Below are positions 1 through 64,000 of a DNA stretch of 64,000 bases, in pieces (within the stretch, counting starts at the first letter, position 1; every line of letters begins with the position of its first letter). The position numbers and the translations under genes are program-made. Origin of the DNA: Labedella endophytica (lineage in GTDB: Bacteria > Actinomycetota > Actinomycetes > Actinomycetales > Microbacteriaceae); contig NZ_RZGZ01000002.1 in the NCBI RefSeq assembly GCF_003990045.1, positions 310,001-374,000 on the forward strand, written 5' to 3'. The notes below the pieces were generated by a model. That model searched no databases, was not told the DNA's origin, and saw nothing but the letters and a program-made list of their open reading frames with translations.

Positions 1-1164
1 CTCGTCGCCGAGCACCATCCCCCGCATGCCGTGTCGTGCGAAATATCCGGCGGCCCGCTCCGAGGCCGCGACCACGGCCGGTCTCCACCCGTACCGCTGG
101 ACCGTCTCGAGCCACTGGGTGATGGCGGCGTCCCATTCGCTCTCCGGGCCGAGGGGGTCTCCGCTCGCCAACGCGGTCCGACCGACCACACGGTACGACA
201 CGGCGGCTCTCCGGTCCGCTGTGAACACGATCGACTTGTCGCGGCGGGTCGCGAAGTACGCGAGCGAATCATCGCCGGAACCGGCGTGGAGGATGCGGCG
301 GAGGTCGAGCTCCTCCTCCTCGCTCATGAGTCGGCGGGATCGGGCGCTGCGCAGCAGGAAGGCGAGGGCGAGGAGAAGGCCGACGGCGGAGATGGAGGTG
401 ACGGCGACCTGCAGCTCGGGGCTCAACGGGACATCGCTGCCGTCGAACAGCCAGTCGCCAGGGTAGATACCCGTGGCGGCGTGGAGCGAGCGCCACCACA
501 CGTCCGTTGGCGAGCCTCCCGCCCCCGGGACCAGTTCCGAGACGACACCGCCGACGAGGACGGCGATCGCGACGCCGCCGGCGAAGATCGCGAGGGCGCC
601 CGCAACGGATGCCGGCTCCCGCCGCGCGAAGAATTCCTTCCGAGCGCAGACGAGCAAGAGGACGAACGCCGTGGCGACCCCCGAGGCGATGAGGTCGTTC
701 GGCCCGAGGTCGGCGAGCGACGGTCCGCCGTGCTGGGCCGCGACGAGATCGACGAGGGGAAGGAGGATCGTCGGGAGCTCGAACACCACGAGGAACAGCA
801 CGGCTCCGCGGAGCCGGCGCTTCGCCGCGCTGCCCACGATGAACAGGAGCACGGCATTGAACAGGAACGGTTCGGGGCTCAGGCCGAACAGCGCGAAATA
901 ATTCGCGGCCCAGTAGACCCCGTCGGGGAAGACGATGTTCGAGAAGACGACGAGGAGGAGCGTCACGGACACGGTCTGGAGGAGGCGCCCCGTCCACAGG
1001 GGGACGCGCGCCGTCCACGCTCCCGCATCCGAGCGGCGACGGGTTCGGCGACGCCGGGCCACGGTCTCCCGGGAGGCACGCGTCGGACGCTGTGACGTCG
1101 AACCGATCGGGTCCGGCGTCCGGTCCTCCGGTGAATGCGTGTCACGTTCCTGCGTCACGGTCAT
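1..1164 (-). CDS. MprF/LysX-like phosphatidylglycerol aminoacyltransferase domain (DUF2156) membrane protein, C-terminus cut off by window edge
   Basis: Reading the complement from the ATG at 1164 gives an open frame that runs off the window, so 388 residues are visible. A basic N-terminus is followed by several hydrophobic segments between about residues 58 and 290. Residues 288-388 resemble the start of the DUF2156 domain of MprF/LysX proteins: an AYFA stretch, a YRVVGRTALASGDP motif and a YFARHGMRG motif. Family members transfer an amino acid from aminoacyl-tRNA to phosphatidylglycerol in the membrane, which lowers negative surface charge. GAGGAAAGG lies just before the start. The missing end would show whether a lysyl-tRNA synthetase domain is fused, as in mycobacterial LysX. 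It is divergent from a membrane esterase. The family call is fairly sure; the amino acid transferred is unknown. Confidence 0.75.
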   Translation of the reverse strand, partial: MTVTQERDTHSPEDRTPDPIGSTSQRPTRASRETVARRRRTRRRSDAGAWTARVPLWTGRLLQTVSVTLLLVVFSNIVFPDGVYWAANYFALFGLSPEPFLFNAVLLFIVGSAAKRRLRGAVLFLVVFELPTILLPLVDLVAAQHGGPSLADLGPNDLIASGVATAFVLLLVCARKEFFARREPASVAGALAIFAGGVAIAVLVGGVVSELVPGAGGSPTDVWWRSLHAATGIYPGDWLFDGSDVPLSPELQVAVTSISAVGLLLALAFLLRSARSRRLMSEEEELDLRRILHAGSGDDSLAYFATRRDKSIVFTADRRAAVSYRVVGRTALASGDPLGPESEWDAAITQWLETVQRYGWRPAVVAASERAAGYFARHGMRGMVLGDE

Positions 1165-1339
1165 TCGACGTCCCTTTCCTCGCTCTGGATCGCACGCCGT
1201 CGATCTCGACGCGGCGGGAGCCATCGTGCCGCCGCTTCATAAGAGCCGGATATGAGTTCCTCCGTCCGGGCCGTCGACCACGTCGCGACGTCCTTACGCT
1301 GAGATCCCCGCCGCCCGTCCACCGAGAGAAGGACGCCCC

Positions 1340-2482
1340 ATGGATCCCGACGCACCCATCCACCTGCCGCCGGCTCTCGCGCAGGACACGGGGGCGGATC
1401 TGTTGTCCACCTACTGGCCGGCGGCCATCGGGCTGTGCGTCGCCATCGGCGGCGTCGCACTCGCGGTGCGCGCGGCCAGGCGTCGCGGGTCGCGTCCCCG
1501 CAGACGGAGGGTGCTCGCCGCGAGCGGGTGGTCGGCCGCGACCGCCGTCGTCCTCGTCGGCTCGCTCGCACTCGGGGTGAACACCTGGGTGGGCTACTTC
1601 CCCTCGGGGTCGACCCTCTCCCGGTGGGTCGGCGACAAGATCGGTTCGCCGCAACCGGACTCGGGCGCATCGGGCGGACGCGTGACGTCCGACACGCACG
1701 GTCACGCCTTCCGCACGGCGCTCCCCTCCACCGCCGAGCAGGTGCCGCCGACGAGCGGCTGGGTGTACCTCCCGCCCGACTACGACGAGCCCGGGAGGAC
1801 GACGCGCTACCCGGTCGTCTACGCCCTCCACGGCTCGCCCGGAAGCGCGGCCGACTGGTTCACCGGCGGCCGCATCGATTCCGTCATGGACGCGCTGATC
1901 GACGCCGGTGCACTCCCACCGACCATCGTGGTCTCACCCGATCTGAATGCGGGGTCGGACCACGGCGAGGACGAACCGCTCGACCGACCGGGAGGTCCGC
2001 AGGTGGAGACCTTCGTCACGACCGATGTCGTCTCGTGGGCCGACACACACCTGCGGACGTTGACCGACCCGACCCACCGCATCATCGCGGGAATGTCCTC
2101 CGGCGGACTCGGCGCGCTGCTCTACGGCCTGCACGATCCCGAGGAGTTCGGCGGCATCGTGTCGATCATGCCGTATGAGCACCCGTACACGGTGTCGATC
2201 CGGGACGACCCGGATGCGCTCCGCCGGAACTCCCCGTTGTCGGTGATCGCCGCTCGTTCCGCGGCCACGGACCAGACGGTCTTCCTCGGCCAGGGCGACG
2301 GCGAGCCGACCACCGAGGCGACGCAGATCCGTGACAGCCTGCGGGCTCAGGGCCAGACCACGACCCTGCGTGTCCTCCCGGGCCTCGGACACACCTGGAC
2401 GGCTGCGCGCACGATCATGCCGTACGGTCTCGTGTGGACGGCGGAGCATCTCGGGTGGACACCGTCGGGATCCGGATCGTGA
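1340..2482 (+). CDS. Membrane-anchored alpha/beta-hydrolase, putative esterase family
   Basis: The 380-residue protein has two hydrophobic segments near the N-terminus (about 28-46 and 62-82), separated by an arginine-rich stretch, then an extracytoplasmic domain. This matches the putative esterase (esterase D/Ag85-like) fold: VVYALHGSPGS at about 159-169, a G-M-S-S-G nucleophile elbow with Ser253, and a late GLGHTW that can supply the histidine. A possible -10 (TACGCT, 1295-1300) and an AGAAGGA ribosome site precede the ATG. It is divergent from the lipid aminoacyltransferase gene, so it could act on aminoacyl lipids, but that is inference. Its last 68 bases overlap the convergent histidine kinase gene. 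Confidence 0.75.
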   Translation: MDPDAPIHLPPALAQDTGADLLSTYWPAAIGLCVAIGGVALAVRAARRRGSRPRRRRVLAASGWSAATAVVLVGSLALGVNTWVGYFPSGSTLSRWVGDKIGSPQPDSGASGGRVTSDTHGHAFRTALPSTAEQVPPTSGWVYLPPDYDEPGRTTRYPVVYALHGSPGSAADWFTGGRIDSVMDALIDAGALPPTIVVSPDLNAGSDHGEDEPLDRPGGPQVETFVTTDVVSWADTHLRTLTDPTHRIIAGMSSGGLGALLYGLHDPEEFGGIVSIMPYEHPYTVSIRDDPDALRRNSPLSVIAARSAATDQTVFLGQGDGEPTTEATQIRDSLRAQGQTTTLRVLPGLGHTWTAARTIMPYGLVWTAEHLGWTPSGSGS

Positions 2483-3932
2483 AGCGAGTGCCGTTCTCGT
2501 CGCTGTCGACGGACACGGATGAACCGGAGGCGTCCGCGAGCGCGTCGACGATGGCCAGCCCGAGCCCGACCGTCGTGCGCTCTCGTGTGTCCGTCGTCCC
2601 CGCCTGGGTGAAACGATCGAACAGGGTCGGCAGCGCGTCGGCGGGGATGCCGGGGCCGTCGTCCTCGACGAGGACCTCGACCGCCGCATCGGCCTCCACG
2701 ATCGAGATGAGGACGCTCGTCCCCTCCGGTGTGTGATGACCGGCGTTCGCGACGAGGTTGAGGAGCATCTGGCGGATCCAGCCCTCGTCGCCGCTGACGA
2801 CGACCGCCTCGTCGGGCATCGCCATCCGCCAGACGTGGTCCGGATAGGCGAATCGTGCGTCCGATACCGTCTCGAGGACGACCCGCGACAGCTCGACCTC
2901 CTCGCGCACCACCTCGGGGTCGGCGTCGAGCTTCGCGAGCAGCAGCAGATCGTCCACGAGACGGCTCATGCGCTTCGCCTCGGCCCCGATGCGCACCAGG
3001 GCGCCTGCCGTCTCCACCGGGTCGGCGTTCGGCTGCGCGTAGAAGTCCGCGTAGCCGCGGATCGAGGCGAGCGGGTTGCGGAGCTCGTGGCTCGCCTCCG
3101 CGATGAAGCGTCGCATCGACTCCTCGGCACGGTGCCGGGCCGTGAGGGAGACCTCCACATGCGCGAGCAGCCGGTTAAGCGCCTCGGCGACACGATCCGT
3201 CTCGGAACCCTCGAGGCGCGCGTCCCGCGGGACGCGCGCGACCACCCCGACCGCACCGGAGGACAGCGGGGTCGACGCGACGCTGCCGGCGACGTGCGCC
3301 ACGCGCTCGAGCGGGTCGAGCTCCCGCGTGAGGATGCGGAACCCGATGCCGGCGGCCAGAGCGGCGATGAGGAACGCGCCGATGCCCACCCCGAGCATGT
3401 AGGCGCCCACGACGGAATCCGGACCGGTGAGCCCCACGCCGTTGATCACCGTGTAGTCGGTCCCGTCGTCCCTCGTGTACGGGGACATCGTCACGAGATA
3501 GGAGCCCTCCCCGTCGAGGGAGACGGTCTCGGTGAGGATACCCTCTTCGGCCCGTCGCTCGGGGTTCGCGAGCTGATCGCGGATCTGCCGGATCTGCGCA
3601 GCCGTCAGCGGTTCGAACGAGTAGTCGCGGCCGAACAGCGCCGATTGCGTCGGCTCGTCTCCCGTGAGGGTGATGTAGAAGGCGTCGGGCGGGATGATGA
3701 TCGACGCATCGTCGAACGCTGGCGGACTCCCGGTCGCCTCGATGGAGGAGACCACCTCGGAGATGGTGCTGTCGGCCGAGAGGAAGAGCGTCGACTCGGT
3801 CTGAGCGGCGAGGCTCTGGCGCAGGATCGCGACGGACGCGATTCCGAGCACCACGAGAGCGGCGAGGAGGAGCGAGGACACCAGAACGATCAGGCGGCCC
3901 CTGAGCGTGCGCACCCGGCGTGGGAGACGCAT
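2415..3932 (-). CDS. Sensor histidine kinase (HAMP, HisKA, HATPase)
   Basis: The 505-residue protein has TM1 at about 14-36, an extracytoplasmic sensor of about 135 residues, TM2 at about 174-200, a HAMP linker and a HisKA box AEASHELRNP with the phospho-acceptor His282. Then come the N box (NLVANAGHH), the G1 box (VEDDGPGIP) and the G2 box (GLGLAIV). Its start overlaps the stop of the response regulator in a TGATG junction, so the two are translationally coupled. It looks like the actinobacterial TrcS/TcrY type. The C-terminal coding end runs 68 bases into the convergent esterase gene. The signal sensed is unknown. The phased CTTCAG repeats before the PepSY gene at 6152 are a candidate target of the pair. 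Confidence 0.92.
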   Translation of the reverse strand: MRLPRRVRTLRGRLIVLVSSLLLAALVVLGIASVAILRQSLAAQTESTLFLSADSTISEVVSSIEATGSPPAFDDASIIIPPDAFYITLTGDEPTQSALFGRDYSFEPLTAAQIRQIRDQLANPERRAEEGILTETVSLDGEGSYLVTMSPYTRDDGTDYTVINGVGLTGPDSVVGAYMLGVGIGAFLIAALAAGIGFRILTRELDPLERVAHVAGSVASTPLSSGAVGVVARVPRDARLEGSETDRVAEALNRLLAHVEVSLTARHRAEESMRRFIAEASHELRNPLASIRGYADFYAQPNADPVETAGALVRIGAEAKRMSRLVDDLLLLAKLDADPEVVREEVELSRVVLETVSDARFAYPDHVWRMAMPDEAVVVSGDEGWIRQMLLNLVANAGHHTPEGTSVLISIVEADAAVEVLVEDDGPGIPADALPTLFDRFTQAGTTDTRERTTVGLGLAIVDALADASGSSVSVDSDENGTRFTIRIPTVSTRDAPPSTRDRTA

Positions 3933-4660
3933 CAGAGCTGCGCGGGCTCGGTCGACGCGCGCAGGATGTAGCCGACGCGCCGGAGCGTGTGAATCATCGG
4001 CGACCGTCCCAGATCGATCTTCTTGCGGAGGTAGGAGATGTAGATCTCGACGACGTTGGACTCCCGGCCGAAGTCGTATTCCCAGACGCGGTCGAGGATC
4101 TGTTCGCGGGTGAGGACCCGGTCGGCGTTGAGCATCAGGAATCGCAGGAGGGCGAATTCGGTCGCGGTCAGGCGGATCTCGACACCGCCTCGCGACACCT
4201 CGTGATTGTCCTCGTTCAAGCGGAGATCGCCCACCTCGAGGATCGGCGTCGGCGCTCCACTGCCGAGCAGCGGGCTGCGGCGGAGGAGCCCGCGCAGCCG
4301 GACCACCACCTCCTCGACGCTGAAGGGTTTGGCGACGTAATCGTCGCCTCCCGCCGCGATTCCCGTGATCCGGTTGGCCACGGTTCCGTTCGCCGTCAGG
4401 AACAGCACCATCGTCTCGGGCAGATCGCCGCGGATGGTGCGGAGGACGTCGACACCGTCGATGTCCGGCAACACCACGTCGAGGACCATGAGGTGCGGCC
4501 GCAGCCGTCGCGCCGCCTCGACGGCGGCACGCCCGGTGCTCGCCGTCTCCACCGTCCACCCCTGTCGGGCCAGCACGGCGGACAGCAGGTGGCGCAGGTT
4601 GGGCTCGTCGTCCACGACGAGGACACGGATGGACGTGGCGGCGGTCGGCGGAGAGTCCAT
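3932..4660 (-). CDS. OmpR/PhoB-type response regulator
   Basis: The 242-residue protein has a receiver domain with acidic pocket Asp17/Asp18, phospho-acceptor Asp61 (LVLDVVLPD) and Lys111 (AKPF). A winged-helix effector domain follows, with LTATEFALLRFL and the recognition-helix region YISYLRKKID ahead of the terminal wing RRVGYIL. I chose ATG 4660 because GGAGGAT lies just upstream and the protein then begins shortly before the first receiver strand. The open frame extends upstream to 4888, but that part is low-complexity and antisense to the GNAT gene. It forms a two-gene operon with the downstream kinase. Confidence 0.93.
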   Translation of the reverse strand: MDSPPTAATSIRVLVVDDEPNLRHLLSAVLARQGWTVETASTGRAAVEAARRLRPHLMVLDVVLPDIDGVDVLRTIRGDLPETMVLFLTANGTVANRITGIAAGGDDYVAKPFSVEEVVVRLRGLLRRSPLLGSGAPTPILEVGDLRLNEDNHEVSRGGVEIRLTATEFALLRFLMLNADRVLTREQILDRVWEYDFGRESNVVEIYISYLRKKIDLGRSPMIHTLRRVGYILRASTEPAQL

Positions 4661-4776
4661 ACCGACATCCTCCACCCTCGCCGCACGTGTCGGATGAGGA
4701 GAACGTGGGCTGCGCGTGTGACGGTCGCCCGGGGCCCATCGTCCGACCGCCGCCGATCGAAACGCCGCCGCCTGAA

Positions 4777-4782
4777 TATCCT
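4777..4782 (+). promoter_or_regulatory. -10 box of a leaderless GNAT transcript
   Basis: TATCCT ends 6 nt before the GTG at 4789, so transcription would start on the start codon. No ribosome-binding site is visible, which fits a leaderless mRNA and decides the start. Confidence 0.5.
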
Positions 4783-4788
4783 TGAGCG

Positions 4789-5301
4789 GTGAGTTCCCCC
4801 GTCGTGACCGTCCGCCTCGATCGCCCCGACGCGCCCGACGTCCGCCGCCTCCTCGACGAGCACCTCGCCGACATGTTCGCGACGTCACCGGCCGAGAGCG
4901 TGCACGCCCTCGATCATTCGGCCCTCGCGGACCCGTCCATCACGTTCTGGACCGCCCGCGACGCCGACGGGGCGCTGCTCGGATGCGGAGCGCTGAGGGC
5001 GCTCGCCGGAGCGAACGGAGGCGGTGCGGATGCCGCGGGCGCCGGCGGCGAGATCAAGTCGATGCGCACGGGCGCGGCGGCCCGAGGACGCGGCGTCGCG
5101 ACCCTTCTGCTCGCGACGATCCTCGAGAAGGCGCGATCGCGCGGGTACGACGCGGTCTGGCTCGAGACAGGGGCCGAGGACTACTTCGCCGCGGCCCGCC
5201 GCCTCTACGCCCGCTCGGGTTTCGTGGAGTGCGGGCCGTTCGGCGCGTATGCGGAGGACCACCACAGCGTGTTCATGACCCTGGACCTCCGCGATCCCTG
5301 A
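4789..5301 (+). CDS. GNAT-family N-acetyltransferase
   Basis: The 170-residue protein has the size and layout of a GCN5-related acetyltransferase. Residues around 88-108 carry the acetyl-CoA signature (KSMRTGAAARGRGVATLLL, with the R/Q-G-x-G/A loop as RGRGVA). This is followed by a helix rich in small residues and the typical AARRLYARSGFVECGPFG motif near 143-160. The substrate cannot be read from sequence; small amines, amino acids or antibiotics are all possible. The GTG start is supported by a -10 box 6 nt upstream. It is divergent from the response-regulator operon. Confidence 0.85.
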   Translation: MSSPVVTVRLDRPDAPDVRRLLDEHLADMFATSPAESVHALDHSALADPSITFWTARDADGALLGCGALRALAGANGGGADAAGAGGEIKSMRTGAAARGRGVATLLLATILEKARSRGYDAVWLETGAEDYFAAARRLYARSGFVECGPFGAYAEDHHSVFMTLDLRDP

Positions 5302-5311
5302 CGCTCGGAGC

Positions 5312-5716
5312 TCAGCCCTCGGCCGGCGGCGCCTCGGCCATGACGGGACGGACCTCGAGCCATTCGCGATGCGGCCGGCCGCCCTTCCCCGGTGCCGCCG
5401 AGAGCTCGGCGGCGAGCTCGAGAGCGCGTTCGGAGGTGGCGACGTCGATGATCATCCAGCCGGCCACGAGGTCCTTCGTCTCGGCGAAGGGTCCATCGGT
5501 CTCGGGTGGCTGACCCTCTCCGCCGAATCGCACCCAGAGACCGTCCGCTTCGAGGGCGGTACTCGAGACGAACTCGCCGGTCGCGCGGAGACGATCGGCG
5601 AAGTCGTCCATGTACCGGAGGTGCGCCGCCCAGTCCTCCGCCGACCATTCATCGGCCGGAGCCTGATCCACGTCCTTCGGCCCGCGATAGTGCTTGAGGA
5701 GCAGGTACTGCGTCAT
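5312..5716 (-). CDS. YCII-related domain protein
   Basis: The 134-residue protein begins MTQYLLLKHY and contains a WSAEDWAAHLRYMDDFADRL helix, an FAETKDLVAGWMIIDV strand-helix and a REWLEVRPVM C-terminus. These are the usual pattern of YCII/DGPF-type proteins, small dimeric alpha+beta-barrel proteins. Homologues are often co-encoded with ECF sigma factors, but none is nearby here. I chose ATG 5716 because GAGGAAGG lies just before it; the open frame runs further upstream without similarity. The function is unknown and probably enzymatic or regulatory. It converges on the GNAT gene with only 10 bases between the stops. Confidence 0.82.
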   Translation of the reverse strand: MTQYLLLKHYRGPKDVDQAPADEWSAEDWAAHLRYMDDFADRLRATGEFVSSTALEADGLWVRFGGEGQPPETDGPFAETKDLVAGWMIIDVATSERALELAAELSAAPGKGGRPHREWLEVRPVMAEAPPAEG

Positions 5717-5814
5717 CGTCGTCGCCTTCCTCGTAATGAGTCGATCGCTCCATTCTGGCCGCGCGGGCCGACGGTCGGAAGGGCCGTGCGTGCCCCGCCT
5801 CGGCGAGAGACGGC

Positions 5815-6024
5815 TCAGGCCCCGCCGCCGGACGGCCTCATCCACGCAGACGTACCCTCCGCCTTCCGCGTCGCCTCCTCCGGGGTGGCGGCCGCGGAAC
5901 GCCCGGCTCGTGCCGATTCGTCGCGACGATCGGCAGCGGCCCGCCGAACCGGTGCGACGGCCAGGACGATCGCGACGATGAGCAGGGGGACGAGGATGAC
6001 GGCTCCGGTGATCACCAGTTCCAT
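5815..6024 (-). CDS. Small single-pass membrane protein of unknown function
   Basis: The 69-residue protein starts MELVITGAVILVPLLIVAIV, giving one clear transmembrane helix at about 4-24. A short basic and alanine-rich cytoplasmic tail follows (APVRRAAADRRDES). I do not recognise a family. The start at 6024 is chosen because the helix then begins at the N-terminus. It is divergent from the PepSY-protein gene and the two share a promoter region. It could be a real small membrane protein or, less likely, a chance open frame. Confidence 0.5.
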   Translation of the reverse strand: MELVITGAVILVPLLIVAIVLAVAPVRRAAADRRDESARAGRSAAATPEEATRKAEGTSAWMRPSGGGA

Positions 6025-6091
6025 GACCCGACGGTAGCGCCGGTCGCGTCGGCCGTCGGTGAACACTCGACGAACGATCGGACCGCGCATC

Positions 6092-6128
6092 CTGAACGGT
6101 TCTTCAGAATGCTTCAGGAGCGCTTCAG
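6092..6128 (+). promoter_or_regulatory. Phased CTTCAG repeats, probable response-regulator operator
   Basis: CTTCAG occurs at 6102-6107, 6112-6117 and 6123-6128, and an inverted copy (CTGAAC) at 6092-6097. The spacings are 10, 10 and 11 bases, so all copies face the same side of the helix. This is the usual look of sites for OmpR-family regulators, which bind direct repeats about 10-11 bp apart. The array ends 24 bp before the PepSY gene start. Confidence 0.5.
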
Positions 6129-6151
6129 CACCCGCGCGGGACGATCAGGTC

Positions 6152-6946
6152 ATGAACACGAACTCCGACCTCCCCGAGAACCGCCCGCAGGACTCCTCCT
6201 CCACCGCCCCGTCAGGTCAGACCGCTCCAACGGAGCGCCTCGACGACCCCACGACCAACTCCGCCACGACGACGCAGCAGGCGCCGCGTCGGCGCATCAG
6301 CAAGCGCACGTGGATCATCGGCGGCGCCGTCGCCGGAGTCCTCGCGCTCGGCGGTGCCGGTTTCGCGATCGCCGACGAGCTCACCGACGGTTCCGACGCC
6401 CTCGACGATGCAACGCGCGACCGGGTCGCCTCCTCCGCCCTCGCCTACACCGGCAGCGGTGAGTTCGTGAGCGCCGAGCGCGACGACGACGGCGGCTACG
6501 ACGCCGAGGTGCGCCTCACCGACGGAACCGAGGTCGATCTCGACCTCGACGACGACTTCACGGTCATCCGGAGCGACGCGGACCGCGACGACGACCGGAC
6601 CGGTGACGACAGCAACGGCAACGGTGACGGCGGCGCCGACGTCGACCGCGACGACGACGACGGACTCACGGACGACGACGGGACGACCGACCAGGGCTCC
6701 GGAGACGACGGAACGACGACCCCCGGCTCCGGGAACGACGACGACATCCCGCTCACCGCCGCGGAGACGACCGCAGCGACCGACGCCGCGCTCTCCGAGA
6801 CGGGCGGTGGCGAGGTCGTGGACATCGACCGGAGCGACGACCGCGACCACGCGTTCGAGGTCGAGGTCCGGTTGCCCGACGGCAGCGAGGTCGAGGTCGA
6901 TCTCGACGCCGACTTCGGCGTGGTGACGACCTCCCCGTCCGACTGA
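6152..6946 (+). CDS. Membrane-anchored protein with two PepSY-like domains
   Basis: The 264-residue protein has a cytoplasmic Thr/Ser/Pro-rich head, one transmembrane helix at about 54-74, and two related extracytoplasmic modules at about 86-139 and 208-260. Each has the PepSY pattern of a helix followed by a Gly-rich GEFVSAERDDD or GEVVDIDRSDD turn and a strand pair ending in EVDLDLDDDF or EVEVDLDADF. A very acidic linker (Asp/Gly/Thr) joins them, and the whole protein is strongly acidic. PepSY domains often inhibit peptidases or act in envelope sensing. A GACGAT -10 box sits 6 nt before the ATG, supporting a leaderless start. The phased repeats suggest control by a two-component system, plausibly the one at 2415-4660. 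Confidence 0.72.
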   Translation: MNTNSDLPENRPQDSSSTAPSGQTAPTERLDDPTTNSATTTQQAPRRRISKRTWIIGGAVAGVLALGGAGFAIADELTDGSDALDDATRDRVASSALAYTGSGEFVSAERDDDGGYDAEVRLTDGTEVDLDLDDDFTVIRSDADRDDDRTGDDSNGNGDGGADVDRDDDDGLTDDDGTTDQGSGDDGTTTPGSGNDDDIPLTAAETTAATDAALSETGGGEVVDIDRSDDRDHAFEVEVRLPDGSEVEVDLDADFGVVTTSPSD

Positions 6947-7034
6947 CCCCTCGGACAGACCCGACCGTGCTCAGAAGCCGTGGCTCGATATCACACCGAT
7001 ATCGGGCCACGACTCCTGTCCGCCCGCGATCATG

Positions 7035-8609
7035 TCAGCGCTGTCGGGCGTAGACCGTGAGGCCGCCGGGCACGATACGTAGGCGCGCCGTATAGTCGTT
7101 CCGCGCGAGGTCGGCCTCTGCCTCACCGTCGCGGCCGAACGGAGCCGGTCGGCTTCGCGACGACGACACCCGCAGCTCGACCTCGTCGGTCGTGAACATC
7201 GTGGACGCCTCGCTCAGGGGCACCAGTCGGAGCGCTCGGAGGATCGCGCTCGTCGTGCGCCCGAAGGCGAGCGAACCGACCGCATGGATGCGGGACTTCG
7301 CATGCAGGACACGCACGTCGAGCTCTCCTCCCTCGAGCCGTAGCCGCCGCATCGGCGCGACCGTGTGCGAGAAGTTCGGGTCGACGCCCACGAAGACGCT
7401 CCACACCCGCATCGTCTTGCCGTCCACGACCACCTCATGCGGTTCGGCGTGACGCAGCACCCGCCACGTCGCCACGACACCGGCAGCCCACTTCCCCAGT
7501 CTCTTCTCGAGCTTCTCGCGTTCCACGACGAGGTCGGGATAGATGCCGACCGAGCCGGCGTTCATGACCGTGACCGGCTCGGCGCCGTCGAAGGACACCT
7601 CCGCGACATCGGCCCGGACACCCGATCCCGCCTGCACGGCGTCGATCGCGTCGTCGATCGATTCGAGACCGGTCGCCCGCACGAAGTGGTTGAACGTGCC
7701 GCCCGGCAGACCGAGCAGCGGGATCCCGTGCGCACGTGCACGATTCGCGACGGTCGCGACCGTCCCGTCTCCGCCGCACACCCCGATGGCGAGCGGCGGC
7801 GTCGAGCCGGTGGCGACCTCGTCGACGAGGCCGGCGAGATCGTCGTCGCCGCTCAGCACGCGCATGTCGGCATCCGGCAGGCGCCGGCGGATGATTCGCT
7901 CCGGATCCGCGCGCACGACGCTCTTCCCGGAACCCGGGTTGAGGAAGATCACGACACCCTCGCCGGTCGGCGACGCCGGCAGATCCACCCGGATCGACTC
8001 GACGGGACCACCGCGCTCCTCCTTGGGTCGCACGGGCAGCAGGAGGCGTCCGAGCAGCGCGACTCCCACACCGAGCGCGGTGCCCCCGATCACGTCGGAG
8101 AGCCAGTGGGCACCCACGTGCAGTCGGGAGTAGGCGACCCCGGCCGCGAGGGGCGCCACGACCAGACCGGCTCGCGGGGAATCGAGCGCGACCCCCGTGG
8201 CGAACGCGGCGGCGCTCGCGGAATGCCCGGACGGGAAGGACGCCGACGAGGGTTGAGCCGGGAGCCGCCGACCCACGGGGATGTCCTTCAGGAGCGGGCG
8301 GTCGCCTCCGAACACGCGCTTGCCGACGAGGTTCGCGAGCATGCTCGCGGCCGTCAGGGAGCCGATGCCCCGCAGCGCGGCGCGCCGACTGCCGACGACG
8401 GCCAGGACCGCCGCGAGCGCGAACCAGAGCACCCCCCGATCGGCGACCCGCGTCAATCGCGAGAGACCGACGTCGGCGATCGGGTGGACGGCGCGCCGGT
8501 TGATGCGTCGGCCCGCCGCGGCGTCGACGCGCCGCACCCAGCGCGGCAACCTGCGCCAGCGCTCGAAGGAGACGACCGGTGCACGGAGACGGCTCGGGAC
8601 ACGTTTCAC
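7035..8609 (-). CDS. PAP2 phosphatase - diacylglycerol kinase fusion protein
   Basis: The 524-residue protein fuses two lipid enzymes. Residues 1-195 form a PAP2 (phosphatidic acid phosphatase type 2) membrane domain with all three motifs: K97 to P105 (KRVFGGDRP), PSGHS at 126-130, and SRLHVGAHWLSDV at 161-173. Residues 215-524 form a DAGK/LCB5 kinase domain with NPGSG (224-228), GGDGT (279-283) and GGTFNHF (303-309). One half could remove a phosphate from a lipid phosphate and the other add one to a diacylglycerol-like lipid. Such fusions are known in actinobacteria, but the physiological substrate is not established here. Its ATG overlaps the stop of a small acidic gene by 4 bases. Confidence 0.9.
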   Translation of the reverse strand: MKRVPSRLRAPVVSFERWRRLPRWVRRVDAAAGRRINRRAVHPIADVGLSRLTRVADRGVLWFALAAVLAVVGSRRAALRGIGSLTAASMLANLVGKRVFGGDRPLLKDIPVGRRLPAQPSSASFPSGHSASAAAFATGVALDSPRAGLVVAPLAAGVAYSRLHVGAHWLSDVIGGTALGVGVALLGRLLLPVRPKEERGGPVESIRVDLPASPTGEGVVIFLNPGSGKSVVRADPERIIRRRLPDADMRVLSGDDDLAGLVDEVATGSTPPLAIGVCGGDGTVATVANRARAHGIPLLGLPGGTFNHFVRATGLESIDDAIDAVQAGSGVRADVAEVSFDGAEPVTVMNAGSVGIYPDLVVEREKLEKRLGKWAAGVVATWRVLRHAEPHEVVVDGKTMRVWSVFVGVDPNFSHTVAPMRRLRLEGGELDVRVLHAKSRIHAVGSLAFGRTTSAILRALRLVPLSEASTMFTTDEVELRVSSSRSRPAPFGRDGEAEADLARNDYTARLRIVPGGLTVYARQR

Positions 8610-8791
8610 GCCGTCGCGCTCGCGTCGTCCTCGCCCTCGGCCTGAGAGGGCTTGCCGATGTCCTCGACCCCGGGGGTCTGAGGCTCGGGCGCCTCCACGT
8701 CCGTGTCCTCGCCCTCCGCTTGCGACGGCTTGTCGAGCACGGGGTCGTACTCCTCGGCGTCCGATGCGGTCGAACTCGTCTGATCCGTCAT
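8606..8791 (-). CDS. Small acidic protein with a duplicated KPSQAEGED motif
   Basis: The 61-residue protein is highly acidic, with no signal peptide or membrane segment. It contains KPSQAEGEDT at about 21-30 and KPSQAEGEDD at about 47-56, so about half of it is a direct duplication. AGGAG precedes the ATG. The stop overlaps the start of the PAP2-kinase gene in ATGA, so the two are probably co-translated. I do not recognise its function. It may be an intrinsically disordered partner of the lipid enzyme or a general stress protein. Confidence 0.65.
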   Translation of the reverse strand: MTDQTSSTASDAEEYDPVLDKPSQAEGEDTDVEAPEPQTPGVEDIGKPSQAEGEDDASATA

Positions 8792-8884
8792 GAGGTACTC
8801 CTGTCTCGGGGTGACTGCGGTCTCAGTGCGACTGCGATGTCTCCACGCTACGCCGCACCACCGGCCGTCGCCCGGGGTTGCGGC

Positions 8885-9427
8885 TCACGCTCCGCGGGGA
8901 GGATCGATGAGCAGTGAGACGCGGTCGTCGAGATAGGCGCCGAGCTCGGTCGTGCTCGTGCCGCCGCGACCGACACGCCACCGCACCATCGGAACGTCGT
9001 CAACGAGCACAAAGGGTCCGTCTCCGCTCCGGAACTCGTCGGCGTCGAGAGCGAGGCGACGCCACCCGAAGTTGACGGTCTCGCCGTCGGGGAACCGACC
9101 GCGACGCGCGGCCGCGCGCTCCTCCGCGCGGTCGCGGGCGGACTCCGAGGTGTATCCGCGCCGACCGGGGTCGATCGCCCGCGTGGTGGATCCCGTGGCG
9201 TAAGCCGTGCCCTCCGTGTCGATCAGGAGCACCCCGATGCGCCACACCCGTCCGACGGGACGCATGACCGGCTCCCGCGGCACGAGCAGCACGCGCCGGC
9301 GCCCGATGTACTCGGCGAGCGCCTCGTCCCGGGCACCCGCCGACCGCAAGCGCTCGGCGGCGCGACCGATCAGGGTCCGAGCGCGGTCCTCCGGCCGGAG
9401 CGGGGCGTCAGGGGGCGCATCGGTCAT
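8885..9427 (-). CDS. Conserved hypothetical protein
   Basis: The 180-residue protein has an N-terminal helix-rich part (RARTLIGRAAERLRSAG), a strand region LLVPREPVMRPVGRVWRIGVLLI, and a later LDDVPMVRWRVG region. It has no signal peptide or membrane helix. I do not recognise a family. The frame stays open to 10231, but that extension is antisense to the clpP pair and is rejected. A CAAGAT -10 box 6 nt before ATG 9427 supports this start. It is divergent from the clpP operon, and the palindrome at 9505-9523 lies between them. Confidence 0.72.
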   Translation of the reverse strand: MTDAPPDAPLRPEDRARTLIGRAAERLRSAGARDEALAEYIGRRRVLLVPREPVMRPVGRVWRIGVLLIDTEGTAYATGSTTRAIDPGRRGYTSESARDRAEERAAARRGRFPDGETVNFGWRRLALDADEFRSGDGPFVLVDDVPMVRWRVGRGGTSTTELGAYLDDRVSLLIDPPRGA

Positions 9428-9504
9428 GAGTCCATCTTGCGCTGTGCCGCCCGCTCCCCTCGACCCCTGGACGTCCTCCGCCGAGAGCGGATCCACTGAC
9501 AGCC

Positions 9505-9523
9505 GATCCGCCGACGGCGGATC
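9505..9523. promoter_or_regulatory. Palindromic operator upstream of the clpP operon
   Basis: A perfect inverted repeat, GATCCGCC-GAC-GGCGGATC, lies just upstream of a possible -35 (TGGCTC, 9527-9532) and 28 bp before a possible -10 (CAGGCT, 9551-9556). Its centre is near -49 if transcription starts at the ATG 9563, the position of an activator site. A further GCGGATCC half-site lies at about 9487-9494. The layout (7-bp arms, 3-bp spacer, CC/GG at the centre) matches the Streptomyces PopR site as I recall it. Confidence 0.5.
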
Positions 9524-9562
9524 CGCTGGCTCCGGCTCGGCCCGAGAACACAGGCTGGTCCC

Positions 9563-10171
9563 ATGACCGATTCCGACACCCCTCCTCTCTTCACCGCCCG
9601 GCTGCGCGAGCAGCTCCGACACCGCCGTGTCCTCGTCCTCGACGGAGCGCTCGACGACGACAACGGCACCGCGCTCGCCGCCGATCTCCTCACTCTGGCC
9701 GCCGACGATCCGCGCAGCGACATCACCCTGTGGATCCACTCGCCGGGCGGCTCCGTGCCCTCCATGCTCGCCATCCGTGACGTGATGCGGATCGTGCCGT
9801 GCGACGTATCGACCCTCGCGCTCGGCCTCGCGTGCAGCGCGGGCCAGTTCCTCCTCTCCGCCGGGACACCGGGCAAGAGGTTGGCGCTCCCGCATGCCCG
9901 CGTCCTCATGCACCAGGGATCGGCGGGCATCGGCGGCTCCACTGTCGAGGTCGAGGTCCAGGCGGACGACCTGCGGCACGTGCGGGACACGGTCCTCGGT
10001 CTCATCGCGTCCGACACCGGCCAACCCGTCGAGCGCATCTTCGACGACTCGCTCCACGACCGCTGGTACACCGCGACCGAGGCGCGGAGCTACGGCTTCA
10101 TCGACGACATCGTCGACGACTTCTCCCAGATCATGCCGGACACGCGGCAGCCCGTCGGTCTGGGGGTGTGA
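9563..10171 (+). CDS. clpP: ClpP-family peptidase subunit with intact catalytic triad
   Basis: The 202-residue protein has the ClpP fold. SPGGS is at 60-64, the nucleophile Ser92 lies in GLACSAGQF, His117 in ARVLMHQ, and the likely triad Asp166 in HDRWYTA. It is more divergent than housekeeping ClpP: the usual GQAASM is GLACSA, and the N-terminus is short, with no clear propeptide. It would form part of a Clp peptidase ring that degrades unfolded proteins delivered by a Clp ATPase; no ATPase is encoded nearby. The gene is followed after 1 base by a second clpP-like gene. A CAGGCT -10 box sits 6 nt before the ATG. Confidence 0.9.
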
Positions 10172-10172
10172 G

Positions 10173-10796
10173 ATGAGCGGATACACGATCCCGAACGTCA
10201 TCGCGCAGCACCCCCGCGGCGAGCGCATCATGGACGTCTACTCGCACCTCCTCACGGAGCGGATCGTCTACCTCGGCACAGGCATCGATGCGGGGGTCGC
10301 CAACGCGCTCATCGCCCAGCTGCTGCACCTCGAGGCCGATGCCCCCGGGCGCGAGATCAACATGTACATCAATTGCGACGGCGGTGACATGACGTCGATG
10401 CTCGCCGTCTACGACACCATGCAGTACATCGAGGCGCCGGTCGCGACGACGTGTGTGGGCCAGGCGATCGCCGCCGGCGCCGTGCTCCTCGCGGCCGGGG
10501 CGCCCGGGCGACGTTCCGTCCTCCCTCACACGCGCGTCGTGCTGCACCAACCGGCGGTGCGGAGTCAGGGCACGATCCCCGACCTCATCCTGCAGGCCGA
10601 CGAGCTCGTCCGGATCCGGTCGGAGCTCGAGACCGTGCTCGCCTCCCACACCGGGCGGAGCGTCGAGACGCTCCGGAAGGACACGGACAGGGACCGCGTC
10701 TTCACGCCGGAGGCGGCCGTCCAGTACGGGCTCGCGGACCACGTGCTCACGCGATCGGGGCGTGCGGAGCCTCAGGCGGCGGTGACGAGCAGCTGA
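10173..10796 (+). CDS. ClpP paralogue lacking the catalytic serine (ClpR-like)
   Basis: The 207-residue protein aligns well with ClpP ([37 protein letters not shown]). However, the nucleophile motif GQAASM is GQAIAA, so Ala100 replaces the serine. The oxyanion loop SPGG is also changed, to NCDGG. His125 and the downstream Asp remain. The protein should therefore be inactive alone and act as a structural or regulatory ring subunit with the upstream active ClpP, as ClpR does in cyanobacteria and plastids. The gene starts 1 base after the previous stop. Its 3' end overlaps the convergent XRE regulator by 25 bases. Confidence 0.9.
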
Positions 10797-11083
10797 GGGG
10801 TCGGCGGCATCGCGCGAGAGCGCGGGGCGAGGTGACGTGCGACATCGCCGACGAGATCGGGCAGCGTGAGCCCGAGCGCGCCGGCGACCGCGGCGATCAT
10901 CTCGCTCGAGGGCTCCTTCAATCCACGCTCCATCTCGGAGAGGTATTGGGGCGACACCCCCGCCCGCCCGGCCGTCTCGCCGAGGGTCTCGGCCCGCTCC
11001 GCGCGGTGCGCCCGAAGACGTTCGCCGAGCGCCTCCCGCCAGAGCGGCTCGGGCGGGGACTCCCTGTGCGACGAGGCCGGCAT
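10772..11083 (-). CDS. XRE-family regulator with Ala-Ala C-terminus, PopR/ClgR-like
   Basis: The 103-residue protein has an XRE helix-turn-helix at about 15-75 ([20 protein letters not shown], then [13 protein letters not shown] and [15 protein letters not shown]). This matches the Clp-gene regulators ClgR and PopR. It ends QLLVTAA, and two terminal alanines are the kind of tag Clp proteases recognise. The start at 11083 has GAGGTGA 9 nt upstream. An in-frame ATG at 11179 would add 32 residues without a good ribosome site. It converges on and overlaps the clpP pair by 25 bases, so it probably controls that operon and may itself be a Clp substrate. Confidence 0.78.
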
Positions 11084-11264
11084 GCCGCGTGTCACCTCGC
11101 CGGCGGTCCGCCGGGGGGACGGGGCGTCTCGGCGGACCCGTGTCGTCCGGTAGTGATCGAGTCGGGCGATGTCGCGCATGGCCTCACGATAACCACGTCG
11201 GATCGCGACCGCCCTGCTTCTGCGGCCGATTCCGCTCACAGCAGAGGAGCGGGCCGCGACCGGC

Positions 11265-12200
11265 TCAGGTGGACGCCGTCCGCATGGTGGTGCCCGCCCG
11301 CGAGGCGAAGGCCCGCGCGGTCTCCGCGATCGTGCGCTGCATGACCGTGACCGCCGCGGTGGGGGCCACATCGGACGGGCGGGCGAGGCTGATCGTGCGC
11401 GCGAGGGTCGAGTCCTCGAGGCGCACGCCGCGGAGCCCGGGGCGGTCGAGCAGCACCATCGCGGGCACGATCGCGACGCCGAGCCCGCGCTCGACGAACC
11501 GCAGCACCGCATCCATCTCCGCACCCTCCAGGACGACGTCGGGCTCGATCCCGGCCGACCGGAACGCCGCGTCGGTGGCGTTGCGGAGGTCGTAGGACGC
11601 GCTCAACACGATCTGGGGCAGCCGCCCCACGCCCTCGAGCGCGATCGACTCCCCCGTCGTGACGGGCGGCGAAGCGGCGGCGGAGATCACGACGAGTTCC
11701 TCCACGAGCAGCGGGGTGAGCGTGAAACGCTCGGCCGACGCGGTGTCGGAGGTGGTCACGATCGCGACGTCGAGTTCCCCGGCGGCGAGCTGGTCGAGCA
11801 GGCGACGGGACCCGTGCTCGGACAGGTGCAGTTCCACGGCGGGGTGGGCCCGATGGAACGTGCCGAGGACCTCGGCGACGAGGCTGATGCAGAGCGTCGG
11901 CGTCGCTCCGAGGCGGACGCGTCCGCGGCGGAGCCCCGCGAGCTCGTCGAGTTCCCGCCGCACGGTCTCAGCGTCGGCGAGCATGCGCCGGGCGAGCGGC
12001 AGGAGGGACTCGCCAGCAGTGGTGAGCGAACTCCCGCCGCGGGCCCGGTGGACGAGTTCGGCTCCGAGGTCCTGCTCGAGCGAGGAGATCTGGCGACTCA
12101 GGGAGGGCTGCGCGAGATGGAGCTGCTCGGCGGCCCGCGTGAAGTTGCCGAGGCGCGCCACCTCGACGAAGCTCCGCAGCTGTTCCAGATTCATGGCCAT
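11265..12200 (-). CDS. LysR-family transcriptional regulator
   Basis: The 311-residue protein has the LysR winged helix at about 4-63 (LRSFVEVARLGNFTRAAEQL, then HLAQPSLSRQISSLEQDLGA). A periplasmic-binding-protein-like effector domain from about 90 to 300 follows. It is divergent from the flavoprotein gene with 70 bases between starts, the classic arrangement for a LysR regulator and its target. The first of two close ATGs (12200) is chosen because a TACGCT -10 box lies 6 nt upstream, suggesting a leaderless mRNA. The short AT-rich intergenic stretch (ATATATGCAT near 12226) is the obvious place for its binding site. The effector is unknown. Confidence 0.92.
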   Translation of the reverse strand: MAMNLEQLRSFVEVARLGNFTRAAEQLHLAQPSLSRQISSLEQDLGAELVHRARGGSSLTTAGESLLPLARRMLADAETVRRELDELAGLRRGRVRLGATPTLCISLVAEVLGTFHRAHPAVELHLSEHGSRRLLDQLAAGELDVAIVTTSDTASAERFTLTPLLVEELVVISAAASPPVTTGESIALEGVGRLPQIVLSASYDLRNATDAAFRSAGIEPDVVLEGAEMDAVLRFVERGLGVAIVPAMVLLDRPGLRGVRLEDSTLARTISLARPSDVAPTAAVTVMQRTIAETARAFASRAGTTMRTAST

Positions 12201-12270
12201 AGCTCCAGCGTATCGAGGTGAGCCGATATATGCATTGGAGTAATGGGACCTCCGACCCTAGCGTGGAGGA

Positions 12271-14004
12271 ATGACCACCTCCGAACGCCAGATCTCCACC
12301 ACCGTCCTCGTCATCGGCACGGGCGGTTCCGGCCTGCGTGCCGCGATCGAGCTCGCCGAGGCGGGTGTCGACGTCCTCGCCCTCGGCAAGCGCTCGAAGT
12401 CGGACGCCCACACCTCCCTCGCCGCCGGCGGGATCAATGCCGCCCTCGGCACGATGGACGCGGACGACACCTGGCAGCAGCACGCCGCCGACACGCTCAA
12501 GGAGAGCTACCTGCTCGCCAACCCGCACACGGTCGAGATCGTGACCTCGGGCGCCGCGCGGGGCATCGACGATCTCGAGCGCTACGGCATGCCCTTCGCT
12601 CGCGAAGACGACGGCCGCATCTCCCAGCGCTTCTTCGGCGCGCACACCTTCCGCCGCACCGCCTTCGCCGGCGACTACACGGGACTCGAGATCCAGCGCA
12701 CGCTCGTCAATCGCGCGGCCCAGCTCGAGATCCCGATCCTCGACACCGTCTACGTCACACGCATCCTCGTGAACGAGGACGGTGCCGTGTTCGGCGCCTA
12801 CGGCTTCGACCTCGAGGACGGCACGCGCTACCTCATCCACGCCGACGCCGTGATCCTCGCGGCCGGTGGCCACAACCGCATCTGGCGCCGCACCTCGTCC
12901 CGGCGCGACGAGAACACGGGCGACTCGTTCCGCCTCGCCGTCGAGGCAGGCGGGCGCCTGCGTGACCCCGAGCTCGTCCAGTTCCACCCGTCCGGCATCA
13001 TCGAGCCGGAGAACGCCGCCGGCACGCTCATCAGCGAGGCCGCCCGCGGAGAGGGCGGCATCCTCCGCAACGGCCTCGGCGAACGCTTCATGCAGAACTA
13101 CGACCCGGAGCGGCTCGAGCTCTCGACCCGCGACCGCGTGGCCCTCGCGTGCTACACCGAGATCAAGGAGGGACGCGGCACCCCCAACGGCGGCGTCTGG
13201 CTCGACGTCTCCCACCTGCCGCGCGAGACGATCATGACCCGCCTCCCCCGCGTCTACCAGACGATGCTCGAGCTGCAGATGCTCGACATCACGACCGACC
13301 CGATCGAGATCGCGCCGACGGCGCACTACTCGATGGGCGGCGTGTGGGTGCGCCCCGAGGACCACAGCACGGACGTGCCCGGCCTCTACGCGATCGGCGA
13401 GGCCTCGAGCGGCCTGCACGGTGCCAATCGCCTCGGCGGGAACTCACTCATCGAGCTCCTCGTCTTCGGACGGATCGTCGGGCAGGCCGCCGCGGACTAC
13501 TCCGCGGGCCTCTCCGCCCAGACCCGGTCGGCCGCCGCCGTGCAGACGGCGCGCGACGAGATCGCCGACCTCCTCGCCTCGGACGGCACCGAGAACGTGC
13601 GCGCCCTCCAGCGGGCCATCCGCAACACGATGACGGAGCACGCGGGCGTCGTGCGCGACGAGGACGGGCTGCGCGCGGGACTCGCAGAGCTCGACCGCAT
13701 CGAGGAGCGCATGCGCGCCATCGGAGTGCACCCCGACATCGCGGGCTTCCACGACCTCGCCCACGCCTTCGACCTCAAGTCAGCCGCCCTCGCAGCTCGT
13801 GCGACCCTCGAAGCGGCGCTCGAGCGCCGCGAGACCCGCGGCTGCCACAACCGCTCCGACTTCCCCGACATGGATCCGGCGCTCCAGGTGAACCTGGTGT
13901 GGTCTCCGCGCGATGGCGTCTTGCGCGAGAGCATCCCTCCGATCCCCGACGAGATCGGCGCGCTCATGAGCGAGGTGTCGCAGGCCGGCAAGCTCCTCGA
14001 GTAA
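12271..14004 (+). CDS. FAD-dependent oxidoreductase, fumarate reductase/L-aspartate oxidase family
   Basis: The 577-residue flavoprotein begins with a Rossmann FAD motif, VIGTGGSGLRAA (14-25). It carries HTSLAAGGINAALG, the substrate-domain elements HPSGII and SEAARGEGG, HYSMGGVWV, and GANRLGGNSLIELLVFGR near the C-terminal third. This is the succinate dehydrogenase/fumarate reductase flavoprotein and aspartate oxidase superfamily. There is no iron-sulfur or membrane subunit beside it and no nadA/nadC, so it is not obviously part of a respiratory complex or NAD synthesis. The C-terminal helical domain is complete. TAGCGT sits 6 nt before the ATG. The divergent LysR gene probably regulates it. 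Confidence 0.85.
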   Translation: MTTSERQISTTVLVIGTGGSGLRAAIELAEAGVDVLALGKRSKSDAHTSLAAGGINAALGTMDADDTWQQHAADTLKESYLLANPHTVEIVTSGAARGIDDLERYGMPFAREDDGRISQRFFGAHTFRRTAFAGDYTGLEIQRTLVNRAAQLEIPILDTVYVTRILVNEDGAVFGAYGFDLEDGTRYLIHADAVILAAGGHNRIWRRTSSRRDENTGDSFRLAVEAGGRLRDPELVQFHPSGIIEPENAAGTLISEAARGEGGILRNGLGERFMQNYDPERLELSTRDRVALACYTEIKEGRGTPNGGVWLDVSHLPRETIMTRLPRVYQTMLELQMLDITTDPIEIAPTAHYSMGGVWVRPEDHSTDVPGLYAIGEASSGLHGANRLGGNSLIELLVFGRIVGQAAADYSAGLSAQTRSAAAVQTARDEIADLLASDGTENVRALQRAIRNTMTEHAGVVRDEDGLRAGLAELDRIEERMRAIGVHPDIAGFHDLAHAFDLKSAALAARATLEAALERRETRGCHNRSDFPDMDPALQVNLVWSPRDGVLRESIPPIPDEIGALMSEVSQAGKLLE

Positions 14005-14007
14005 TCC

Positions 14008-14069
14008 CGTGGGGTGTCTCATTCTGTTGTCAGCAGGGCCCGGACGACAACAGAATGCGACACCCCACG
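14008..14069. repeat. Palindromic repeat element (copy A), just after the flavoprotein stop
   Basis: The arms at 14008-14031 and 14046-14069 pair over 24 bases with one mismatch (14019/14058), around a 14-base loop. The conserved core GGTGTCGCATTCTGTT of the right arm (reverse complement) matches an arm of the element at 45637-45696. It starts 4 bases after the TAA and could serve as a terminator, although it has no T-tract. Confidence 0.75.
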
Positions 14070-14076
14070 CGGCGCT

Positions 14077-14082
14077 TAAGAT
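14077..14082 (+). promoter_or_regulatory. Possible -10 box of the RNase H gene
   Basis: TAAGAT lies 28 bases before the RNase H ATG, directly after the palindromic repeat, which would overlap the -35 region. Confidence 0.35.
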
Positions 14083-14110
14083 GGGACGGCACCATCGACG
14101 AGAGGCACGA

Positions 14111-14797
14111 ATGACGATCACGGCCGCGGCAGACGGATCCGCTCTGGGGAACCCCGGACCCGCCGGATGGGCGTGGTACGTCGACGACGACAACTGGGCC
14201 GCGGGCGGATGGAAGCACGCCACGAACAACCAGGGCGAGCTCATGGCCGTGCTCGATCTGCTCCTCGCGACCGCCCACCTCGACGACGACCTCCACATCC
14301 TCTGCGACAGTCAGTACGTCATCAACTGCATCACCAAGTGGATGCCGGGGTGGAAGAAGAAGGGCTGGCGCAAGGGCGACGGCAAGCCGGTCATGAACGT
14401 CGAACTCCTCAAGCGGATCGACGAAGCCGTCGTCGGCCGTCGCTACCGCTTCGAGTGGGTCAAGGGCCACGTGGGACACGTGCTGAACGAGGCCGCCGAC
14501 TCCCGGGCTCGGGCGGTCGCGGAGGCCTTCCAGCGCGGGACCACCGTGCCGGAGGGGCCAGGACTCACGACCGCGGGCAGTGCGTCGGGGGTCTCCGCCG
14601 CGCCGCGACGCGACGTCGTCTCCGATGCGCGGGAGCCCGTCTCGACGCCGAGCCTGTTCTCGTTCGACGAGGAGCCCGACGACGAGCCCACGCGATCGGT
14701 CACGGTGGTCCTCACCGAGGCGCAGCACGAGCGTCTCGTGGATCGCGCACGGCGAGCGTCCGTCACTCCGGCGGAGTATCTCCGCGGTCGGATCTGA
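14111..14797 (+). CDS. rnhA: Ribonuclease HI with C-terminal extension
   Basis: The 228-residue protein has an RNase HI domain in the first about 150 residues. Asp8 in AAADGSALGNPGPAGWAWY, Glu in NNQGELMAV, Asp in CDSQYVINC and the late Asp in NEAADSRAR supply the DEDD acidic cluster. The handle region KKKGWRKGDGKPVMN is present. The enzyme removes RNA from RNA-DNA hybrids. An extra about 75 residues include a disordered segment and a short EAQHERLVDRARRASVTPAEYLRGRI helix pair resembling a ribbon-helix-helix tail. AGAGG precedes the ATG. The 3' end overlaps a small convergent gene by 35 bases. Confidence 0.92.
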   Translation: MTITAAADGSALGNPGPAGWAWYVDDDNWAAGGWKHATNNQGELMAVLDLLLATAHLDDDLHILCDSQYVINCITKWMPGWKKKGWRKGDGKPVMNVELLKRIDEAVVGRRYRFEWVKGHVGHVLNEAADSRARAVAEAFQRGTTVPEGPGLTTAGSASGVSAAPRRDVVSDAREPVSTPSLFSFDEEPDDEPTRSVTVVLTEAQHERLVDRARRASVTPAEYLRGRI

Positions 14798-15083
14798 CGA
14801 CGTCGAGGCGCCCCCGCCCGAAGGGGAGTCGAGGCGCCCGGTAGACGACTCGGGACGTCTGCTCACTCACGTCCACGGCGGCGTCCCCGTAACGCCACAC
14901 GCGGTTGAAGAGGTAGATCCGCACCGTCGTGTCGTCGGTCGGTCGCTGCCAGGTCCCGGTGCCCCACTGGGTCGGCTGGCCTCGGCCTCCGATGACGACG
15001 GTCGGCCTCACGCCGGGGTTCACGGACAACCGCGGACGGACGAGCACGAGCTCGAAGCGATCGACGTTCGGCTCACTCGTCAT
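14763..15083 (-). CDS. Hypothetical protein, probable operon partner of the methyltransferase
   Basis: The 106-residue protein begins MTSEPNVDRFELVLVRPRLS and has alternating strand-like hydrophobic segments, including TTVRIYLFNRVWRYGDAAVDV. It lacks a signal peptide or membrane helix. I do not recognise a family; it looks like a small beta-rich protein. GAGGAAG lies 9 nt before the ATG. The start overlaps the methyltransferase stop by 11 bases and its end overlaps the RNase H gene by 35 bases, so the coding call rests mainly on the ribosome site and gene packing. Confidence 0.55.
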   Translation of the reverse strand: MTSEPNVDRFELVLVRPRLSVNPGVRPTVVIGGRGQPTQWGTGTWQRPTDDTTVRIYLFNRVWRYGDAAVDVSEQTSRVVYRAPRLPFGRGRLDVVRSDRGDTPPE

Positions 15084-15873
15084 GTCGCACATCTTCCTCA
15101 CCCGAGGGGGCAGCGTCGCTCGCTTCCGGCACCCGGCCGACCACGAAGCGGAACGTATTGTTCAGCAGGTACCGACCATCCTCCTGCAGGAACCTCTGCG
15201 CGGCGCGCAGGACGACCTCGCGATACGACGAGACAGCGTCCGAACTCTCCTCATCGAGCAGGACGGCGCGCAGGAGCGCCGCGTCTCCGTCGAGTGTCCA
15301 GGGGACGTCGATCGTACCGGCCTCGACGACCTCGAGGCCTGCCTCATGGAGGACCGCCTCGAGTCCTCCCGGCAGGCGCAGGTCACCGTCGGGTGTCGGC
15401 TCCTCGCCATCCTCCGCGGCGAGAGCCGCATCGATCTCGTCGAGATCGCTCAGCGCCCTCTCTGCCCAGTTGGCGATCGCGACCACTCCACCCGTCCGTG
15501 TCACGCGGCGAGCCTCGGTGAGGGCGGAGATCGTGTCGTCGGCGAACTGCAGTGCGTTCACGGCCATGACCACGTCGAACGTGGCGGTCGGCCACGGGAG
15601 GGCGTCCCACGACTCCACGCGGATGTCGGCGGTCGGAGCGATCGACCGAGCGTGGTCGACCATGCCGCGCGCTGGATCGACGCCCGATACGTGCGCGCCT
15701 CGATCGACGAGGGCGGCGATGAACTCTCCGGTTCCGCATCCCACGTCGAGCACCGACGAGCCCGCCCGGAGGCGAGTCACCTCGATGAGTCGGTCATGTA
15801 CCGGACGCGCCGCAGGACCCCAGGAGCGGGACCACTCGACGGCCACGTCGGACCACGCGTCACCCCCGCTCAC
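15073..15873 (-). CDS. Class I SAM-dependent methyltransferase
   Basis: The protein is 266 residues from the chosen GTG. Motif I is VLDVGCGTGEF, followed by the acidic residue ending strand beta-2 in HVSGVDPARGM, a motif II-like FDVVMAVNALQFADD, and a later TRTGGVVAIANW. This is the Ubi/Coq-type class I methyltransferase pattern with an extra C-terminal lid. The substrate is unknown. The frame is open further upstream, but the sequence before GTG 15873 is low-complexity and overlaps the DUF3072 gene, so the start is a judgement and lacks a strong ribosome site. Confidence 0.82.
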   Translation of the reverse strand: MSGGDAWSDVAVEWSRSWGPAARPVHDRLIEVTRLRAGSSVLDVGCGTGEFIAALVDRGAHVSGVDPARGMVDHARSIAPTADIRVESWDALPWPTATFDVVMAVNALQFADDTISALTEARRVTRTGGVVAIANWAERALSDLDEIDAALAAEDGEEPTPDGDLRLPGGLEAVLHEAGLEVVEAGTIDVPWTLDGDAALLRAVLLDEESSDAVSSYREVVLRAAQRFLQEDGRYLLNNTFRFVVGRVPEASDAAPSGEEDVRHDE

Positions 15874-15910
15874 GGCAGGACCGGGCGGGGGTGTTCGCGA
15901 CGGAAGACGA

Positions 15911-16282
15911 TTACTTTCCTCGGCCCGTCTTCTCCTGGAGCCGTTCGATGTGCTCGGACGCCTCGGCCTTGGTGAGGTCGGCGGAGAGCTCCTCCCCTGC
16001 CTCGCGAGCGAGGGTGTCGAGGTAGCTGCGCTGCGCACCCGTCATGGGCTCGTCGCCGGTCACCCAGTCGTCGGTGTTCTTAACGGCGGTGTCGCCGCTG
16101 TCACCACCGAGGGTCTCGCCACCGAGGGTGTCGCCGTCCGTGCCGGTCGACTCCTCGGGCGAGGAGACGGTGGGGGCGTCGGCGCCATCGTTGGGGCCGA
16201 CGTTGGTGTTGCCCGCGTCGGCGATGTGCTCGTCGTTCGTCGTGGGGTTGGTGTTGACCGGGGTGATGTTCTCTTGGCTCAT
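15911..16282 (-). CDS. DUF3072 domain protein
   Basis: The 123-residue protein has an acidic, Asn/Asp/Thr-rich N-terminal half, probably disordered. The C-terminal module DDWVTGDEPMTGAQRSYLDT and the following EAGEELSADLTKAEASEHI match the DUF3072 family, small soluble proteins common in actinobacteria and of unknown function. I chose ATG 16282 because the protein then starts MSQENITP and the upstream open frame is GC-rich noise. It probably has its own promoter in the 129 bases before the PspC gene end. Confidence 0.85.
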   Translation of the reverse strand: MSQENITPVNTNPTTNDEHIADAGNTNVGPNDGADAPTVSSPEESTGTDGDTLGGETLGGDSGDTAVKNTDDWVTGDEPMTGAQRSYLDTLAREAGEELSADLTKAEASEHIERLQEKTGRGK

Positions 16283-16411
16283 ATCGCCGACGCTACCCCG
16301 CACCACCGACACCGCGGAGGGGTTGCACGTCGAGGTGTTCCGGGTCGCGGGAGAGCATCCCGGGCGGAGCCGTGGTCCGGCCGGCCCACGCCGCGTGGGC
16401 ACCCGATCAGC

Positions 16412-16591
16412 TCACGCCTCCTTGGGGATGAGGATCCACAGGATGATGTAGAAGATGAGCTGCGGTCCGGGGATGAGGAGGCTGAGGACGGTGAGCACTC
16501 TCACGGTCGTCGGGTTCCACTGGTAGCGGTTGGCGATGGCGGCGCAGACGCCCGCGAAGACGCGGCCGCGGCGGGGACGGACGAGGTTCAT
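16412..16591 (-). CDS. PspC-domain small membrane protein
   Basis: The 59-residue protein starts MNLVRPRRGRVFAGVCAAIA and continues NRYQWNPTTVRVLTVLSLL, followed by one hydrophobic helix (GPQLIFYIILWILIPKEA). This is a complete stand-alone PspC domain, related to the phage-shock membrane protein PspC that senses envelope stress. The open frame extends to 16846, but the upstream part is arginine-rich noise in a divergent intergenic region. No PspA is encoded nearby. Confidence 0.88.
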   Translation of the reverse strand: MNLVRPRRGRVFAGVCAAIANRYQWNPTTVRVLTVLSLLIPGPQLIFYIILWILIPKEA

Positions 16592-16636
16592 GATTCGAGC
16601 ATGACAGACCGTTCCGCGTCGCCCCAAGGGGGCTGG

Positions 16637-16674
16637 CCCCCGGGAATCGACGGGGGCCGCCTCCCCCGGGAATC
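16637..16674. repeat. Direct repeat CCCCCGGGAATC, two copies
   Basis: Identical 12-mers at 16637-16648 and 16663-16674 lie 26 bp apart in the 253-base region between the divergent PspC and DUF1275 genes. The first also forms an inverted repeat with GGGGGCC just downstream. They may be operator sites or part of a GC-rich repeat; nothing else recognisable lies there. Confidence 0.4.
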
Positions 16675-16844
16675 CCGCGGCGCACCGCCGTCGGGCCGCC
16701 CGCGTCCCCGCGTTCCGCTCGCAGATTCCGCGACCGGCGACGAGTCTTCCCGCGCACCCCCTGCCCACACACCCCCTTCCTGAGCGTGCTCGGTTGGTGT
16801 GCCCGTCTGTGCGCCTGCTCCTAGGCTGGAGCGCGGAGGTCTCC

Positions 16845-17540
16845 ATGTCGTCACACGCTCACCGGTACACGGCCGGTCTCATCCTGCTGACGGCCGCGAC
16901 CGGCGCGATCGATGCGGTCAGCTACCTCGCGCTCGACCGCGTCTTCACCGGCAACATGACGGGCAATGTGCTCTTCATCGGGTTCGCACTCGTGGGCGTC
17001 GCCGGAATCCCCTTCCTCAACAACGTCGTCGCCCTGGGCGGCTTCGTGCTCGGATCCATCGTGAGCGGGCGGATCGTGGGCAGGAAGCACGAGCGCCTCC
17101 TCCCCCGGCGATCGATGTGGACGCTCGTCGCCGGCGGTGCCGTGATCGCGTCGCTGTCCGTGACCTGGGCCGTGCTCGGCACACTCGACGAGCGGGGACT
17201 CCTCGTCGTGACCGCACTGCTCGCGATCGTCATGGGAGCGCAGGTGTCGGCGGTGAAACCGATCGGCAACAGCGACGTCACCACGATCGTCGTGACGAAC
17301 ACGCTCGCGAACCTCGCCCGCGACAGTCGCCTCGCGGGAGGCCACGGCCAGGCCTGGGTGCAGCGCCTGCTCGCGGTGATCGCGATGGGCGGCGGGGCCG
17401 CGCTCGGTGCGGTCCTCATCGGTTGGCTCTCGGGCGCGGCGGCCCTCGCAGCCGGCGGAGCGCTCTACGTGAGCGCCGTGGTCCTCCTCACCCTCACGTC
17501 TCGCTCGGAGCGCCGCGCGACCGCACGCGCGACCCTCTAG
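16845..17540 (+). CDS. DUF1275 (YoaK) family membrane protein
   Basis: The 231-residue protein has about six transmembrane helices and the family hallmarks TGAIDAVSYLALDRVFTGNM and TGNVLFIGFAL near the N-terminus. DUF1275 proteins are predicted transporters with no settled substrate. The ATG at 16845 has GGAGGT 5 nt upstream; an earlier in-frame start at 16794 is rejected because it adds non-family sequence. The gene ends just before a strong hairpin at 17566-17599. Confidence 0.88.
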   Translation: MSSHAHRYTAGLILLTAATGAIDAVSYLALDRVFTGNMTGNVLFIGFALVGVAGIPFLNNVVALGGFVLGSIVSGRIVGRKHERLLPRRSMWTLVAGGAVIASLSVTWAVLGTLDERGLLVVTALLAIVMGAQVSAVKPIGNSDVTTIVVTNTLANLARDSRLAGGHGQAWVQRLLAVIAMGGGAALGAVLIGWLSGAAALAAGGALYVSAVVLLTLTSRSERRATARATL

Positions 17541-17905
17541 CCAGCCGCGCGAGGCGCTAGTGCGGCTCGAGGGCGCCACATAGAGGTGGCGCCCTCGAGG
17601 CGGATGAGGCGCCGTCGAGGGCCTATCGACGGAGCCCGGGACGTGTCGGCCGTCGTCGACCGCCGTCGTGGAGTCCTGTATCGGGATTCCTGACGAACCG
17701 TTCCCTGAGCCTGTCGATGGGTGCCGGAGATTCTCGTCGTCGAGGCTCTCCCTCCCACGCACACCCTCGCTCTCTGCGCCTGCCGAAGGGCACCGTCGAC
17801 GTCGGATCTTTCGCCACCTGTCGTCCACAGGCTGGGTCCGACGGAGAAACTGACTCCTTTTCCGGATACCGTCCGAATGTCGGTGGTGTGCTGTTCACTA
17901 GACGT
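17541..17905. other. 365-base region without a gene
   Basis: It holds the hairpin at 17566-17599, then a partial third copy of its arm (GGCGCCGTCGAGGGC, about 17609-17623). It also has a CCTGAGCCTGTCGATGG stretch near 17705 of the kind often seen in actinobacterial intergenic repeats. The promoter of the HNH gene should lie in its right end. I see no convincing small gene. Confidence 0.5.
17566..17599 (+). terminator. Perfect 14-bp hairpin after the DUF1275 gene
   Basis: CTCGAGGGCGCCAC (17566-17579) and GTGGCGCCCTCGAG (17586-17599) are perfect complements with a 6-base loop, 26 bases after the stop codon. There is no T-run, which is usual for GC-rich actinobacterial terminators. Confidence 0.6.
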
Positions 17906-19264
17906 ATGAGCACCCACGGGACGACACTTCGAGAGGGAATCGCGACCGCGATCTCGGTCCTCGCCGAACCCGTCGGCACGCTCGCACCCGGGCGGCTGTC
18001 CGCTTCCGACTACATCGCCGCGCTGCGAGAGGTCGAGGACCTCGGCCGCCTGGTCGATGCGGCCCGCATCGCTCTCGCTGGTGAGGCGGAGAAGCGTACG
18101 CAGGGCCCCATCGACACGCTCGGCGCCCTCGGCTACGCGTCCGCCGTGGACGCGGTCGCGATGCTCACATCTGCTGCCGATCGGGATGCGAAGCGGCGAA
18201 TCCGGATCGGCGAATCATTGAACGCCGGAATGTCACTGACCGGCGCGGAAACAGGCTGCGCGCACCCCGTGGTCGCGGCGTCCGTGTTCGCGGGGAACCT
18301 CAGCATCGACGTCTCGACGATCATCATCGACGCCCTGGATGGGGTCGGCAACCGCGTCGACGAATCGGTGCTCCGGCAGGCGGAGGAGTCGCTCGTCGAA
18401 CTCGCTGCGGGTACTCCCGATCACCCGCCGCTGCGGGCGGACCTGGTCCGCGGGCAGGTGCAGTTGTTCCTCGAACTGATCGACCCCGACGGGTCCCTCC
18501 CGCGGGAGGAAGCGGCCCGGCGGAAGCGTTGCCTGAGGATCGGGCGCGAGACACAGGACGGGCTGATTCCCGTGCACGGGTTGCTGACGCTCGAGGTCGG
18601 GGCATCGCTGAAGCGCCTCGTCGACGCTCACGTGCGGAAGGTCTCCTTCACCGATGACCCGGATTCCCTCGTCGACCACGTCGATGACCGGCTCCCGCAG
18701 CAGAAACGCCACGACACGCTCGCCGACATCCTCAGCGCCGCCGCCCGCGTCAAGGACGCCCCTGAACTCGCCGGATCGGCGCCCACGATCTCTGTGACCG
18801 TCACCCAGGCGGCGCTCGACGCCGGGTGGGGTGTCGGCGCGATCGACGGCTTCGACACCCCGATCTCCGTTCAGGCGATCGAGAAGATGATCGACTCACG
18901 CGGCACGCAACACATCATCTTCAACGACAAAGGCCGAGCGCTCGCCCTCGGGTCGGTCCAACGCTGCTTTACCCCGTCCCAGCGGCGTGTGATCGCTGCC
19001 CGAGACGGCGGATGTGTCATCCCCGGATGCACTGCCCCGGCGGGGTGGTGCGAAGTGCACCACGTCATCCCCTGGCGAGACGGCGGGGCGACACATACCG
19101 ACAACGGCGTACTGCTGTGTTGGGGACACCATCAGAGCATCGACAAAGGTCCCTGGGAGTTATCGATGCCGGACGGAATCCCCCACGTCCGCGGCCCCGG
19201 GCATTGGACATGGACTCACACCACGAAGAGCAGAAGCAGACCACCTTCCACCCCGACCGGGTAG
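17906..19264 (+). CDS. DUF222 - HNH endonuclease (13E12 repeat family)
   Basis: The 452-residue protein has a long helical DUF222 region (about 25-310) and a C-terminal HNH nuclease domain: CVIPGCTAPAGWCEVHHVIP, then WRDGGATHTDNGVLLCWGHH. The two cysteines, paired histidines and final HH match HNH proteins. Members occur in many diverged copies per genome in Microbacteriaceae and mycobacteria and behave like semi-mobile genes, but their activity is unproven. The start at ATG 17906 fits the usual N-terminus; the open frame upstream is noise. Confidence 0.88.
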   Translation: MSTHGTTLREGIATAISVLAEPVGTLAPGRLSASDYIAALREVEDLGRLVDAARIALAGEAEKRTQGPIDTLGALGYASAVDAVAMLTSAADRDAKRRIRIGESLNAGMSLTGAETGCAHPVVAASVFAGNLSIDVSTIIIDALDGVGNRVDESVLRQAEESLVELAAGTPDHPPLRADLVRGQVQLFLELIDPDGSLPREEAARRKRCLRIGRETQDGLIPVHGLLTLEVGASLKRLVDAHVRKVSFTDDPDSLVDHVDDRLPQQKRHDTLADILSAAARVKDAPELAGSAPTISVTVTQAALDAGWGVGAIDGFDTPISVQAIEKMIDSRGTQHIIFNDKGRALALGSVQRCFTPSQRRVIAARDGGCVIPGCTAPAGWCEVHHVIPWRDGGATHTDNGVLLCWGHHQSIDKGPWELSMPDGIPHVRGPGHWTWTHTTKSRSRPPSTPTG

Positions 19265-19376
19265 GTGGGGCCCGCCCGGGAGACCGGTCGTATTGTCGTC
19301 TGTGGACGGCACGAACGCGGTATTCCTCCGTCCGTTCCTCCGTCCGCCTATGGTCGTCGGCATGGGGGTAGTGACA

Positions 19377-19745
19377 ATGTTGAGACGACTCGTCGCGCTC
19401 GTCATGGGTTCCACGTTGGCGTTCACGCTGGCCGCATGCTCGACCGCTGAGCCAACGCCGACGTCGTCCGAGACCGCTCCGACGGACGCGTCCCGACTGG
19501 CCGAAGCGATCGACGCATTCACCGTGTTCAACGCCGCCCTCGATGGCTGCCGCGATATCTCTAGGACCCACGTCGTGGACGAGGAGGGTGCGCCGTCAAC
19601 GTCGACCCCCATCCGAACCCGCATTCCTCCGGTTGTCTTCCTCGTGGAGGTTGGCGACTCTCTCCTTATATCGAAGGTGGATACTGCTCCTGACCGGAGC
19701 AGTCGTGGCTGTCTTGATGCAGACGTCCCTTCCAGCCTTGGCTGA
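19377..19745 (+). CDS. Putative short lipoprotein
   Basis: From ATG 19377 the protein (122 residues) begins MLRRLVALVMGSTLAFTLAA followed by Cys, a convincing lipoprotein signal with an LAAC lipobox, then a Thr/Ser/Pro-rich spacer. The N-terminal half looks coding. The last about 45 residues overlap another frame that itself looks coding (signal peptide of the PKD gene), so this gene may be truncated or frameshifted near 19620. The function is unknown. Lipoprotein and PKD-type genes are often paired in Microbacteriaceae. Confidence 0.5.
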   Translation: MLRRLVALVMGSTLAFTLAACSTAEPTPTSSETAPTDASRLAEAIDAFTVFNAALDGCRDISRTHVVDEEGAPSTSTPIRTRIPPVVFLVEVGDSLLISKVDTAPDRSSRGCLDADVPSSLG

Positions 19746-20375
19746 CGGCGACTGTGGCTTCGGGTTCTCTAGTAGCGGAGAGTGCGTCTCAGGCGGGATT
19801 GGGCCCGGCAGCGTGGACATGGACTCGAGCCGAACCTCAGAAGGACCTGATGGCGATCCGAACGGACACGCGGGCTCGGGTGGCGCCCCTGACGCGAATG
19901 GCTCGCCGAGCGACGGAGGCGGCACCGTCGATCCCCGGGAGATCCAGGACAGCCTCCGGTGCGGCGAAACCTCCCTCTGCCGCGACGGCTACGACGCCTC
20001 CCCGGCTCCGACCATCACCCTCACCGACCTCACGAGCACCCCCGTCGCCGTCCGCTTCTCCCCGCAGGCCTACCGCTGGGACTGGGGCGACGGCACCACC
20101 GAATCTTCTCGACCCCGGGCGCCACTTGGGAGAGCCTCGACCAGGACCGCTTTACCGAGACCCCCACGTCCCACACCTACACCGAACGCGGAACCACCAC
20201 CATCTCCCTCCACGTCGCCTACACCGTCGAATACCGTCTGGGAGGCGCAGGGCCCTGGACGACCGTCACGGGCACGGTGGCAGCCAGCACTACTCTCGCG
20301 GCCTACGTGGGCACCGCGTCGACGGTCATCGTCCCCGAGGACTGCAACGCCGATCCCTCGGGGGTCGGCTGCTGA
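19651..20375 (+). pseudogene. PKD-domain secreted protein broken by a frameshift near 20100
   Basis: One frame encodes a signal peptide (ILLLTGAVVAVLMQTSLPALA), a disordered Gly/Ser/Asp segment and the PKD strand YRWDWGDGTT. Right after that motif the family sequence continues in another frame as FSTPGATWESLDQ, PTSHTY and the terminal PEDCNADPSGVGC, ending at 20375. One missing base (or two extra) between about 20098 and 20106 explains this. Either the gene is recently dead or the base is a sequencing error. The true start is unclear: TTG 19651 is in frame with the signal peptide. Confidence 0.6.
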
Positions 20376-20459
20376 GACCGGGCCTCGGGGATGGCGGCGG
20401 CGCAGGAGGCCGGCGGACGGTGCGGCGGCCTCAGGGCAGTGCCCCACGACAGGCCGGCC

Positions 20460-20480
20460 CGACCGGCGACCGGCGACCGG
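20460..20480. repeat. Three tandem copies of CGACCGG
   Basis: A 7-bp unit is repeated three times without error in the region between the PKD pseudogene and the antiporter stop. It is probably slippage in GC-rich DNA. Confidence 0.5.
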
Positions 20481-20563
20481 TGCCGGGCGCAGACCATTCG
20501 CCCGCCGCCCAACCGGCCACCCACCCGTCAGACACCCGAAGACCCCGCGGCAGGGGCGCGCGG

Positions 20564-22474
20564 TCACCGCTCGTCGTTCGACGGGCCTCCCTGCAGCTCG
20601 ACGCTGATCTGGGCCGCGTCGAGGGTGGCGAGGGCCGCGTCGAGCGACTCGGCATCGAAGGTTCCGTCGTCGCGGGCGTCGAGGAGCGCGTCACGCTGCG
20701 CGACGATGACCGCGCGGGTGAGGGCACGGCGGCGCGCATGCCGCTCGAGGCGTTCCCCCCGCTCGCGGTCCTCGTCGGAGAGCGCCGGATCGGATGCGGT
20801 GTCCCCCGATCCCCGGTCGTGGGACTCACGCTCAGCGGACATCGCCCGATCGGCGGCGAGCGGGTCGAGCATCTCCCGTTCTTCCTCATCGGGCGAGAGC
20901 GCGTCATCGCTCTCCGTTCCCTCCGTGACGGAACCCGAGGGGACCGAATCCGAGCTGCCGGGTTCGTCGCTCGCCCGCGCCTTCGCCCCCTCCGGCATCG
21001 ACTCACCGACGGGATCCTGCCCCTCCTCCTGCCGCACGCGCCGCGACACGGTCGCCAGGAGTTCGAGGATCGCCCCCCGCTGGGCGTACTGCGACTCGGC
21101 GTCGCCTCCCACGGGCTTCAACCAGCGCACGACCCGCGCGAGCGTGCCACCCTGCAGGATGAGCGAGGCCGCCGCCACCACGAAGGCCACGAGGACGAGC
21201 AGCGAGCGGTTCGGCGTGTCCGACGGCAACGTCTGGGCGGCCGCGAGGGTGACGGCACCGCGCATGCCCGCCCAGACGAGCACTCCGCCCTCCCGCCACC
21301 CGAGCGGAGCGGACAGGTAGTAGTCCGTGTCCGCGATGAATCGGCGCAACCGCGTTCGCGTGGATTGGACACGTTCGTCCGTCATGGGCGCGCCCCGGCC
21401 GAACGGCCATTCCGTCGGAGTGTCGTCCGATCCGAGCTTTTCGTTCCACTCCTCCACGCGCGGCGCCACGCGCTCGCGGCGCAACCGTCGCCGCCTGAGG
21501 GTGTACAGGAGCGACGCGACGAAGGCCATGCGGACGACGACCGTCAGCAGGAGCGCGCCGAGCGCCACGAAGACGGCGACGTGCACACCCTCGTGCGCCG
21601 CCTCCACGTCCTGGACGAGGGCGGAGAGTTCGAGACCCATAATGAGGAAGATGCCTCCCTCGAGCACGAGCTCGACCATCCGCCAGTTCTGGGCGTCGGA
21701 CGCGCGGTGCTGGGGCGACAGCCGACGCGCGGCGCCATGACCCGTGATGAGTCCCGCCACGACGGCCGCCACGAGTCCCGAGGCCCCGAGGAGCTCGGCC
21801 GGGATCGACGCGAGGAACGGCACGGTGAAGGAGATGACCGTGTTCACCGTCGAGTCGGTGACGCGCTGACGCACCCAGAGGTTGACGTGCCCCACGAGGA
21901 AGCCGAAGACGACGGCGATCGCGACCGCGTAGAAGAAATCCCCGGCGACCTCCCAGAACGTCACCGACGCCGCGGCTGCGGCGATCGCCGACCGCAGGAG
22001 GACGAGGGCGGTGGCATCGTTGAGCAGGCTCTCGCCCTGCAGCACGGAGACGATCCGCCCACCGACGCCCAGTCGACGCACGATGGACGTCGCGACGGCG
22101 TCCGTGGGACTCACGATCGCGCCGAGCGCGATCCCCCACCAGATCCCGAGGCCGGGAATGACCCACGCGAAGAACGCGCCGAGCACGACAGCCGACACGA
22201 CGACGAGCACGATCGAGAGCCCGCCGATCGCGTTCAATTCGCGACGGAAGTTCATGGCGGGCATCGAGACGGCGGCCGAATAGAGCAGCGGCGGCAGGAT
22301 GCCCGCGAGGATCCACTCGGGGTCGACCTCGAAATCCGGCAGCACGGGCAGGAAACTCACGACGATGCCGAGCACCACGAGGATGAGGGGCGACGCGATG
22401 CGCAAGCGCGGTCCGAGGGCCGTCGCCCCCGCGATCACGAGGAGCGCCGAGACACCGACGACGAGAATCTCCAT
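20564..22474 (-). CDS. Na+/H+ antiporter, CPA1 family, with charged C-terminal tail
   Basis: The 636-residue protein has about 12 transmembrane helices in the first 430 residues and the CPA1 exchanger motifs: VSPTDAVATSIV (ion-binding Asp), QGESLLNDATALVLL, and WAGMRGAVTLAAA. It exchanges sodium or potassium for protons to set pH and salt balance. A long cytoplasmic insert (RRRRLRRERVAPRVEEWNEK) and a roughly 170-residue acidic, disordered then helical tail are extra. I chose ATG 22474 because MEILVVGVSALLVIAGA places the first helix at the N-terminus. A 7-bp tandem repeat lies 41-68 bases upstream. Confidence 0.9.
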   Translation of the reverse strand: MEILVVGVSALLVIAGATALGPRLRIASPLILVVLGIVVSFLPVLPDFEVDPEWILAGILPPLLYSAAVSMPAMNFRRELNAIGGLSIVLVVVSAVVLGAFFAWVIPGLGIWWGIALGAIVSPTDAVATSIVRRLGVGGRIVSVLQGESLLNDATALVLLRSAIAAAAASVTFWEVAGDFFYAVAIAVVFGFLVGHVNLWVRQRVTDSTVNTVISFTVPFLASIPAELLGASGLVAAVVAGLITGHGAARRLSPQHRASDAQNWRMVELVLEGGIFLIMGLELSALVQDVEAAHEGVHVAVFVALGALLLTVVVRMAFVASLLYTLRRRRLRRERVAPRVEEWNEKLGSDDTPTEWPFGRGAPMTDERVQSTRTRLRRFIADTDYYLSAPLGWREGGVLVWAGMRGAVTLAAAQTLPSDTPNRSLLVLVAFVVAAASLILQGGTLARVVRWLKPVGGDAESQYAQRGAILELLATVSRRVRQEEGQDPVGESMPEGAKARASDEPGSSDSVPSGSVTEGTESDDALSPDEEEREMLDPLAADRAMSAERESHDRGSGDTASDPALSDEDRERGERLERHARRRALTRAVIVAQRDALLDARDDGTFDAESLDAALATLDAAQISVELQGGPSNDER

Positions 22475-22514
22475 GGCTGCTCCCGCTCCGTCCTGCTCCG
22501 TGATCTCTAATCCC

Positions 22515-22542
22515 GATCCGTGATCCGTGATCCGTGATCCGA
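22515..22542. repeat. Four tandem copies of GATCCGT before the antiporter gene
   Basis: GATCCGT occurs at 22515, 22522 and 22529, and GATCCGA at 22536, in the leader or promoter of the antiporter. Length change by slippage could alter expression. Confidence 0.7.
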
Positions 22543-22609
22543 GGCTAGCGGGACGGATCGAGGTCCGTTCGCACGGCACAGCGGGATACCGGCCCACCCC
22601 GAGGAAACA

Positions 22610-22644
22610 CCGAGGGCGGGCGATCCCGGATCGCCCGCCCTCGG
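22610..22644 (-). terminator. Perfect 16-bp hairpin after dihydrolipoamide dehydrogenase
   Basis: CCGAGGGCGGGCGATC (22610-22625) and its complement (22629-22644) are separated by 3 bases, 28 bases downstream of the lpd stop on the minus strand. Confidence 0.75.
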
Positions 22645-22672
22645 ATGGTTCGGCGCGCGAGCGCCGGACGGA

Positions 22673-24076
22673 TCAGAAGTTGATCATGTGTCCCTGGAGG
22701 CCGTGGAAGCCCTCCTGGAGCGCCTCGCTGAGCGTCGGGTGCGTGTGCACGTTGCGTGCGAGCTCCGCGGCCGTGAGGTCCCACTTCTGCGCTAGCGTGA
22801 GCTCGGGCAGGAGTTCGGACACGTCGGGTCCGATGAGGTGTCCCCCGAGGAGCTCGCCGTACTTCGCATCGGCGACGAGCTTCACGAAGCCCGTAGGCTC
22901 CCCGAGGCCGTGCGCCTTGCCGTTGGCCATGAACGGGAACGATACGACCTTCACGTCGTGGCCCTCGTCGCGCGCCTGCTGCTCGGTGAGGCCGAAGCTC
23001 GCGACCTGCGGCTGGCAGAACGTGGCGCGCGGCATCATCCGGTAGTCGCCGAGCTCCTGCGTCTCCGCGTCGGCGATGGTCTCCGCCGCGACGACGCCCT
23101 GGGCCTCGGCCACGTGGGCGAGCTGGAGCTTCGCCGTGACGTCGCCGATCGCGTAGATGTGCGGCACGTTGGTGCGCATGCGCGCGTCGATGTCGATGGC
23201 ACCGCGCTCGGTGAGCTTCACCCCGGCCTTGTCGAGGCCGTAGCCGTCGACGCGAGGGGCGAAGCCGACCGACATGAGGACCTTGTCGGCCGTGAGGGTG
23301 CCGGTCGAGCCGTCCTTGGCCGTGTAGGTGACCGTGACCTGCGAGCCCTCGTCCGTTACCTTCTCGACCTTCGTCGAGGTCATGATCGGGATGCCGTAGC
23401 CCTTGTACTGCTTGGTGATCTCCTTGGAGATGTCGACGTCCTCGTTCGGGAGGGCGCGGTCGAGGAACTCGACGATCGTGACCTCGACGCCGTAGTTGCG
23501 CATGACGTACGCGAACTCCATGCCGATGGCCCCGGCACCCACGATCACGATCGAGGAGGGCAGCTCGCGCTCCATGATCTGCGACTCGTACGTCACGACG
23601 TTGTCGCTCAGCTCGACGCCGGGCAGCAGCCGCACGACGGAGCCGGTGGCGATGATGACGTTGTCGAAGGACACCGTCTGGGTCTCGCCGCTCGAGAGGG
23701 CGACGGAGAGGGTGTGGTCGTCGGTGAAGGTGCCGCGCCCGTCGAGCTCGGTGATCTTGTTCTTCCGCATGAGGAAGTGCACGCCCTTCACGCGGCCGTC
23801 GGCCACGGTGCGGCTGCGGTCGTACGCGACGCCGTAGTCGAAGGACACGTCTCCGCTCATACCGAACTGCTTCGCCTGGTGCGTGAAGATGTGCGCGAGC
23901 TCGGCGTTGCGCAGGAGCGCCTTGGACGGAATGCATCCGACGTTGAGACAGACGCCTCCCCAGTACTTCTCCTCGACGATCGCGACGGACTTGCCGAGCT
24001 GGGCCGCGCGGATCGCCGCGACGTATCCGCCCGGTCCTGCGCCGAGAACGACGACGTCGAAATGCTGATCGGTCAT
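22673..24076 (-). CDS. lpdA: Dihydrolipoamide dehydrogenase (E3)
   Basis: The 467-residue flavoprotein has the FAD motif [14 protein letters not shown], the redox disulfide Cys43/Cys48 in [13 protein letters not shown], the NAD motif [14 protein letters not shown] and the C-terminal active-site His-Glu region HTHPTLSE. This is a complete, ordinary E3 that reoxidises dihydrolipoyl groups of the pyruvate, 2-oxoglutarate and related dehydrogenase complexes in the cytoplasm. It stands alone, as is common in actinobacteria. ATG 24076 matches the family N-terminus; the longer frame upstream overlaps the divergent lacI promoter. Confidence 0.96.
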
Positions 24077-24173
24077 GTGGGTGCCTCCCGATGGATCGTG
24101 TCCTCCAACTCTATTCGCGTCGGCGACTCCCGTGGCCCACCCGTCGCCTCCGACGCTGTCCCGGCCCGGCCAA

Positions 24174-24179
24174 TATGCT
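24174..24179 (+). promoter_or_regulatory. Possible -10 box of the lacI-type gene
   Basis: TATGCT lies 22 bases before ATG 24202, giving a short leader that contains the AGGA ribosome site. Confidence 0.35.
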
Positions 24180-24201
24180 GGGAGCGTCAGACAGGAACAC
24201 C

Positions 24202-25254
24202 ATGACCTCATCGACCGGCCGGCGCAAGAACGGCCGACCCACCATCTCGGATGTCGCCGCGCTGGCGGGCGTCTCGGCCGGTGCGGTCTCCAAGGTGTTC
24301 AACGGCACGGGCCGCATCTCGCCGCCCACCGCCGAGCGCGTCCGCGAGGCGGCGCGGAAGCTCAACTGGACGCCGAATCCCGCCGCGATCGCGCTCCGGA
24401 CCTCTCGAGCGCAGGCGATCGGTCTCGTCCTCACGAGCTCCTCCCCCGTGGCCGAGGTGGGAGCGGCGAACGTCGGTCTCATCTCCGGCATCGAATCCGT
24501 CCTGAGCCCCCGCGAATACGGGCTCCTGTTGAACGTCTTCCTCACCGGTCGGCACGACGAGACGGCCTTCTACCGCTCGCTCGCGGAGCGTCAGCGGATG
24601 GACGGCGTGATCCTCACCAACTCGGTGGTCGGCGACACCCGGTTCGAGCTCATGAAGGGATTGGGCGTGCCGGCCGTCCTCGTGGGCACCCCGTGGAGGC
24701 CCGGCGTGGTGGACTACATCGACGCCGACCCGCCGAGCGCCGGGATCCCCGAGACCGTCGACCACCTGGTGGGGCTCGGCCACCGCGACATCGCATTCGT
24801 CAGCGGCCCGGCCGGATTCGTCCTCCCCAACATCCGACGCGAGGCCTTCGTCGCGCGGCTCGCGCACCACGGGCTGTCGCCCCACTCGGTCGCGAGTATC
24901 GAGTACTCGCCATCGGCGGCCGCGGCGGTGACGAGCGGCCTGCTCGACGGAGCTTCGCCGCCCAGTGCGATCTTCTATGGCACCGACACGATGGCGATCG
25001 CGGGGATGCGCACCATCCAGAGCCGCGGTCTGTCGGTCCCCGGTGACGTCTCGGTCGTGGGGTTCGAAGGGCTCGAGGTCGGCGAATGGGTCGACCCCCA
25101 GCTCACGACGGTGCAGCGGTTCGCCTTCCAACGGGGACGCGCGGCCGCCGCGAAACTGCTCAGCCTGCTCGGGGAGACGATCGAGGAGGACGTGCCGCTC
25201 GAGAAACCGGTCCTCGTCGTGCGCGCCTCCACGGGTCCCCCCGAGAATCGCTGA
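24202..25254 (+). CDS. LacI-family transcriptional regulator of the sugar locus
   Basis: The 350-residue protein has the LacI helix-turn-helix ([20 protein letters not shown], then [20 protein letters not shown]) with hinge helix [13 protein letters not shown] full periplasmic-binding-like effector domain follows: [46 protein letters not shown] and [12 protein letters not shown]. It sits at the 3' end of the carbohydrate operon and converges on it, 28 bases from the last gene. A likely operator, TACGACGTTGTA, lies before the sugar-binding-protein gene at 30619. It is probably a repressor released by the transported sugar. The start is set by AGGA before ATG 24202. Confidence 0.92.
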
Positions 25255-25282
25255 CTCCCCGCGGGCTCCGCGACGACGAACG

Positions 25283-27412
25283 TCACCAGAGCAGGCGAAG
25301 AGCCCCGAGTTCGTGGACCGGCAGCAGCGTGACGACGGCCGACCCGTCGGAGACCTGGATGGCCACCTCCGCGAAACGTCCGTTCTCGACCGACTGCGCC
25401 CGTAGGGCGTCCGGGTCGACCGTGTGCCCCGCCGCGGTGGACAGCCGATCGAGATCGACCGTCACCTCGACGCCGAGGAGCGGCGTGACCGCGCGCTGCT
25501 GACCTCGCATGGCCATGGGATCGGTGAGGTTCGCGAAGGCGAACACGAACGACTCGTCGTCGACCCACGCGGCGGCATCGATCAGTCCGTCACCGTGGAC
25601 CTCGACGAGCGCCCCACCGTCGAGCGCGGCACGGAGCACGTTCCGCAGCAGCGTCAAGTGATCGCCGAGAAGCGTCTCCTGGTACAGCTCCGCGATGTTG
25701 AAGGCCACGACGTGGATCGTGCCTGCCGTGCTCTCAGAACGGAGGGACGGGGCGAGGGGGGAGCTGAAGACCGCGGGGTCGACGGCCTCGCCGCGCGGAT
25801 AGACCTCCTCCATCGGGAGGTCGGGGTGGTCGGGCACGAACCTCCAGTGCACCGCGACGCCGTCGGTCGGCTCGTAACGAGCCAATCGCGTGCCGCCGAT
25901 GATCCGGTCGGCACCGTCGAAGCCCGCGTCGAGGCCGCCGTCGGCCGTCCGCTGCACGTAGTTGTTGCGCACGACGCCTGCGGAGAGGTCCCCGAGGGAT
26001 GCTCCCGTCAGCTCGGTCACGAGGCGGATACCGCCGTCGATGCGTGGCCCCGGGCCCGTCACGACGAGATCTCCGCCCCGTTCGACGAAGGCTCGAAGGG
26101 CCGCCGCGGACCGGGCGCTCACCTCGTCGACCTCGGGGAGGACGACGACGCGGGTCTCGGGCAGGCCGAGACGATGGAGCCCCCGCTCCCCCACGAATTC
26201 GAACGGGACCCGCAGCTCGACGAGCGCCTGGTACATCCCGGCGGACGCCCGGCGCGTGCGGTCGTCGGCGAACGAACCGTCGACGTCCCACACGCATACC
26301 TCGGCCACCGGGCGCGCCTCCTGCCAGGTCGACCCGATCTCCCGGTGGAGGGCGAAGGCGCGTTCCACGGCCGGCACCCAGCGGGTGTCGTGGATGCGGG
26401 CGGCGAATTTCGTGAACCAGGGAAAAGCCCCGTGCACGAAGCCGTCGACGATCCAGCCAACGGTCTCCTGCCCGGCGTTGACCGAGTCCTTCCAGCGGTA
26501 CCCGTGCGACTCGGGGCCGACCGAGGTGATGAGTCCGACGGGCTTGTCGGGATGGACGGCGCGGGTGCGCTTGGCGTCACGGCCCGCGGCCCACTGCGTC
26601 TCACCCTCGTTGCGCGCCTGGTGGTCGACGAGGAAGAACGGGACGTGATTCCGCGCGACGTCGTCGCGCAGTTCTCCGGCGGCGAAGGAACCGAGGTTGG
26701 GGATGAAACGCACGGCGGGTTTCACGTCGCGGACCGCGGCGTCCCAGTGCGCGACGAGGTCGCTGAGACGCTCCCGCCGCCACCCCCGGTAGGCTCGCCA
26801 GGCCTCCCCGTCGGCTGCGTCGCGGGACGTCGGGAGGGAGAAGCCGCTCGCGGCCCGGAAGAGCCCCTCGGCCGTCTCCGTGTAGGCGGGCCCGTGGCCC
26901 TGCCACCGGTTCGCGAAGACCGCGTCGATGTCGTACGTCGCCGTGATCTCGCGGGCGACCTCGGTCGTGAACTCCCAGTTGTACTCGCCGTAGGCGTCGG
27001 TGACGAACGTCCCCGGGTGCGCCCAGTGCTCCTGGAGGGCCCCGTCCTCGGTTCGCGCGATCCACTCCGGGTGCGCGTCCCGCACGTCCCGGTGCACTGC
27101 ATGCGGATCGACACGCGCCATGACGACCATGTCGCGGCTGCGAGCCAGGTCGACGATCTCGCCGAGCAGGTCGCGGTTCCCGAGATGGACGCTGCGGTAA
27201 TGCAGCGGGATGGCGGTGGGATAGAAGGCGATGTACCCGCCGGCGCTGATGCAGATCGCCGTCGACGCCGTCCGGTCGATGATGTCGGCCCAGGCGTCGA
27301 TGTCGACGTGCAGCGGGTCGTCCTCCACGAAGGTGAGCTGCGTCCACCGCTGGTCGCCACTGAACCATGGGATCGTCTCGCCGCCGGTCGAGAGGGTCTG
27401 TGTCGTCGTCAT
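25283..27412 (-). CDS. Putative glycoside hydrolase, GHL6-like, first paralogue
   Basis: The 709-residue protein has no signal peptide and so is probably cytoplasmic. Its N-terminal half reads as a TIM-barrel sugar hydrolase: ICISAGGYIAFYPTAIP, DMVVMARVDPHAVH, GEYNWEFTTEVAREI, DAVFANRWQGHG. The middle part (VWDVDGSFADDRT, VVVLPEVDEVSARSAAALRA) looks like the glutaminase-like beta-galactosidase trimerisation domain, and a small beta domain ends it. This matches the hypothetical glycosyl hydrolase 6 (GHL6) type, whose substrates are not established. Its ATG overlaps the permease stop in ATGA, tying it to sugar import. A paralogue lies at 31620-33752. Confidence 0.72.
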   Translation of the reverse strand: MTTTQTLSTGGETIPWFSGDQRWTQLTFVEDDPLHVDIDAWADIIDRTASTAICISAGGYIAFYPTAIPLHYRSVHLGNRDLLGEIVDLARSRDMVVMARVDPHAVHRDVRDAHPEWIARTEDGALQEHWAHPGTFVTDAYGEYNWEFTTEVAREITATYDIDAVFANRWQGHGPAYTETAEGLFRAASGFSLPTSRDAADGEAWRAYRGWRRERLSDLVAHWDAAVRDVKPAVRFIPNLGSFAAGELRDDVARNHVPFFLVDHQARNEGETQWAAGRDAKRTRAVHPDKPVGLITSVGPESHGYRWKDSVNAGQETVGWIVDGFVHGAFPWFTKFAARIHDTRWVPAVERAFALHREIGSTWQEARPVAEVCVWDVDGSFADDRTRRASAGMYQALVELRVPFEFVGERGLHRLGLPETRVVVLPEVDEVSARSAAALRAFVERGGDLVVTGPGPRIDGGIRLVTELTGASLGDLSAGVVRNNYVQRTADGGLDAGFDGADRIIGGTRLARYEPTDGVAVHWRFVPDHPDLPMEEVYPRGEAVDPAVFSSPLAPSLRSESTAGTIHVVAFNIAELYQETLLGDHLTLLRNVLRAALDGGALVEVHGDGLIDAAAWVDDESFVFAFANLTDPMAMRGQQRAVTPLLGVEVTVDLDRLSTAAGHTVDPDALRAQSVENGRFAEVAIQVSDGSAVVTLLPVHELGALRLLW

Positions 27413-28323
27413 TTGATTCCCGTCGTGGCGATGCCCTTGATGATGTATTTCTGGGCGAAGAGGAAGAACAGCAGGATGGGGATGAGGGAGACGAGCGACA
27501 TCGCGAACATGATGCCGATTCCGCTCTGCGTCTCCGAGTCCACGAGCGATTTGAGCGCGACCGGCACCGTGTAGAGCTTCGTCTTCGTGAGGTAGAGCAG
27601 TGGCCCGAAGTAGTCGTTCCACGTCCAGATGAAGGTGAAGATCGTGGTCGTGATGAGGGCCGGCTGCATGAGCGGCAGGATGATCGACCAGAAGATCCGG
27701 AACGGGCCGGCCCCGTCGAGCATGGCCGCGTGGTCGAGCTCGCGCGGCAGGGTCCGGATGAACTGCACCATGAGGAAGATGAAGACCGCATCGGTGGCGA
27801 GGAACTTCGGGATGAGCAGCGGAGCGTACGTGTTCACCCAGCCCATCTCGGCGAACAAGATGTACTGCGGGATGACGAGCACGTGGAACGGCAGCATCAT
27901 CGTGAGCAGCGTGAGCCCGAAGTACAGCTTGCTCGCCCGGAAGTTCAACCGAGCGAGGGCGTACGCGGTCAGCGCACACGAGAACAGGTTGCCCACGATG
28001 GATCCGACCGCGACGACCCCCGAGTTGATGAGGAACGTCGTGAACGGCGTGCCGAGCGAGTCCCACCCTCCCGTGTAGTTCTCGAGGGTCACCTCGCTCG
28101 GGAAGAGGCCCGTCTGCGTGAGGATCAGGTTGCTCGGCTTGAACGAGCTCACGATCATCCAGATGAGCGGGTAGAGCATGAGCAGCGCGAACAGCACGAG
28201 GAACGCGTGTCGCGTGATCCGCCGTCCGCGACCGGTGCCCGCCCGCCGCCGACGCGGGGCCGGCTCGAGGGGCTTCCCCGCAGCGGCGGTCGCCTGGACG
28301 TCTCTGTCGAGGATGGCCATCAT
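27409..28323 (-). CDS. ABC sugar transporter permease (MalG type)
   Basis: The 304-residue protein has six predicted transmembrane helices and the binding-protein-dependent permease loop DHAAMLDGAGPFRIFWSIIL, followed by PLMQPALITTTIF. It pairs with the upstream permease to form the membrane channel of a CUT1 carbohydrate importer. The first of two consecutive ATGs (28323) overlaps the preceding stop in ATGA, and its own stop overlaps the next start in ATGA. No ATPase gene is present, so a shared MsmK/MsiK-type ATPase elsewhere is expected. Confidence 0.95.
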   Translation of the reverse strand: MMAILDRDVQATAAAGKPLEPAPRRRRAGTGRGRRITRHAFLVLFALLMLYPLIWMIVSSFKPSNLILTQTGLFPSEVTLENYTGGWDSLGTPFTTFLINSGVVAVGSIVGNLFSCALTAYALARLNFRASKLYFGLTLLTMMLPFHVLVIPQYILFAEMGWVNTYAPLLIPKFLATDAVFIFLMVQFIRTLPRELDHAAMLDGAGPFRIFWSIILPLMQPALITTTIFTFIWTWNDYFGPLLYLTKTKLYTVPVALKSLVDSETQSGIGIMFAMSLVSLIPILLFFLFAQKYIIKGIATTGIK

Positions 28324-29309
28324 TCGTCTCCGTAATGCACCCAGCGACGGGATGCGATGAAGTTGAGCGCCGTCGCGAGAGCGATGACGAGCAGGAGCAC
28401 CCACGCCATGGCGGCCGCGTAGCCCATGTCGAAGTTCACGAAGCCCTCCTGGTAGATGTAGAGCGTGTAGAACAGGGTCGAGTCGAGCGGTCCACCCGTG
28501 CCCCCGCTCACCACGTGCGCGGGCGTGAACGCCTGGAAGGCGCCGATCATCTGCAGGATGAGGTTGAGGAAGATGATCGGGGTGAGGAGCGGGATGGTGA
28601 TCGAGAAGAACCGCCGCACCTTCCCGGCGCCGTCGACCTCCGCCGCCTCGTAGAGCTCCTCGGGGATCTGCCTCAGGCCGGCGAGGAAGATCACCATGGG
28701 CGACCCGAACGTCCACACGTTGAGGATGATGAGCGTCCACAGCGCCGTATCGGGGTTCTGGAGCCAGCTGTCCGCCTCGATCCCGATGAGGCCGAGGCCC
28801 TCGTTCACGAGACCCGAGTCTCCGAAGAGCTGCTGCCAGAGGATCGCGATCGCGACGCTGCCGCCGAGGAGCGACGGGAGATAGAAGCCGCTGCGGTAGA
28901 TCGCGAGCCCGCGAATGCCCTTGTCGAGGATCATCGCGAGGAACAGGGCGAAGATCAGCTGCAGCGGCACGGACACCACGACGTAGGTGAGGGTGACGCC
29001 CACCGATGCCCAGTACCGGTCGTCCTCCATCATGCGGGTGAAGTTGTCGAAGCCGATGAACTCGGGGGCCGAGAGGAGGTCGTAGTCGGTGAACGCGAGA
29101 ATCGCCGATGCGATCAGCGGACCGGCGGTCACGACGATCATCCCGATCATCCACGGGAGGAGGAAGATGTGCGCGACCCAGCCCTGACGGAGAGAGGTCG
29201 GCTTGCGGTTGCCCGCCTTCCGCCCCGTGACGATGCTCTCCGTGTCCGGTGGTGGCGCCTGTGGCGCGTTCTCCCCCGCGCCGCGGGAGCGTCTGTTGAG
29301 GAGGGTCAT
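28320..29309 (-). CDS. ABC sugar transporter permease (MalF type)
   Basis: The 329-residue protein has a disordered N-terminus, then six transmembrane helices starting at HIFLLPWMIGMIVVTAGPLI. The permease signature is EELYEAAEVDGAGKVRRFFS, then ITIPLLTPIIFLNLI. It is the first permease of a CUT1 importer. The start (29309) overlaps the binding-protein stop in TGATG, and the end overlaps the second permease in ATGA, so the three are translationally coupled. Confidence 0.95.
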   Translation of the reverse strand: MTLLNRRSRGAGENAPQAPPPDTESIVTGRKAGNRKPTSLRQGWVAHIFLLPWMIGMIVVTAGPLIASAILAFTDYDLLSAPEFIGFDNFTRMMEDDRYWASVGVTLTYVVVSVPLQLIFALFLAMILDKGIRGLAIYRSGFYLPSLLGGSVAIAILWQQLFGDSGLVNEGLGLIGIEADSWLQNPDTALWTLIILNVWTFGSPMVIFLAGLRQIPEELYEAAEVDGAGKVRRFFSITIPLLTPIIFLNLILQMIGAFQAFTPAHVVSGGTGGPLDSTLFYTLYIYQEGFVNFDMGYAAAMAWVLLLVIALATALNFIASRRWVHYGDE

Positions 29310-30619
29310 CAGGCTGTCTCGATCTCGGCCGTAACGGCATCGACGAAGTTGGACGCGGCGTCGGAGACCGACCGGTCGCCCAGGGTGACGGCCTCGAGCT
29401 CGCGGACGAACATCGTCCGCCAATTGCCCGATCCGGCGGGAGCCTCGAACCGGTCTCGACGCTCGGTCGCGGCGATCTCCCGCGTGATGGCGATGACCTT
29501 CTTCTCCACCTCCGTCGCCTCGGGCTCGTACTCGTCGAGGAGCGACGTGTTCGGCGGGGCTCCCGCCGAGAGCCCGACGAGCTTGAGCAACTCGAGGGAG
29601 TTCAGGTTGAAGCTCATGAGTTCGCCGGCGGCGTCCACCCGGTCGTCCTCCGCGCGGGCGTACATGGCGAACCGGCTGTAGTACACGAAGTGGTAGCCGG
29701 CTGCGGCATCGGCGAAGGCGGGGATGTCGCGCTGGTCGAACGTGTAGTCCGGGAAGGCGAGCGCCTCGTCGACGATGTGGTTGCTGTTCGCGAAGGTCGC
29801 GAGCACCTTATTGCCCGTGAGCGACCATGAGGCCTCGATGCCGTCCTGCTCGCTCACGGTCGTCGTCGCCCCGGCCTTGCGGAGCGTCTCCCACCAGTCG
29901 ATCCATTCGGCGACCGTGTCCACGCTCGCACCGAGCTTCCCGTCCTTCGTCCAGAGGTCCTCGCCGTGCTGCCGGACGAACGACTCGAAGGGCATGTCGT
30001 GGTAAGGACCGTACGTCGTGCCCTTCCGGCCGTTCGCGTTGTCCTTCGTGTAGTCGATGAGGAATTCGGAGAGCGCCTCCCATGTGAGGTCCTCGGGGAG
30101 GGTGACGCCGTCCTCCTCCATGAACGTCGAGTTGTAGCGGAGCACGGGGCTGAACATCGACTTGGGGAGGGTGTCGAGCACGCCGTCGAGCCGGAACGAG
30201 TCGATCTCCGCCGCGGAGAACGCGCTCAGGTCGAGCGTTTCGATGCCCTCGAGGTCGCGGTAGATCGACGCATCACGGTACGTCAGGACGGCAGGAGACG
30301 GGATCCAGAAGACCTCCGGCACGTCGCGAGCGGCCATCTGCGTGGTCATGCGCTCCTGGAACGCGTTGTAGTCCCCGAACTCCGGCTCGACGGTGATGTT
30401 CTCGTTCTGCTGCCCGAAGCTGTCGAGCCCGGCGAGGTAGGCCTTCTGCCGATCGGCGCCTCCCCACCAGGCGAAGCGGACGGTGGTGGTCCCGGTCCCG
30501 CCGGATCCCCCTCCGATAGAACATCCGGCGAGCGCGAAGGCGCCTACCGTGATCGCGCCGACGCCGGCGTAGGTGAGGAAGTTCCGACGGCTGACGTCCT
30601 GCAGAGTGGATTTCGACAT
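29309..30619 (-). CDS. ABC sugar transporter substrate-binding lipoprotein with Tat signal
   Basis: The 436-residue protein has a twin-arginine signal (SRRNFLTYAGVGAITVG) ending in an LAGC lipobox, so it is exported by Tat and anchored outside. The mature part is a type 1 sugar-binding fold (VRFAWWGGADRQKAYLAGLD; NITVEPEFGDYNAFQERMTT; KVLATFANSNHIVDEALAFP). Aromatic and acidic residues are common, as in oligosaccharide binders. AAGGA precedes the ATG and a LacI-type operator lies 17-28 bases upstream, so this is the likely first gene of the transporter operon. Confidence 0.92.
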   Translation of the reverse strand: MSKSTLQDVSRRNFLTYAGVGAITVGAFALAGCSIGGGSGGTGTTTVRFAWWGGADRQKAYLAGLDSFGQQNENITVEPEFGDYNAFQERMTTQMAARDVPEVFWIPSPAVLTYRDASIYRDLEGIETLDLSAFSAAEIDSFRLDGVLDTLPKSMFSPVLRYNSTFMEEDGVTLPEDLTWEALSEFLIDYTKDNANGRKGTTYGPYHDMPFESFVRQHGEDLWTKDGKLGASVDTVAEWIDWWETLRKAGATTTVSEQDGIEASWSLTGNKVLATFANSNHIVDEALAFPDYTFDQRDIPAFADAAAGYHFVYYSRFAMYARAEDDRVDAAGELMSFNLNSLELLKLVGLSAGAPPNTSLLDEYEPEATEVEKKVIAITREIAATERRDRFEAPAGSGNWRTMFVRELEAVTLGDRSVSDAASNFVDAVTAEIETA

Positions 30620-30635
30620 GGTGTCCTTCTTTCGA

Positions 30636-30647
30636 TACGACGTTGTA
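30636..30647. promoter_or_regulatory. Candidate LacI-type operator before the transporter operon
   Basis: TACGACGTTGTA is an imperfect palindrome (10 of 12 positions match its reverse complement). Its centre, ACGT within RCGACGTTGT, resembles the ACAACGTTGT sites of many actinobacterial LacI regulators. It lies in the 69-base gap between the dehydrogenase stop and the binding-protein start, at the likely transcription start. Confidence 0.5.
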
Positions 30648-30688
30648 CGAGTGATGACGATGTGGTGGTGCGGGTGGGGTGGTGATGC

Positions 30689-31627
30689 TCAGGCGAGGGC
30701 GACGAGGTCTACGCGATTGACGAGGGGTTCGCCCTCGACCCTCCTGCGCAGGTTGTCCAGGAAGATCTCCGTGCCGCGAGCGGCGGTGGCGGCGGTCGTC
30801 GCACCGTTGTGCGGCGTGACGACGACGTTCTCGAGGGACCAGAACGGTGAGTCGGCGGGCAACGGCTCCGTCGCGTGGGCGTCGAGCCCAGCTGCGGCGA
30901 CCCCTCCCGATCGCAGCGCGTCGAGGAGGTCGTCGTCGACGACGATCCCCCCACGGGAGACCACGACGACCGTCGCCCCGGGGCGCAGAGCCGACAGGAC
31001 CGACTGATCGATCGCGCCCCGCGTGTGCGTCGTGAGCGGGGCTGCCACGACGAGCACGTCGCAGCGGGCGGCGAATTCGAGCATCTCGTCCGGCGCGTAC
31101 ATGCGGTCGATGTCGGGAGTCGATCGGCCGACGGTCCGTCGGAGGCCGACGACCGTCATCCCGAAGGCGCGCGCTCGAGGCGCGAGGGCCTCGCCGATGT
31201 TCCCGAAGCCGTAGACGCCGAGGGTCTTCCCGAAGAGTTCCCCGTGGGTGAAGCGGTCCCAGCGGGCCGAGCGGGCGGAGTCGAACCAGCGGGTGGCACC
31301 ACGATCGAGCAGAAGAGCGAGGAGGAGGGCGTGCTCGGCGAGGGGAACCGCTCCATTGCCGGCTGACGAGGTCACGGTGATATCGGTCGCTCGGAGCCGC
31401 GGACCCACGTCGGATTCCACGCCGGCAGCCCAGGAGTGCACCCAGGACAACGATGCGGCGGCATCGACGGCGGCGTCGGGGACGCGCCCCGCGACGATCG
31501 TCACAGACGGGTCGATCGTCGTCGCACCGTCGTCGTCGTCGAACACCACGACGTCGGGGAACTCCGCGCGGATCCGGGAGCGGACGATCTCGCCCTCTCC
31601 TCCCCGGACCAGCACGACCTCACTCAT
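30689..31627 (-). CDS. D-2-hydroxyacid dehydrogenase (hydroxypyruvate/glyoxylate reductase-like)
   Basis: The 312-residue protein has the NAD(P) motif GVYGFGNIGEALAPRARAFG and the catalytic Arg in VVSRGGIVVDDDLLDALRSG. The Glu lies in HATEPLPADSPFW and the His in TPHNGATT, so the Arg-Glu-His set of the family is complete. It would reduce a 2-oxo acid, such as hydroxypyruvate, to the D-hydroxy acid. It overlaps the upstream hydrolase gene by 8 bases and belongs to the same operon. The exact substrate is not readable, but the neighbouring hydroxypyruvate-isomerase and tartronate-semialdehyde-reductase homologues favour a C3 or C4 oxo acid. Confidence 0.88.
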   Translation of the reverse strand: MSEVVLVRGGEGEIVRSRIRAEFPDVVVFDDDDGATTIDPSVTIVAGRVPDAAVDAAASLSWVHSWAAGVESDVGPRLRATDITVTSSAGNGAVPLAEHALLLALLLDRGATRWFDSARSARWDRFTHGELFGKTLGVYGFGNIGEALAPRARAFGMTVVGLRRTVGRSTPDIDRMYAPDEMLEFAARCDVLVVAAPLTTHTRGAIDQSVLSALRPGATVVVVSRGGIVVDDDLLDALRSGGVAAAGLDAHATEPLPADSPFWSLENVVVTPHNGATTAATAARGTEIFLDNLRRRVEGEPLVNRVDLVALA

Positions 31628-33752
31628 GGCGACCCTCCTCGTCGTGCGCCGGACCGATGACGACCACGGCGGCGTCCGCGATCTCCGGGATCTCCACGAC
31701 GAGATCCGCTCCGTCGGTCCGGACGGTCGCCGGGAGCTCGTGACCCGAACCGGTGCCGGCCGAGGACTCCACTCCAGGTGCGAGGACGCGGATCTCCTCC
31801 GCTCCCCCGGCCGCGCTCCCCGGGAAGCGGAGCGTCGTGCCGTGGACAGGAACCGACGGCCCCATGCTGTTACGGCGCTGGCCTGACTGGTTCAGGAGGT
31901 GGACGACGAGACCTGCCCGCGAGCGTCCGACGGACACCTCGACATGCTCGCTCGTGTCCACTGTCACGGTTCCATCCTGTCCGACGGCCTCCGCGACGAC
32001 GTCGACGGCGAGGTCGCGGATGGATGTGAGACCGAGCTCGCGGTAGGCCGCACCCACCGTCCACGGGATCTGGACGGCGTACCCGTGGCCGTGTCGCGCG
32101 ATCGCGCAGCCGACCTCGGTGCCGACGACGTGTCCATAGGCCTTCTCTGGCGGCCCGTAGGGAGCGGCGGCGATGATCCGGTGCCGCTGTTCCGTGTCCG
32201 GGCGCCAGGAGAGGGTGTGCACACGCCCGCGGAGCGGGACGAGTGTCGAGCCCTCGATGACCGGGGACTCGACGACCTGAACATAGGAAGACTTGAGCGC
32301 GTCGGCATCGGCCTCGACCGCGAGCTGGGTCTCGCCAGGCAGCCACGGTGTGGTCGATCCGTCCGCGCGGATACCCGAACGACCCGTCGCCACGACGCGT
32401 CCCCCGGCCTCGACGAACGCACCGAGCGCGCGTTCCGCCGCCGCGTCGAGCTCGATGAGGTCGGGCAGAACGACAACCCGGAATCGCTCCAGCGGAACCA
32501 CGGAGAGGGCCTCCGCGGGGACGACGTCGGCGGCGACGTGGCGTTCGAGGAGACCGGAGAACAGTCCACGGAACTCGGAGACGGACGCGGCGTGCGTCTC
32601 CCCGGTCGCCGCGAGCGGGTCGGGCCGGACGATCCCGACGTCGGCGGCAGGGAGCAGTCCGTCGTAGATCGCGGCATTGTCACGATGGAACCGCGTGACG
32701 GTGCGGGCGGCCGGGAGGCACGCGTAGTCGATGCCTCCGGTGGGACCCATGATGTAGGTCGATGGGTTGGCGCCCCGCGAGATGGCCTGAAGGAGGTACT
32801 GCGAGAACATCTCGGGCTGTTCGCTCGCCATCCGGTAGGGCATGTCGACGAAGGCGACGGCGTTCACGAGCACCGGCTTCTCGGGCTGCGACACCCGGAA
32901 GGCGCTCACCGATTCGCTCGTCGCGTGGGGCCAGAGAGCCCGTCCGAGAGCATTGTTCGCCTCGTGGAAGAGGATGTCGGCGGAACGGCCGAGGATCAGT
33001 CCGGCATCCGGCGCCCGATCCGCGATGTGGGAGCGGATGGTGTCCGTGAGGCGGTCGATCGTGCGGGCAGTGAACTGCTTCCACTCCAGGTAGCCGTCAT
33101 CGCCGGCGAACGACGGCAACGAGGCGCGTCCCGTCTCCGCGGTGAAAGCCTCGGCGCACGCGTCGCAGTGGCAGACGCCGTGGACCGTGCCACCGTAGTC
33201 CACCTCGTTGAAGCCGAACCAGTTGAAGAAGAATCCGTCCACCGGGTACCGGTCGAGGACCTCGTCGAGGATGTCGAGGGTGCGTTCCTGGTAGTAGCCG
33301 GCGCTCGGGCACACGCTCACGAGGCCCTCGTAGGTCTGTCGTTGTCCGCTCGGTGAGCGGAAGCACCATTCCGGGTGGTCGTCCGCGACGCGGGCGTCCA
33401 CCTTGGAGAAGTCCATCCGGGCGAGCAGCCGCGTGTCGCGTGCATGCGCCGCCATGACGGCGTCGCCCACGAGATCGCCGCCGGGTCGCTCGTCGAGCAG
33501 CGGGTTCCGGGTCTGGAACGGGAGGGACGTCGGGTAGTGCGAGAGGATGCCGCCGACGTTCAGCAGCCAGACACCCGCCCCGTGGTCCTCGACCGCGTCG
33601 AGCACGGTCTCGACGTCGAGGAGCGCGTCGATCTCGCGGAGGTTGGTCTGGAACATGTCGAAGGGCCGGTCCCACCATCCGGGCCGGACCGCGGCGGAGG
33701 CCATGCCAGCGGTAGCGGGCAGGACGGTCGGTCGTTCGCTCGTGGCGGTCAT
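31620..33752 (-). CDS. Putative glycoside hydrolase, GHL6-like, second paralogue
   Basis: The 710-residue cytoplasmic protein is laid out like the product at 25283-27412 but diverged. It has GVWLLNVGGILSHYPTSLPF, RLLARMDFSKVDARVADDHP and VDGFFFNWFGFNEVDYGG, with a Cys cluster, HGVCHCDACAEAF, that resembles the metal-binding loop of GH42-like enzymes. The central RFRVVVLPDLIELDAAAERA is the trimerisation-domain core, followed by a beta-rich tail. The first paralogue lacks the Cys cluster, so the pair may act on different linkages. It overlaps the genes on both sides (ATGA at 33749-33752; 8 bases at 31620-31627). Confidence 0.72.
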   Translation of the reverse strand: MTATSERPTVLPATAGMASAAVRPGWWDRPFDMFQTNLREIDALLDVETVLDAVEDHGAGVWLLNVGGILSHYPTSLPFQTRNPLLDERPGGDLVGDAVMAAHARDTRLLARMDFSKVDARVADDHPEWCFRSPSGQRQTYEGLVSVCPSAGYYQERTLDILDEVLDRYPVDGFFFNWFGFNEVDYGGTVHGVCHCDACAEAFTAETGRASLPSFAGDDGYLEWKQFTARTIDRLTDTIRSHIADRAPDAGLILGRSADILFHEANNALGRALWPHATSESVSAFRVSQPEKPVLVNAVAFVDMPYRMASEQPEMFSQYLLQAISRGANPSTYIMGPTGGIDYACLPAARTVTRFHRDNAAIYDGLLPAADVGIVRPDPLAATGETHAASVSEFRGLFSGLLERHVAADVVPAEALSVVPLERFRVVVLPDLIELDAAAERALGAFVEAGGRVVATGRSGIRADGSTTPWLPGETQLAVEADADALKSSYVQVVESPVIEGSTLVPLRGRVHTLSWRPDTEQRHRIIAAAPYGPPEKAYGHVVGTEVGCAIARHGHGYAVQIPWTVGAAYRELGLTSIRDLAVDVVAEAVGQDGTVTVDTSEHVEVSVGRSRAGLVVHLLNQSGQRRNSMGPSVPVHGTTLRFPGSAAGGAEEIRVLAPGVESSAGTGSGHELPATVRTDGADLVVEIPEIADAAVVVIGPAHDEEGRHE

Positions 33753-34633
33753 GCGTCCACCCGGCCGTTCAGGACGCGCGCGAGCTCGACGAGGGCCGAG
33801 TGATCGGACGCGCCGCTCCCCCGGGCGATGACCGATCTCATCAGCTGGGAAACGAGCCCGGTCGCAGGGAGGCCGACGCCGCCGGTGCGAGCCGACGCCT
33901 CGACGATCGCGAGATCCTTGGCGTGGAGCTCCGCACGGAATCCGGGGCGGAAGTCCCCGGCGAGCACGGAGTCGCTCTTGCGCTCGAGTACGGTGCTGCC
34001 GCCGAGTCCCTTCCGAATCACGGAGAGCGCGGTCTCGACGTCGACGGACTGCGCCTCGAGGAAGACGACGGCCTCCGCGAGCGCCTGGAGGTGCAGGGCG
34101 ACGACCAGCTGGTTGGCGGCCTTCACGACCTGGCCCGCTCCGCTCGGTCCCACATGCACGACGGAGGCCCCGACCGCGTCGAGGACGGACCGCCAGCGCT
34201 CGAGGGTCTCCGGGTCGCCACCGACCATGATCGACAGGGCTCCCTCCCTGGCCCCCGCCTCGCCCCCGGAGACGGGCGCATCGAGGGCTCCGTGGCCGGC
34301 CGAGACGAACGCGGAGGCGATCTTTCGGGCGACCTCCGGACGGATCGTCGACGCATCGATGTAGTCGGCCCCGTCCGGGATGTGGGTGAGAATGCCGTCA
34401 TCGCCGAGAGCGACCTCCTCGACGTCGGGCGAGTCCGGGAGCATCGTGATGACGAGATCGGCGTGCGCGACGGCCTCGGCCACCGAGTCCACGACCGACA
34501 GCCCGGCGTCTCGAGCGGCCGAGCGGCTCGCCTCACCGCGACTGAAGCCGTTGACGGTGTGTCCGGCGGCGGCGAGATTCGCCACCATCGGGCGTCCCAT
34601 GACGCCGAGTCCCACGAATCCGATGGTCGCCAT
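33749..34633 (-). CDS. glxR: Beta-hydroxyacid dehydrogenase, tartronate semialdehyde reductase-like
   Basis: The 294-residue protein has the family N-terminus IGFVGLGVMGRPMVANLAAA, the substrate loop DAPVSGGEAGAREGALSIMV and the catalytic Lys in GAGQVVKAANQLVVALHLQA. This is the GarR/GlxR/3-hydroxyisobutyrate dehydrogenase group. The likely reaction is tartronate semialdehyde plus NAD(P)H to D-glycerate, or oxidation of a related hydroxy acid; L-threonate dehydrogenase (LtnD) is a close alternative. It is the first gene of the left-going operon and is divergent from the hydroxypyruvate-isomerase-like gene. Confidence 0.85.
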   Translation of the reverse strand: MATIGFVGLGVMGRPMVANLAAAGHTVNGFSRGEASRSAARDAGLSVVDSVAEAVAHADLVITMLPDSPDVEEVALGDDGILTHIPDGADYIDASTIRPEVARKIASAFVSAGHGALDAPVSGGEAGAREGALSIMVGGDPETLERWRSVLDAVGASVVHVGPSGAGQVVKAANQLVVALHLQALAEAVVFLEAQSVDVETALSVIRKGLGGSTVLERKSDSVLAGDFRPGFRAELHAKDLAIVEASARTGGVGLPATGLVSQLMRSVIARGSGASDHSALVELARVLNGRVDA

Positions 34634-34655
34634 CGTCTCTCCTTCTGCGTGAATT

Positions 34656-34724
34656 TATCGATATACCACCGCAGAAAGCGAGCTGCTCTGCTCCGGCCTT
34701 GCGTTTGAGTATTTCGATATACCA
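34656..34724. promoter_or_regulatory. Divergent promoter region with repeated TCGATATACCA
   Basis: The 11-mer TCGATATACCA occurs at 34658-34668 and 34714-34724, 56 bp apart and in the same orientation, as TATCGATATACCA and TTTCGATATACCA. One copy lies near each divergent gene. They are AT-rich islands in GC-rich DNA and are probably operator sites; TATACC may also serve as a -10 for the right-going gene. Confidence 0.55.
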
Positions 34725-34762
34725 AACTCGTGTCAAGAGCACGTGACCGAAAGGACCGAACG

Positions 34763-35587
34763 ATGCCGTTCTCCGCCAACCTGTCCATCCTGTTCACCGA
34801 GCTACCGTTCCTCGACCGCTTCGCCGCCGCGAAGGCGGCCGGTTTCGACGACGTCGAATGCTGGTGGGCCTTCTCCACCCCCGTGCCGACGGACGACGAG
34901 GTGACGGCGTTCCTCCGGGCGATCGACGAGGCCGACGTGTCCCTCCGCGCCCTCAACCTCTACGCAGGGGACATGCCGTCGGGCGACCGCGGCGTCCTGT
35001 CCCACCCGGGCGTCGAGGACCTCCTCGCGGAGCATCTCGTCGCGCTCTCCCGCATTCTGTCCGCTACGGGCTGCCGCGTCGTGAATGCCCTCTACGGCTG
35101 CGCGCTGCCGGATGTCCCCGCCGCGGAGCACGCCGACATCGCCGTCGCGAACCTCCGGAACATCGCGGACGTCCTGTCCCCTGCGGGAGTCGTCGTCGTC
35201 GTGGAGCCGCTGACTCGTGGGGAGAACGGGACGTATCCCCTCGAGACCGTGGAGGACGCGATCGCGATCGTCGACCGGGTCGACCGCTCGTCGGTCCGCG
35301 TCCTGTTCGACGCGTACCACCTGCACAACAACGGCATGGACCTCGCGAACGCGCTTCGGGTCCACGCCGGCCGGATCGGCCATGTGCAGATCGCTGACAG
35401 CCCCGGGCGCCACGAACCCGGCTCCGGGACCATCGACTTCGACGCGTTCTTCGCCGCCCTCGACGAGATCGGCTACGACGGGTTCGTGGGGTGTGAGTAC
35501 CGGCCCGCCTCCACGACGACGGAGGGTCTCGGCTGGCTCGCGCGCGTCTCGTCGACCGAGAGCGACGTACTCGCCGACATCGACTAG
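34763..35587 (+). CDS. hyi: Hydroxypyruvate isomerase-like TIM-barrel protein
   Basis: The 274-residue protein is an AP-endonuclease-2-type xylose-isomerase-like barrel: NLSILFTELPFLDRFAAAKA, CRVVNALYGCALPD, VVVEPLTRGENGTYPLETVE, VLFDAYHLHNNGMD, IGHVQIADSPGRHEPGSGTI and FVGCEYRP. The metal-binding Glu/Asp/His/Glu positions are present. Hyi interconverts hydroxypyruvate and tartronate semialdehyde; OtnI, a 2-oxo-tetronate isomerase, is a near relative. No glyoxylate carboligase, tetronate kinase or aldolase lies nearby. AAAGGA precedes the ATG. It is divergent from glxR and shares its operator region. Confidence 0.85.
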   Translation: MPFSANLSILFTELPFLDRFAAAKAAGFDDVECWWAFSTPVPTDDEVTAFLRAIDEADVSLRALNLYAGDMPSGDRGVLSHPGVEDLLAEHLVALSRILSATGCRVVNALYGCALPDVPAAEHADIAVANLRNIADVLSPAGVVVVVEPLTRGENGTYPLETVEDAIAIVDRVDRSSVRVLFDAYHLHNNGMDLANALRVHAGRIGHVQIADSPGRHEPGSGTIDFDAFFAALDEIGYDGFVGCEYRPASTTTEGLGWLARVSSTESDVLADID

Positions 35588-35610
35588 CCGATCGCCGCCC
35601 GACGGGCCGC

Positions 35611-38600
35611 TCAGGCCAGCAGCTCCCGGATGTCTCCGGCGTCGAGCGTGGGGCCGAAGAGCTCGCCATCATCCTCGAGCACCCCGGTGATGAGCTGCTG
35701 CTTGCGCTCCTTGAGCGCCATGACCTTCTCCTCGATCGTGTCGGCTGCGACCATCCGGTACACGAACACGTTCTTGTCCTGGCCGATGCGGTGCGTACGG
35801 TCGATCGCCTGCTCCTCGCTCGCCGGGTTCCACCAGGGATCGAGCAGGAACACGTAGTCGGCCTCGGTGAGGGTGAGACCGAAGCCGCCGGCCTTGAGGC
35901 TGATGAGGAAGACGGGGGCGCTCCCCTCCCGGAACTCGCGTATGACGCCCTCGCGGTCGCGGGTCGACCCCTGCAACGTGACCGAGGCGATCCCCTCGGC
36001 GTCTAGCCGGGCGCGGACCTTGTCGAGATAGGAGGTGAACTGGCTGAAGACGAGCGTGCGGTGCCCCTCCTCGACGACCTCCGAGAGATGCTCGACGAGC
36101 GAGTCGAGGCGCGTCGAGGGGATGTGCGCGTAGTCGTCCGAGACGAGCCCGGCGTCGAGGGCGAGCATGCGCAGGAGGGTGAGCGAGCGGAAGACGATGA
36201 AGCGGTTGCGGTCGAGGTCCTCGATGAGACCGAAGAGCTTCTGCCGCTCCCGCTGCAGATAGACGTCGTAGAGCTCGCGGTGCTCGGGCGCGAGGTCCAC
36301 CGTGAGGATCTGCTCGGTCTTCTCCGGCAGCTCCGGCGCCACGACGTCCTTCGTGCGTCGCAGGAGGAAGGGCGCCACGCGTCGTCGGAGGCGTTCGAGC
36401 CGCTCGGAGCGGAGTCCCGCGGTCACGGCGGGAGCGCCGCCGGCGCCCCGACCGCTCGTGATGCCGCCGACGGGGTCCTCGATGACCCGCACGAACTCCT
36501 GCGTGAAGCGGCGGGCGGAGGGGAACAGTCCGGGGGACGTGAGCGCCAGGAGCGCGTGCAGCTCCGAGAGCGAGTTCTCGAGCGGGGTGCCCGTGACGGC
36601 CAGCACGAAGGGGACGCCGAGATCGCGGACCGCCTCGTGCACCTGGGAACCGGCGTTCTTCACGAACTGCGCCTCGTCGAGGATCGCGCCGGACCAGCCG
36701 CCCGGCGCGTCCCGGTAGGCCTCGGCGTCGAGGCGGAGCAGCGCGTAGCTCGTGACGACGATGTCGGCGTCCCGCGCAATGTCGCCGATGACGGCGCGGC
36801 CGGAACCCTCCGTCGAGTCGATGCGTCGCACGACGAGATCCGGGGCGAATCGTGCCGCCTCGGCGACCCACGCGGGGGCGACCGAGGTCGGCGCGACCAC
36901 GAGGAAGGGGGCCGGTCGATCCGCACCGGTGGCCGCGGCCCGCTCGACGGCGTGCTGCACGAGCGCGAGACACTGCACCGTCTTGCCGAGACCCATGTCG
37001 TCGGCGAGGATTCCGCCGAGTCCGTGGCGCCAGAGGTGAGCCAGCCAGGAGAACCCCTCCGCCTGATAGGGGCGCAGCTCCACCGTGAGACCGGCGGGGG
37101 CGGGAACCGGCGCCCTCTCGCCGTCGCCGATGTCGGCGACGAGGTCGCGCCATTCCTGGGCGGGACGCGATTCGTCGGCGAGGTCCTCGAAGTCCGCCCA
37201 CAGGCTCACGTGGCGCCGGCTGATGACCGGCGTCGTCTCCCACTCGGCCAGGTCTTTGGCCTCGTCGATGAGCTCCGCGAGCCGCGCGAACGCCGGATGT
37301 TTGAGCGACAGGTAGGTCCCGTCCACGAGGAGGAGGCGCTTCCGACCCTTCGCGAGAGCGGTGAACAGCGGGAGGAAGGGGATCGTGCGGCCGTCCACCG
37401 TGACGGTGACCCCGAGGTCGAACCAGTCGCGCTTGTCGCTCGGCATCGTCGAGACGATCAGCTCCGGGTCCCCGACGAGTTCCTTGTAGGCGGGCTTCGT
37501 GCCCGTCGTCTCGACCGTGACGCCGTCGAGCAGGCGCAGCCGCGGGAGAATCTCCGTGACGAAGTGGGCCGACTCCACGCCGAGGAGGATCGCGTCGACG
37601 GGCGTCGGTGGCCCGTCCGACGCTGACCCATCGCCGTCCGCGGCCTGCGGCAACCACTCGGCGGGGAGCAGTCCGTCCGGGAGGAGTTCACCGAGGTCCG
37701 GGAACGGAGCACCACCGCGGGGCCGTCGCCAGCGCCAGCTCAGCTCGGTCTCGTGGCCGGAGCCGTAGGCCACCGTGAGCACGAGCGTCGGGGCCACGAC
37801 GGCCGGCAGCGTCACCGACTCGTCGAGGCTCACGACATCGAGCCGCTCCTGCAGGCCCGGGACGTAGACGGAGGTGAATTCGTCCACGGCGTCCGCGGGC
37901 ACCACGAGCCCACCCGCGAGCGGACCCCGGCCGCCGAGGAGCGTCCGTTCGTCGGGCCCCAGGGGCGCGGCCGTGGGCGCGAGGACGATGCGTCGAGCGT
38001 CGCGCGGGTCGACGAAGGACACTCCGTGGTTCCCGATCGGGCGCGTGAACCGGAGGTCGAGGGAGGCGGCCTCCCCCGGCAAGTGGACGGTGACGAGGGG
38101 CTGCAACCGGATCTCGTCACCCACGCGGCGCGCGTCGATCTCGACCCGAGCGCTCGACCCGACGGTCACGTTCGACCCGGGGCCGGTGCCGATGAGGGCG
38201 ATGCCGAGAGACTCGGCCTGGTCGAGCATCGTCCAGAGCACGGGGTTGGCGAACTCGTCGAGGAACATGAGGCTCGCATCGGGGTCGAGGACCATTGCTC
38301 CCGCCGCGCGATGCAGAGCCCCGAGCTCGCAGAACCAGCGGTGCTGCTCGGGGTCGAGGTTCATGCGGTTCACGAGGTGCGGGAGGTTCGTCCACGTCAT
38401 CGTGCCGCGGGCCCACCCGCGCGAGGTCTCGGCCGTGGGGCGTGCCGCCAGCCGGAACTCGCCGGTACCGGGGATCTCCTCCTCGGCGTTCTCGGCGCGG
38501 TCCTCGGCATGCTCCGCACCGCGGCGAGCGCGGCCGGGAGCTCGCGCGGGCGCGACGGCGCGCGACGTGGGACCGTTCCAGCGGTGGGCCGTGCGCGGGA

Positions 38601-38754
38601 TCATCTCCCGCAGCTCGAACTGCAGAGCGAGCCGCGTCCGCGCCGATCTCGTGGACGCGGGAGCCGGAAGGGCCGGGGTGTCCGTGCGGAACGGAGCGAG
38701 GGCGGTGCGCCAGGCGTCGGCGGAGCCGGCCCCGGATCCGCGCGCACTCGTCAT
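35611..38754 (-). CDS. SNF2-family DEAD/DEAH helicase
   Basis: The 1047-residue protein has a roughly 550-residue N-terminal region with no clear domain, apart from a possible SWIM-like or HepA-type substrate module. The RapA/SNF2 motor follows: LRPYQAEGFSWLAHL, Walker A DDMGLGKT, Walker B-type DEAQ, TGTPLENSLSELHALL, and in the second lobe FSQFTSYLDKVRARL and DPWWNPASEEQAIDRTHRIG. Such enzymes remodel protein-DNA or RNA polymerase complexes using ATP. It is a stand-alone gene converging on the sugar island with 23 bases between the stops. Confidence 0.92.
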   Translation of the reverse strand: MTSARGSGAGSADAWRTALAPFRTDTPALPAPASTRSARTRLALQFELREMIPRTAHRWNGPTSRAVAPARAPGRARRGAEHAEDRAENAEEEIPGTGEFRLAARPTAETSRGWARGTMTWTNLPHLVNRMNLDPEQHRWFCELGALHRAAGAMVLDPDASLMFLDEFANPVLWTMLDQAESLGIALIGTGPGSNVTVGSSARVEIDARRVGDEIRLQPLVTVHLPGEAASLDLRFTRPIGNHGVSFVDPRDARRIVLAPTAAPLGPDERTLLGGRGPLAGGLVVPADAVDEFTSVYVPGLQERLDVVSLDESVTLPAVVAPTLVLTVAYGSGHETELSWRWRRPRGGAPFPDLGELLPDGLLPAEWLPQAADGDGSASDGPPTPVDAILLGVESAHFVTEILPRLRLLDGVTVETTGTKPAYKELVGDPELIVSTMPSDKRDWFDLGVTVTVDGRTIPFLPLFTALAKGRKRLLLVDGTYLSLKHPAFARLAELIDEAKDLAEWETTPVISRRHVSLWADFEDLADESRPAQEWRDLVADIGDGERAPVPAPAGLTVELRPYQAEGFSWLAHLWRHGLGGILADDMGLGKTVQCLALVQHAVERAAATGADRPAPFLVVAPTSVAPAWVAEAARFAPDLVVRRIDSTEGSGRAVIGDIARDADIVVTSYALLRLDAEAYRDAPGGWSGAILDEAQFVKNAGSQVHEAVRDLGVPFVLAVTGTPLENSLSELHALLALTSPGLFPSARRFTQEFVRVIEDPVGGITSGRGAGGAPAVTAGLRSERLERLRRRVAPFLLRRTKDVVAPELPEKTEQILTVDLAPEHRELYDVYLQRERQKLFGLIEDLDRNRFIVFRSLTLLRMLALDAGLVSDDYAHIPSTRLDSLVEHLSEVVEEGHRTLVFSQFTSYLDKVRARLDAEGIASVTLQGSTRDREGVIREFREGSAPVFLISLKAGGFGLTLTEADYVFLLDPWWNPASEEQAIDRTHRIGQDKNVFVYRMVAADTIEEKVMALKERKQQLITGVLEDDGELFGPTLDAGDIRELLA

Positions 38755-38789
38755 TACTCGATCCTCCCATCCACCACGGACACCGGTGC

Positions 38790-38795
38790 GATAAT
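38790..38795 (+). promoter_or_regulatory. -10 box of a leaderless moeB transcript
   Basis: GATAAT ends 6 nt before ATG 38802, with no ribosome site. It sets the start of the molybdenum-cofactor operon. Confidence 0.55.
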
Positions 38796-38801
38796 CGCGC
38801 C

Positions 38802-39920
38802 ATGCCCGATTCCTCCCGATTCGCCCGGTTCGCCCGTCAGATCGCGCTCCCCGGCTTCGGTGTCGCCGGGCAGGATCGACTGGCGGACGCCCGCGTGCTC
38901 GTGATCGGGGCCGGAGGACTCGGCAGCACCGTGATCCCCACGCTCGCAGGTGCCGGCGTCGGAACGATCGGCATCATCGACGACGACCGGGTGGAGACGA
39001 GCAACCTCCACCGGCAGCTCGTGCACGGGACGTCCGATGTCGGCCGGGCGAAGGTCGACTCCGCGGCCGACCGCGTCGCGGCCATCGCGCCCGACGTCGA
39101 GGTCGTGCGGCACGCCGAGCGGCTGTCGTCGGCGATCGCCCTCGATCTCTTCGCGACGTACGATCTCGTGCTCGACGGCAGCGACAACTTCCCCACGCGT
39201 TACCTCGCGAACGATGCGGCCGTGCTGACGGACGTCCCGCTCGTGTGGGGCGCGGTGTCGCAGTTCGGCGGCCAGGTGGGGGTCAGCTGGGCGAGCCGCG
39301 GCCCCCAGTACCGCGACCTCTTCCCGTCCCCGCCGCCGCCCGGCTCGGTGCTGTCGTGCGCCGTCGGGGGCGTGCTCCCCACGACGGTCGGGGTCGTCGG
39401 ATCGCTCATGGCGTCCGAGGCGATCAAGATCCTCACCGGAATCGGCGACCCGCTCATCGGTCGGGTCACGGTCTTCGACGGGCTCGTCGGCACATTCCGC
39501 GAACTCGGCTACGCCGCCGATCCCGAGGCGGAACCCGTGACCGGGCTCATCGACTACGACCTCTTCTGCGGGATCGCAGCGGTGGGGACTGAGTCCGGGT
39601 CGCCCGAGCCCGACGCCGACACGATCGACGCGCCGACCCTCGCATCACTCGGAGACTCGGTCACCCTCGTCGACGTGCGGGAGGACTGGGAAGCCGAGAT
39701 CGCGGCGATCCCCCGGGCCACTCTCATCCCGCTCGGCGACCTGCCGGAGCGGATCGGGGAGGTCGACACGTCGCGACCGGTGGTCCTCCACTGCCACCAC
39801 GGGATCCGCTCGGCGACGGCGCTCCGAATCCTCGCCGACGCCGGCGTGACCGCACGCCACCTGGACGGCGGGATCGATGCCTGGTCCCGACTCGTCGACC
39901 CGACCATCGTGAGGTACTGA
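38802..39920 (+). CDS. moeB: MoeB/ThiF-like adenylyltransferase with rhodanese domain
   Basis: The 372-residue protein has an E1-like ThiF domain (RQIALPGFGVAGQDRLADAR, VIGAGGLGSTVIPTLAGAGV, DDDRVETSNLHRQLVH, DGSDNFPTRYLANDAAV) and a C-terminal rhodanese domain with active-site Cys in LHCHHGIRSATAL. It adenylates the C-terminal glycine of MoaD-type carriers and hands on sulfur, as MoeZ/MoeBR proteins do. The Cys-x-x-Cys zinc pairs of classic MoeB are not obvious, and only one Cys is seen in FCGIAA. It heads an operon with moeA 4 bases downstream. Confidence 0.9.
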   Translation: MPDSSRFARFARQIALPGFGVAGQDRLADARVLVIGAGGLGSTVIPTLAGAGVGTIGIIDDDRVETSNLHRQLVHGTSDVGRAKVDSAADRVAAIAPDVEVVRHAERLSSAIALDLFATYDLVLDGSDNFPTRYLANDAAVLTDVPLVWGAVSQFGGQVGVSWASRGPQYRDLFPSPPPPGSVLSCAVGGVLPTTVGVVGSLMASEAIKILTGIGDPLIGRVTVFDGLVGTFRELGYAADPEAEPVTGLIDYDLFCGIAAVGTESGSPEPDADTIDAPTLASLGDSVTLVDVREDWEAEIAAIPRATLIPLGDLPERIGEVDTSRPVVLHCHHGIRSATALRILADAGVTARHLDGGIDAWSRLVDPTIVRY

Positions 39921-39924
39921 CGCC

Positions 39925-41124
39925 ATGCCGACCTTCGCCCGCCGCTCCGTCGAGGAGCACGCCGACCACATCGCGGGCCTCCTCGCCCGCGCTCTCGAGA
40001 CGGAGACGGAGACCATCCCCGTGGACGACGCGGCGGGTCGCGTCACCGCGTCACCCGTCGGCTCACCCGTCGATCTCCCCCTGTTCCGCAACTCGCAGAT
40101 GGACGGCTTCGCGGTGCGGGCCGCCGAGGTGGCGGACGCTCCCGTCATCCTCCCTATTGCGGGTGAGATCGCCGCGCGAGCCCTCGACCCCGGGGCGCTC
40201 CGACCGGGCACGGTCGTGCGCATCATGACCGGAGGGGTCGTGCCCGAAGGAGCCGACGCCGTGGTCCCCGTGGAGGACACCTCGCCGGGGGGCGAGCCGG
40301 ACACCGTCCTCATCGGCCGCTCCCGCGGCGTCGGTGAGTACGTGCGCGATCGCGGCAGCGACATCCGCACGGGCGATGTCCTGATCCCCGCCGGCGTGCT
40401 CCTGGCCTCCCGCCACCTCGCCGCGCTCGCCGCTGCGGGCATCACGACGGTGTCCGTCCGGCGTCGCGTGCGTGTCGCGGTCGTGACGACCGGCGCCGAA
40501 CTCGTCGCACCGGGAACGGACCCCGTCCGCGGGCAGGTCTTCGACTCCAACGGCACGGCCCTCGCGGCGGCCGTCAGCGCGGCGGGCGCCGACGTGGTCG
40601 TGCGGGAACGAGTGGCCGACGACCACGAGGCCTTCCGCCGGGCGCTCGCGACGGCGACGGCCGCAGCGGATCTCGTCCTCACGTCCGGCGGCATCTCGAT
40701 GGGCGACTACGAGGTCGTGCGCGAGACGCTCGAGCCCCTCGGAGGTGAGGTCGGCTCCGTCGCCATGCAACCGGGCGGACCGCAGGCCACGGCCGCCGTG
40801 GACGGCGTGCCCGTCGTGTGCTTCCCCGGCAACCCCGTGAGCACCCAGCTCTCCTTCGAGGTCTTCGTCGCCCCTCTCCTCCGCCGTGCCGCCGGTCTGC
40901 CCGCTCGGCGCGTGTCGGCGCGTGCCCTCGAGGGCGACCTCCGATCCGTGCCCGGCAAGCGCCAGTTCCTCCGCGCCCACGACGACGGCGCCGTCGTCCG
41001 TCCGGTCTCGGGGCCGGGGTCGCACCTCGTCGCCGGTCTCGCCGCGGCCGATTCGCTCCTGATCGTTCCCGAGGACGCCGTCGAGCTGCACGCGGGGGAC
41101 GTCGTCGAGGTATGGGCCCTCTGA
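39925..41124 (+). CDS. moeA: Molybdopterin molybdenumtransferase MoeA
   Basis: The 399-residue protein carries all MoeA landmarks: QMDGFAVRAAEV, TGGVVPEGADAVVPVED, TTGAELVAPG, DSNGTALAAAV, TSGGISMGDYEVVRE and CFPGNPVSTQLSFEVF, plus the C-terminal domain IV. It inserts molybdate into adenylated molybdopterin to make the cofactor. It begins 4 bases after moeB and is followed by the moaC-mogA fusion, so the operon covers late and early steps of the pathway. Confidence 0.95.
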   Translation: MPTFARRSVEEHADHIAGLLARALETETETIPVDDAAGRVTASPVGSPVDLPLFRNSQMDGFAVRAAEVADAPVILPIAGEIAARALDPGALRPGTVVRIMTGGVVPEGADAVVPVEDTSPGGEPDTVLIGRSRGVGEYVRDRGSDIRTGDVLIPAGVLLASRHLAALAAAGITTVSVRRRVRVAVVTTGAELVAPGTDPVRGQVFDSNGTALAAAVSAAGADVVVRERVADDHEAFRRALATATAAADLVLTSGGISMGDYEVVRETLEPLGGEVGSVAMQPGGPQATAAVDGVPVVCFPGNPVSTQLSFEVFVAPLLRRAAGLPARRVSARALEGDLRSVPGKRQFLRAHDDGAVVRPVSGPGSHLVAGLAAADSLLIVPEDAVELHAGDVVEVWAL

Positions 41125-41150
41125 CGGGGCCCTGTGACAGCATGGGCAGC

Positions 41151-42116
41151 ATGACGGCCGGACCCACCACCTCCCTCTCCCACCTCGACGCCGACGGGCG
41201 GGCCCGCATGGTCGACGTCGGCGGCAAGGACGTCACCGATCGCACCGCGACGGCGACCGCGCGCTTCCTCACCCGGCCCGACGTGGTCGCCCTCGTCCGG
41301 GCCGACGACCTGCCGAAAGCCGACGTGCTCGCGACCGCGCGCATCGCCGGTATCCAGGGCGCCAAGCACACGAGCGACCTCATCCCGCTCTGCCATCCCC
41401 TCCCGCTCACCTCCGTGTCGGTGGACTTCGACTTCGACGAGTCCGCGATCATCGTGACGGCGACCGCGAAGACGACAGGCCGCACGGGCGTGGAGATGGA
41501 GGCGCTCACCGCGGTCGCGATCGCCGGCCTCACCCTGCACGACATGGTCAAGGCCGTGGACCCCGAAGCGATCCTCGACGACCTGAAACTCGTCGAGAAG
41601 ACCGGGGGCAAGCGCGGGCACTGGACGCGAGAGACCCTGCGTGCGGGCACCGCGGCCGTGCTCGTCGCGTCGACGGCCGGGGCCGCGGGCACGCGCGAGG
41701 ACACCACGGGGCCGGTCATCTCCGCGTGGCTCGAGGACCACGGTTACGCCGTGGACGGCGTGACCATCGCGTCCGACGCCGATGTGGCCGAGACGCTCGC
41801 CGCCCTCGTCGCGACCGCCCCCGCCGTGATCATCACGACGGGAGGCACGGGCATGTCGCCGACCGACCGCACCCCGGAGGCCACCCGTCGCGTCCTCGAC
41901 CGCGAGCTGCCGGGGATCGCCGAGGCCATCCGTGCCGCGGGCCTCGCGAAGACGCCGACCGCCGCGCTCAGTCGTGGGCTCGCCGGCACCTCGGGCGGCA
42001 CCGTCGTGGTGAACCTGCCCGGCTCGCGCGGAGGCGTGAAGGACGGCCTCTCGGTACTCGACGGTCTCCTCGAGCACCTCGTCGCGCAGATCGCGGGAGG
42101 AGGCGCTCATGAGTGA
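41151..42116 (+). CDS. moaCB: MoaC-MogA/MoaB fusion
   Basis: The 321-residue protein joins two cofactor enzymes. Residues 1-160 are MoaC (cyclic pyranopterin monophosphate synthase): KDVTDRTATATARF, LIPLCHPLPLTSVSVDFDF, TGVEMEALTAVAIAGLTLHD and MVKAVDP. Residues 165-321 are MogA/MoaB (molybdopterin adenylyltransferase): DTTGPVISAWLEDHGYAVDG, ITTGGTGMSPTDRTPEATR and NLPGSRGGVKDGLSVLDGL. Fused MoaCB proteins occur in actinobacteria. ATG 41151 is chosen by analogy with the leaderless pattern (CAGCAT seven bases upstream); ATG 41142 is an in-frame alternative three codons longer. The end overlaps moaE by 8 bases. Confidence 0.93.
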   Translation: MTAGPTTSLSHLDADGRARMVDVGGKDVTDRTATATARFLTRPDVVALVRADDLPKADVLATARIAGIQGAKHTSDLIPLCHPLPLTSVSVDFDFDESAIIVTATAKTTGRTGVEMEALTAVAIAGLTLHDMVKAVDPEAILDDLKLVEKTGGKRGHWTRETLRAGTAAVLVASTAGAAGTREDTTGPVISAWLEDHGYAVDGVTIASDADVAETLAALVATAPAVIITTGGTGMSPTDRTPEATRRVLDRELPGIAEAIRAAGLAKTPTAALSRGLAGTSGGTVVVNLPGSRGGVKDGLSVLDGLLEHLVAQIAGGGAHE

Positions 42117-42546
42117 CGCCGCCGGCCCCGCGACCCCGGGCGGGCTCGAGCTCATCTCCGATCACGACATCGACGCGTCGGCCGTCGAGGCCGCCGTGCT
42201 CACCGACCAGGATGGCGCTCTCGTGACCTTCCGGGGCATCGTGCGCAACCACGACCACGGCGCCTCGGTGTCGGCCCTCGACTATCAGGCGCATCCCGAT
42301 GCCGCCCGATTCATGGCGGAGGCGTGCGAGACGATCGCCCGCGAGACCGGCGTGCGCGTCGTCGCGGTGCACCGCGTCGGTGCCCTCGTGGTGGGCGACA
42401 CGGCCCTCGTGGCCGCCGCCGCGGCAGCCCACCGGCACGAGGCCTTCGAGGCGTGCGAGCGGCTCGTCGACCTCATCAAGAAGACCGTGCCGATCTGGAA
42501 GCGCCAGCACCTCGCCGAAGGCGCCACGGAGTGGGTCGGCCTCTAG
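42109..42546 (+). CDS. moaE: Molybdopterin synthase catalytic subunit MoaE
   Basis: The 145-residue protein contains VTFRGIVRNHDHGASVSALD, AVHRVGALVVGDTALVAAA, RHEAFEACERLVDLIKKTVP and IWKRQ, with the active-site lysines of MoaE. It takes sulfur from the MoaD thiocarboxylate to make molybdopterin. It overlaps the fusion gene by 8 bases and ends 13 bases from the convergent moaD. Confidence 0.95.
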   Translation: MSDAAGPATPGGLELISDHDIDASAVEAAVLTDQDGALVTFRGIVRNHDHGASVSALDYQAHPDAARFMAEACETIARETGVRVVAVHRVGALVVGDTALVAAAAAAHRHEAFEACERLVDLIKKTVPIWKRQHLAEGATEWVGL

Positions 42547-42559
42547 CGAGGTCTCCCCC

Positions 42560-42817
42560 TCAGCCGCCGGCGAAGGGCGGGAGCACGTCGACGCGGGCAC
42601 CGAGCGACCGGGCGTCGTCGCGGCGCACGACGCCGTCCACGAGGAACGAACCGGACGCGAGGACACGCGCCATCGGCTCGCCGTAGCGCTCGACGAGGAG
42701 CGCACGGAGCTCGCCGACGGTCGTCGGACCCTCGATCGGCTCCTCCTCCCGGCCGGCCGCCTCCGCTGCCGCCGCGAAGTACCGCACGGTCACGCTCGTG
42801 GGGAGCACGTCAGCCAC
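42560..42817 (-). CDS. moaD: Molybdopterin synthase sulfur carrier MoaD
   Basis: The 85-residue protein has the ubiquitin-like fold pattern ([34 protein letters not shown]) and the essential C-terminal Gly-Gly (PPFAGG). The terminal glycine is adenylated by the MoeB-type protein and converted to a thiocarboxylate for MoaE. Its start overlaps the 3' end of moaA by 8 bases on the minus strand. Confidence 0.94.
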
Positions 42818-43877
42818 CGATCGCCCCCATGCTGCGGGTGGGCCGCACGAAGTCGGCCGACGCCATGCCGTGACCGGCCTGCTTGCCCCACATCGCCGCG
42901 CGCCAGCGGTCGGCGATCTCGGCGTCGTCCGCTCCCCCGCGGAGGAGGCCGCGGAGGTCGGTCTCGTCGTCGCCGAAGAGGCACGAGCGCACCGTGCCCT
43001 CGGCCGTCAGTCGCGTGCGGTCGCACGCCGCGCAGAACGCGCGCGTCACGGAAGCGATGATGCCGACGGTCGCGGGGCCGCCGTCGACGAGCCACTCCTC
43101 GGCCGGAGAGGACGGGTCGTCGCGGTGCGGGGTCGTCAGGGTGAAACGCGAGCCGAGCACGTCCAGCAGTTCGGCCGCGTCCACCATGTTGTCGCGCGCC
43201 CACGCCTCGTCGGCGTCGAGCGGCATCTGCTCGATGAACCGCAACCGGACGCCGTTCTCGAGCGACCAGGCCAGGAGGTCGGCAGCCCCCGCGAGGGTGT
43301 CGCGCATGAGCACGGCGTTGATCTTGAGCGGCGTGAGCCCCGCACGCTTCGCCGCCTCGATGCCCGCGAACACGGCGGGCAGCCGGTCACGGCGCGTGAG
43401 GCGGGCGAAGTGGTCGCGATCGACGGTGTCGAGGGAGACATTGATGCGCGTGAGTCCGGCGGCCATGAGCTCGTCGATGCGCTTGTCGAGACCGATGCCG
43501 TTCGTCGTCAGGGAGATCGAGGCTCCGAGGGCGACGGCCGAACTCTTGGCGAGGATCTCCGCGAGGTCGGCGCGCATGAGCGGCTCTCCGCCCGTGAAGC
43601 GCACGTCGGTCATGCCGAGGTCGCGGGCTCCGATGCCGACGAGGCGGGCGATCTCGTCCGCCGTCAGCAGATCCCTTCGCGCGATCGCGGGCAGGCCCTG
43701 CTCGGGCATGCAGTAGGTGCAGCGCAACGAGCACTTCTCCGTGATGGAGACGCGCAGGTCGCGAGCGACGCGACCGAAGCGGTCGATGAGCGCGTCGGTC
43801 TCTGGGCGGCCCGTCGTGTCCGGGCGCACGTCGGGCGCCCGGCGGATGCCCGGGATCCCGAGAGCGATGCTCGTCAT
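42810..43877 (-). CDS. moaA: GTP 3',8-cyclase MoaA
   Basis: The 355-residue radical-SAM enzyme has the CxxxCxxC cluster in [14 protein letters not shown] and the second cluster cysteines in [18 protein letters not shown]. It also has [36 protein letters not shown] and the FTGGEPLMR motif. It makes cyclic pyranopterin from GTP together with MoaC. A TAGGGT -10 box sits 6 nt before the ATG on the minus strand, suggesting a leaderless moaA-moaD transcript opposed to the moeB operon. Confidence 0.96.
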
Positions 43878-43955
43878 GGCTTCACCCTAGTTCGCGCAGT
43901 GCCCGAGCAGTACGGCCACGGTCCCCGCACAGCGTCCGGGTCTAGCATGACCGGC

Positions 43956-45620
43956 ATGTCGACGCGCACTCCCGAATCCGCCGCCAGCACGTCCCCGGCC
44001 GCGCGGGATCCCCGCGGCCCCGGTCGTCCGGCTCCTCCCCGCCCGCACCCGGCGGTCGCCGCCGGCGCGGTGGGCGTCGTGAGCGCCATCGCGACGCTCG
44101 CGATCGCCGAGCTCGTCGCCCTCGTCGTCGCTCCCGCCGCGAGCCCGCTCCTCGCGGTGGGCTCGCTCGTGATCGACCTCGTCCCCGGGTGGGTCAAGGA
44201 TCTGGTGATCGCACTCTTCGGGACGAACGACAAGGTGGTCCTCCTGCTCTGTCTGGCGGTTCTCGTGGCGGCTCTCGCGTTTCTGAGCGGGCTGCTCGAG
44301 TGGCGTCGGCCCCCATGGGGCACGGTCGTGCTGGGCATCGTCGGCGTGATCGCGGTGATCGCCGCGACGACTCGCGCCGGAGCGACCGGCATGTGGGCCA
44401 GTCCCACCGTCGCGGGTGTGATCGTCGGAGTTCTCGTGCTGAGGTTCGGTTCGGAGCGGCTGAGCGCGTGGATCGGCGTCGGCAGCTCCGGGAGGCAGGT
44501 GGACAGCCGCACGGCGATCTCTCCGGACCCGTCGCTCGCCGACACGGCCGTCTCCCGCCGTCGATTCCTCGTCTTCACCGGGGCGACCGCGGTGGGTGCG
44601 CTCCTCGTCGGCGTCGGCGCGCGCGTCGCCAACGCGGCGGCGGCCGCGGCGGACACCGCTCGGCGCGCCTTGCGCCTGCCGACCGCGGCGACCCCCGCCG
44701 CTCCGGTCCCGGCCGGCGCCGATCTCGGCATCGACGGCCTCTCCCCCGTCGTGACACCGAACGGCGAGTTCTACCGCATCGACACGGCCCTCCAGGTGCC
44801 CGGCGTCGACCCCGCGACCTGGTCGCTCCGCGTGTTCGGCGAGGTCGAGGAGGAGTTCGAACTCTCGTGGGACGAGCTCCTCGCGCTGCCCATGCAGGAG
44901 TCGACCGTGACCCTCGCGTGCGTCTCGAACGAGGTGGGTGGCGACCTCATCGGCAACGCGCTGTGGCTCGGCTACCCGCTGCGGGAGCTGCTCGCCCGGG
45001 CGAAGCCGCGTGAGGGCGCCGACATGGTCCTCTCCCGGAGCATCGACGGCTTCACGGCCGGCACGCCCCTGTCCGTGCTGCAGGAGGAGGATCGGGACAG
45101 CCTCATCGCCATCGGAATGAACGGCGAGCCCCTGCCCGTCGAACACGGGTTCCCCGCGCGCCTCGTCGTGCCGGGGCTCTACGGCTACGTGTCGGCGACG
45201 AAGTGGGTCGTCTCCCTCGAGGTCACGCGCTTCTCCGCGGCGAGCGCCTATTGGACGGACCGGGGCTGGTCGGCCGAGGGCCCGGTGAAGACGCAATCGC
45301 GCATCGACGTGCCGACGAACCGGGCGCGCGTGAGCGCCGGCACCGTCGCCGTCGCGGGTGTCGCGTGGGCGCAGCACACGGGCATCGATCGCGTCGAGGT
45401 GCGGGTGGACGGCGGCGACTGGACCGAGGCGCGCCTCGCCACCGCGATCTCGGCGGACACGTGGGTGCAGTGGGTCTACGAGTGGGACGCGACCGCCGGC
45501 GACCACACGCTCCAGGTCCGGGCCACGGACAACGCAGGGACGACGCAGGGCGAGCGCGAGGTACCGGTCGTGCCCGACGGCGCCGAGGGCTGGCACACGA
45601 TCGACGTCTCCGTCTCCTAG
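43956..45620 (+). CDS. Membrane-anchored sulfite oxidase-like molybdoenzyme
   Basis: The 554-residue protein has about five N-terminal transmembrane helices, then a Tat-like SRRRFLVFTGATAVGALLVG segment, then an extracytoplasmic sulfite-oxidase-fold Mo domain. The cofactor-ligating Cys lies in VTLACVSNEVGGDLIGNALW, followed by YSVSATKWV-like and dimerisation (IDRVEVRVDGGDW) segments. It probably oxidises or reduces a small sulfur or nitrogen compound at the outer membrane face. TAGCAT lies seven bases before ATG 43956, which is why I prefer it to ATG 43947. It follows the cofactor genes. Confidence 0.88.
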   Translation: MSTRTPESAASTSPAARDPRGPGRPAPPRPHPAVAAGAVGVVSAIATLAIAELVALVVAPAASPLLAVGSLVIDLVPGWVKDLVIALFGTNDKVVLLLCLAVLVAALAFLSGLLEWRRPPWGTVVLGIVGVIAVIAATTRAGATGMWASPTVAGVIVGVLVLRFGSERLSAWIGVGSSGRQVDSRTAISPDPSLADTAVSRRRFLVFTGATAVGALLVGVGARVANAAAAAADTARRALRLPTAATPAAPVPAGADLGIDGLSPVVTPNGEFYRIDTALQVPGVDPATWSLRVFGEVEEEFELSWDELLALPMQESTVTLACVSNEVGGDLIGNALWLGYPLRELLARAKPREGADMVLSRSIDGFTAGTPLSVLQEEDRDSLIAIGMNGEPLPVEHGFPARLVVPGLYGYVSATKWVVSLEVTRFSAASAYWTDRGWSAEGPVKTQSRIDVPTNRARVSAGTVAVAGVAWAQHTGIDRVEVRVDGGDWTEARLATAISADTWVQWVYEWDATAGDHTLQVRATDNAGTTQGEREVPVVPDGAEGWHTIDVSVS

Positions 45621-45636
45621 ACCCGCCCCTTCCTCA

Positions 45637-45696
45637 CTGTGGTGTCGCGGACTGTCGCCTCCGCGCCGCTGTGAGGAACAGAAAGCGACACCTCAG
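45637..45696. repeat. Palindromic repeat element (copy B)
   Basis: The arms CTGTGGTGTCGC-CTGT-CCTC (left) and CTGAGGTGTCGCTTTCTGTT (right, reverse complement) pair imperfectly. The core GGTGTCGCTTTCTGTT differs from that of copy A at 14008-14069 by one base. It lies between two genes of the same direction. Confidence 0.65.
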
Positions 45697-45758
45697 GGAT
45701 GGTGGTGGTGTCGGGCGCTCGCTCAGTACGATGAGCGGACGAGGGAAAAGGGGTCCAG

Positions 45759-46352
45759 ATGGCCGTGTTCAGTCGTGGGTTCGGAGGGCGCGTTCGCGAG
45801 AGCACGCCGGATCTCCCGCCCGGTCAGTTCCTCACCGAGGACTTCCCCGTCCTCTCCGCCGGCCCCACGCCCGAGATCGACACCGCGGAGTGGGAGTTCA
45901 CCATCCGCACCGAGACGGGCGCCTCGCATTCGTGGGACTGGGATGCGTTCCGCGCACTGCCGTCCGAACTCGTCGCGACCGACATCCACTGCGTCACGCG
46001 GTGGTCGAAGCTCGGCACGTCGTGGCGCGGCGTCTCCCTCGACACCCTCTTCGAGGAGGTGGAGTCGAGCTACGACTACGTCATGGCGCACTCCTACGGC
46101 GGCTACACGACGAACCTCCCGCTCGAGGACCTGCTCGACGGCAAGGCCTGGATCGCGTACGAGTTCGACGGCGAGGACCTCGACCCCGAGCACGGCGGAC
46201 CGGCGCGACTCCTGATCCCGCACCTCTACTTCTGGAAGAGCGCGAAGTGGGTCAACGGTCTCGTCATGATGAAGGACGACGAGCCCGGTTTCTGGGAGCA
46301 GAACGGCTACCACACGTACGGCGACCCGTGGCAGGAGCAGCGGTACTGGTGA
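45759..46352 (+). CDS. YuiH-like molybdopterin-dependent oxidoreductase (sulfite oxidase fold)
   Basis: The 197-residue protein is a compact sulfite-oxidase Mo domain without the dimerisation domain: LPPGQFLTEDFPVLSAGPTP, the Mo-ligand Cys in TDIHCVTRWSKLGTSWRGVS, VMAHSYGGYTTNLPLEDLLD, and KSAKWVNGLVMM. It has no signal peptide and is probably cytoplasmic. AAAAGGGG precedes the ATG and TACGAT at 45727-45732 is a possible -10. It is followed 40 bases later by an FAD reductase that could feed or drain its electrons. Confidence 0.9.
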   Translation: MAVFSRGFGGRVRESTPDLPPGQFLTEDFPVLSAGPTPEIDTAEWEFTIRTETGASHSWDWDAFRALPSELVATDIHCVTRWSKLGTSWRGVSLDTLFEEVESSYDYVMAHSYGGYTTNLPLEDLLDGKAWIAYEFDGEDLDPEHGGPARLLIPHLYFWKSAKWVNGLVMMKDDEPGFWEQNGYHTYGDPWQEQRYW

Positions 46353-46392
46353 GCGCTGAACGATCGCGCGCCGCGCGGATGAGCCGTCGACG

Positions 46393-47109
46393 GTGACGGA
46401 CTGGTTGGTCGGGACGGTCACGGACGTGCGCACGGAGACGCCGACGGGGCGCAGCTTGACGATCACCGTGGATGGCTGGCCGGGCAACCTCGCCGGCCAG
46501 CACCTCGACCTGCGCCTCACGGCTCCCGACGGCTACCAGGCCGTGCGGTCCTACTCGATCGCGAGCGTCGGCGACGGCCCGGCCGTGCAATTGGCCGTGG
46601 ACAAGATCACCACGGGCGAGGTCTCGCCGTACCTCGTCGATGACGTCCTCCCCGGCGATCAGCTCGAGGTGCGCGGGCCGCTCGGACGGTGGTTCGTGTG
46701 GACGCCAGAGGACACCCGGCCGATCCAGCTCATCGCCGGCGGTTCGGGGATCGTCCCGCTCATCGCCATGGCCCGTGCGCACGCGGCGTCCGGGAGCATC
46801 GTGCCGTTCCGGCTGCTGTACTCCGTCCGCTCGCCCCAGGATCGCTTCTTCGCCGACGAGATAGCCGCTCTTGAATCCGATCTCTTCCGCGTCGACTACG
46901 TCTACACGCGGTCGGCGCCTGAGGGCTGGGCGACACCGCCGGGACGCGTAACCCCCGAGCGCATCTCCGCGGCCACGATCCCGGTGTCCGAGACGCCCGG
47001 CGTGTTCGTGTGCGGACCCACCGGTTTCGTCGAGACCGTCGCACGTGCGCTCGTCGACCTGGGTCACGAGCCGCAGAGCGTGAAGACCGAACGCTTCGGA
47101 GGATCCTGA
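46393..47109 (+). CDS. FAD-binding ferredoxin reductase-type oxidoreductase
   Basis: The 238-residue protein has the FAD motif AVRSYSIASVGDGPAVQLAV, the pyrophosphate segment IAGGSGIVPLIAMARAHAAS, and the NAD-binding C-terminal VFVCGPTGFVETVARALVDL. It lacks a 2Fe-2S domain, so it is a bare flavin reductase module. The GTG start is at 46393. It stands between a YuiH-type molybdoenzyme and a DUF6510 zinc-ribbon-like protein, a trio seen repeatedly in actinobacteria, which suggests they form one redox unit. Confidence 0.9.
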   Translation: MTDWLVGTVTDVRTETPTGRSLTITVDGWPGNLAGQHLDLRLTAPDGYQAVRSYSIASVGDGPAVQLAVDKITTGEVSPYLVDDVLPGDQLEVRGPLGRWFVWTPEDTRPIQLIAGGSGIVPLIAMARAHAASGSIVPFRLLYSVRSPQDRFFADEIAALESDLFRVDYVYTRSAPEGWATPPGRVTPERISAATIPVSETPGVFVCGPTGFVETVARALVDLGHEPQSVKTERFGGS

Positions 47110-47378
47110 TGTCGAGCCACGTGGACGGGAACGCCCTCGCCGGGCCGCTGTCCGAGGTGTTCCACACGGACATGACCACCGCGGTCTGCTGCTGCGACGG
47201 CTGCGGCGAGACCACGACGCTCGCGAGCGAGATGGTCTACGGCGCCCACGGCCTGGTGGTGCGCTGCCGCTCCTGTGACGATGTCCTCATCACGATCGTC
47301 GAGACGCCGGAGCGCGTCGTGCTGAGTTTCCCCGGCGTGAGCTCGGTGAGCGTGGAGCGCGGCGCGCCCTCGGCGTAA
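47109..47378 (+). CDS. DUF6510 zinc-ribbon-like small protein
   Basis: The 89-residue protein begins HVDGNALAGPLSEVFHTDMT and has two Cys pairs (CCCDGCG and CRSCDDVL) that should bind a metal. These features match DUF6510. Its ATG shares one base with the stop of the reductase, so the two are translationally coupled. The function is unknown; the context suggests it supports the neighbouring molybdoenzyme and reductase. Confidence 0.85.
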   Translation: MSSHVDGNALAGPLSEVFHTDMTTAVCCCDGCGETTTLASEMVYGAHGLVVRCRSCDDVLITIVETPERVVLSFPGVSSVSVERGAPSA

Positions 47379-47385
47379 CCGTCGC

Positions 47386-49806
<2,421 letters not shown>

Positions 49807-49892
49807 GGTCCGATGGTAGCGACGACCACGGACAGCCCACGAGCGAATCCTCCACCTCCGCCGTTGCCGGCGGCCGCTGCGATACTCGGGGC

Positions 49893-50828
49893 ATGACAGC
49901 CGCTCAGTCCGTCCTCGATCGTTTCGTCTCCGCCGTCGACCGTGAGGCGCTCGGCGCCTACGGCGTGCACGTGCTCGTCGGGGACGACGAGGCGGGCCAC
50001 CGGTGGCGCAGCGATGACCGGGAGAACCTGTACTCGGTGTCGAAGGGCGTGTGTGCGCTGGCAATCGGCATCGCCGTCGACGAGGGTGTCCTCACGCTCG
50101 ACACGCGCGTGCCCGAGCTGCTCCCCCACCTCCAAATCGGCGAGGGAGTCGAGCACGTCACCGTCCGGCACCTCCTCACGATGACGAGCGGCATCGACTT
50201 CGCCTGGTTCGGCGACGAACCCGTCCCCGGTACAGACCTGGCCCAGGAGATGCTCGGACTCCCGTCAGAGGGTGCGGGAACCGTCTTCCGCTACAGCGAC
50301 GCGAGCCCGTACGTCGCGATGCGCATGCTCGCCGCGGCCGTCGGCGACGTGCGCGACTGGCTCGTTCCGCGGCTCTTCGCCCCGTTGCGCATCGACAACC
50401 CGCAGTGGCACCGCTGCCCGCTCGGTTTCATCGTGGGCGGCAGCGGGCTCGAGCTGCGCACGGAGGAACTCGCTCGCATCGGTCGGCTGCTCCGCGATCG
50501 CGGCGCGTGGGAGGGCCGCCAGCTCGTCAGCGCCGCCTGGATCGATCGGACGCACGCGGACTGGGTGCCCACGGGGGCCGAGGGCCGCACGGCGCGCTAC
50601 GGCCTCGCTGTGTGGGACGGTCCCGGAGACACCTGGCGACTCGACGGGCGCTACGGGCAATACGTCGTCGTCGACGACGCGCGCCACGCCGTCGTCACCG
50701 TGACGGCTCACGAGGAGTCCCGCGACCACCTCCTGGCGGAGTTCGCGGCGGCCGCGATGGAGGCGGAAACTGGGCATTCTCCGACTCGGTCGAGGATTTC
50801 GCAAGCACCCACTACCCTTAAAGGATGA
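49893..50828 (+). CDS. Beta-lactamase-fold serine hydrolase (class C-like)
   Basis: The 311-residue protein has the Ser-x-x-Lys motif in LYSVSKGVCALAIGIAVDEG, a Tyr-x-Asp motif in FRYSDASPYVAMRMLAA, and HVTVRHLLTMTSGIDFAWFG, typical of class C beta-lactamases and esterases. It has no signal peptide, so a cytoplasmic esterase or peptidase role is more likely than antibiotic cleavage. A GATACT -10 box lies 6 nt before ATG 49893. Its stop overlaps the next start in ATGA. Confidence 0.88.
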   Translation: MTAAQSVLDRFVSAVDREALGAYGVHVLVGDDEAGHRWRSDDRENLYSVSKGVCALAIGIAVDEGVLTLDTRVPELLPHLQIGEGVEHVTVRHLLTMTSGIDFAWFGDEPVPGTDLAQEMLGLPSEGAGTVFRYSDASPYVAMRMLAAAVGDVRDWLVPRLFAPLRIDNPQWHRCPLGFIVGGSGLELRTEELARIGRLLRDRGAWEGRQLVSAAWIDRTHADWVPTGAEGRTARYGLAVWDGPGDTWRLDGRYGQYVVVDDARHAVVTVTAHEESRDHLLAEFAAAAMEAETGHSPTRSRISQAPTTLKG

Positions 50829-52717
50829 CTTCCCCCCTGAACACCACGGGTCCGAGCGACGCGGAGCCGAGTACGACCGCAACGAGCACGACCGATACCC
50901 CCGCCGCCGCTCCCACCGAGCCGGCCGCCGAGCAGGCCGCAGCGCCGGCCGCCGAAGCGACTCTGACCTTCGCCGACCTCGGCCTCGACGACGCCGTCCT
51001 CAAGGCGCTCAAGGACGTGGGCTACGAGACCCCGTCGGCGATCCAGGCCGCCACCATCCCGCCGCTCCTCGCGGGCCGCGACGTCGTGGGCCTCGCCCAG
51101 ACCGGCACGGGAAAGACGGCGGCCTTCGCGCTCCCGATCCTCTCGCGCCTCGACTCCTCGCAGAAGAAGCCGCAGGCCCTCGTGCTCGCCCCCACGCGCG
51201 AACTCGCACTGCAGGTGTGCGAGGCCTTCGAGCGCTACGCGACCCACGTGCGCGGCGTCCGCGTCCTCCCCGTCTACGGCGGCCAGGCCTACGGCGTCCA
51301 GCTCTCCGCGCTCCGCCGCGGCGTGCACGTCGTCGTCGGCACGCCCGGTCGCATCATGGACCACCTCGAGAAGGGCACCCTCGACCTCTCCGAGCTCAAG
51401 TACCTCGTGCTCGACGAGGCCGATGAGATGCTCCGCATGGGCTTCGCCGAGGACGTCGAGACGATCCTCGCCGACACCCCCTCGGACAAGCAGGTCGCGC
51501 TCTTCTCCGCCACGATGCCGGCGCAGATCCGACGCATCTCGCAGAAGTACTTGAACGACCCCGAAGAGATCACCGTCAAGAACAAGACGACGACCTCCTC
51601 GAACACCACGCAGCGCTACCTCGTCGTGTCGTACCCGCAGAAGGTCGACGCCCTTACGCGCATCCTCGAGGTGGAGAACTTCGAGGGCATGATCGTCTTC
51701 GTCCGCACGAAGAACGAGACGGAGACGCTCGCCGAGAAGCTGCGCGCCCGCGGGTACTCCGCGGCGGCGATCAGCGGCGACGTCGCGCAGGCCCAGCGCG
51801 AGCGCACCGTCAACCAGCTGAAGTCGGGCAAGCTCGACATCCTCGTCGCGACCGATGTCGCGGCCCGTGGTCTCGACGTGGACCGCATCAGCCACGTCGT
51901 CAACTACGACCTCCCCATCGACACCGAGTCGTACGTGCACCGCATCGGACGTACGGGCCGCGCCGGCCGCACCGGCGACGCGATCAGCTTCGTCACGCCG
52001 CGCGAGCGCCGCATGCTCACGTCGATCGAGAAGGCCACGCGCCAGCCGCTCACGCAGATGCGCCTGCCTACGGCGGAAGACGTCAACGCGACGCGCCTGT
52101 CGCGCTTCGACGACCAGATCACCGCAGCGCTCGGCCAGACGGAGCGCATCGACCGGTTCCGCGACATCATCGGTCACTACGTCGCGCACCACGACGTGCC
52201 GGAGGCCGACGTGGCCGCCGCGCTCGCGGTCGTGTCGCAGGGCGACGAGCCGCTCCTGCTCGATCCCAACCGGGACCGTTCGGAGAGCTTCGTCGAGCAG
52301 CGCGAACGCCCCGACCGCGGAGACCGCGACAGCCGGGGCGGCGACCGCCCCGAGCGTCGTCAGCGCCCGTCGAGCGGTCCGATGGCCACCTACCGCATCG
52401 CCGTCGGACGCCGCCAGCGCGTGGAGCCCCGTCAGATCGTGGGTGCGCTCGCGAACGAGGGCGGGCTCAGCCGTGAGGACTTCGGCATGATCGACATCCG
52501 CCCGGACTTCTCGCTCGTCGAGCTCTCGGCCGACGTGTCCGAGGACAAGCTCGCGAAGCTCGCTGACACCCGCATCGGCGGCAAGCTCATCGAGCTGCGG
52601 CCCGACCGCGGAGCCCCCGGCAAGCGTCCGCGCACCGACGGCCCCCCGCGCTCGGGCGGGTTCCGCGACCGCGACGACCGCGGCGGCGACCGCCCGGAGC
52701 GCAAGCCGCGCTACTAG
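50825..52717 (+). CDS. DEAD-box RNA helicase
   Basis: The 630-residue protein has a disordered Thr/Ala/Pro head, Q motif (TFADLGLDDAVLKALKDVGY), Walker A AQTGTGKT, PTRELALQVCEAFERY, DEAD, SAT and HRIGRTGRAGRTGDAISFVT. The C-terminal DbpA-type RNA-binding domain YRIAVGRRQRVEPRQIVGAL and a basic Arg/Asp/Gly tail complete it. It resembles CsdA/DeaD proteins acting in ribosome assembly or RNA decay. Its ATG overlaps the hydrolase stop by 4 bases. Confidence 0.96.
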   Translation: MTSPLNTTGPSDAEPSTTATSTTDTPAAAPTEPAAEQAAAPAAEATLTFADLGLDDAVLKALKDVGYETPSAIQAATIPPLLAGRDVVGLAQTGTGKTAAFALPILSRLDSSQKKPQALVLAPTRELALQVCEAFERYATHVRGVRVLPVYGGQAYGVQLSALRRGVHVVVGTPGRIMDHLEKGTLDLSELKYLVLDEADEMLRMGFAEDVETILADTPSDKQVALFSATMPAQIRRISQKYLNDPEEITVKNKTTTSSNTTQRYLVVSYPQKVDALTRILEVENFEGMIVFVRTKNETETLAEKLRARGYSAAAISGDVAQAQRERTVNQLKSGKLDILVATDVAARGLDVDRISHVVNYDLPIDTESYVHRIGRTGRAGRTGDAISFVTPRERRMLTSIEKATRQPLTQMRLPTAEDVNATRLSRFDDQITAALGQTERIDRFRDIIGHYVAHHDVPEADVAAALAVVSQGDEPLLLDPNRDRSESFVEQRERPDRGDRDSRGGDRPERRQRPSSGPMATYRIAVGRRQRVEPRQIVGALANEGGLSREDFGMIDIRPDFSLVELSADVSEDKLAKLADTRIGGKLIELRPDRGAPGKRPRTDGPPRSGGFRDRDDRGGDRPERKPRY

Positions 52718-52731
52718 GGTCGATTCCCCGA

Positions 52732-52777
52732 AACGCCGAAGGGACCGTGTGGGTATTCACACGGTCCCTTCGGCGTT
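52732..52777. terminator. Perfect 20-bp hairpin between convergent genes
   Basis: AACGCCGAAGGGACCGTGTG (52732-52751) pairs perfectly with 52758-52777 around a 6-base loop. It lies 14 bases after the helicase stop and before the end of the convergent MOSC gene, so it can stop both transcripts. Confidence 0.8.
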
Positions 52778-52795
52778 CGGAGTGGCCGATGCAGA

Positions 52796-53368
52796 TCAGA
52801 CGGTCGTGAGTGACTCGTGAGGTTGCGCCGGGAGCTCGATGCGGAGGGTGTCTCCCGGGCGCACCGTGCCGCCGGCGCGGACGACGGCCATCACACCGGT
52901 GCGGCGTTCGACCGCCCCGTCCTCGTCGGTGCGCACGACGGCCTTCAGCAGCCCCTGCTGGAAGCGGTCGATCTGCACGCACGGGTTGCGGAGCCCCGTG
53001 ATCTCGACGGCCGCCTCGTCCCCCAGATGCAGCACCGTTCCGCGCGGCAGGCCGAGGAGATCGACGCCCTCCGTCGTGACGTTCTCGCCGAGGTCGCCGG
53101 CGCCCACCTCGAATCCCTCGGTCGCGAGCTCGTCGAAGAGCTCGCGGTGGATGAGGTGCACCTGGCGGAGGTTCGGTTCGTCCTTGTGCCAACGCTTCCG
53201 CGACAGGTGCTGCACCGTCTCGCCGGCGTGCGCGTCGCCCTCGATGCCGATGCCCTCCACGAGGAGGACCTCCTCCGCCGGATGCTTACTGAAGTGGTGG
53301 CCGCGATCGAGGTTGACGGACAGCACCGAGACGGTCGGAGGGACTGCTGCGGGATCGGAGGCGCTCAT
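52796..53368 (-). CDS. MOSC-domain protein
   Basis: The 190-residue protein has the MOSC fold pattern: VEGIGIEGDAHAGETVQHLS, NLRQVHLIHRELFDELATEG, AGDLGENVTTEGVDLLGLPR, and the conserved Cys in LRNPCVQIDRFQQGLLKAVV. MOSC domains bind molybdenum cofactor sulfur or reduce N-hydroxylated compounds (YiiM type). A CAGAAT -10 box lies 6 nt before ATG 53368. Its position about 6 kb from the cofactor genes is consistent with, but does not prove, a shared role. Confidence 0.9.
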   Translation of the reverse strand: MSASDPAAVPPTVSVLSVNLDRGHHFSKHPAEEVLLVEGIGIEGDAHAGETVQHLSRKRWHKDEPNLRQVHLIHRELFDELATEGFEVGAGDLGENVTTEGVDLLGLPRGTVLHLGDEAAVEITGLRNPCVQIDRFQQGLLKAVVRTDEDGAVERRTGVMAVVRAGGTVRPGDTLRIELPAQPHESLTTV

Positions 53369-53458
53369 GGTCCGATTCTGCCCGCTCCCGTGCCGATTCG
53401 TCCGCAGATACATCTCCGGTCGCATGTGGAATACAGCTTCGAGTGGGATTCTGGAGGA

Positions 53459-54547
53459 ATGAACCCGTCAGTGAAGCGCTGGGCCCCGTTCGCGGCCGTC
53501 CCGATCATCGCCGTCGCCGCAGCCATCGCCATCCCGATGACGACGAACGCCGCACAGGACCTCCCCGAGAAGACGCCGCAGCAGCTCCTCGAGTTCGTCG
53601 CCGACAGCGACGTCACCGCCTTCTCCGGCGAGTTCACGCAGACCTCCGACCTGGGTCTCCCCGACCTCTCCTCGCTCGGTTCCGGGTCGACGACGGGGGC
53701 GGACGGCGACGGTTTCATGAGCGCGCTCGTCGAGCTCGCGACCACGTCGAACGACGCTCGCATCTACGCCGATGCGGAGCAGGGCGCTCGCCTCCAGGTG
53801 CTCGACCAGCTCGACGAGCGGGACGTCATCGCCACAGCCGACGACGGCCTGTGGATCTACGACTCCGGCGAGAAGACCGCGCTGCACGTGACGCACGAGG
53901 GCTCGAGCGACGCGAGCACTCCCCCCGCCGACGTGCCGACGCCATCCTCCGTCGCCGAGAAGCTCCTCGATTCCGTGGATGACACCACCGCGGTCGCCGT
54001 GGGATCGAACGGGACGGTCGCGGGACGCGACGTGTACGAGCTCGTCCTCACGCCGCGTGATGAGACCACCCTCGTCGGCGATGTGACCATCTCGGTCGAC
54101 GGCGAGACCGGGATGCCCCTCGGCATCGCCGTGACCGCCGAGGGCGCCTCGTCTCCCGCGTTCAGCGTCGCCTACACGAGCGTCGACTACTCGACGCCGG
54201 ATTCGTCGCTCTTCGCGTTCACTCCGCCCGCCGGTGTCGAGGTGACGGAGAAGGCCATCCCTGCCGACGCCCACTCCGACGACGCGGCTCCGGACGACTC
54301 CACGACGCCCGGTGACGCGGCGCCCGAGGCTCCGGACGTCACGACGACCGGCGCCGGCTGGGGCACCATCGTCGAGCTCGCCGCCGGCGAGGCTTCGGCC
54401 TCGCTCGAGGGCCTCGACGCCATCACGACCCCGGTCGACGGCGGTCGCGTGCTGTCCTCGTCGCTCGTGAACGTGCTCATCACGGACGACGGCCGGGTGT
54501 TCGCCGGCGCCGTGTCCGTGGACGCCCTGGAGTCGGCCGCGCGATGA
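53459..54547 (+). CDS. Secreted LolA-fold protein (lipoprotein-sorting/RseB-like)
   Basis: The 362-residue protein has a signal peptide (AAVPIIAVAAAIAIPMTTNA, cut near AQD), so it is secreted without a lipid anchor. The mature part has the LolA-like pattern (QQLLEFVADSDVTAFSGEFT, ARIYADAEQGARLQVLDQLD, WIYDSGEKTALHV, YELVLTPRDETTLVGDVTIS, YSTPDSSLFAFTPPAGVEVT) and a Thr/Pro-rich C-terminal extension. GGAGG sits before the ATG. The stop overlaps the ABC ATPase start in ATGA, so it may present substrate to that transporter. Confidence 0.85.
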   Translation: MNPSVKRWAPFAAVPIIAVAAAIAIPMTTNAAQDLPEKTPQQLLEFVADSDVTAFSGEFTQTSDLGLPDLSSLGSGSTTGADGDGFMSALVELATTSNDARIYADAEQGARLQVLDQLDERDVIATADDGLWIYDSGEKTALHVTHEGSSDASTPPADVPTPSSVAEKLLDSVDDTTAVAVGSNGTVAGRDVYELVLTPRDETTLVGDVTISVDGETGMPLGIAVTAEGASSPAFSVAYTSVDYSTPDSSLFAFTPPAGVEVTEKAIPADAHSDDAAPDDSTTPGDAAPEAPDVTTTGAGWGTIVELAAGEASASLEGLDAITTPVDGGRVLSSSLVNVLITDDGRVFAGAVSVDALESAAR

Positions 54548-55500
54548 CGAGCAGTGGGCTCGCCGTGGAGACACGGGGCCTCACCAAGCGCTTCGGTCGG
54601 CACGAGGCGGTCTCGTCCCTCGATCTGAGCGTGCCGACCGGCTCGGTGTTCGGCTTCCTCGGGCCGAACGGCTCCGGAAAGACCACGACCATCCGGATGC
54701 TGCTCGCCCTCGCGGCGCCGAGTGCCGGAACCATCACGGTGCTCGGCTCGGAGATGCCGAAGCGATCGGCGTCCGTGCTCCCCCGTGTCGGCGCGCTCGT
54801 CGAGGGTCCCGGGTTCTATCCGTTCCTCTCCGGTGCCGCCAACCTGACGCGTTTCGACGCGGCCGAACCGGGAACATCGTCGCGTACGCGGTCCGCACGG
54901 GTCGCCGAGGCGCTCGCCCGCGTGGGCCTCTCGGCCGCAGCGGCGAAGAAGGTGGGCTCCTACTCGCTCGGCATGAAGCAGCGCCTCGGGATCGCCGTCG
55001 CGCTCCTGTCCCCCCGCGACCTGATCGTGCTCGACGAGCCCACGAACGGCCTCGACCCGCAGGGCACGCGGGAAGTGCGCTCCCTCATCCGCGGGCTGAA
55101 CGCCGACGGCACGACGGTGCTCGTCTCGAGCCACCTCCTCGCCGAGATCGAGCAGCTCTGCACACACGCCGCCGTCATGCGCGCCGGCCGTCTCGTGGCT
55201 CAGGGCGGGCTCGACGAGCTGCGCGGTGCGACGGCGGCGATCGAGATCGTGACGCCCGACCTCGATCTCGCCCGCGAGGTACTCGCTCGCTTCGGTCTCG
55301 ATGCCACCGCGGACGAGACCTCGACCGGTGACTCCACGCCGCGCCTCGACGCGCCGCTCCCCGACGGCGTACTGCCCGAGGACCTCGTCGTCGAGCTCGT
55401 GGCCGCGGACGTCCGCGTCCGCGGTGTGGCCGTGCGGCGACCGTCTCTCGAGGACCGGTTCGTCGAGTTGACCGGGGAGGGCTTCGATGTCGAACGCTGA
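54544..55500 (+). CDS. ABC transporter ATPase
   Basis: The 318-residue protein has Walker A GPNGSGKTTTIR, signature YSLGMKQRLG, Walker B VLDEPTNGLD and an extra C-terminal about 90-residue domain after SHLLAEIEQLCTH. This is the ABC-2 type export ATPase (DrrA/CcmA-like). It is flanked by ATGA overlap with the LolA-fold gene and a 14-base overlap with the permease, so the three form one complex or pathway. The substrate is unknown and could be a lipid or a lipoprotein. Confidence 0.92.
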   Translation: MTSSGLAVETRGLTKRFGRHEAVSSLDLSVPTGSVFGFLGPNGSGKTTTIRMLLALAAPSAGTITVLGSEMPKRSASVLPRVGALVEGPGFYPFLSGAANLTRFDAAEPGTSSRTRSARVAEALARVGLSAAAAKKVGSYSLGMKQRLGIAVALLSPRDLIVLDEPTNGLDPQGTREVRSLIRGLNADGTTVLVSSHLLAEIEQLCTHAAVMRAGRLVAQGGLDELRGATAAIEIVTPDLDLAREVLARFGLDATADETSTGDSTPRLDAPLPDGVLPEDLVVELVAADVRVRGVAVRRPSLEDRFVELTGEGFDVER

Positions 55501-56338
55501 CACGCTCACTTCCCCCGCCCGCCGGCGCGGCGGAGGAGTCGGCGACCTCCTGCTGTCCGAGCTCGCGCTGCTGTTCCGCCGCCGCCGCACGTGGGCCCTC
55601 CTCGGCGCCCTCGCCCTCATCCCCGTGCTCCTCGCCGTCGCCGTGCGCCTCTCGGGCTCGGGCGGCGGACCGTCCTTCGTCGGCGACATCGCGGGCAACG
55701 GTCTCTTCACCGGTTTCGCCGCGATCACCGTCGCCGTGCCGCTGTTCCTGCCCCTCACCGTCGGGGTGGTCGCCGGCGACACGATCGCCGGCGAGGCCTC
55801 CCTCGGCACGCTGCGATACCTCCTGATAACACCGGCTGGTCGCATCCGTCTTCTGCTCGTCAAGTTCGCGGTCGCCGCGGCCTTCTGTCTCGCCGCGGCA
55901 CTCACCGTCGTCGTCGCGGGACTCCTCATCGGGCTCGCGCTCTTCCCCGTCGGGCCCGTCACACTGCTCTCCGGCACCGAGATCCCCGCGATCGACGCGG
56001 TGGGACGCGCGCTCCTCATCGCCGTCCACGTCGCGATCTCGCTCGTAGGGCTGACGGCCATCGGCGTCTTCATCTCGACGCTCACGGACGTGCCGGTGGG
56101 GGCGATGGCCGCGACGGTGGTCCTCTCGATCACGGCGCAGATCCTCGGCTCGCTCTCGCAGCTCTCGGCCCTGCACCCGTACCTCTTCAGCGCCCACTGG
56201 TTCGGTTTCGGTGATCTGCTGCGCGACCCCATCTCGTGGGCGAGTTTCGGCGACAACGTCGTGCTGCAGCTCGGCTACGCCGTGGTGTTCGGCTCGCTCG
56301 CGATGGGGCGCTTCGTCACACGCGACATCCTGTCCTGA
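55487..56338 (+). CDS. ABC-2 type transporter permease
   Basis: The 283-residue protein has six predicted membrane helices with the ABC-2 pattern: TWALLGALALIPVLLAVAV, an extracellular loop, FAAITVAVPLFLPLTVGVVA, GDTIAGEASLGTLRYLLITP, then LIALALF- and VHVAISLVGLTAIGVFI-type helices. It is the membrane partner of the preceding ATPase, and its start overlaps that gene by 14 bases. Confidence 0.92.
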   Translation: MSNADTLTSPARRRGGGVGDLLLSELALLFRRRRTWALLGALALIPVLLAVAVRLSGSGGGPSFVGDIAGNGLFTGFAAITVAVPLFLPLTVGVVAGDTIAGEASLGTLRYLLITPAGRIRLLLVKFAVAAAFCLAAALTVVVAGLLIGLALFPVGPVTLLSGTEIPAIDAVGRALLIAVHVAISLVGLTAIGVFISTLTDVPVGAMAATVVLSITAQILGSLSQLSALHPYLFSAHWFGFGDLLRDPISWASFGDNVVLQLGYAVVFGSLAMGRFVTRDILS

Positions 56339-56366
56339 GCGGCTCGCCCAGCGTAGGGTGACTCGC

Positions 56367-56696
56367 ATGGGCGATTCAACGGAGACGGACACGATCTCAG
56401 CGGAGGAATTCTCGGCGACCGCGGACGTAAGCGAGTGGCACCCGGCCGACGGCACCGCGACGGCGGTCTTCCGCACGGGATCGTTCGCGCGCGGCGTGGA
56501 CTTCGTCGACCTGATCGGCGAGCTCGCCGATGCCGCCGACCATCACCCCGACGTGGACCTGCGCTACCCGAGCGTGACGGTGCGACTCTCGTCCCACGAC
56601 ATCGGCGGCCTCAGTCGCCGAGACGCCGCCCTCGCGCGCGCCATCTCCGACGCGGCGCGTTCGCTCGGGGTCGAAGCCGAGACCGACGAGGGATAG
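56367..56696 (+). CDS. Pterin-4a-carbinolamine dehydratase
   Basis: The 109-residue protein has the PCD/DCoH fold, with FVDLIGELADAADHHPDVDL and RYPSVTVRLSSHDIGGLSRR, which contain the paired active-site histidines and the SHD motif. It recycles oxidised pterin cofactor of aromatic amino-acid hydroxylases, or supports pterin metabolism. TAGGGT lies seven bases before ATG 56367. No hydroxylase is encoded nearby. Confidence 0.9.
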   Translation: MGDSTETDTISAEEFSATADVSEWHPADGTATAVFRTGSFARGVDFVDLIGELADAADHHPDVDLRYPSVTVRLSSHDIGGLSRRDAALARAISDAARSLGVEAETDEG

Positions 56697-56702
56697 TCCC
56701 GT

Positions 56703-57260
56703 TCAGCGGCGGTCGAACGCCGCACGCAGGAGGGCAGTTGCGCGCGCAGCCGTCGCAGGCCGGTCGATGGCAGGTGTCCGCGACAGGACCCCGGCGAGCA
56801 TCTCGACGCCGAGCATGACGTCCTCGGTCGAGACCCCCGCACCGAGCCGGCCGGCACGGCGGTCGTTGTCCGTGACCGCATCGGCGACGGCGCGGAAGCG
56901 CGTCCCGATGTGCGCGACGCGCGGATCGTCGCGCTCCTCGACGAGAAGGTCCGCGAACGCCGTCGAGACGATCGCCTGCTCGGCCACGAGCGCCACGAGG
57001 TCGTCGAGGGTGCTGCCCGGCGTCTCGGCCAGGGCTTCGAGCTCGACGATGTTCTCGTCGATCACGGCCACGACGAGGGCGACACGATCGGGGAAGTGAC
57101 GGTACAGGCTGCCCTGACCGACCCCCGCTCGCCGGGCGACGGCGTTGAGCGGCGCCGACACCCCTTCGATCGCGAACACCTCGCGAGCAGCCGACAGGAT
57201 GGCGCGACGATTCTCGGGACCAGCGCTCGGCCCCCTGTTCGCCTTTCGCTCCGATGTCAC
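56703..57260 (-). CDS. TetR-family repressor of the adjacent SDR gene
   Basis: The 185-residue protein begins at GTG 57260. The helix-turn-helix is NRRAILSAAREVFAIEGVSA, PLNAVARRAGVGQGSLYRHF and PDRVALVVAVI, followed by a helical ligand domain. A perfect 13-bp inverted repeat begins 7 bases upstream of its start and lies between it and the divergent SDR gene, which is the classic layout for autoregulation and repression of the neighbour. The ligand is unknown. Confidence 0.92.
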   Translation of the reverse strand: MTSERKANRGPSAGPENRRAILSAAREVFAIEGVSAPLNAVARRAGVGQGSLYRHFPDRVALVVAVIDENIVELEALAETPGSTLDDLVALVAEQAIVSTAFADLLVEERDDPRVAHIGTRFRAVADAVTDNDRRAGRLGAGVSTEDVMLGVEMLAGVLSRTPAIDRPATAARATALLRAAFDRR

Positions 57261-57266
57261 GGAAGC

Positions 57267-57296
57267 ACTCTACCGGACAGGGTTGTCCGGTAGAGT
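57267..57296. promoter_or_regulatory. Perfect palindromic TetR operator
   Basis: ACTCTACCGGACA (57267-57279) and TGTCCGGTAGAGT (57284-57296) are exact complements around a 4-base spacer. The site is in the divergent TetR-SDR region, next to the TetR start. Confidence 0.82.
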
Positions 57297-57377
57297 CGAG
57301 CCCGGCCGCACACGTCTGTTCGGTCGTCGTCACCGGTACGACGCCGGCGCCGGACCCCGACTCGGAAGAAGGATCCC

Positions 57378-58481
57378 ATGACCTCTCCCTCCTCTCCCCT
57401 CACCTCGACCTCCTCGGTGGGCGCGTGGCTCGATCACCCCGTCGGTGGCCCCATCCTCCGCGATCTCCTCGCCCAGTCCGGCCAGAGCGCCGAGGTGCTC
57501 CGCCCGGTGCGCAAGCTCGCGATCTCCCGGCTGGTGACCCTCAGCAAGGGCCAGTTCCCGGCCGAGCTCATCGACGAGCTCATCCGCCGCGTCGAGGCCG
57601 GTGAGACGCCGTCGACGACCGCCGCCTTCGCGGACGGCGCCGCCACGGAGGGAGTCCGATCGGCCGACGCCGTCGATCGTCCGGGCACGGCGGCGACCAC
57701 GGCCTCGATCGATCGCCCCGAGTGGGCGGAGCGGATCGACGGCGGCCGGTTCTCGGGCAAGACCGTCATCGTGACCGGAGCGGGATCCGGCATCGGCCGG
57801 GCGACCGCGTCGCGCGTGGCCCGGGAGGGCGGCCGCGTGATCGCCGTCGACATCTCGCAGGATCGCCTCGACGACCTCGCGGCGACCCACTCCGGTGCCG
57901 ACATCGTCGCTGTCGTCGCCGACATCACGGACGACGCTGCGATCGCTTCCATCGTCGAGGCCGCGGGCGAACGCGTGGACGCGCTCGCGAACGTCGCCGG
58001 CATCATGGACGACATGACGCCGATCGGCGAGGTCTCCGACGCCGTCTGGTCCCGCGTCTTCCGCATCAACGTGGACGGCACGATGAAGCTCATGCGCGCG
58101 GTCATCCCCGGCATGCTCGAGAACGCGGCCGGATCCATCGTCAACGTCGCCTCCGAGGCGGCACTCCGCGGCTCGGCCGCCGGAGTCGCCTACACGGCCT
58201 CGAAGCACGCCGTCGTGGGGCTCACGAAGAGCAGCGCCTTCATGTACGGACCCTCCGGCATCCGCGTCAACGCGGTCGCCCCCGGCCCCACCATCACGAA
58301 CATCGAGGCGACCTTCGCCTCGCCGCTCGGAGCGGAGCGCGTCCGCACCGGGATGGCCGTGATGCCCGAGGCCGCGGAGAGCGAGGCGCTCGCGGCGTCG
58401 ATCACCTTCCTCCTGAGCGACGACGGCGTCAACGTGAACGGCGTCGTGCTCGCCTCCGACGGCGGCTGGTCCGCCGCATGA
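57378..58481 (+). CDS. SDR-family oxidoreductase with an N-terminal extension
   Basis: The 367-residue protein has a short-chain dehydrogenase domain from about residue 125: IVTGAGSGIGRATASRVARE (cofactor), ANVAGIMDDMTPIGEVSDAV, the Ser-Tyr-x-x-x-Lys triad in VNVASEAALRG and AYTASKHAVVG, and VAPGPTITNIE. An N-terminal about 75-residue module (WLDHPVGGPILRDLLAQSG, LRPVRKLAISRLVTLSKGQF, LIDELIRRVEAG) is not part of SDRs and resembles a linker module of some GH3 beta-glucosidases. A disordered linker joins the two. AGAAGGA precedes the ATG. It is regulated by the divergent TetR. Confidence 0.9.
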   Translation: MTSPSSPLTSTSSVGAWLDHPVGGPILRDLLAQSGQSAEVLRPVRKLAISRLVTLSKGQFPAELIDELIRRVEAGETPSTTAAFADGAATEGVRSADAVDRPGTAATTASIDRPEWAERIDGGRFSGKTVIVTGAGSGIGRATASRVAREGGRVIAVDISQDRLDDLAATHSGADIVAVVADITDDAAIASIVEAAGERVDALANVAGIMDDMTPIGEVSDAVWSRVFRINVDGTMKLMRAVIPGMLENAAGSIVNVASEAALRGSAAGVAYTASKHAVVGLTKSSAFMYGPSGIRVNAVAPGPTITNIEATFASPLGAERVRTGMAVMPEAAESEALAASITFLLSDDGVNVNGVVLASDGGWSAA

Positions 58482-58500
58482 CCCCTCTCTCCCCCCACTG

Positions 58501-58544
58501 AAAATCCCCTTCGTGCTCGAGAATTCGAGCACGAAGGGGATTTT
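58501..58544. terminator. Perfect 20-bp hairpin with A/T ends, bidirectional terminator
   Basis: AAAATCCCCTTCGTGCTCGA (58501-58520) pairs with 58525-58544, which ends in TTTT, around a 4-base loop. The A-tract on one side and T-tract on the other make it a good intrinsic terminator for both convergent genes. Confidence 0.88.
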
Positions 58545-58557
58545 GGAGGAGAGGAGG

Positions 58558-59487
58558 TCAGGGGAGGATGTGGCCGGCCGCGGTGAAGAGGCGGTACCAC
58601 TCGGCGCGCGTGAGGGTCACGTCGGAACCGGCAGCAGCCTCCTGGACGCGACCGGGGTTCGTCGTTCCGAGCACGACCTGGATCTTCGCGGGGTGGCGCG
58701 TGATCCACGCGGTAGCGATGCCCGTCGGCGTCACACCGTACTGGGCGGCGAGCTCGTCGAGCACGTCGTTCAGCTCGGCGTAGTTCTCGCGGTCTCCCAG
58801 GAAGACGCCGTCGAAGAACCCCTTCTGGAACGGCGACCACGCCTGCAGCGTGATGTCGTGCAGGCGCGCGTAGTCGAGGATCCCGTTGTCGCGGTCGATC
58901 GACTGGTCGAGCCCGACCATGTTGGTCGCGATGCCCGAGGCGATGAGCGGCGCGTGCGTGATGCTCAACTGCACCTGGTTGAAGGCGAGCGGCTGCGTCA
59001 CGTAGCGGCGCAGGAGGTCGACCTGGCCGGGGGTGTGGTTCGAGACGCCGAAGTTCCGCACCTTGCCGGCGGCCGCGAGCTCGTCGAAGGCCGCGGCGAC
59101 CTCTTCCGGCTCCACGAGCGTGTCGGGACGGTGCAGGAGCAGCACGTCGAGATGGTCGAGGCGGAGGGCCTCGAGCGACTCGTCGACCGTACGCAGGATG
59201 TGCTCGCGCGAGAAGTCGAAGGCCCCGTCGCGGATGCCCACCTTGCTCTGGACGATCACGGATTCGCGCTCGGACGGCGAGAACGTCACGGCGTCTCCGA
59301 AGCGCTTCTCGGCGCCGTGGCGCTCGTCGCCGTAGATGTCGGCGTGGTCGAAGACCGTGACGCCGGCGTCACGGGCGGTCCCCACGAGGGTGCGGATCTC
59401 GTCGTCGCTCAGCGGGCTGATGCGCATGAGCCCCAGGACGACGTCGGAGGCGGTCAGATTGGTTTGCGGCAATGCAATTGTCTTCAC
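58558..59487 (-). CDS. Aldo/keto reductase family oxidoreductase
   Basis: The 309-residue protein has the AKR barrel markers: FDHADIYGDERHGAEKRFGD (catalytic Asp-Tyr), QSKVGIRDGAFDFSREHILR, DVLLLHRPD and QVQLSITHAPLIASG. It also has AWSPFQKGFFDGVFLGDREN and VVLGTTNPGRVQEAA. It resembles the YdhF-type AKRs. The GTG start at 59487 has GAGAAT 6 nt upstream, suggesting a leaderless mRNA. It is divergent from a TetR gene, and the two operators between them probably control both. Confidence 0.92.
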   Translation of the reverse strand: MKTIALPQTNLTASDVVLGLMRISPLSDDEIRTLVGTARDAGVTVFDHADIYGDERHGAEKRFGDAVTFSPSERESVIVQSKVGIRDGAFDFSREHILRTVDESLEALRLDHLDVLLLHRPDTLVEPEEVAAAFDELAAAGKVRNFGVSNHTPGQVDLLRRYVTQPLAFNQVQLSITHAPLIASGIATNMVGLDQSIDRDNGILDYARLHDITLQAWSPFQKGFFDGVFLGDRENYAELNDVLDELAAQYGVTPTGIATAWITRHPAKIQVVLGTTNPGRVQEAAAGSDVTLTRAEWYRLFTAAGHILP

Positions 59488-59538
59488 ATTTCCATTCTCC
59501 CGGGACGCACGGCCGCCGGGACCCTTGACGGAGATTCT

Positions 59539-59568
59539 TTACAGTCGTAATATTTCTTACATCCGTAA
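59539..59568. promoter_or_regulatory. Twin TTACANNCGTAA operators between AKR and TetR genes
   Basis: TTACAGTCGTAA (59539-59550) and TTACATCCGTAA (59557-59568) are two imperfect palindromes 18 bp apart, at the 5' side of the TetR gene. Their spacing suits two TetR dimers or a cooperative pair. Confidence 0.75.
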
Positions 59569-59580
59569 GAAAGAAGCCCG

Positions 59581-60297
59581 ATGACCATCGAAGACCCGCG
59601 CCTCGTCCGCACACGCGACGCCCTCATCGGCGCGGCGACGGCCGCGCTCGACGATGGCGATTCCGAGTCGCTCAGTATCACCGACCTCGTCTCGGCGGCG
59701 GGCGTCAGCCGCCCCTCGTTCTACCAGCACTTCGGCGATCTGCCGACGCTCGTGCACGCGGCCGCCCTCACCCGGATGCGATCCGCGTTCGAGACGATCG
59801 CGACCCCGGACAACATCGGCGACTCGTGGGAGGAGTTCTCCGACCGCACCCTGCGGGAGCTCATCGGCCACTTCGACGACCACGCCGCGTTCTACCTGCG
59901 CGCGGTGAAGGGCCCGGGCGGCCAGCAGTTCGCCGCGAGCGTGATCCGGTTCCTGTCCGAGCGACTGCGCACCGTCTCCCCTCTCGCCGCCGCGATCACC
60001 GCGGCGGAACGCCCCGTCGAGCGCGCGGACTTCCTCGCGGCCGGCGTTCTCTGGACGGTCACCTCGTGGCTCGGCGTCGAGACGAGCGAGCGGGTGGGCG
60101 TCGACGAGACGGCCCGCCGCGTCGCCACCCTCCTCCTGTCGTCGTCGGGGCAGACCCCGGCGCAGATCGACGATCTCCTCAGCTCGGCCGCCCGCTCGGC
60201 GGCCACCGGCACCCGCACCACACGCACCACCGGCCTCGACGACGCGGCGGACATCCCCTCCCACGATTCCGATTCCGTCTCGAAGGCCACCGCATGA
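59581..60297 (+). CDS. TetR-family regulator of the YhgE/Pip operon
   Basis: The 238-residue protein has the helix-turn-helix in LSITDLVSAAGVSRPSFYQH, then FGDLPTLVHAAALTRM, a C-terminal helical ligand domain and a disordered Thr/Asp tail. It shares an ATGA overlap with the downstream YhgE/Pip gene, so it is autoregulated with it through the twin operators. It probably also represses the divergent AKR. Confidence 0.92.
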   Translation: MTIEDPRLVRTRDALIGAATAALDDGDSESLSITDLVSAAGVSRPSFYQHFGDLPTLVHAAALTRMRSAFETIATPDNIGDSWEEFSDRTLRELIGHFDDHAAFYLRAVKGPGGQQFAASVIRFLSERLRTVSPLAAAITAAERPVERADFLAAGVLWTVTSWLGVETSERVGVDETARRVATLLLSSSGQTPAQIDDLLSSAARSAATGTRTTRTTGLDDAADIPSHDSDSVSKATA

Positions 60298-62651
60298 GCA
60301 CCCCAGCCCGTCCCTCGCTCCGTTCCCGTCTCCTCCCGAGTCCCCGCCTGGCGGTGGTGCTCTTCGCGATCGCCCTCATCCCCCTCATCTACGCCGGGCT
60401 GCTCATCTGGTCGAACGAGGACCCGACCCACAACCTCGACAGCGTCCCAGCGGCGATCGTCAACGAGGACACCGGTGCCGAGAAGCCCGCGGCGGCCGGC
60501 GACGATGGCGGGTCGACCGAGGCGACCGAGGTCGACCTCGGTGAGGACCTCGAGGACGAGCTGCTGTCGAACCACGAGAGCACGAACTTCGACTGGTCCG
60601 ACATGAGCGCGGACGAGGCGGCCGACCGCCTCGCGTCGGGCGACATCCTCGCCGTTCTCACGATTCCGAAGAACTTCTCGTCAGCGGCCGTCTCGGCCGG
60701 GAACGACGATCCGCTCACGGCCGAGAGCGCGACGCTCTCGATCGAGACCAACGACGGCGCGAACGTCATCATCGGCTCGGTCGCGAAGAGCGTCGGAACG
60801 GCCGTCACCGAGTCGGTCGCGTCCGAGGTGTCCGCGGAGTACCTCGACAACGTGTACGTCGGCTTCTCCACGATCCACGACAAGATCGCGGACGCCTCCG
60901 ACGGCGCCGAGGAGATCGCGTCGGGGTCCTCGACGGCGACCGACGGCGCCGACGACCTCGTCGTCGGGCTCGGCGACCTGCGGAGCGGAGCCGTCGACCT
61001 CTCCTCCGGCGCGTCGACCCTCGCCTCGGGTGCGCACGCGGCCGACGACGGCGCGCAGAAGGTGGACGCGGGTCTCACGGAGCTCCAGTCGCAGCTCGCA
61101 GCGGTGCCGGACAGTGCCGCCCAGCTCGACGCCGGGACGGACCGGGTCGCGAGCGGCGCGCACGACGTCTCGACGGGAGCGACTGCTCTCGCGAACGGCT
61201 CCTCCGCCCTTGCGACGGGTGCGGACACCGTCGCGACGGGCGCCTCCTCCCTCTCCGAGGGAACGGATGCAGCTCTCTCGGGTGCGCAGTCGCTGCAGCA
61301 GGGCGCCTCCGCTCTCGCCGCCGGCACCGCACCGCTCGCGGCCGGGGCCGGTGAGGTCTCCGACGGACTCGATGCCCTCCTCGCGAACTACGCGGCCCTC
61401 ACCGATGCGCAGCGCCTCGCGGCGATCACGCAGCTCTCGGCCGGCGCCGGGCAGGTGAGCGACGGCGCCGCGGCGGCCGACGACGGCGCTCAGCAGGTGA
61501 GCGATGGCGCCGACGCCCTCGTCGGATCCGCCGACGACGGCACGGGACTCTCGGCCCTGTCGACGGGCGCGACCACGCTCGCGGAGGGGGCGAGCACCCT
61601 CTCCGGGAAGTCCTCCGAGCTCGCGAGCGGTGCCACGACCCTCGCCGCGGGAGCAGCTTCCGTGGACGGCGGAGCCGCGACGGTCGCGGCGGGAGTCGAC
61701 ACCCTGACCGCGAAGCTCGGCGAGCTCGTGTCGGGCGTCGACCGCCTCGCGGCGGGCGCCGGCTCCCTCGCCGAGGGGACCGCACGGGTCGCCTCCGGCG
61801 CCGACTCCCTCGCGAGCGGCGGCTCGACCCTCGCCTCAGGAGCGACGACCGCGGCGGACGGAGCACGATCGCTCGACGACGGCCTCGTGAAACTGCGCGA
61901 CGGCTCCACCGAACTCTCGGACGGACTCTCGAGCGGCCTCGACGACATCCCGAGCTACACCGATTCCGAGGCCAGCCACCTGAGCGACGTCGCCTCGACT
62001 CCCGTCGAGCTCGACGCCGTCCGCGCCAACGAGGTCCCCGCCTACGGCTACGGTCTCGCGCCGTACTTCATGGCTCTCGCGCTCTGGGTGGGTGCTCTCG
62101 CGTTCTACCTCATGATGAAGCCGCTCTCCGAGCGGCTCGTGCTCTCCCGGCGTCCGGCGTGGATGGTGGCTCTCGGAAGCTACCTGCCCGGCCTCGTCAT
62201 GGCGCTCGTCCAGAGCGCGCTCATGGTGACGATCGTGCACCTCGCCCTCGGGATCGACGCCTCCGACCTCGGGGGCCTCTTCGCGATCGCCGCCCTCACG
62301 AGTCTCACGTTCGTGGCCATCAACCAGGCCCTCGTGTCGCTCCTCGGCGCTCCGGGTCGTTTCCTCGGTCTCATGCTCGTGGTCCTTCAGCTCTCGTCGG
62401 CCGGCGGCACCTATCCCGTGCAGACGGCGTCGCCGTTCTTCCAGACCATCCACGGATGGTTCCCGCTGACCTACGCGGTCGAGGCGTTCCGATCTCTCAT
62501 CGCCGGCGGTTCCATCGGCATCACTCACGGGATCGGGGTGATGGGGGCGTGGCTCCTCGGCGCCCTCCTCGTGACGACGGTCGCAGCCGCGAGAGCTCGC
62601 CGGACCGCGGACGTCGACCCGGCGATCGCCGCGCGACCGGCCATGGCCTGA
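60294..62651 (+). CDS. YhgE/Pip family membrane protein
   Basis: The 785-residue protein has one N-terminal helix (LAVVLFAIALIPLIYAGLLI), a large extracellular region and a C-terminal block of about five membrane helices (ALALWVGALAFYLMMKPLSE onward, ABC-2-like). Between about residues 210 and 560 is a long chain of short repeats of the type GAxxLxxGxxxL, rich in Ala, Ser, Gly and Asp, which should form coiled coils. YhgE/Pip proteins are phage-infection and export-related membrane proteins; they are also linked to type VII-like secretion. It follows a TetR gene with ATGA overlap. Confidence 0.92.
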   Translation: MSTPARPSLRSRLLPSPRLAVVLFAIALIPLIYAGLLIWSNEDPTHNLDSVPAAIVNEDTGAEKPAAAGDDGGSTEATEVDLGEDLEDELLSNHESTNFDWSDMSADEAADRLASGDILAVLTIPKNFSSAAVSAGNDDPLTAESATLSIETNDGANVIIGSVAKSVGTAVTESVASEVSAEYLDNVYVGFSTIHDKIADASDGAEEIASGSSTATDGADDLVVGLGDLRSGAVDLSSGASTLASGAHAADDGAQKVDAGLTELQSQLAAVPDSAAQLDAGTDRVASGAHDVSTGATALANGSSALATGADTVATGASSLSEGTDAALSGAQSLQQGASALAAGTAPLAAGAGEVSDGLDALLANYAALTDAQRLAAITQLSAGAGQVSDGAAAADDGAQQVSDGADALVGSADDGTGLSALSTGATTLAEGASTLSGKSSELASGATTLAAGAASVDGGAATVAAGVDTLTAKLGELVSGVDRLAAGAGSLAEGTARVASGADSLASGGSTLASGATTAADGARSLDDGLVKLRDGSTELSDGLSSGLDDIPSYTDSEASHLSDVASTPVELDAVRANEVPAYGYGLAPYFMALALWVGALAFYLMMKPLSERLVLSRRPAWMVALGSYLPGLVMALVQSALMVTIVHLALGIDASDLGGLFAIAALTSLTFVAINQALVSLLGAPGRFLGLMLVVLQLSSAGGTYPVQTASPFFQTIHGWFPLTYAVEAFRSLIAGGSIGITHGIGVMGAWLLGALLVTTVAAARARRTADVDPAIAARPAMA

Positions 62652-62678
62652 TCGGTCGAGGTCGGGGTCCCGACCGGC

Positions 62679-63626
62679 TCAGCTGCGGATGGTCGAGCTG
62701 GGGTACTCGCCGAAGCGGCCGCGGTAGGACTCGGCGAACCGGGAGAGGTGGGCGAATCCCCATCTCCTCGCCACCTCCGCCACGGACACGACGGCCGGGT
62801 CCGACGCGATGAGTTCGATGCGGACGGCGTCGAGCCGCCGTTCCCGGAGATACGCGAGCGGCGTCACACCGAGCGCGCGACGGAACGCGTACTGCACTCC
62901 CCTGACCGAGAGTCGCGCGGCCCCGGCGATGTCCGCGAGCGAGACGTGCTCGCAGACGTGCTCGTCGATGTAGGCGGCCGCGCGTGCGACGGCCTGGGGC
63001 GCGAGGACCTCGGTGTCGACGCTCGATGGGTCGTCGGCGATGGGGAACGCCTCGAGAACGGTGCGCACCGTCACATCGAAGAGCCTGTCGCGCACGAGAT
63101 CGGACGCGAATGCCTCTTCGTCGGCGGCGGTCGCGACGAGCCGATTCGCCGCGGCGTGCCAGGCGGCGCCGACCGCCCGAGATCGGGGCGCCGTGGAGGT
63201 GCCTCCGCGAGGCGCGAGGCCGAGGTCCGATCCGCGATAGGCGACCGCCGCGTCACGGAACGCCGAGGGGTCGAGCACGACGAGGTCCAGGCGAGCGTCG
63301 TCCATCCGCATCTCGGATTCGCCGGGCCGGCGGATGTACGGGAGGGAGGTGTCCACGTCGTGGCGACCGTAGCTCAGTCCGAACCGGCCGCCTCGGACGC
63401 GACCGATCGCCACGACCTCGGGGACGCTGCCGACTCCACGAGCCTGTCCCGATACGGAGAGCGAGACCACGGACACGCGCGGTTCACCGACGACCGAGAG
63501 TCCGAGTTCGAAAGGCTCGTCGTCTTCCGGCGCGCCGAGCGATACGCCCGGGAACACCCCGCGCATGAACACGCTGCCTTCGTCGCGGTCGTTCGTGACG
63601 AGGCGTCGTCGGTGAACCGTCGGCAT
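62679..63626 (-). CDS. AraC-family transcriptional regulator
   Basis: The 315-residue protein has an N-terminal about 190-residue ligand or dimer domain without clear similarity. The C-terminal double helix-turn-helix is YIDEHVCEHVSLADIAGAAR, then LSVRGVQYAFRRALGVTPLA, and VSVAEVARRWGFAHLSRFAE, then SYRGRFGEYPSS. The C-terminal motif is complete. It is divergent from the DUF7882-like gene. Its target is unknown; the 99-base intergenic region is the obvious candidate. Confidence 0.92.
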   Translation of the reverse strand: MPTVHRRRLVTNDRDEGSVFMRGVFPGVSLGAPEDDEPFELGLSVVGEPRVSVVSLSVSGQARGVGSVPEVVAIGRVRGGRFGLSYGRHDVDTSLPYIRRPGESEMRMDDARLDLVVLDPSAFRDAAVAYRGSDLGLAPRGGTSTAPRSRAVGAAWHAAANRLVATAADEEAFASDLVRDRLFDVTVRTVLEAFPIADDPSSVDTEVLAPQAVARAAAYIDEHVCEHVSLADIAGAARLSVRGVQYAFRRALGVTPLAYLRERRLDAVRIELIASDPAVVSVAEVARRWGFAHLSRFAESYRGRFGEYPSSTIRS

Positions 63627-63725
63627 CCTCTGATTCTAAGCGGCGATGGCGCGCTGACCTCCGTGCGCGGAGCGGAGCACTTGCGTTTTTCGGATATGCT
63701 CACTCCGGATAATCGAAAGGGCGAC

Positions 63726-64000
63726 ATGGGTTCCTTCATCAGCGCGGACTGGCTGCTGCGCATCGACGACGATCTGCTCACCCATCTCGAGTACGTCATC
63801 GTGCAGCAGTTCCGGCGCGGCGAATCGTTCCTCCTGAGCTGGATCGACGGAGCGAACGACCGCGATACCTCCGTGCAGCGCTCTCTGTGGCTGAGTCCCT
63901 CGATCGCCGTCGGCTTCGAGTTCGACAGCGCCGACCCCGTGCCTCTCCAGCTCGGCTGGGCCTCGGCCCTCTCCGCGGCGTCGGGCAGCACCGAGGGGCT
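63726..64000 (+). CDS. DUF7882-like small protein, C-terminus cut off by window edge
   Basis: From ATG 63726 the frame stays open to the window end, giving about 91 residues: MGSFISADWLLRIDDDLLTH, QFRRGESFLLSWIDG, SLWLSPSIAVGFEFDS and LGWASALSAASGST. This pattern matches the small DUF7882 proteins of Microbacteriaceae, which are sometimes mislabelled as ATP-dependent DNA ligase. The family is usually about 90-110 residues, so only a few residues should be missing. AAAGGG precedes the ATG. It is divergent from the AraC gene. The function is unknown. Confidence 0.72.
   Translation, partial: MGSFISADWLLRIDDDLLTHLEYVIVQQFRRGESFLLSWIDGANDRDTSVQRSLWLSPSIAVGFEFDSADPVPLQLGWASALSAASGSTEG

Follow-up and report, generated by a model that had tools for sequence, protein, structure and literature searches.

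An inserted gene island of Labedella endophytica points to an undescribed degradation pathway that pairs two GH151-like proteins with three-carbon oxo-acid enzymes

Within the 64,000-nucleotide stretch of Labedella endophytica DNA analyzed here (the window), a nine-gene island points to an undescribed degradation pathway that would feed a three-carbon fragment to central metabolism. In the explanation that we favor, and whose chance of being right as a whole we put at about even, the island was gained by insertion as a LacI-controlled catabolic unit, imports a sugar compound, cuts it with two hydrolases (GHL6A and GHL6B) and turns a C3 oxo-acid into D-glycerate without a carboligase. The literature searched holds no described function for the set of five enzymes at its core (GHL6A, GHL6B, GarR, HADH and Hyi), and a literature search on PF14871, the family of both hydrolases, found no paper. 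The features of the island are the following:

24157..35617, strand., whole island, insertion between lpd and an SNF2-type helicase gene
24208..25254, + strand, LacI-family regulator (Pfam PF00356, PF13377; alternative start 24175)
25283..27412, - strand, GHL6B, GH151-like hydrolase, 709 aa (PF14871, 54.4 bits; no signal peptide by eye)
27409..28323, - strand, MalG-type permease (PF00528)
28320..29309, - strand, MalF-type permease (PF00528)
29309..30619, - strand, extracellular solute-binding protein, Tat-type lipoprotein (PF13416, PF01547)
30689..31627, - strand, D-2-hydroxyacid dehydrogenase (HADH), hydroxypyruvate/glyoxylate reductase candidate (PF02826)
31620..33752, - strand, GHL6A, GH151-like hydrolase, 710 aa (PF14871, 88.5 bits)
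33749..34633, - strand, GarR, tartronate semialdehyde reductase-like (TIGR01505, 309.6 bits)
34658..34668, - strand, operator-like copy of TGGTATATCGA, one of two exact genome copies
34714..34724, - strand, operator-like copy of TGGTATATCGA, one of two exact genome copies
34763..35587, + strand, Hyi-like isomerase (PF01261, TIGR03234; alternative start 34730)

The genes named in the earlier note are all present, in frame and mostly overlapping, as judged from open reading frames and Pfam matches: the two permeases (BPD_transp_1), the two PF14871 proteins, the D-2-hydroxyacid dehydrogenase, the GarR-like reductase, the Hyi-like TIM barrel and the Tat-exported sugar-binding lipoprotein, whose translation carries by eye a Tat-type SRRNFL motif and the lipobox LAGC. 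PDB relatives of this last protein include YesO and the sugar binders 2uvg-2uvj. The start of GHL6B is placed at about 27412 and not at 28066, because the long open reading frame continues through the MalG frame. While the gene content given for 25283-35587 stood, its extent did not, since the LacI regulator, which is encoded beyond that interval, is part of the island. The island is cleanly inserted: the flanking lpd and SNF2-type helicase genes lie side by side in all three genomes of the same genus used for comparison (G108, G033 and G165), and at the empty site of G108 15 bases separate the lpd-side and SNF2-side matches. These empty sites place the limits at about 24157 and 35604-35617, with the left one falling at 24144-24157 and the right one at 35604-35617 according to the same-genus genome used. 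The same nine genes occur in three genomes of genus g50, in whose three loci the regulator is 90-91% identical. Only two exact copies of TGGTATATCGA exist genome-wide, both in the gap between GarR and Hyi, and two Plantibacter loci (L051 and L057) also have the site twice, again spaced by 56 bp; the repeated site is a candidate for binding by the LacI regulator.

The gene set is widely conserved. The 79 named loci (80 kept out of 106 GHL6A relatives) were found by GHL6A alone and span, judged by record title, four phyla (Actinomycetota, Pseudomonadota, Chloroflexota and Planctomycetota); their genes were called with a codon-model caller, on whose calls the counts rest. All five enzymes occur in 30 of these loci, all actinobacterial, in differing gene orders, which argues that the set is not a chance grouping. 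The genes are thus not scattered, and the earlier view of one co-inherited catabolic unit, with import, two hydrolase-like enzymes and oxo-acid enzymes capable of yielding glycerate, is borne out. GarR and HADH each accompany GHL6A in 64 of the 79 loci, GHL6B and Hyi each in 36, with slightly different counts by tblastn over the same loci (63, 65, 39 and 36, respectively); 32 loci hold both GHL6B and Hyi, 4 hold GHL6B without Hyi, and 4 hold Hyi without GHL6B. GarR adjoins GHL6A on the same strand in 33/79, and a glycerate kinase is clustered in 9/79. GarR and HADH are each missing from 15/79, counted on fetched stretches of which 19 are shorter than 20 kb. Homologues at or below 27% identity were left uncounted, and L067, L113 and L127 were scored as lacking GHL6B despite a distant one. 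Nor are the loci independent, as they include seven from Kribbella, and L113 overlaps L127. The tree holds 77 rows of more than 600 aa, and among 299 same-family genomes searched, 20 have a PF14871 match over cut-off.

Both hydrolase-like proteins pass the PF14871 (GHL6) cut-off of 35 bits, GHL6B is also over that of GHL10 (32.9 vs. 27.9), and neither carries a signal peptide by eye. Their predicted models (pLDDT 91.5 for GHL6A, 88.9 for GHL6B) have the overall fold of GH151 enzymes (ALfuk2, PDB 6tvk; Mfuc3; Blon_0346), namely a (beta/alpha)8 TIM barrel, a Rossmann-like middle domain and a C-terminal beta domain. The GH151 alpha-L-fucosidase 6tvk is the top Foldseek match of each (TMt 0.77 and 0.81, respectively) and the nearest solved structure by sequence profile as well. 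On these models GHL6A and GHL6B are full-length structural relatives of 6tvk, and the family can therefore no longer be called one without known substrates, as had been claimed. A wholly unknown function for GHL6 was likewise rejected, because its domain is present in Mfuc3, an alpha-L-fucosidase later moved to GH151 (PMC4723247, PMC10154630).

The likeness to GH151 does not extend to the catalytic nucleophile. Asp154 of ALfuk2, at the end of strand 4, corresponds to Asn177 in 50/50 GHL6A rows (the window protein and 49 of the 66 full-length orthologues listed) and to Asn168 in 31/31 GHL6B rows (the window protein and 30 of 36), a correspondence drawn from alignments in which native and chain numbering are taken to differ by an inferred 29; the Asp is kept in three GH151-like control proteins. 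Membership in GH151 was accordingly rejected. Identity to 6tvk is 16%, and an RxD motif that is invariant at the end of barrel strand 3 in the models and alignment rows of both proteins is, by our own reading of the alignments, missing from 6tvk. At the end of strand 6 the models place Glu264 in GHL6A (50/50) and Asp263 in GHL6B (31/31), where the hhalign alignment is too weak to map the GH151 acid/base Glu235 of ALfuk2. Both proteins thus keep invariant carboxylates at the ends of strands 3 and 6, an outcome on the side of the earlier interpretation. GHL6A has in addition invariant Arg89, Arg112 and Arg307 and a near-invariant Lys117, which could bind carboxylates. With the GH42 beta-galactosidases the two share overall architecture, a 42M-type middle domain (over cut-off in GHL6A, below it in GHL6B) and, in GHL6A, a CxCxxC element (48/50 rows), but they are set apart by an identity of 12-15% and by the Glyco_hydro_42 score, GHL6A narrowly missing the cut-off (20.6 vs. 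21 bits) and GHL6B giving no match at 0.001; GH42 membership was rejected. We know of no activity for any GHL6A or GHL6B orthologue.

For the window GarR and Hyi, the best-scoring family models are those of tartronate semialdehyde (TSA) reductase and hydroxypyruvate isomerase. All window scores lie below the curated cut-offs: GarR reaches 309.6 of 340.75 bits (TIGR01505), Hyi 257 of 353.45 (TIGR03234) and HADH, for which PDB relatives were also found, 188.6 of 400 (NCBIfam NF041369). TIGR01505 matches 40/40 GarR rows at E<=1e-60 (39 of 62 listed full-length orthologues plus the window protein), as do the models of 3-hydroxyisobutyrate dehydrogenase in 20/40 and sulfolactaldehyde reductase in 5/40; TIGR03234 matches 25/25 Hyi rows at E<=1e-40 (24 of 36 plus the window protein), and the 2-oxo-tetronate isomerase model 18/25. 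At L127, GarR passes its cut-off (377.3 vs. 340.75) in a gene run that also holds Hyi (195.7 bits), HADH and glycerate kinase. Because of these family scores and the linked glycerate kinase, a C3 assignment (TSA/hydroxypyruvate) is favored over a C4 one (tetronate), which narrows the earlier C3/C4 designation.

Among known routes, the glyoxylate route of Escherichia coli (gcl-hyi-glxR-glxK) has the same TSA reductase, hydroxypyruvate isomerase and glycerate kinase, the gene for the last lying on another contig of the window genome. It differs in its glyoxylate carboligase: the island has none, the genome has none over cut-off (best 376.7 vs. 711.2 bits), and TSA must therefore arise elsewhere. 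With no malate synthase TIM-barrel match in the window genome either, the carboligase route is unsupported there, and none of the 1307 proteins called in the 79 loci had a blastp match at 1e-8 to the genome's best carboligase-like locus. The tetronate pathway (LtnD-OtnI-OtnK-OtnC) likewise pairs a beta-hydroxyacid dehydrogenase with a Hyi-type isomerase, but the nine genes include no kinase and no decarboxylase/aldolase, and the family scores favor C3. D-Apiose catabolism has in common the ABC import of a plant sugar and glycolate as product in one branch; this route was rejected because neither GHL6A nor GHL6B matched an apionate-lactonase domain, and the nine genes hold no Gfo/Idh-type dehydrogenase. 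The earlier interpretation therefore survives as to the catabolic unit and the absence of carboligase, tetronate kinase and aldolase among the nine genes, and fails as to the substrate-less family.

In the pathway that we propose, the ABC importer would bring in a sugar-containing, probably acidic compound. In the cytoplasm this would be cut by GHL6A and GHL6B, both GH151-like barrels in which the nucleophile of GH151 is missing. What they release is probably a C3 oxo-acid, either TSA or hydroxypyruvate, its tautomer; this acid would derive from the compound itself and not from glyoxylate carboligase. Hyi would interconvert TSA and hydroxypyruvate, GarR would reduce the former and HADH the latter to D-glycerate, and this product would be phosphorylated by the glycerate kinase whose gene lies on another contig. 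Against this explanation, GarR and HADH look redundant on C3, as they would yield the same product unless HADH acts otherwise; the scores below curated cut-offs and the loci without GarR or HADH also count against it.

Two rivals draw on the same evidence. The GH151/GH42-group fold, the sugar-binding relatives of the solute-binding protein and the glycerate kinase linkage would also suit ordinary GH42/GH151-type exo-glycosidases that split a glycoside of glyceric (or another hydroxy) acid after its import, with GarR, Hyi and HADH only epimerizing or recycling the aglycone acid. We consider this unlikely, given the Asn in place of the GH151 nucleophile in all rows examined; moreover, D-glycerate needs a kinase alone, yet GarR accompanies GHL6A in 64/79 loci and a kinase in 9/79. 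A C4 or larger substrate is possible because GarR, Hyi and HADH of the window all fall below curated cut-offs, and the 18/25 Hyi rows matched by the 2-oxo-tetronate isomerase model would fit a route in which the three enzymes act on tetronate- or hexonate-type C4-C6 acids, like LtnD and OtnI, with the last steps encoded elsewhere. That the C3 models match all scanned rows and give the window proteins their best scores, that L127 GarR passes the TSA reductase cut-off, and that glycerate kinase is linked in 9/79 loci make this route very doubtful.

A further reading extends the favored explanation and starts from a second locus type (type II, 18 loci), with importer proteins named by eye (Dpp-type, SBP_bac_5-like) and, in some loci, added beta-glucuronidase, glucuronate isomerase, glycolate-oxidase-like genes and malate synthase. 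Near GHL6A in these 18 lie GarR (17), malate synthase G (7), glycerate kinase (5), GH2 (5), GlcD-like (4), ManD-like (4), GlcF-like (3), UxuB-like (3), GlcG-like (2) and UxaC (2) genes. Malate synthase G is enriched relative to type I, taken in the Fisher tests as 40 loci with "GHL6B or Hyi" and no SBP5-type protein (7/18 vs. 1/40; p 0.0007, relatedness ignored). The side chain of achyranthoside and betavulgaroside is an oxidatively opened pentose on glucuronic acid (PMC8858921). We hypothesize that such ring-opened sugar acetals of beet and Achyranthes saponins are the type II substrate, and that GHL6A hydrolyzes the acetals of dicarboxylic sugars whose ring has been opened; cutting at the acetal carbon of the side chain would then yield TSA and glycolate together with a glucuronide. 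The genes near GHL6A suit all three products, malate synthase G, beta-glucuronidase, glucuronate isomerase, ManD and glycerate kinase exceed NCBIfam cut-offs in the scanned loci, and the basic residues of GHL6A noted above could hold the carboxylates. However, each extra module occurs in a minority of type II loci, the scanned GlcD-, GlcE-, GlcF-, GlcG- and UxuB-like proteins are below cut-offs, and GH3 (5/18), GH1 (4/18) and an 880-aa protein without assigned function (5/18) point to mixed glycan islands. The 30 five-enzyme loci hold neither malate synthase nor a glycolate-oxidase-like gene, and the window genome lacks malate synthase. A literature search on seco-sugar saponins and bacterial enzymes returned nothing relevant, and no bacterial enzyme linked to the side chain, among the matches listed ("achyranthoside" being absent from the best 10 of 1,931). 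We accordingly judge this extension decidedly improbable. Put more generally, and in our view quite unlikely, GHL6A and GHL6B would make up a novel enzyme class, the "seco-glycosidases." These acetal hydrolases would have the GH151 fold but would have lost its nucleophile, and their targets would be dicarboxylic sugars with an opened ring, the carboxylates of which could themselves help in catalysis; type II would break the achyranthoside/betavulgaroside side chain down into TSA, glycolate and glucuronate, and type I, as in the window, a related seco-sugar into C3 acids only.

The favored explanation pairs two glycosidase-like families lacking the known nucleophile with a C3 acid route lacking a carboligase. 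If true, it would mean new enzymes and a new way for soil- and plant-associated bacteria to use unusual sugars, and the type II clusters single out the beet and Achyranthes saponins as substrates to test. Should the two proteins prove to be seco-glycosidases, TSA would have a source that needs no carboligase, and theirs would possibly be the first known bacterial route for such side chains.

The island lies between lpd and a gene for an SNF2-type helicase in the 3.67-Mb genome of Labedella endophytica. Its nine genes all fall within positions 24208-35587 of the window and include none for an ABC ATPase:

First in the island, plus strand: LacI, the regulator
Minus strand, in this order from the right: GarR (tartronate semialdehyde, TSA, reductase-like); GHL6A (putative hydrolase); HADH (D-2-hydroxyacid dehydrogenase); SBP (solute-binding protein); MalF; MalG; GHL6B (putative hydrolase)
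Plus strand, divergent from the minus-strand genes: Hyi (isomerase-like)

In each of three same-genus genomes compared with a 20-kb stretch, the two flanks of the island directly abut: query positions 1019-4156 and 15618-19998 align in G108 with 15 bases between them, and G033 and G165 show a like arrangement. Because the flanks adjoin in every case, the island, including LacI, is either a clean insertion here or a clean loss in the compared genomes. Gain is the simpler reading, since the gene set is spread over distant genera. TGGTATATCGA occurs twice in the gap between GarR and Hyi and has no other exact match in the genome; two Plantibacter loci (L051 and L057) carry two copies at an identical spacing of 56 bp. 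A related site, GGTATATCGAAATACC, occurs once at each of three Promicromonospora loci (L052, L054 and L055), and no such site was seen within the sequence pieces inspected for L053 and L056. TGGTATATCGA is an imperfect palindrome with a central CG, the kind of site bound by LacI proteins, and would presumably be bound by the LacI of the island.

A single scan with a seven-row GHL6A alignment recovered 106 relatives, from which 79 loci were kept, including Plantibacter, Promicromonospora, Kribbella, Nonomuraea, Nocardiopsis, Occultella and Microbacterium, as well as a few Pseudomonadota, Chloroflexota and Planctomycetota. By gene calls, GarR and HADH occur at 64 of these loci each, GHL6B and Hyi at 36 each and LacI at 27. 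All five enzymes (GHL6A, GHL6B, GarR, HADH and Hyi) are present at 30 of the 79, every one of them actinobacterial; gene order differs among genera and the set is constant. GHL6B and Hyi co-occur, with 32 loci possessing both and four possessing each one alone. A GntR/FCD regulator (domains checked on one member) accompanies many loci of the window's type (23 of the 30 with all five enzymes), and LacI takes its place in the window. In a same-family sample of nineteen stretches from fifteen genomes, picked for PF14871 matches, seven genomes encode GHL6A at 46-76% identity, invariably adjoined by GarR, and the remaining eight have weaker matches or none. Two GHL6A records are peculiar in themselves. 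That of L061, titled Mycobacterium sp. KBS0706, is sister to Inquilinus limosus in the tree, and the title may be wrong; that of Pseudonocardia sp. CNS-004 (L126:10257-12043, plus strand) is divided between two open frames (243 aa and 352 aa), possibly a broken gene or a sequencing error.

GHL6A and GHL6B share 27% identity over 488 columns, and their profiles align across nearly their full length (E 3.6e-75). AlphaFold predicts both with confidence, at a mean pLDDT of 91.5 for GHL6A and 88.9 for GHL6B, and the best solved structural match of both is the GH151 alpha-L-fucosidase 6tvk (TMt 0.77 and 0.81, 16% identity). Catalysis in GH151 relies on a strand-4 Asp (Asp154) together with a strand-6 Glu (Glu235), as PMC10154630 describes. 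In contrast to GH151, both island hydrolases have Asn in place of the strand-4 Asp: Asn177 of GHL6A and Asn168 of GHL6B align with Asp154 by HMMER and hhalign, and this Asn is invariant in 50/50 GHL6A and 31/31 GHL6B sequences aligned, whereas three GH151-like control proteins retain Asp. By the strand limits of the predicted models, an invariant acid (Glu264 in GHL6A, Asp263 in GHL6B) sits where strand 6 ends or just beyond, and strand 3 ends in an RxD motif (R112/D114 and R100/D102) that is likewise invariant. In GHL6A, Arg89 and Arg307 are also invariant, Lys117 is found in 49/50 sequences, and position 183, after strand 4, is Glu in 44/50.

The loci fall into two types. Type I, that of the window, combines a sugar-type ABC importer with GHL6A, GHL6B, GarR, HADH and Hyi. 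Type II (18 loci) combines a Dpp-type importer, named by eye, with GHL6A, GarR (17/18) and HADH (17/18), and lacks GHL6B and Hyi at all 18. On the GHL6A tree, each type requires three label changes. Five additional genes were compared by Fisher tests, relatedness being ignored, between type II and 40 type I loci (GHL6B or Hyi present, no SBP5-type protein): an enol-lactonase-like hydrolase (8/18 vs. 1/40, p 0.0002), malate synthase G (7/18 vs. 1/40, p 0.0007), glycerate kinase and GH2 (each 5/18 vs. 2/40, p 0.02) and a GlcD-like protein (4/18 vs. 1/40, p 0.03). Further type II extras are GH3 and a protein of 880 aa (5/18 each), ManD-like and GH1 (4/18 each), GlcF-like and UxuB-like (3/18 each), and GlcG-like and UxaC (2/18 each). 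At individual loci, matches over the NCBIfam cut-off comprise malate synthase G (L127, L098, L094; L082 passes one of two models), glycerate kinase (L127, L082, L103), beta-glucuronidase (L090, L101, L088), glucuronate isomerase (L090, L088), ManD (L098), KdgD (L101) and TSA reductase (L127). Below it are the GlcD- and GlcG-like proteins of L127, GlcE, GlcF and glucarate dehydratase (815.5 vs. 828.7) of L101, the UxuB-like proteins of L090 and L088, and the lactonase-like proteins (L127, L101). The remaining members of these clusters take their names from clustering alone.

Several neighbors of these genes merit record. The protein of ~880 aa lies near GHL6A at five type II loci (L089:12263-14914, minus strand; L082, L084, L093, L096); neither the L082 nor the L089 member matches a Pfam model over cut-off, the L089 member has no PDB match, and the protein is possibly an undescribed glycosidase. 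L113 and L127, on one contig of Phycicoccus avicenniae, form the richest cluster version seen, ~40 kb with two GHL6A genes, two distant GHL6B-like genes and glycolate-, glycerate- and glucuronate-type genes. There, a protein of 713 aa (L113:19942-22083, plus strand) follows UxuB- and ManD-like genes; it has no Pfam match, and the sole solved relative found is BPa0997 (6hze-6hzg), a weak match. At L109:18314-20181, with the same clusters at L108 and L114, the importer genes are followed by a ThuA-domain protein (L109) and an oxidoreductase like inositol 2-dehydrogenase (L109, below cut-off), hinting at other sugar-oxidation chemistry there.

The best model for GarR is TIGR01505, TSA reductase (309.6 bits, below the cut-off of 340.75; 40/40 aligned sequences match at E<=1e-60), and that for Hyi is TIGR03234 (257 bits, below 353.45; 25/25 at E<=1e-40). 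PDB relatives of HADH include glyoxylate/hydroxypyruvate reductases and phosphoglycerate dehydrogenases. SBP has YesO and the sugar-binding proteins 2uvg-2uvj among its own PDB relatives, and these bind acidic pectin fragments; because of these relatives and the glucuronate genes of type II loci, the imported substrate is probably acidic. In the simplest scheme, a C3 oxo-acid would be released directly from the imported compound, equilibrated by Hyi, reduced to D-glycerate by GarR and HADH, and then phosphorylated. The window genome encodes a glycerate kinase on a different contig; it yielded no match to the malate synthase TIM-barrel and no glyoxylate carboligase over cut-off.

A more specific hypothesis invokes seco-sugars. 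According to PMC8858921, the saponin glucuronic acid in achyranthosides and betavulgarosides carries acetal-linked dicarboxylic acid groups, and these groups are thought to derive from a terminal pentose oxidatively opened between C3 and C4. Such a side chain would link a sugar-cutting barrel to TSA. From this description, we infer that acetal hydrolysis would yield TSA and glycolate and leave a glucuronide, and that hydrolysis of a decarboxylated variant would yield glyoxylate and glycolate. These putative products are what the type II gene sets take in, and two type II hosts, Microbacterium suaedae and M. halophytorum, point by name alone to Suaeda or halophytes. The hypothesis offers no direct account of type I loci, which, save L127, are without C2 genes; as a speculation, the type I substrate would have to be a seco-hexose yielding C3 acids only.

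In the open-licence literature searched, no description of this gene set was found among the matches listed, nor any paper on PF14871. What is known here is the carbohydrate utilisation locus as a kind and the GH151-like fold, and there is a realistic chance that this locus encodes new enzyme chemistry.
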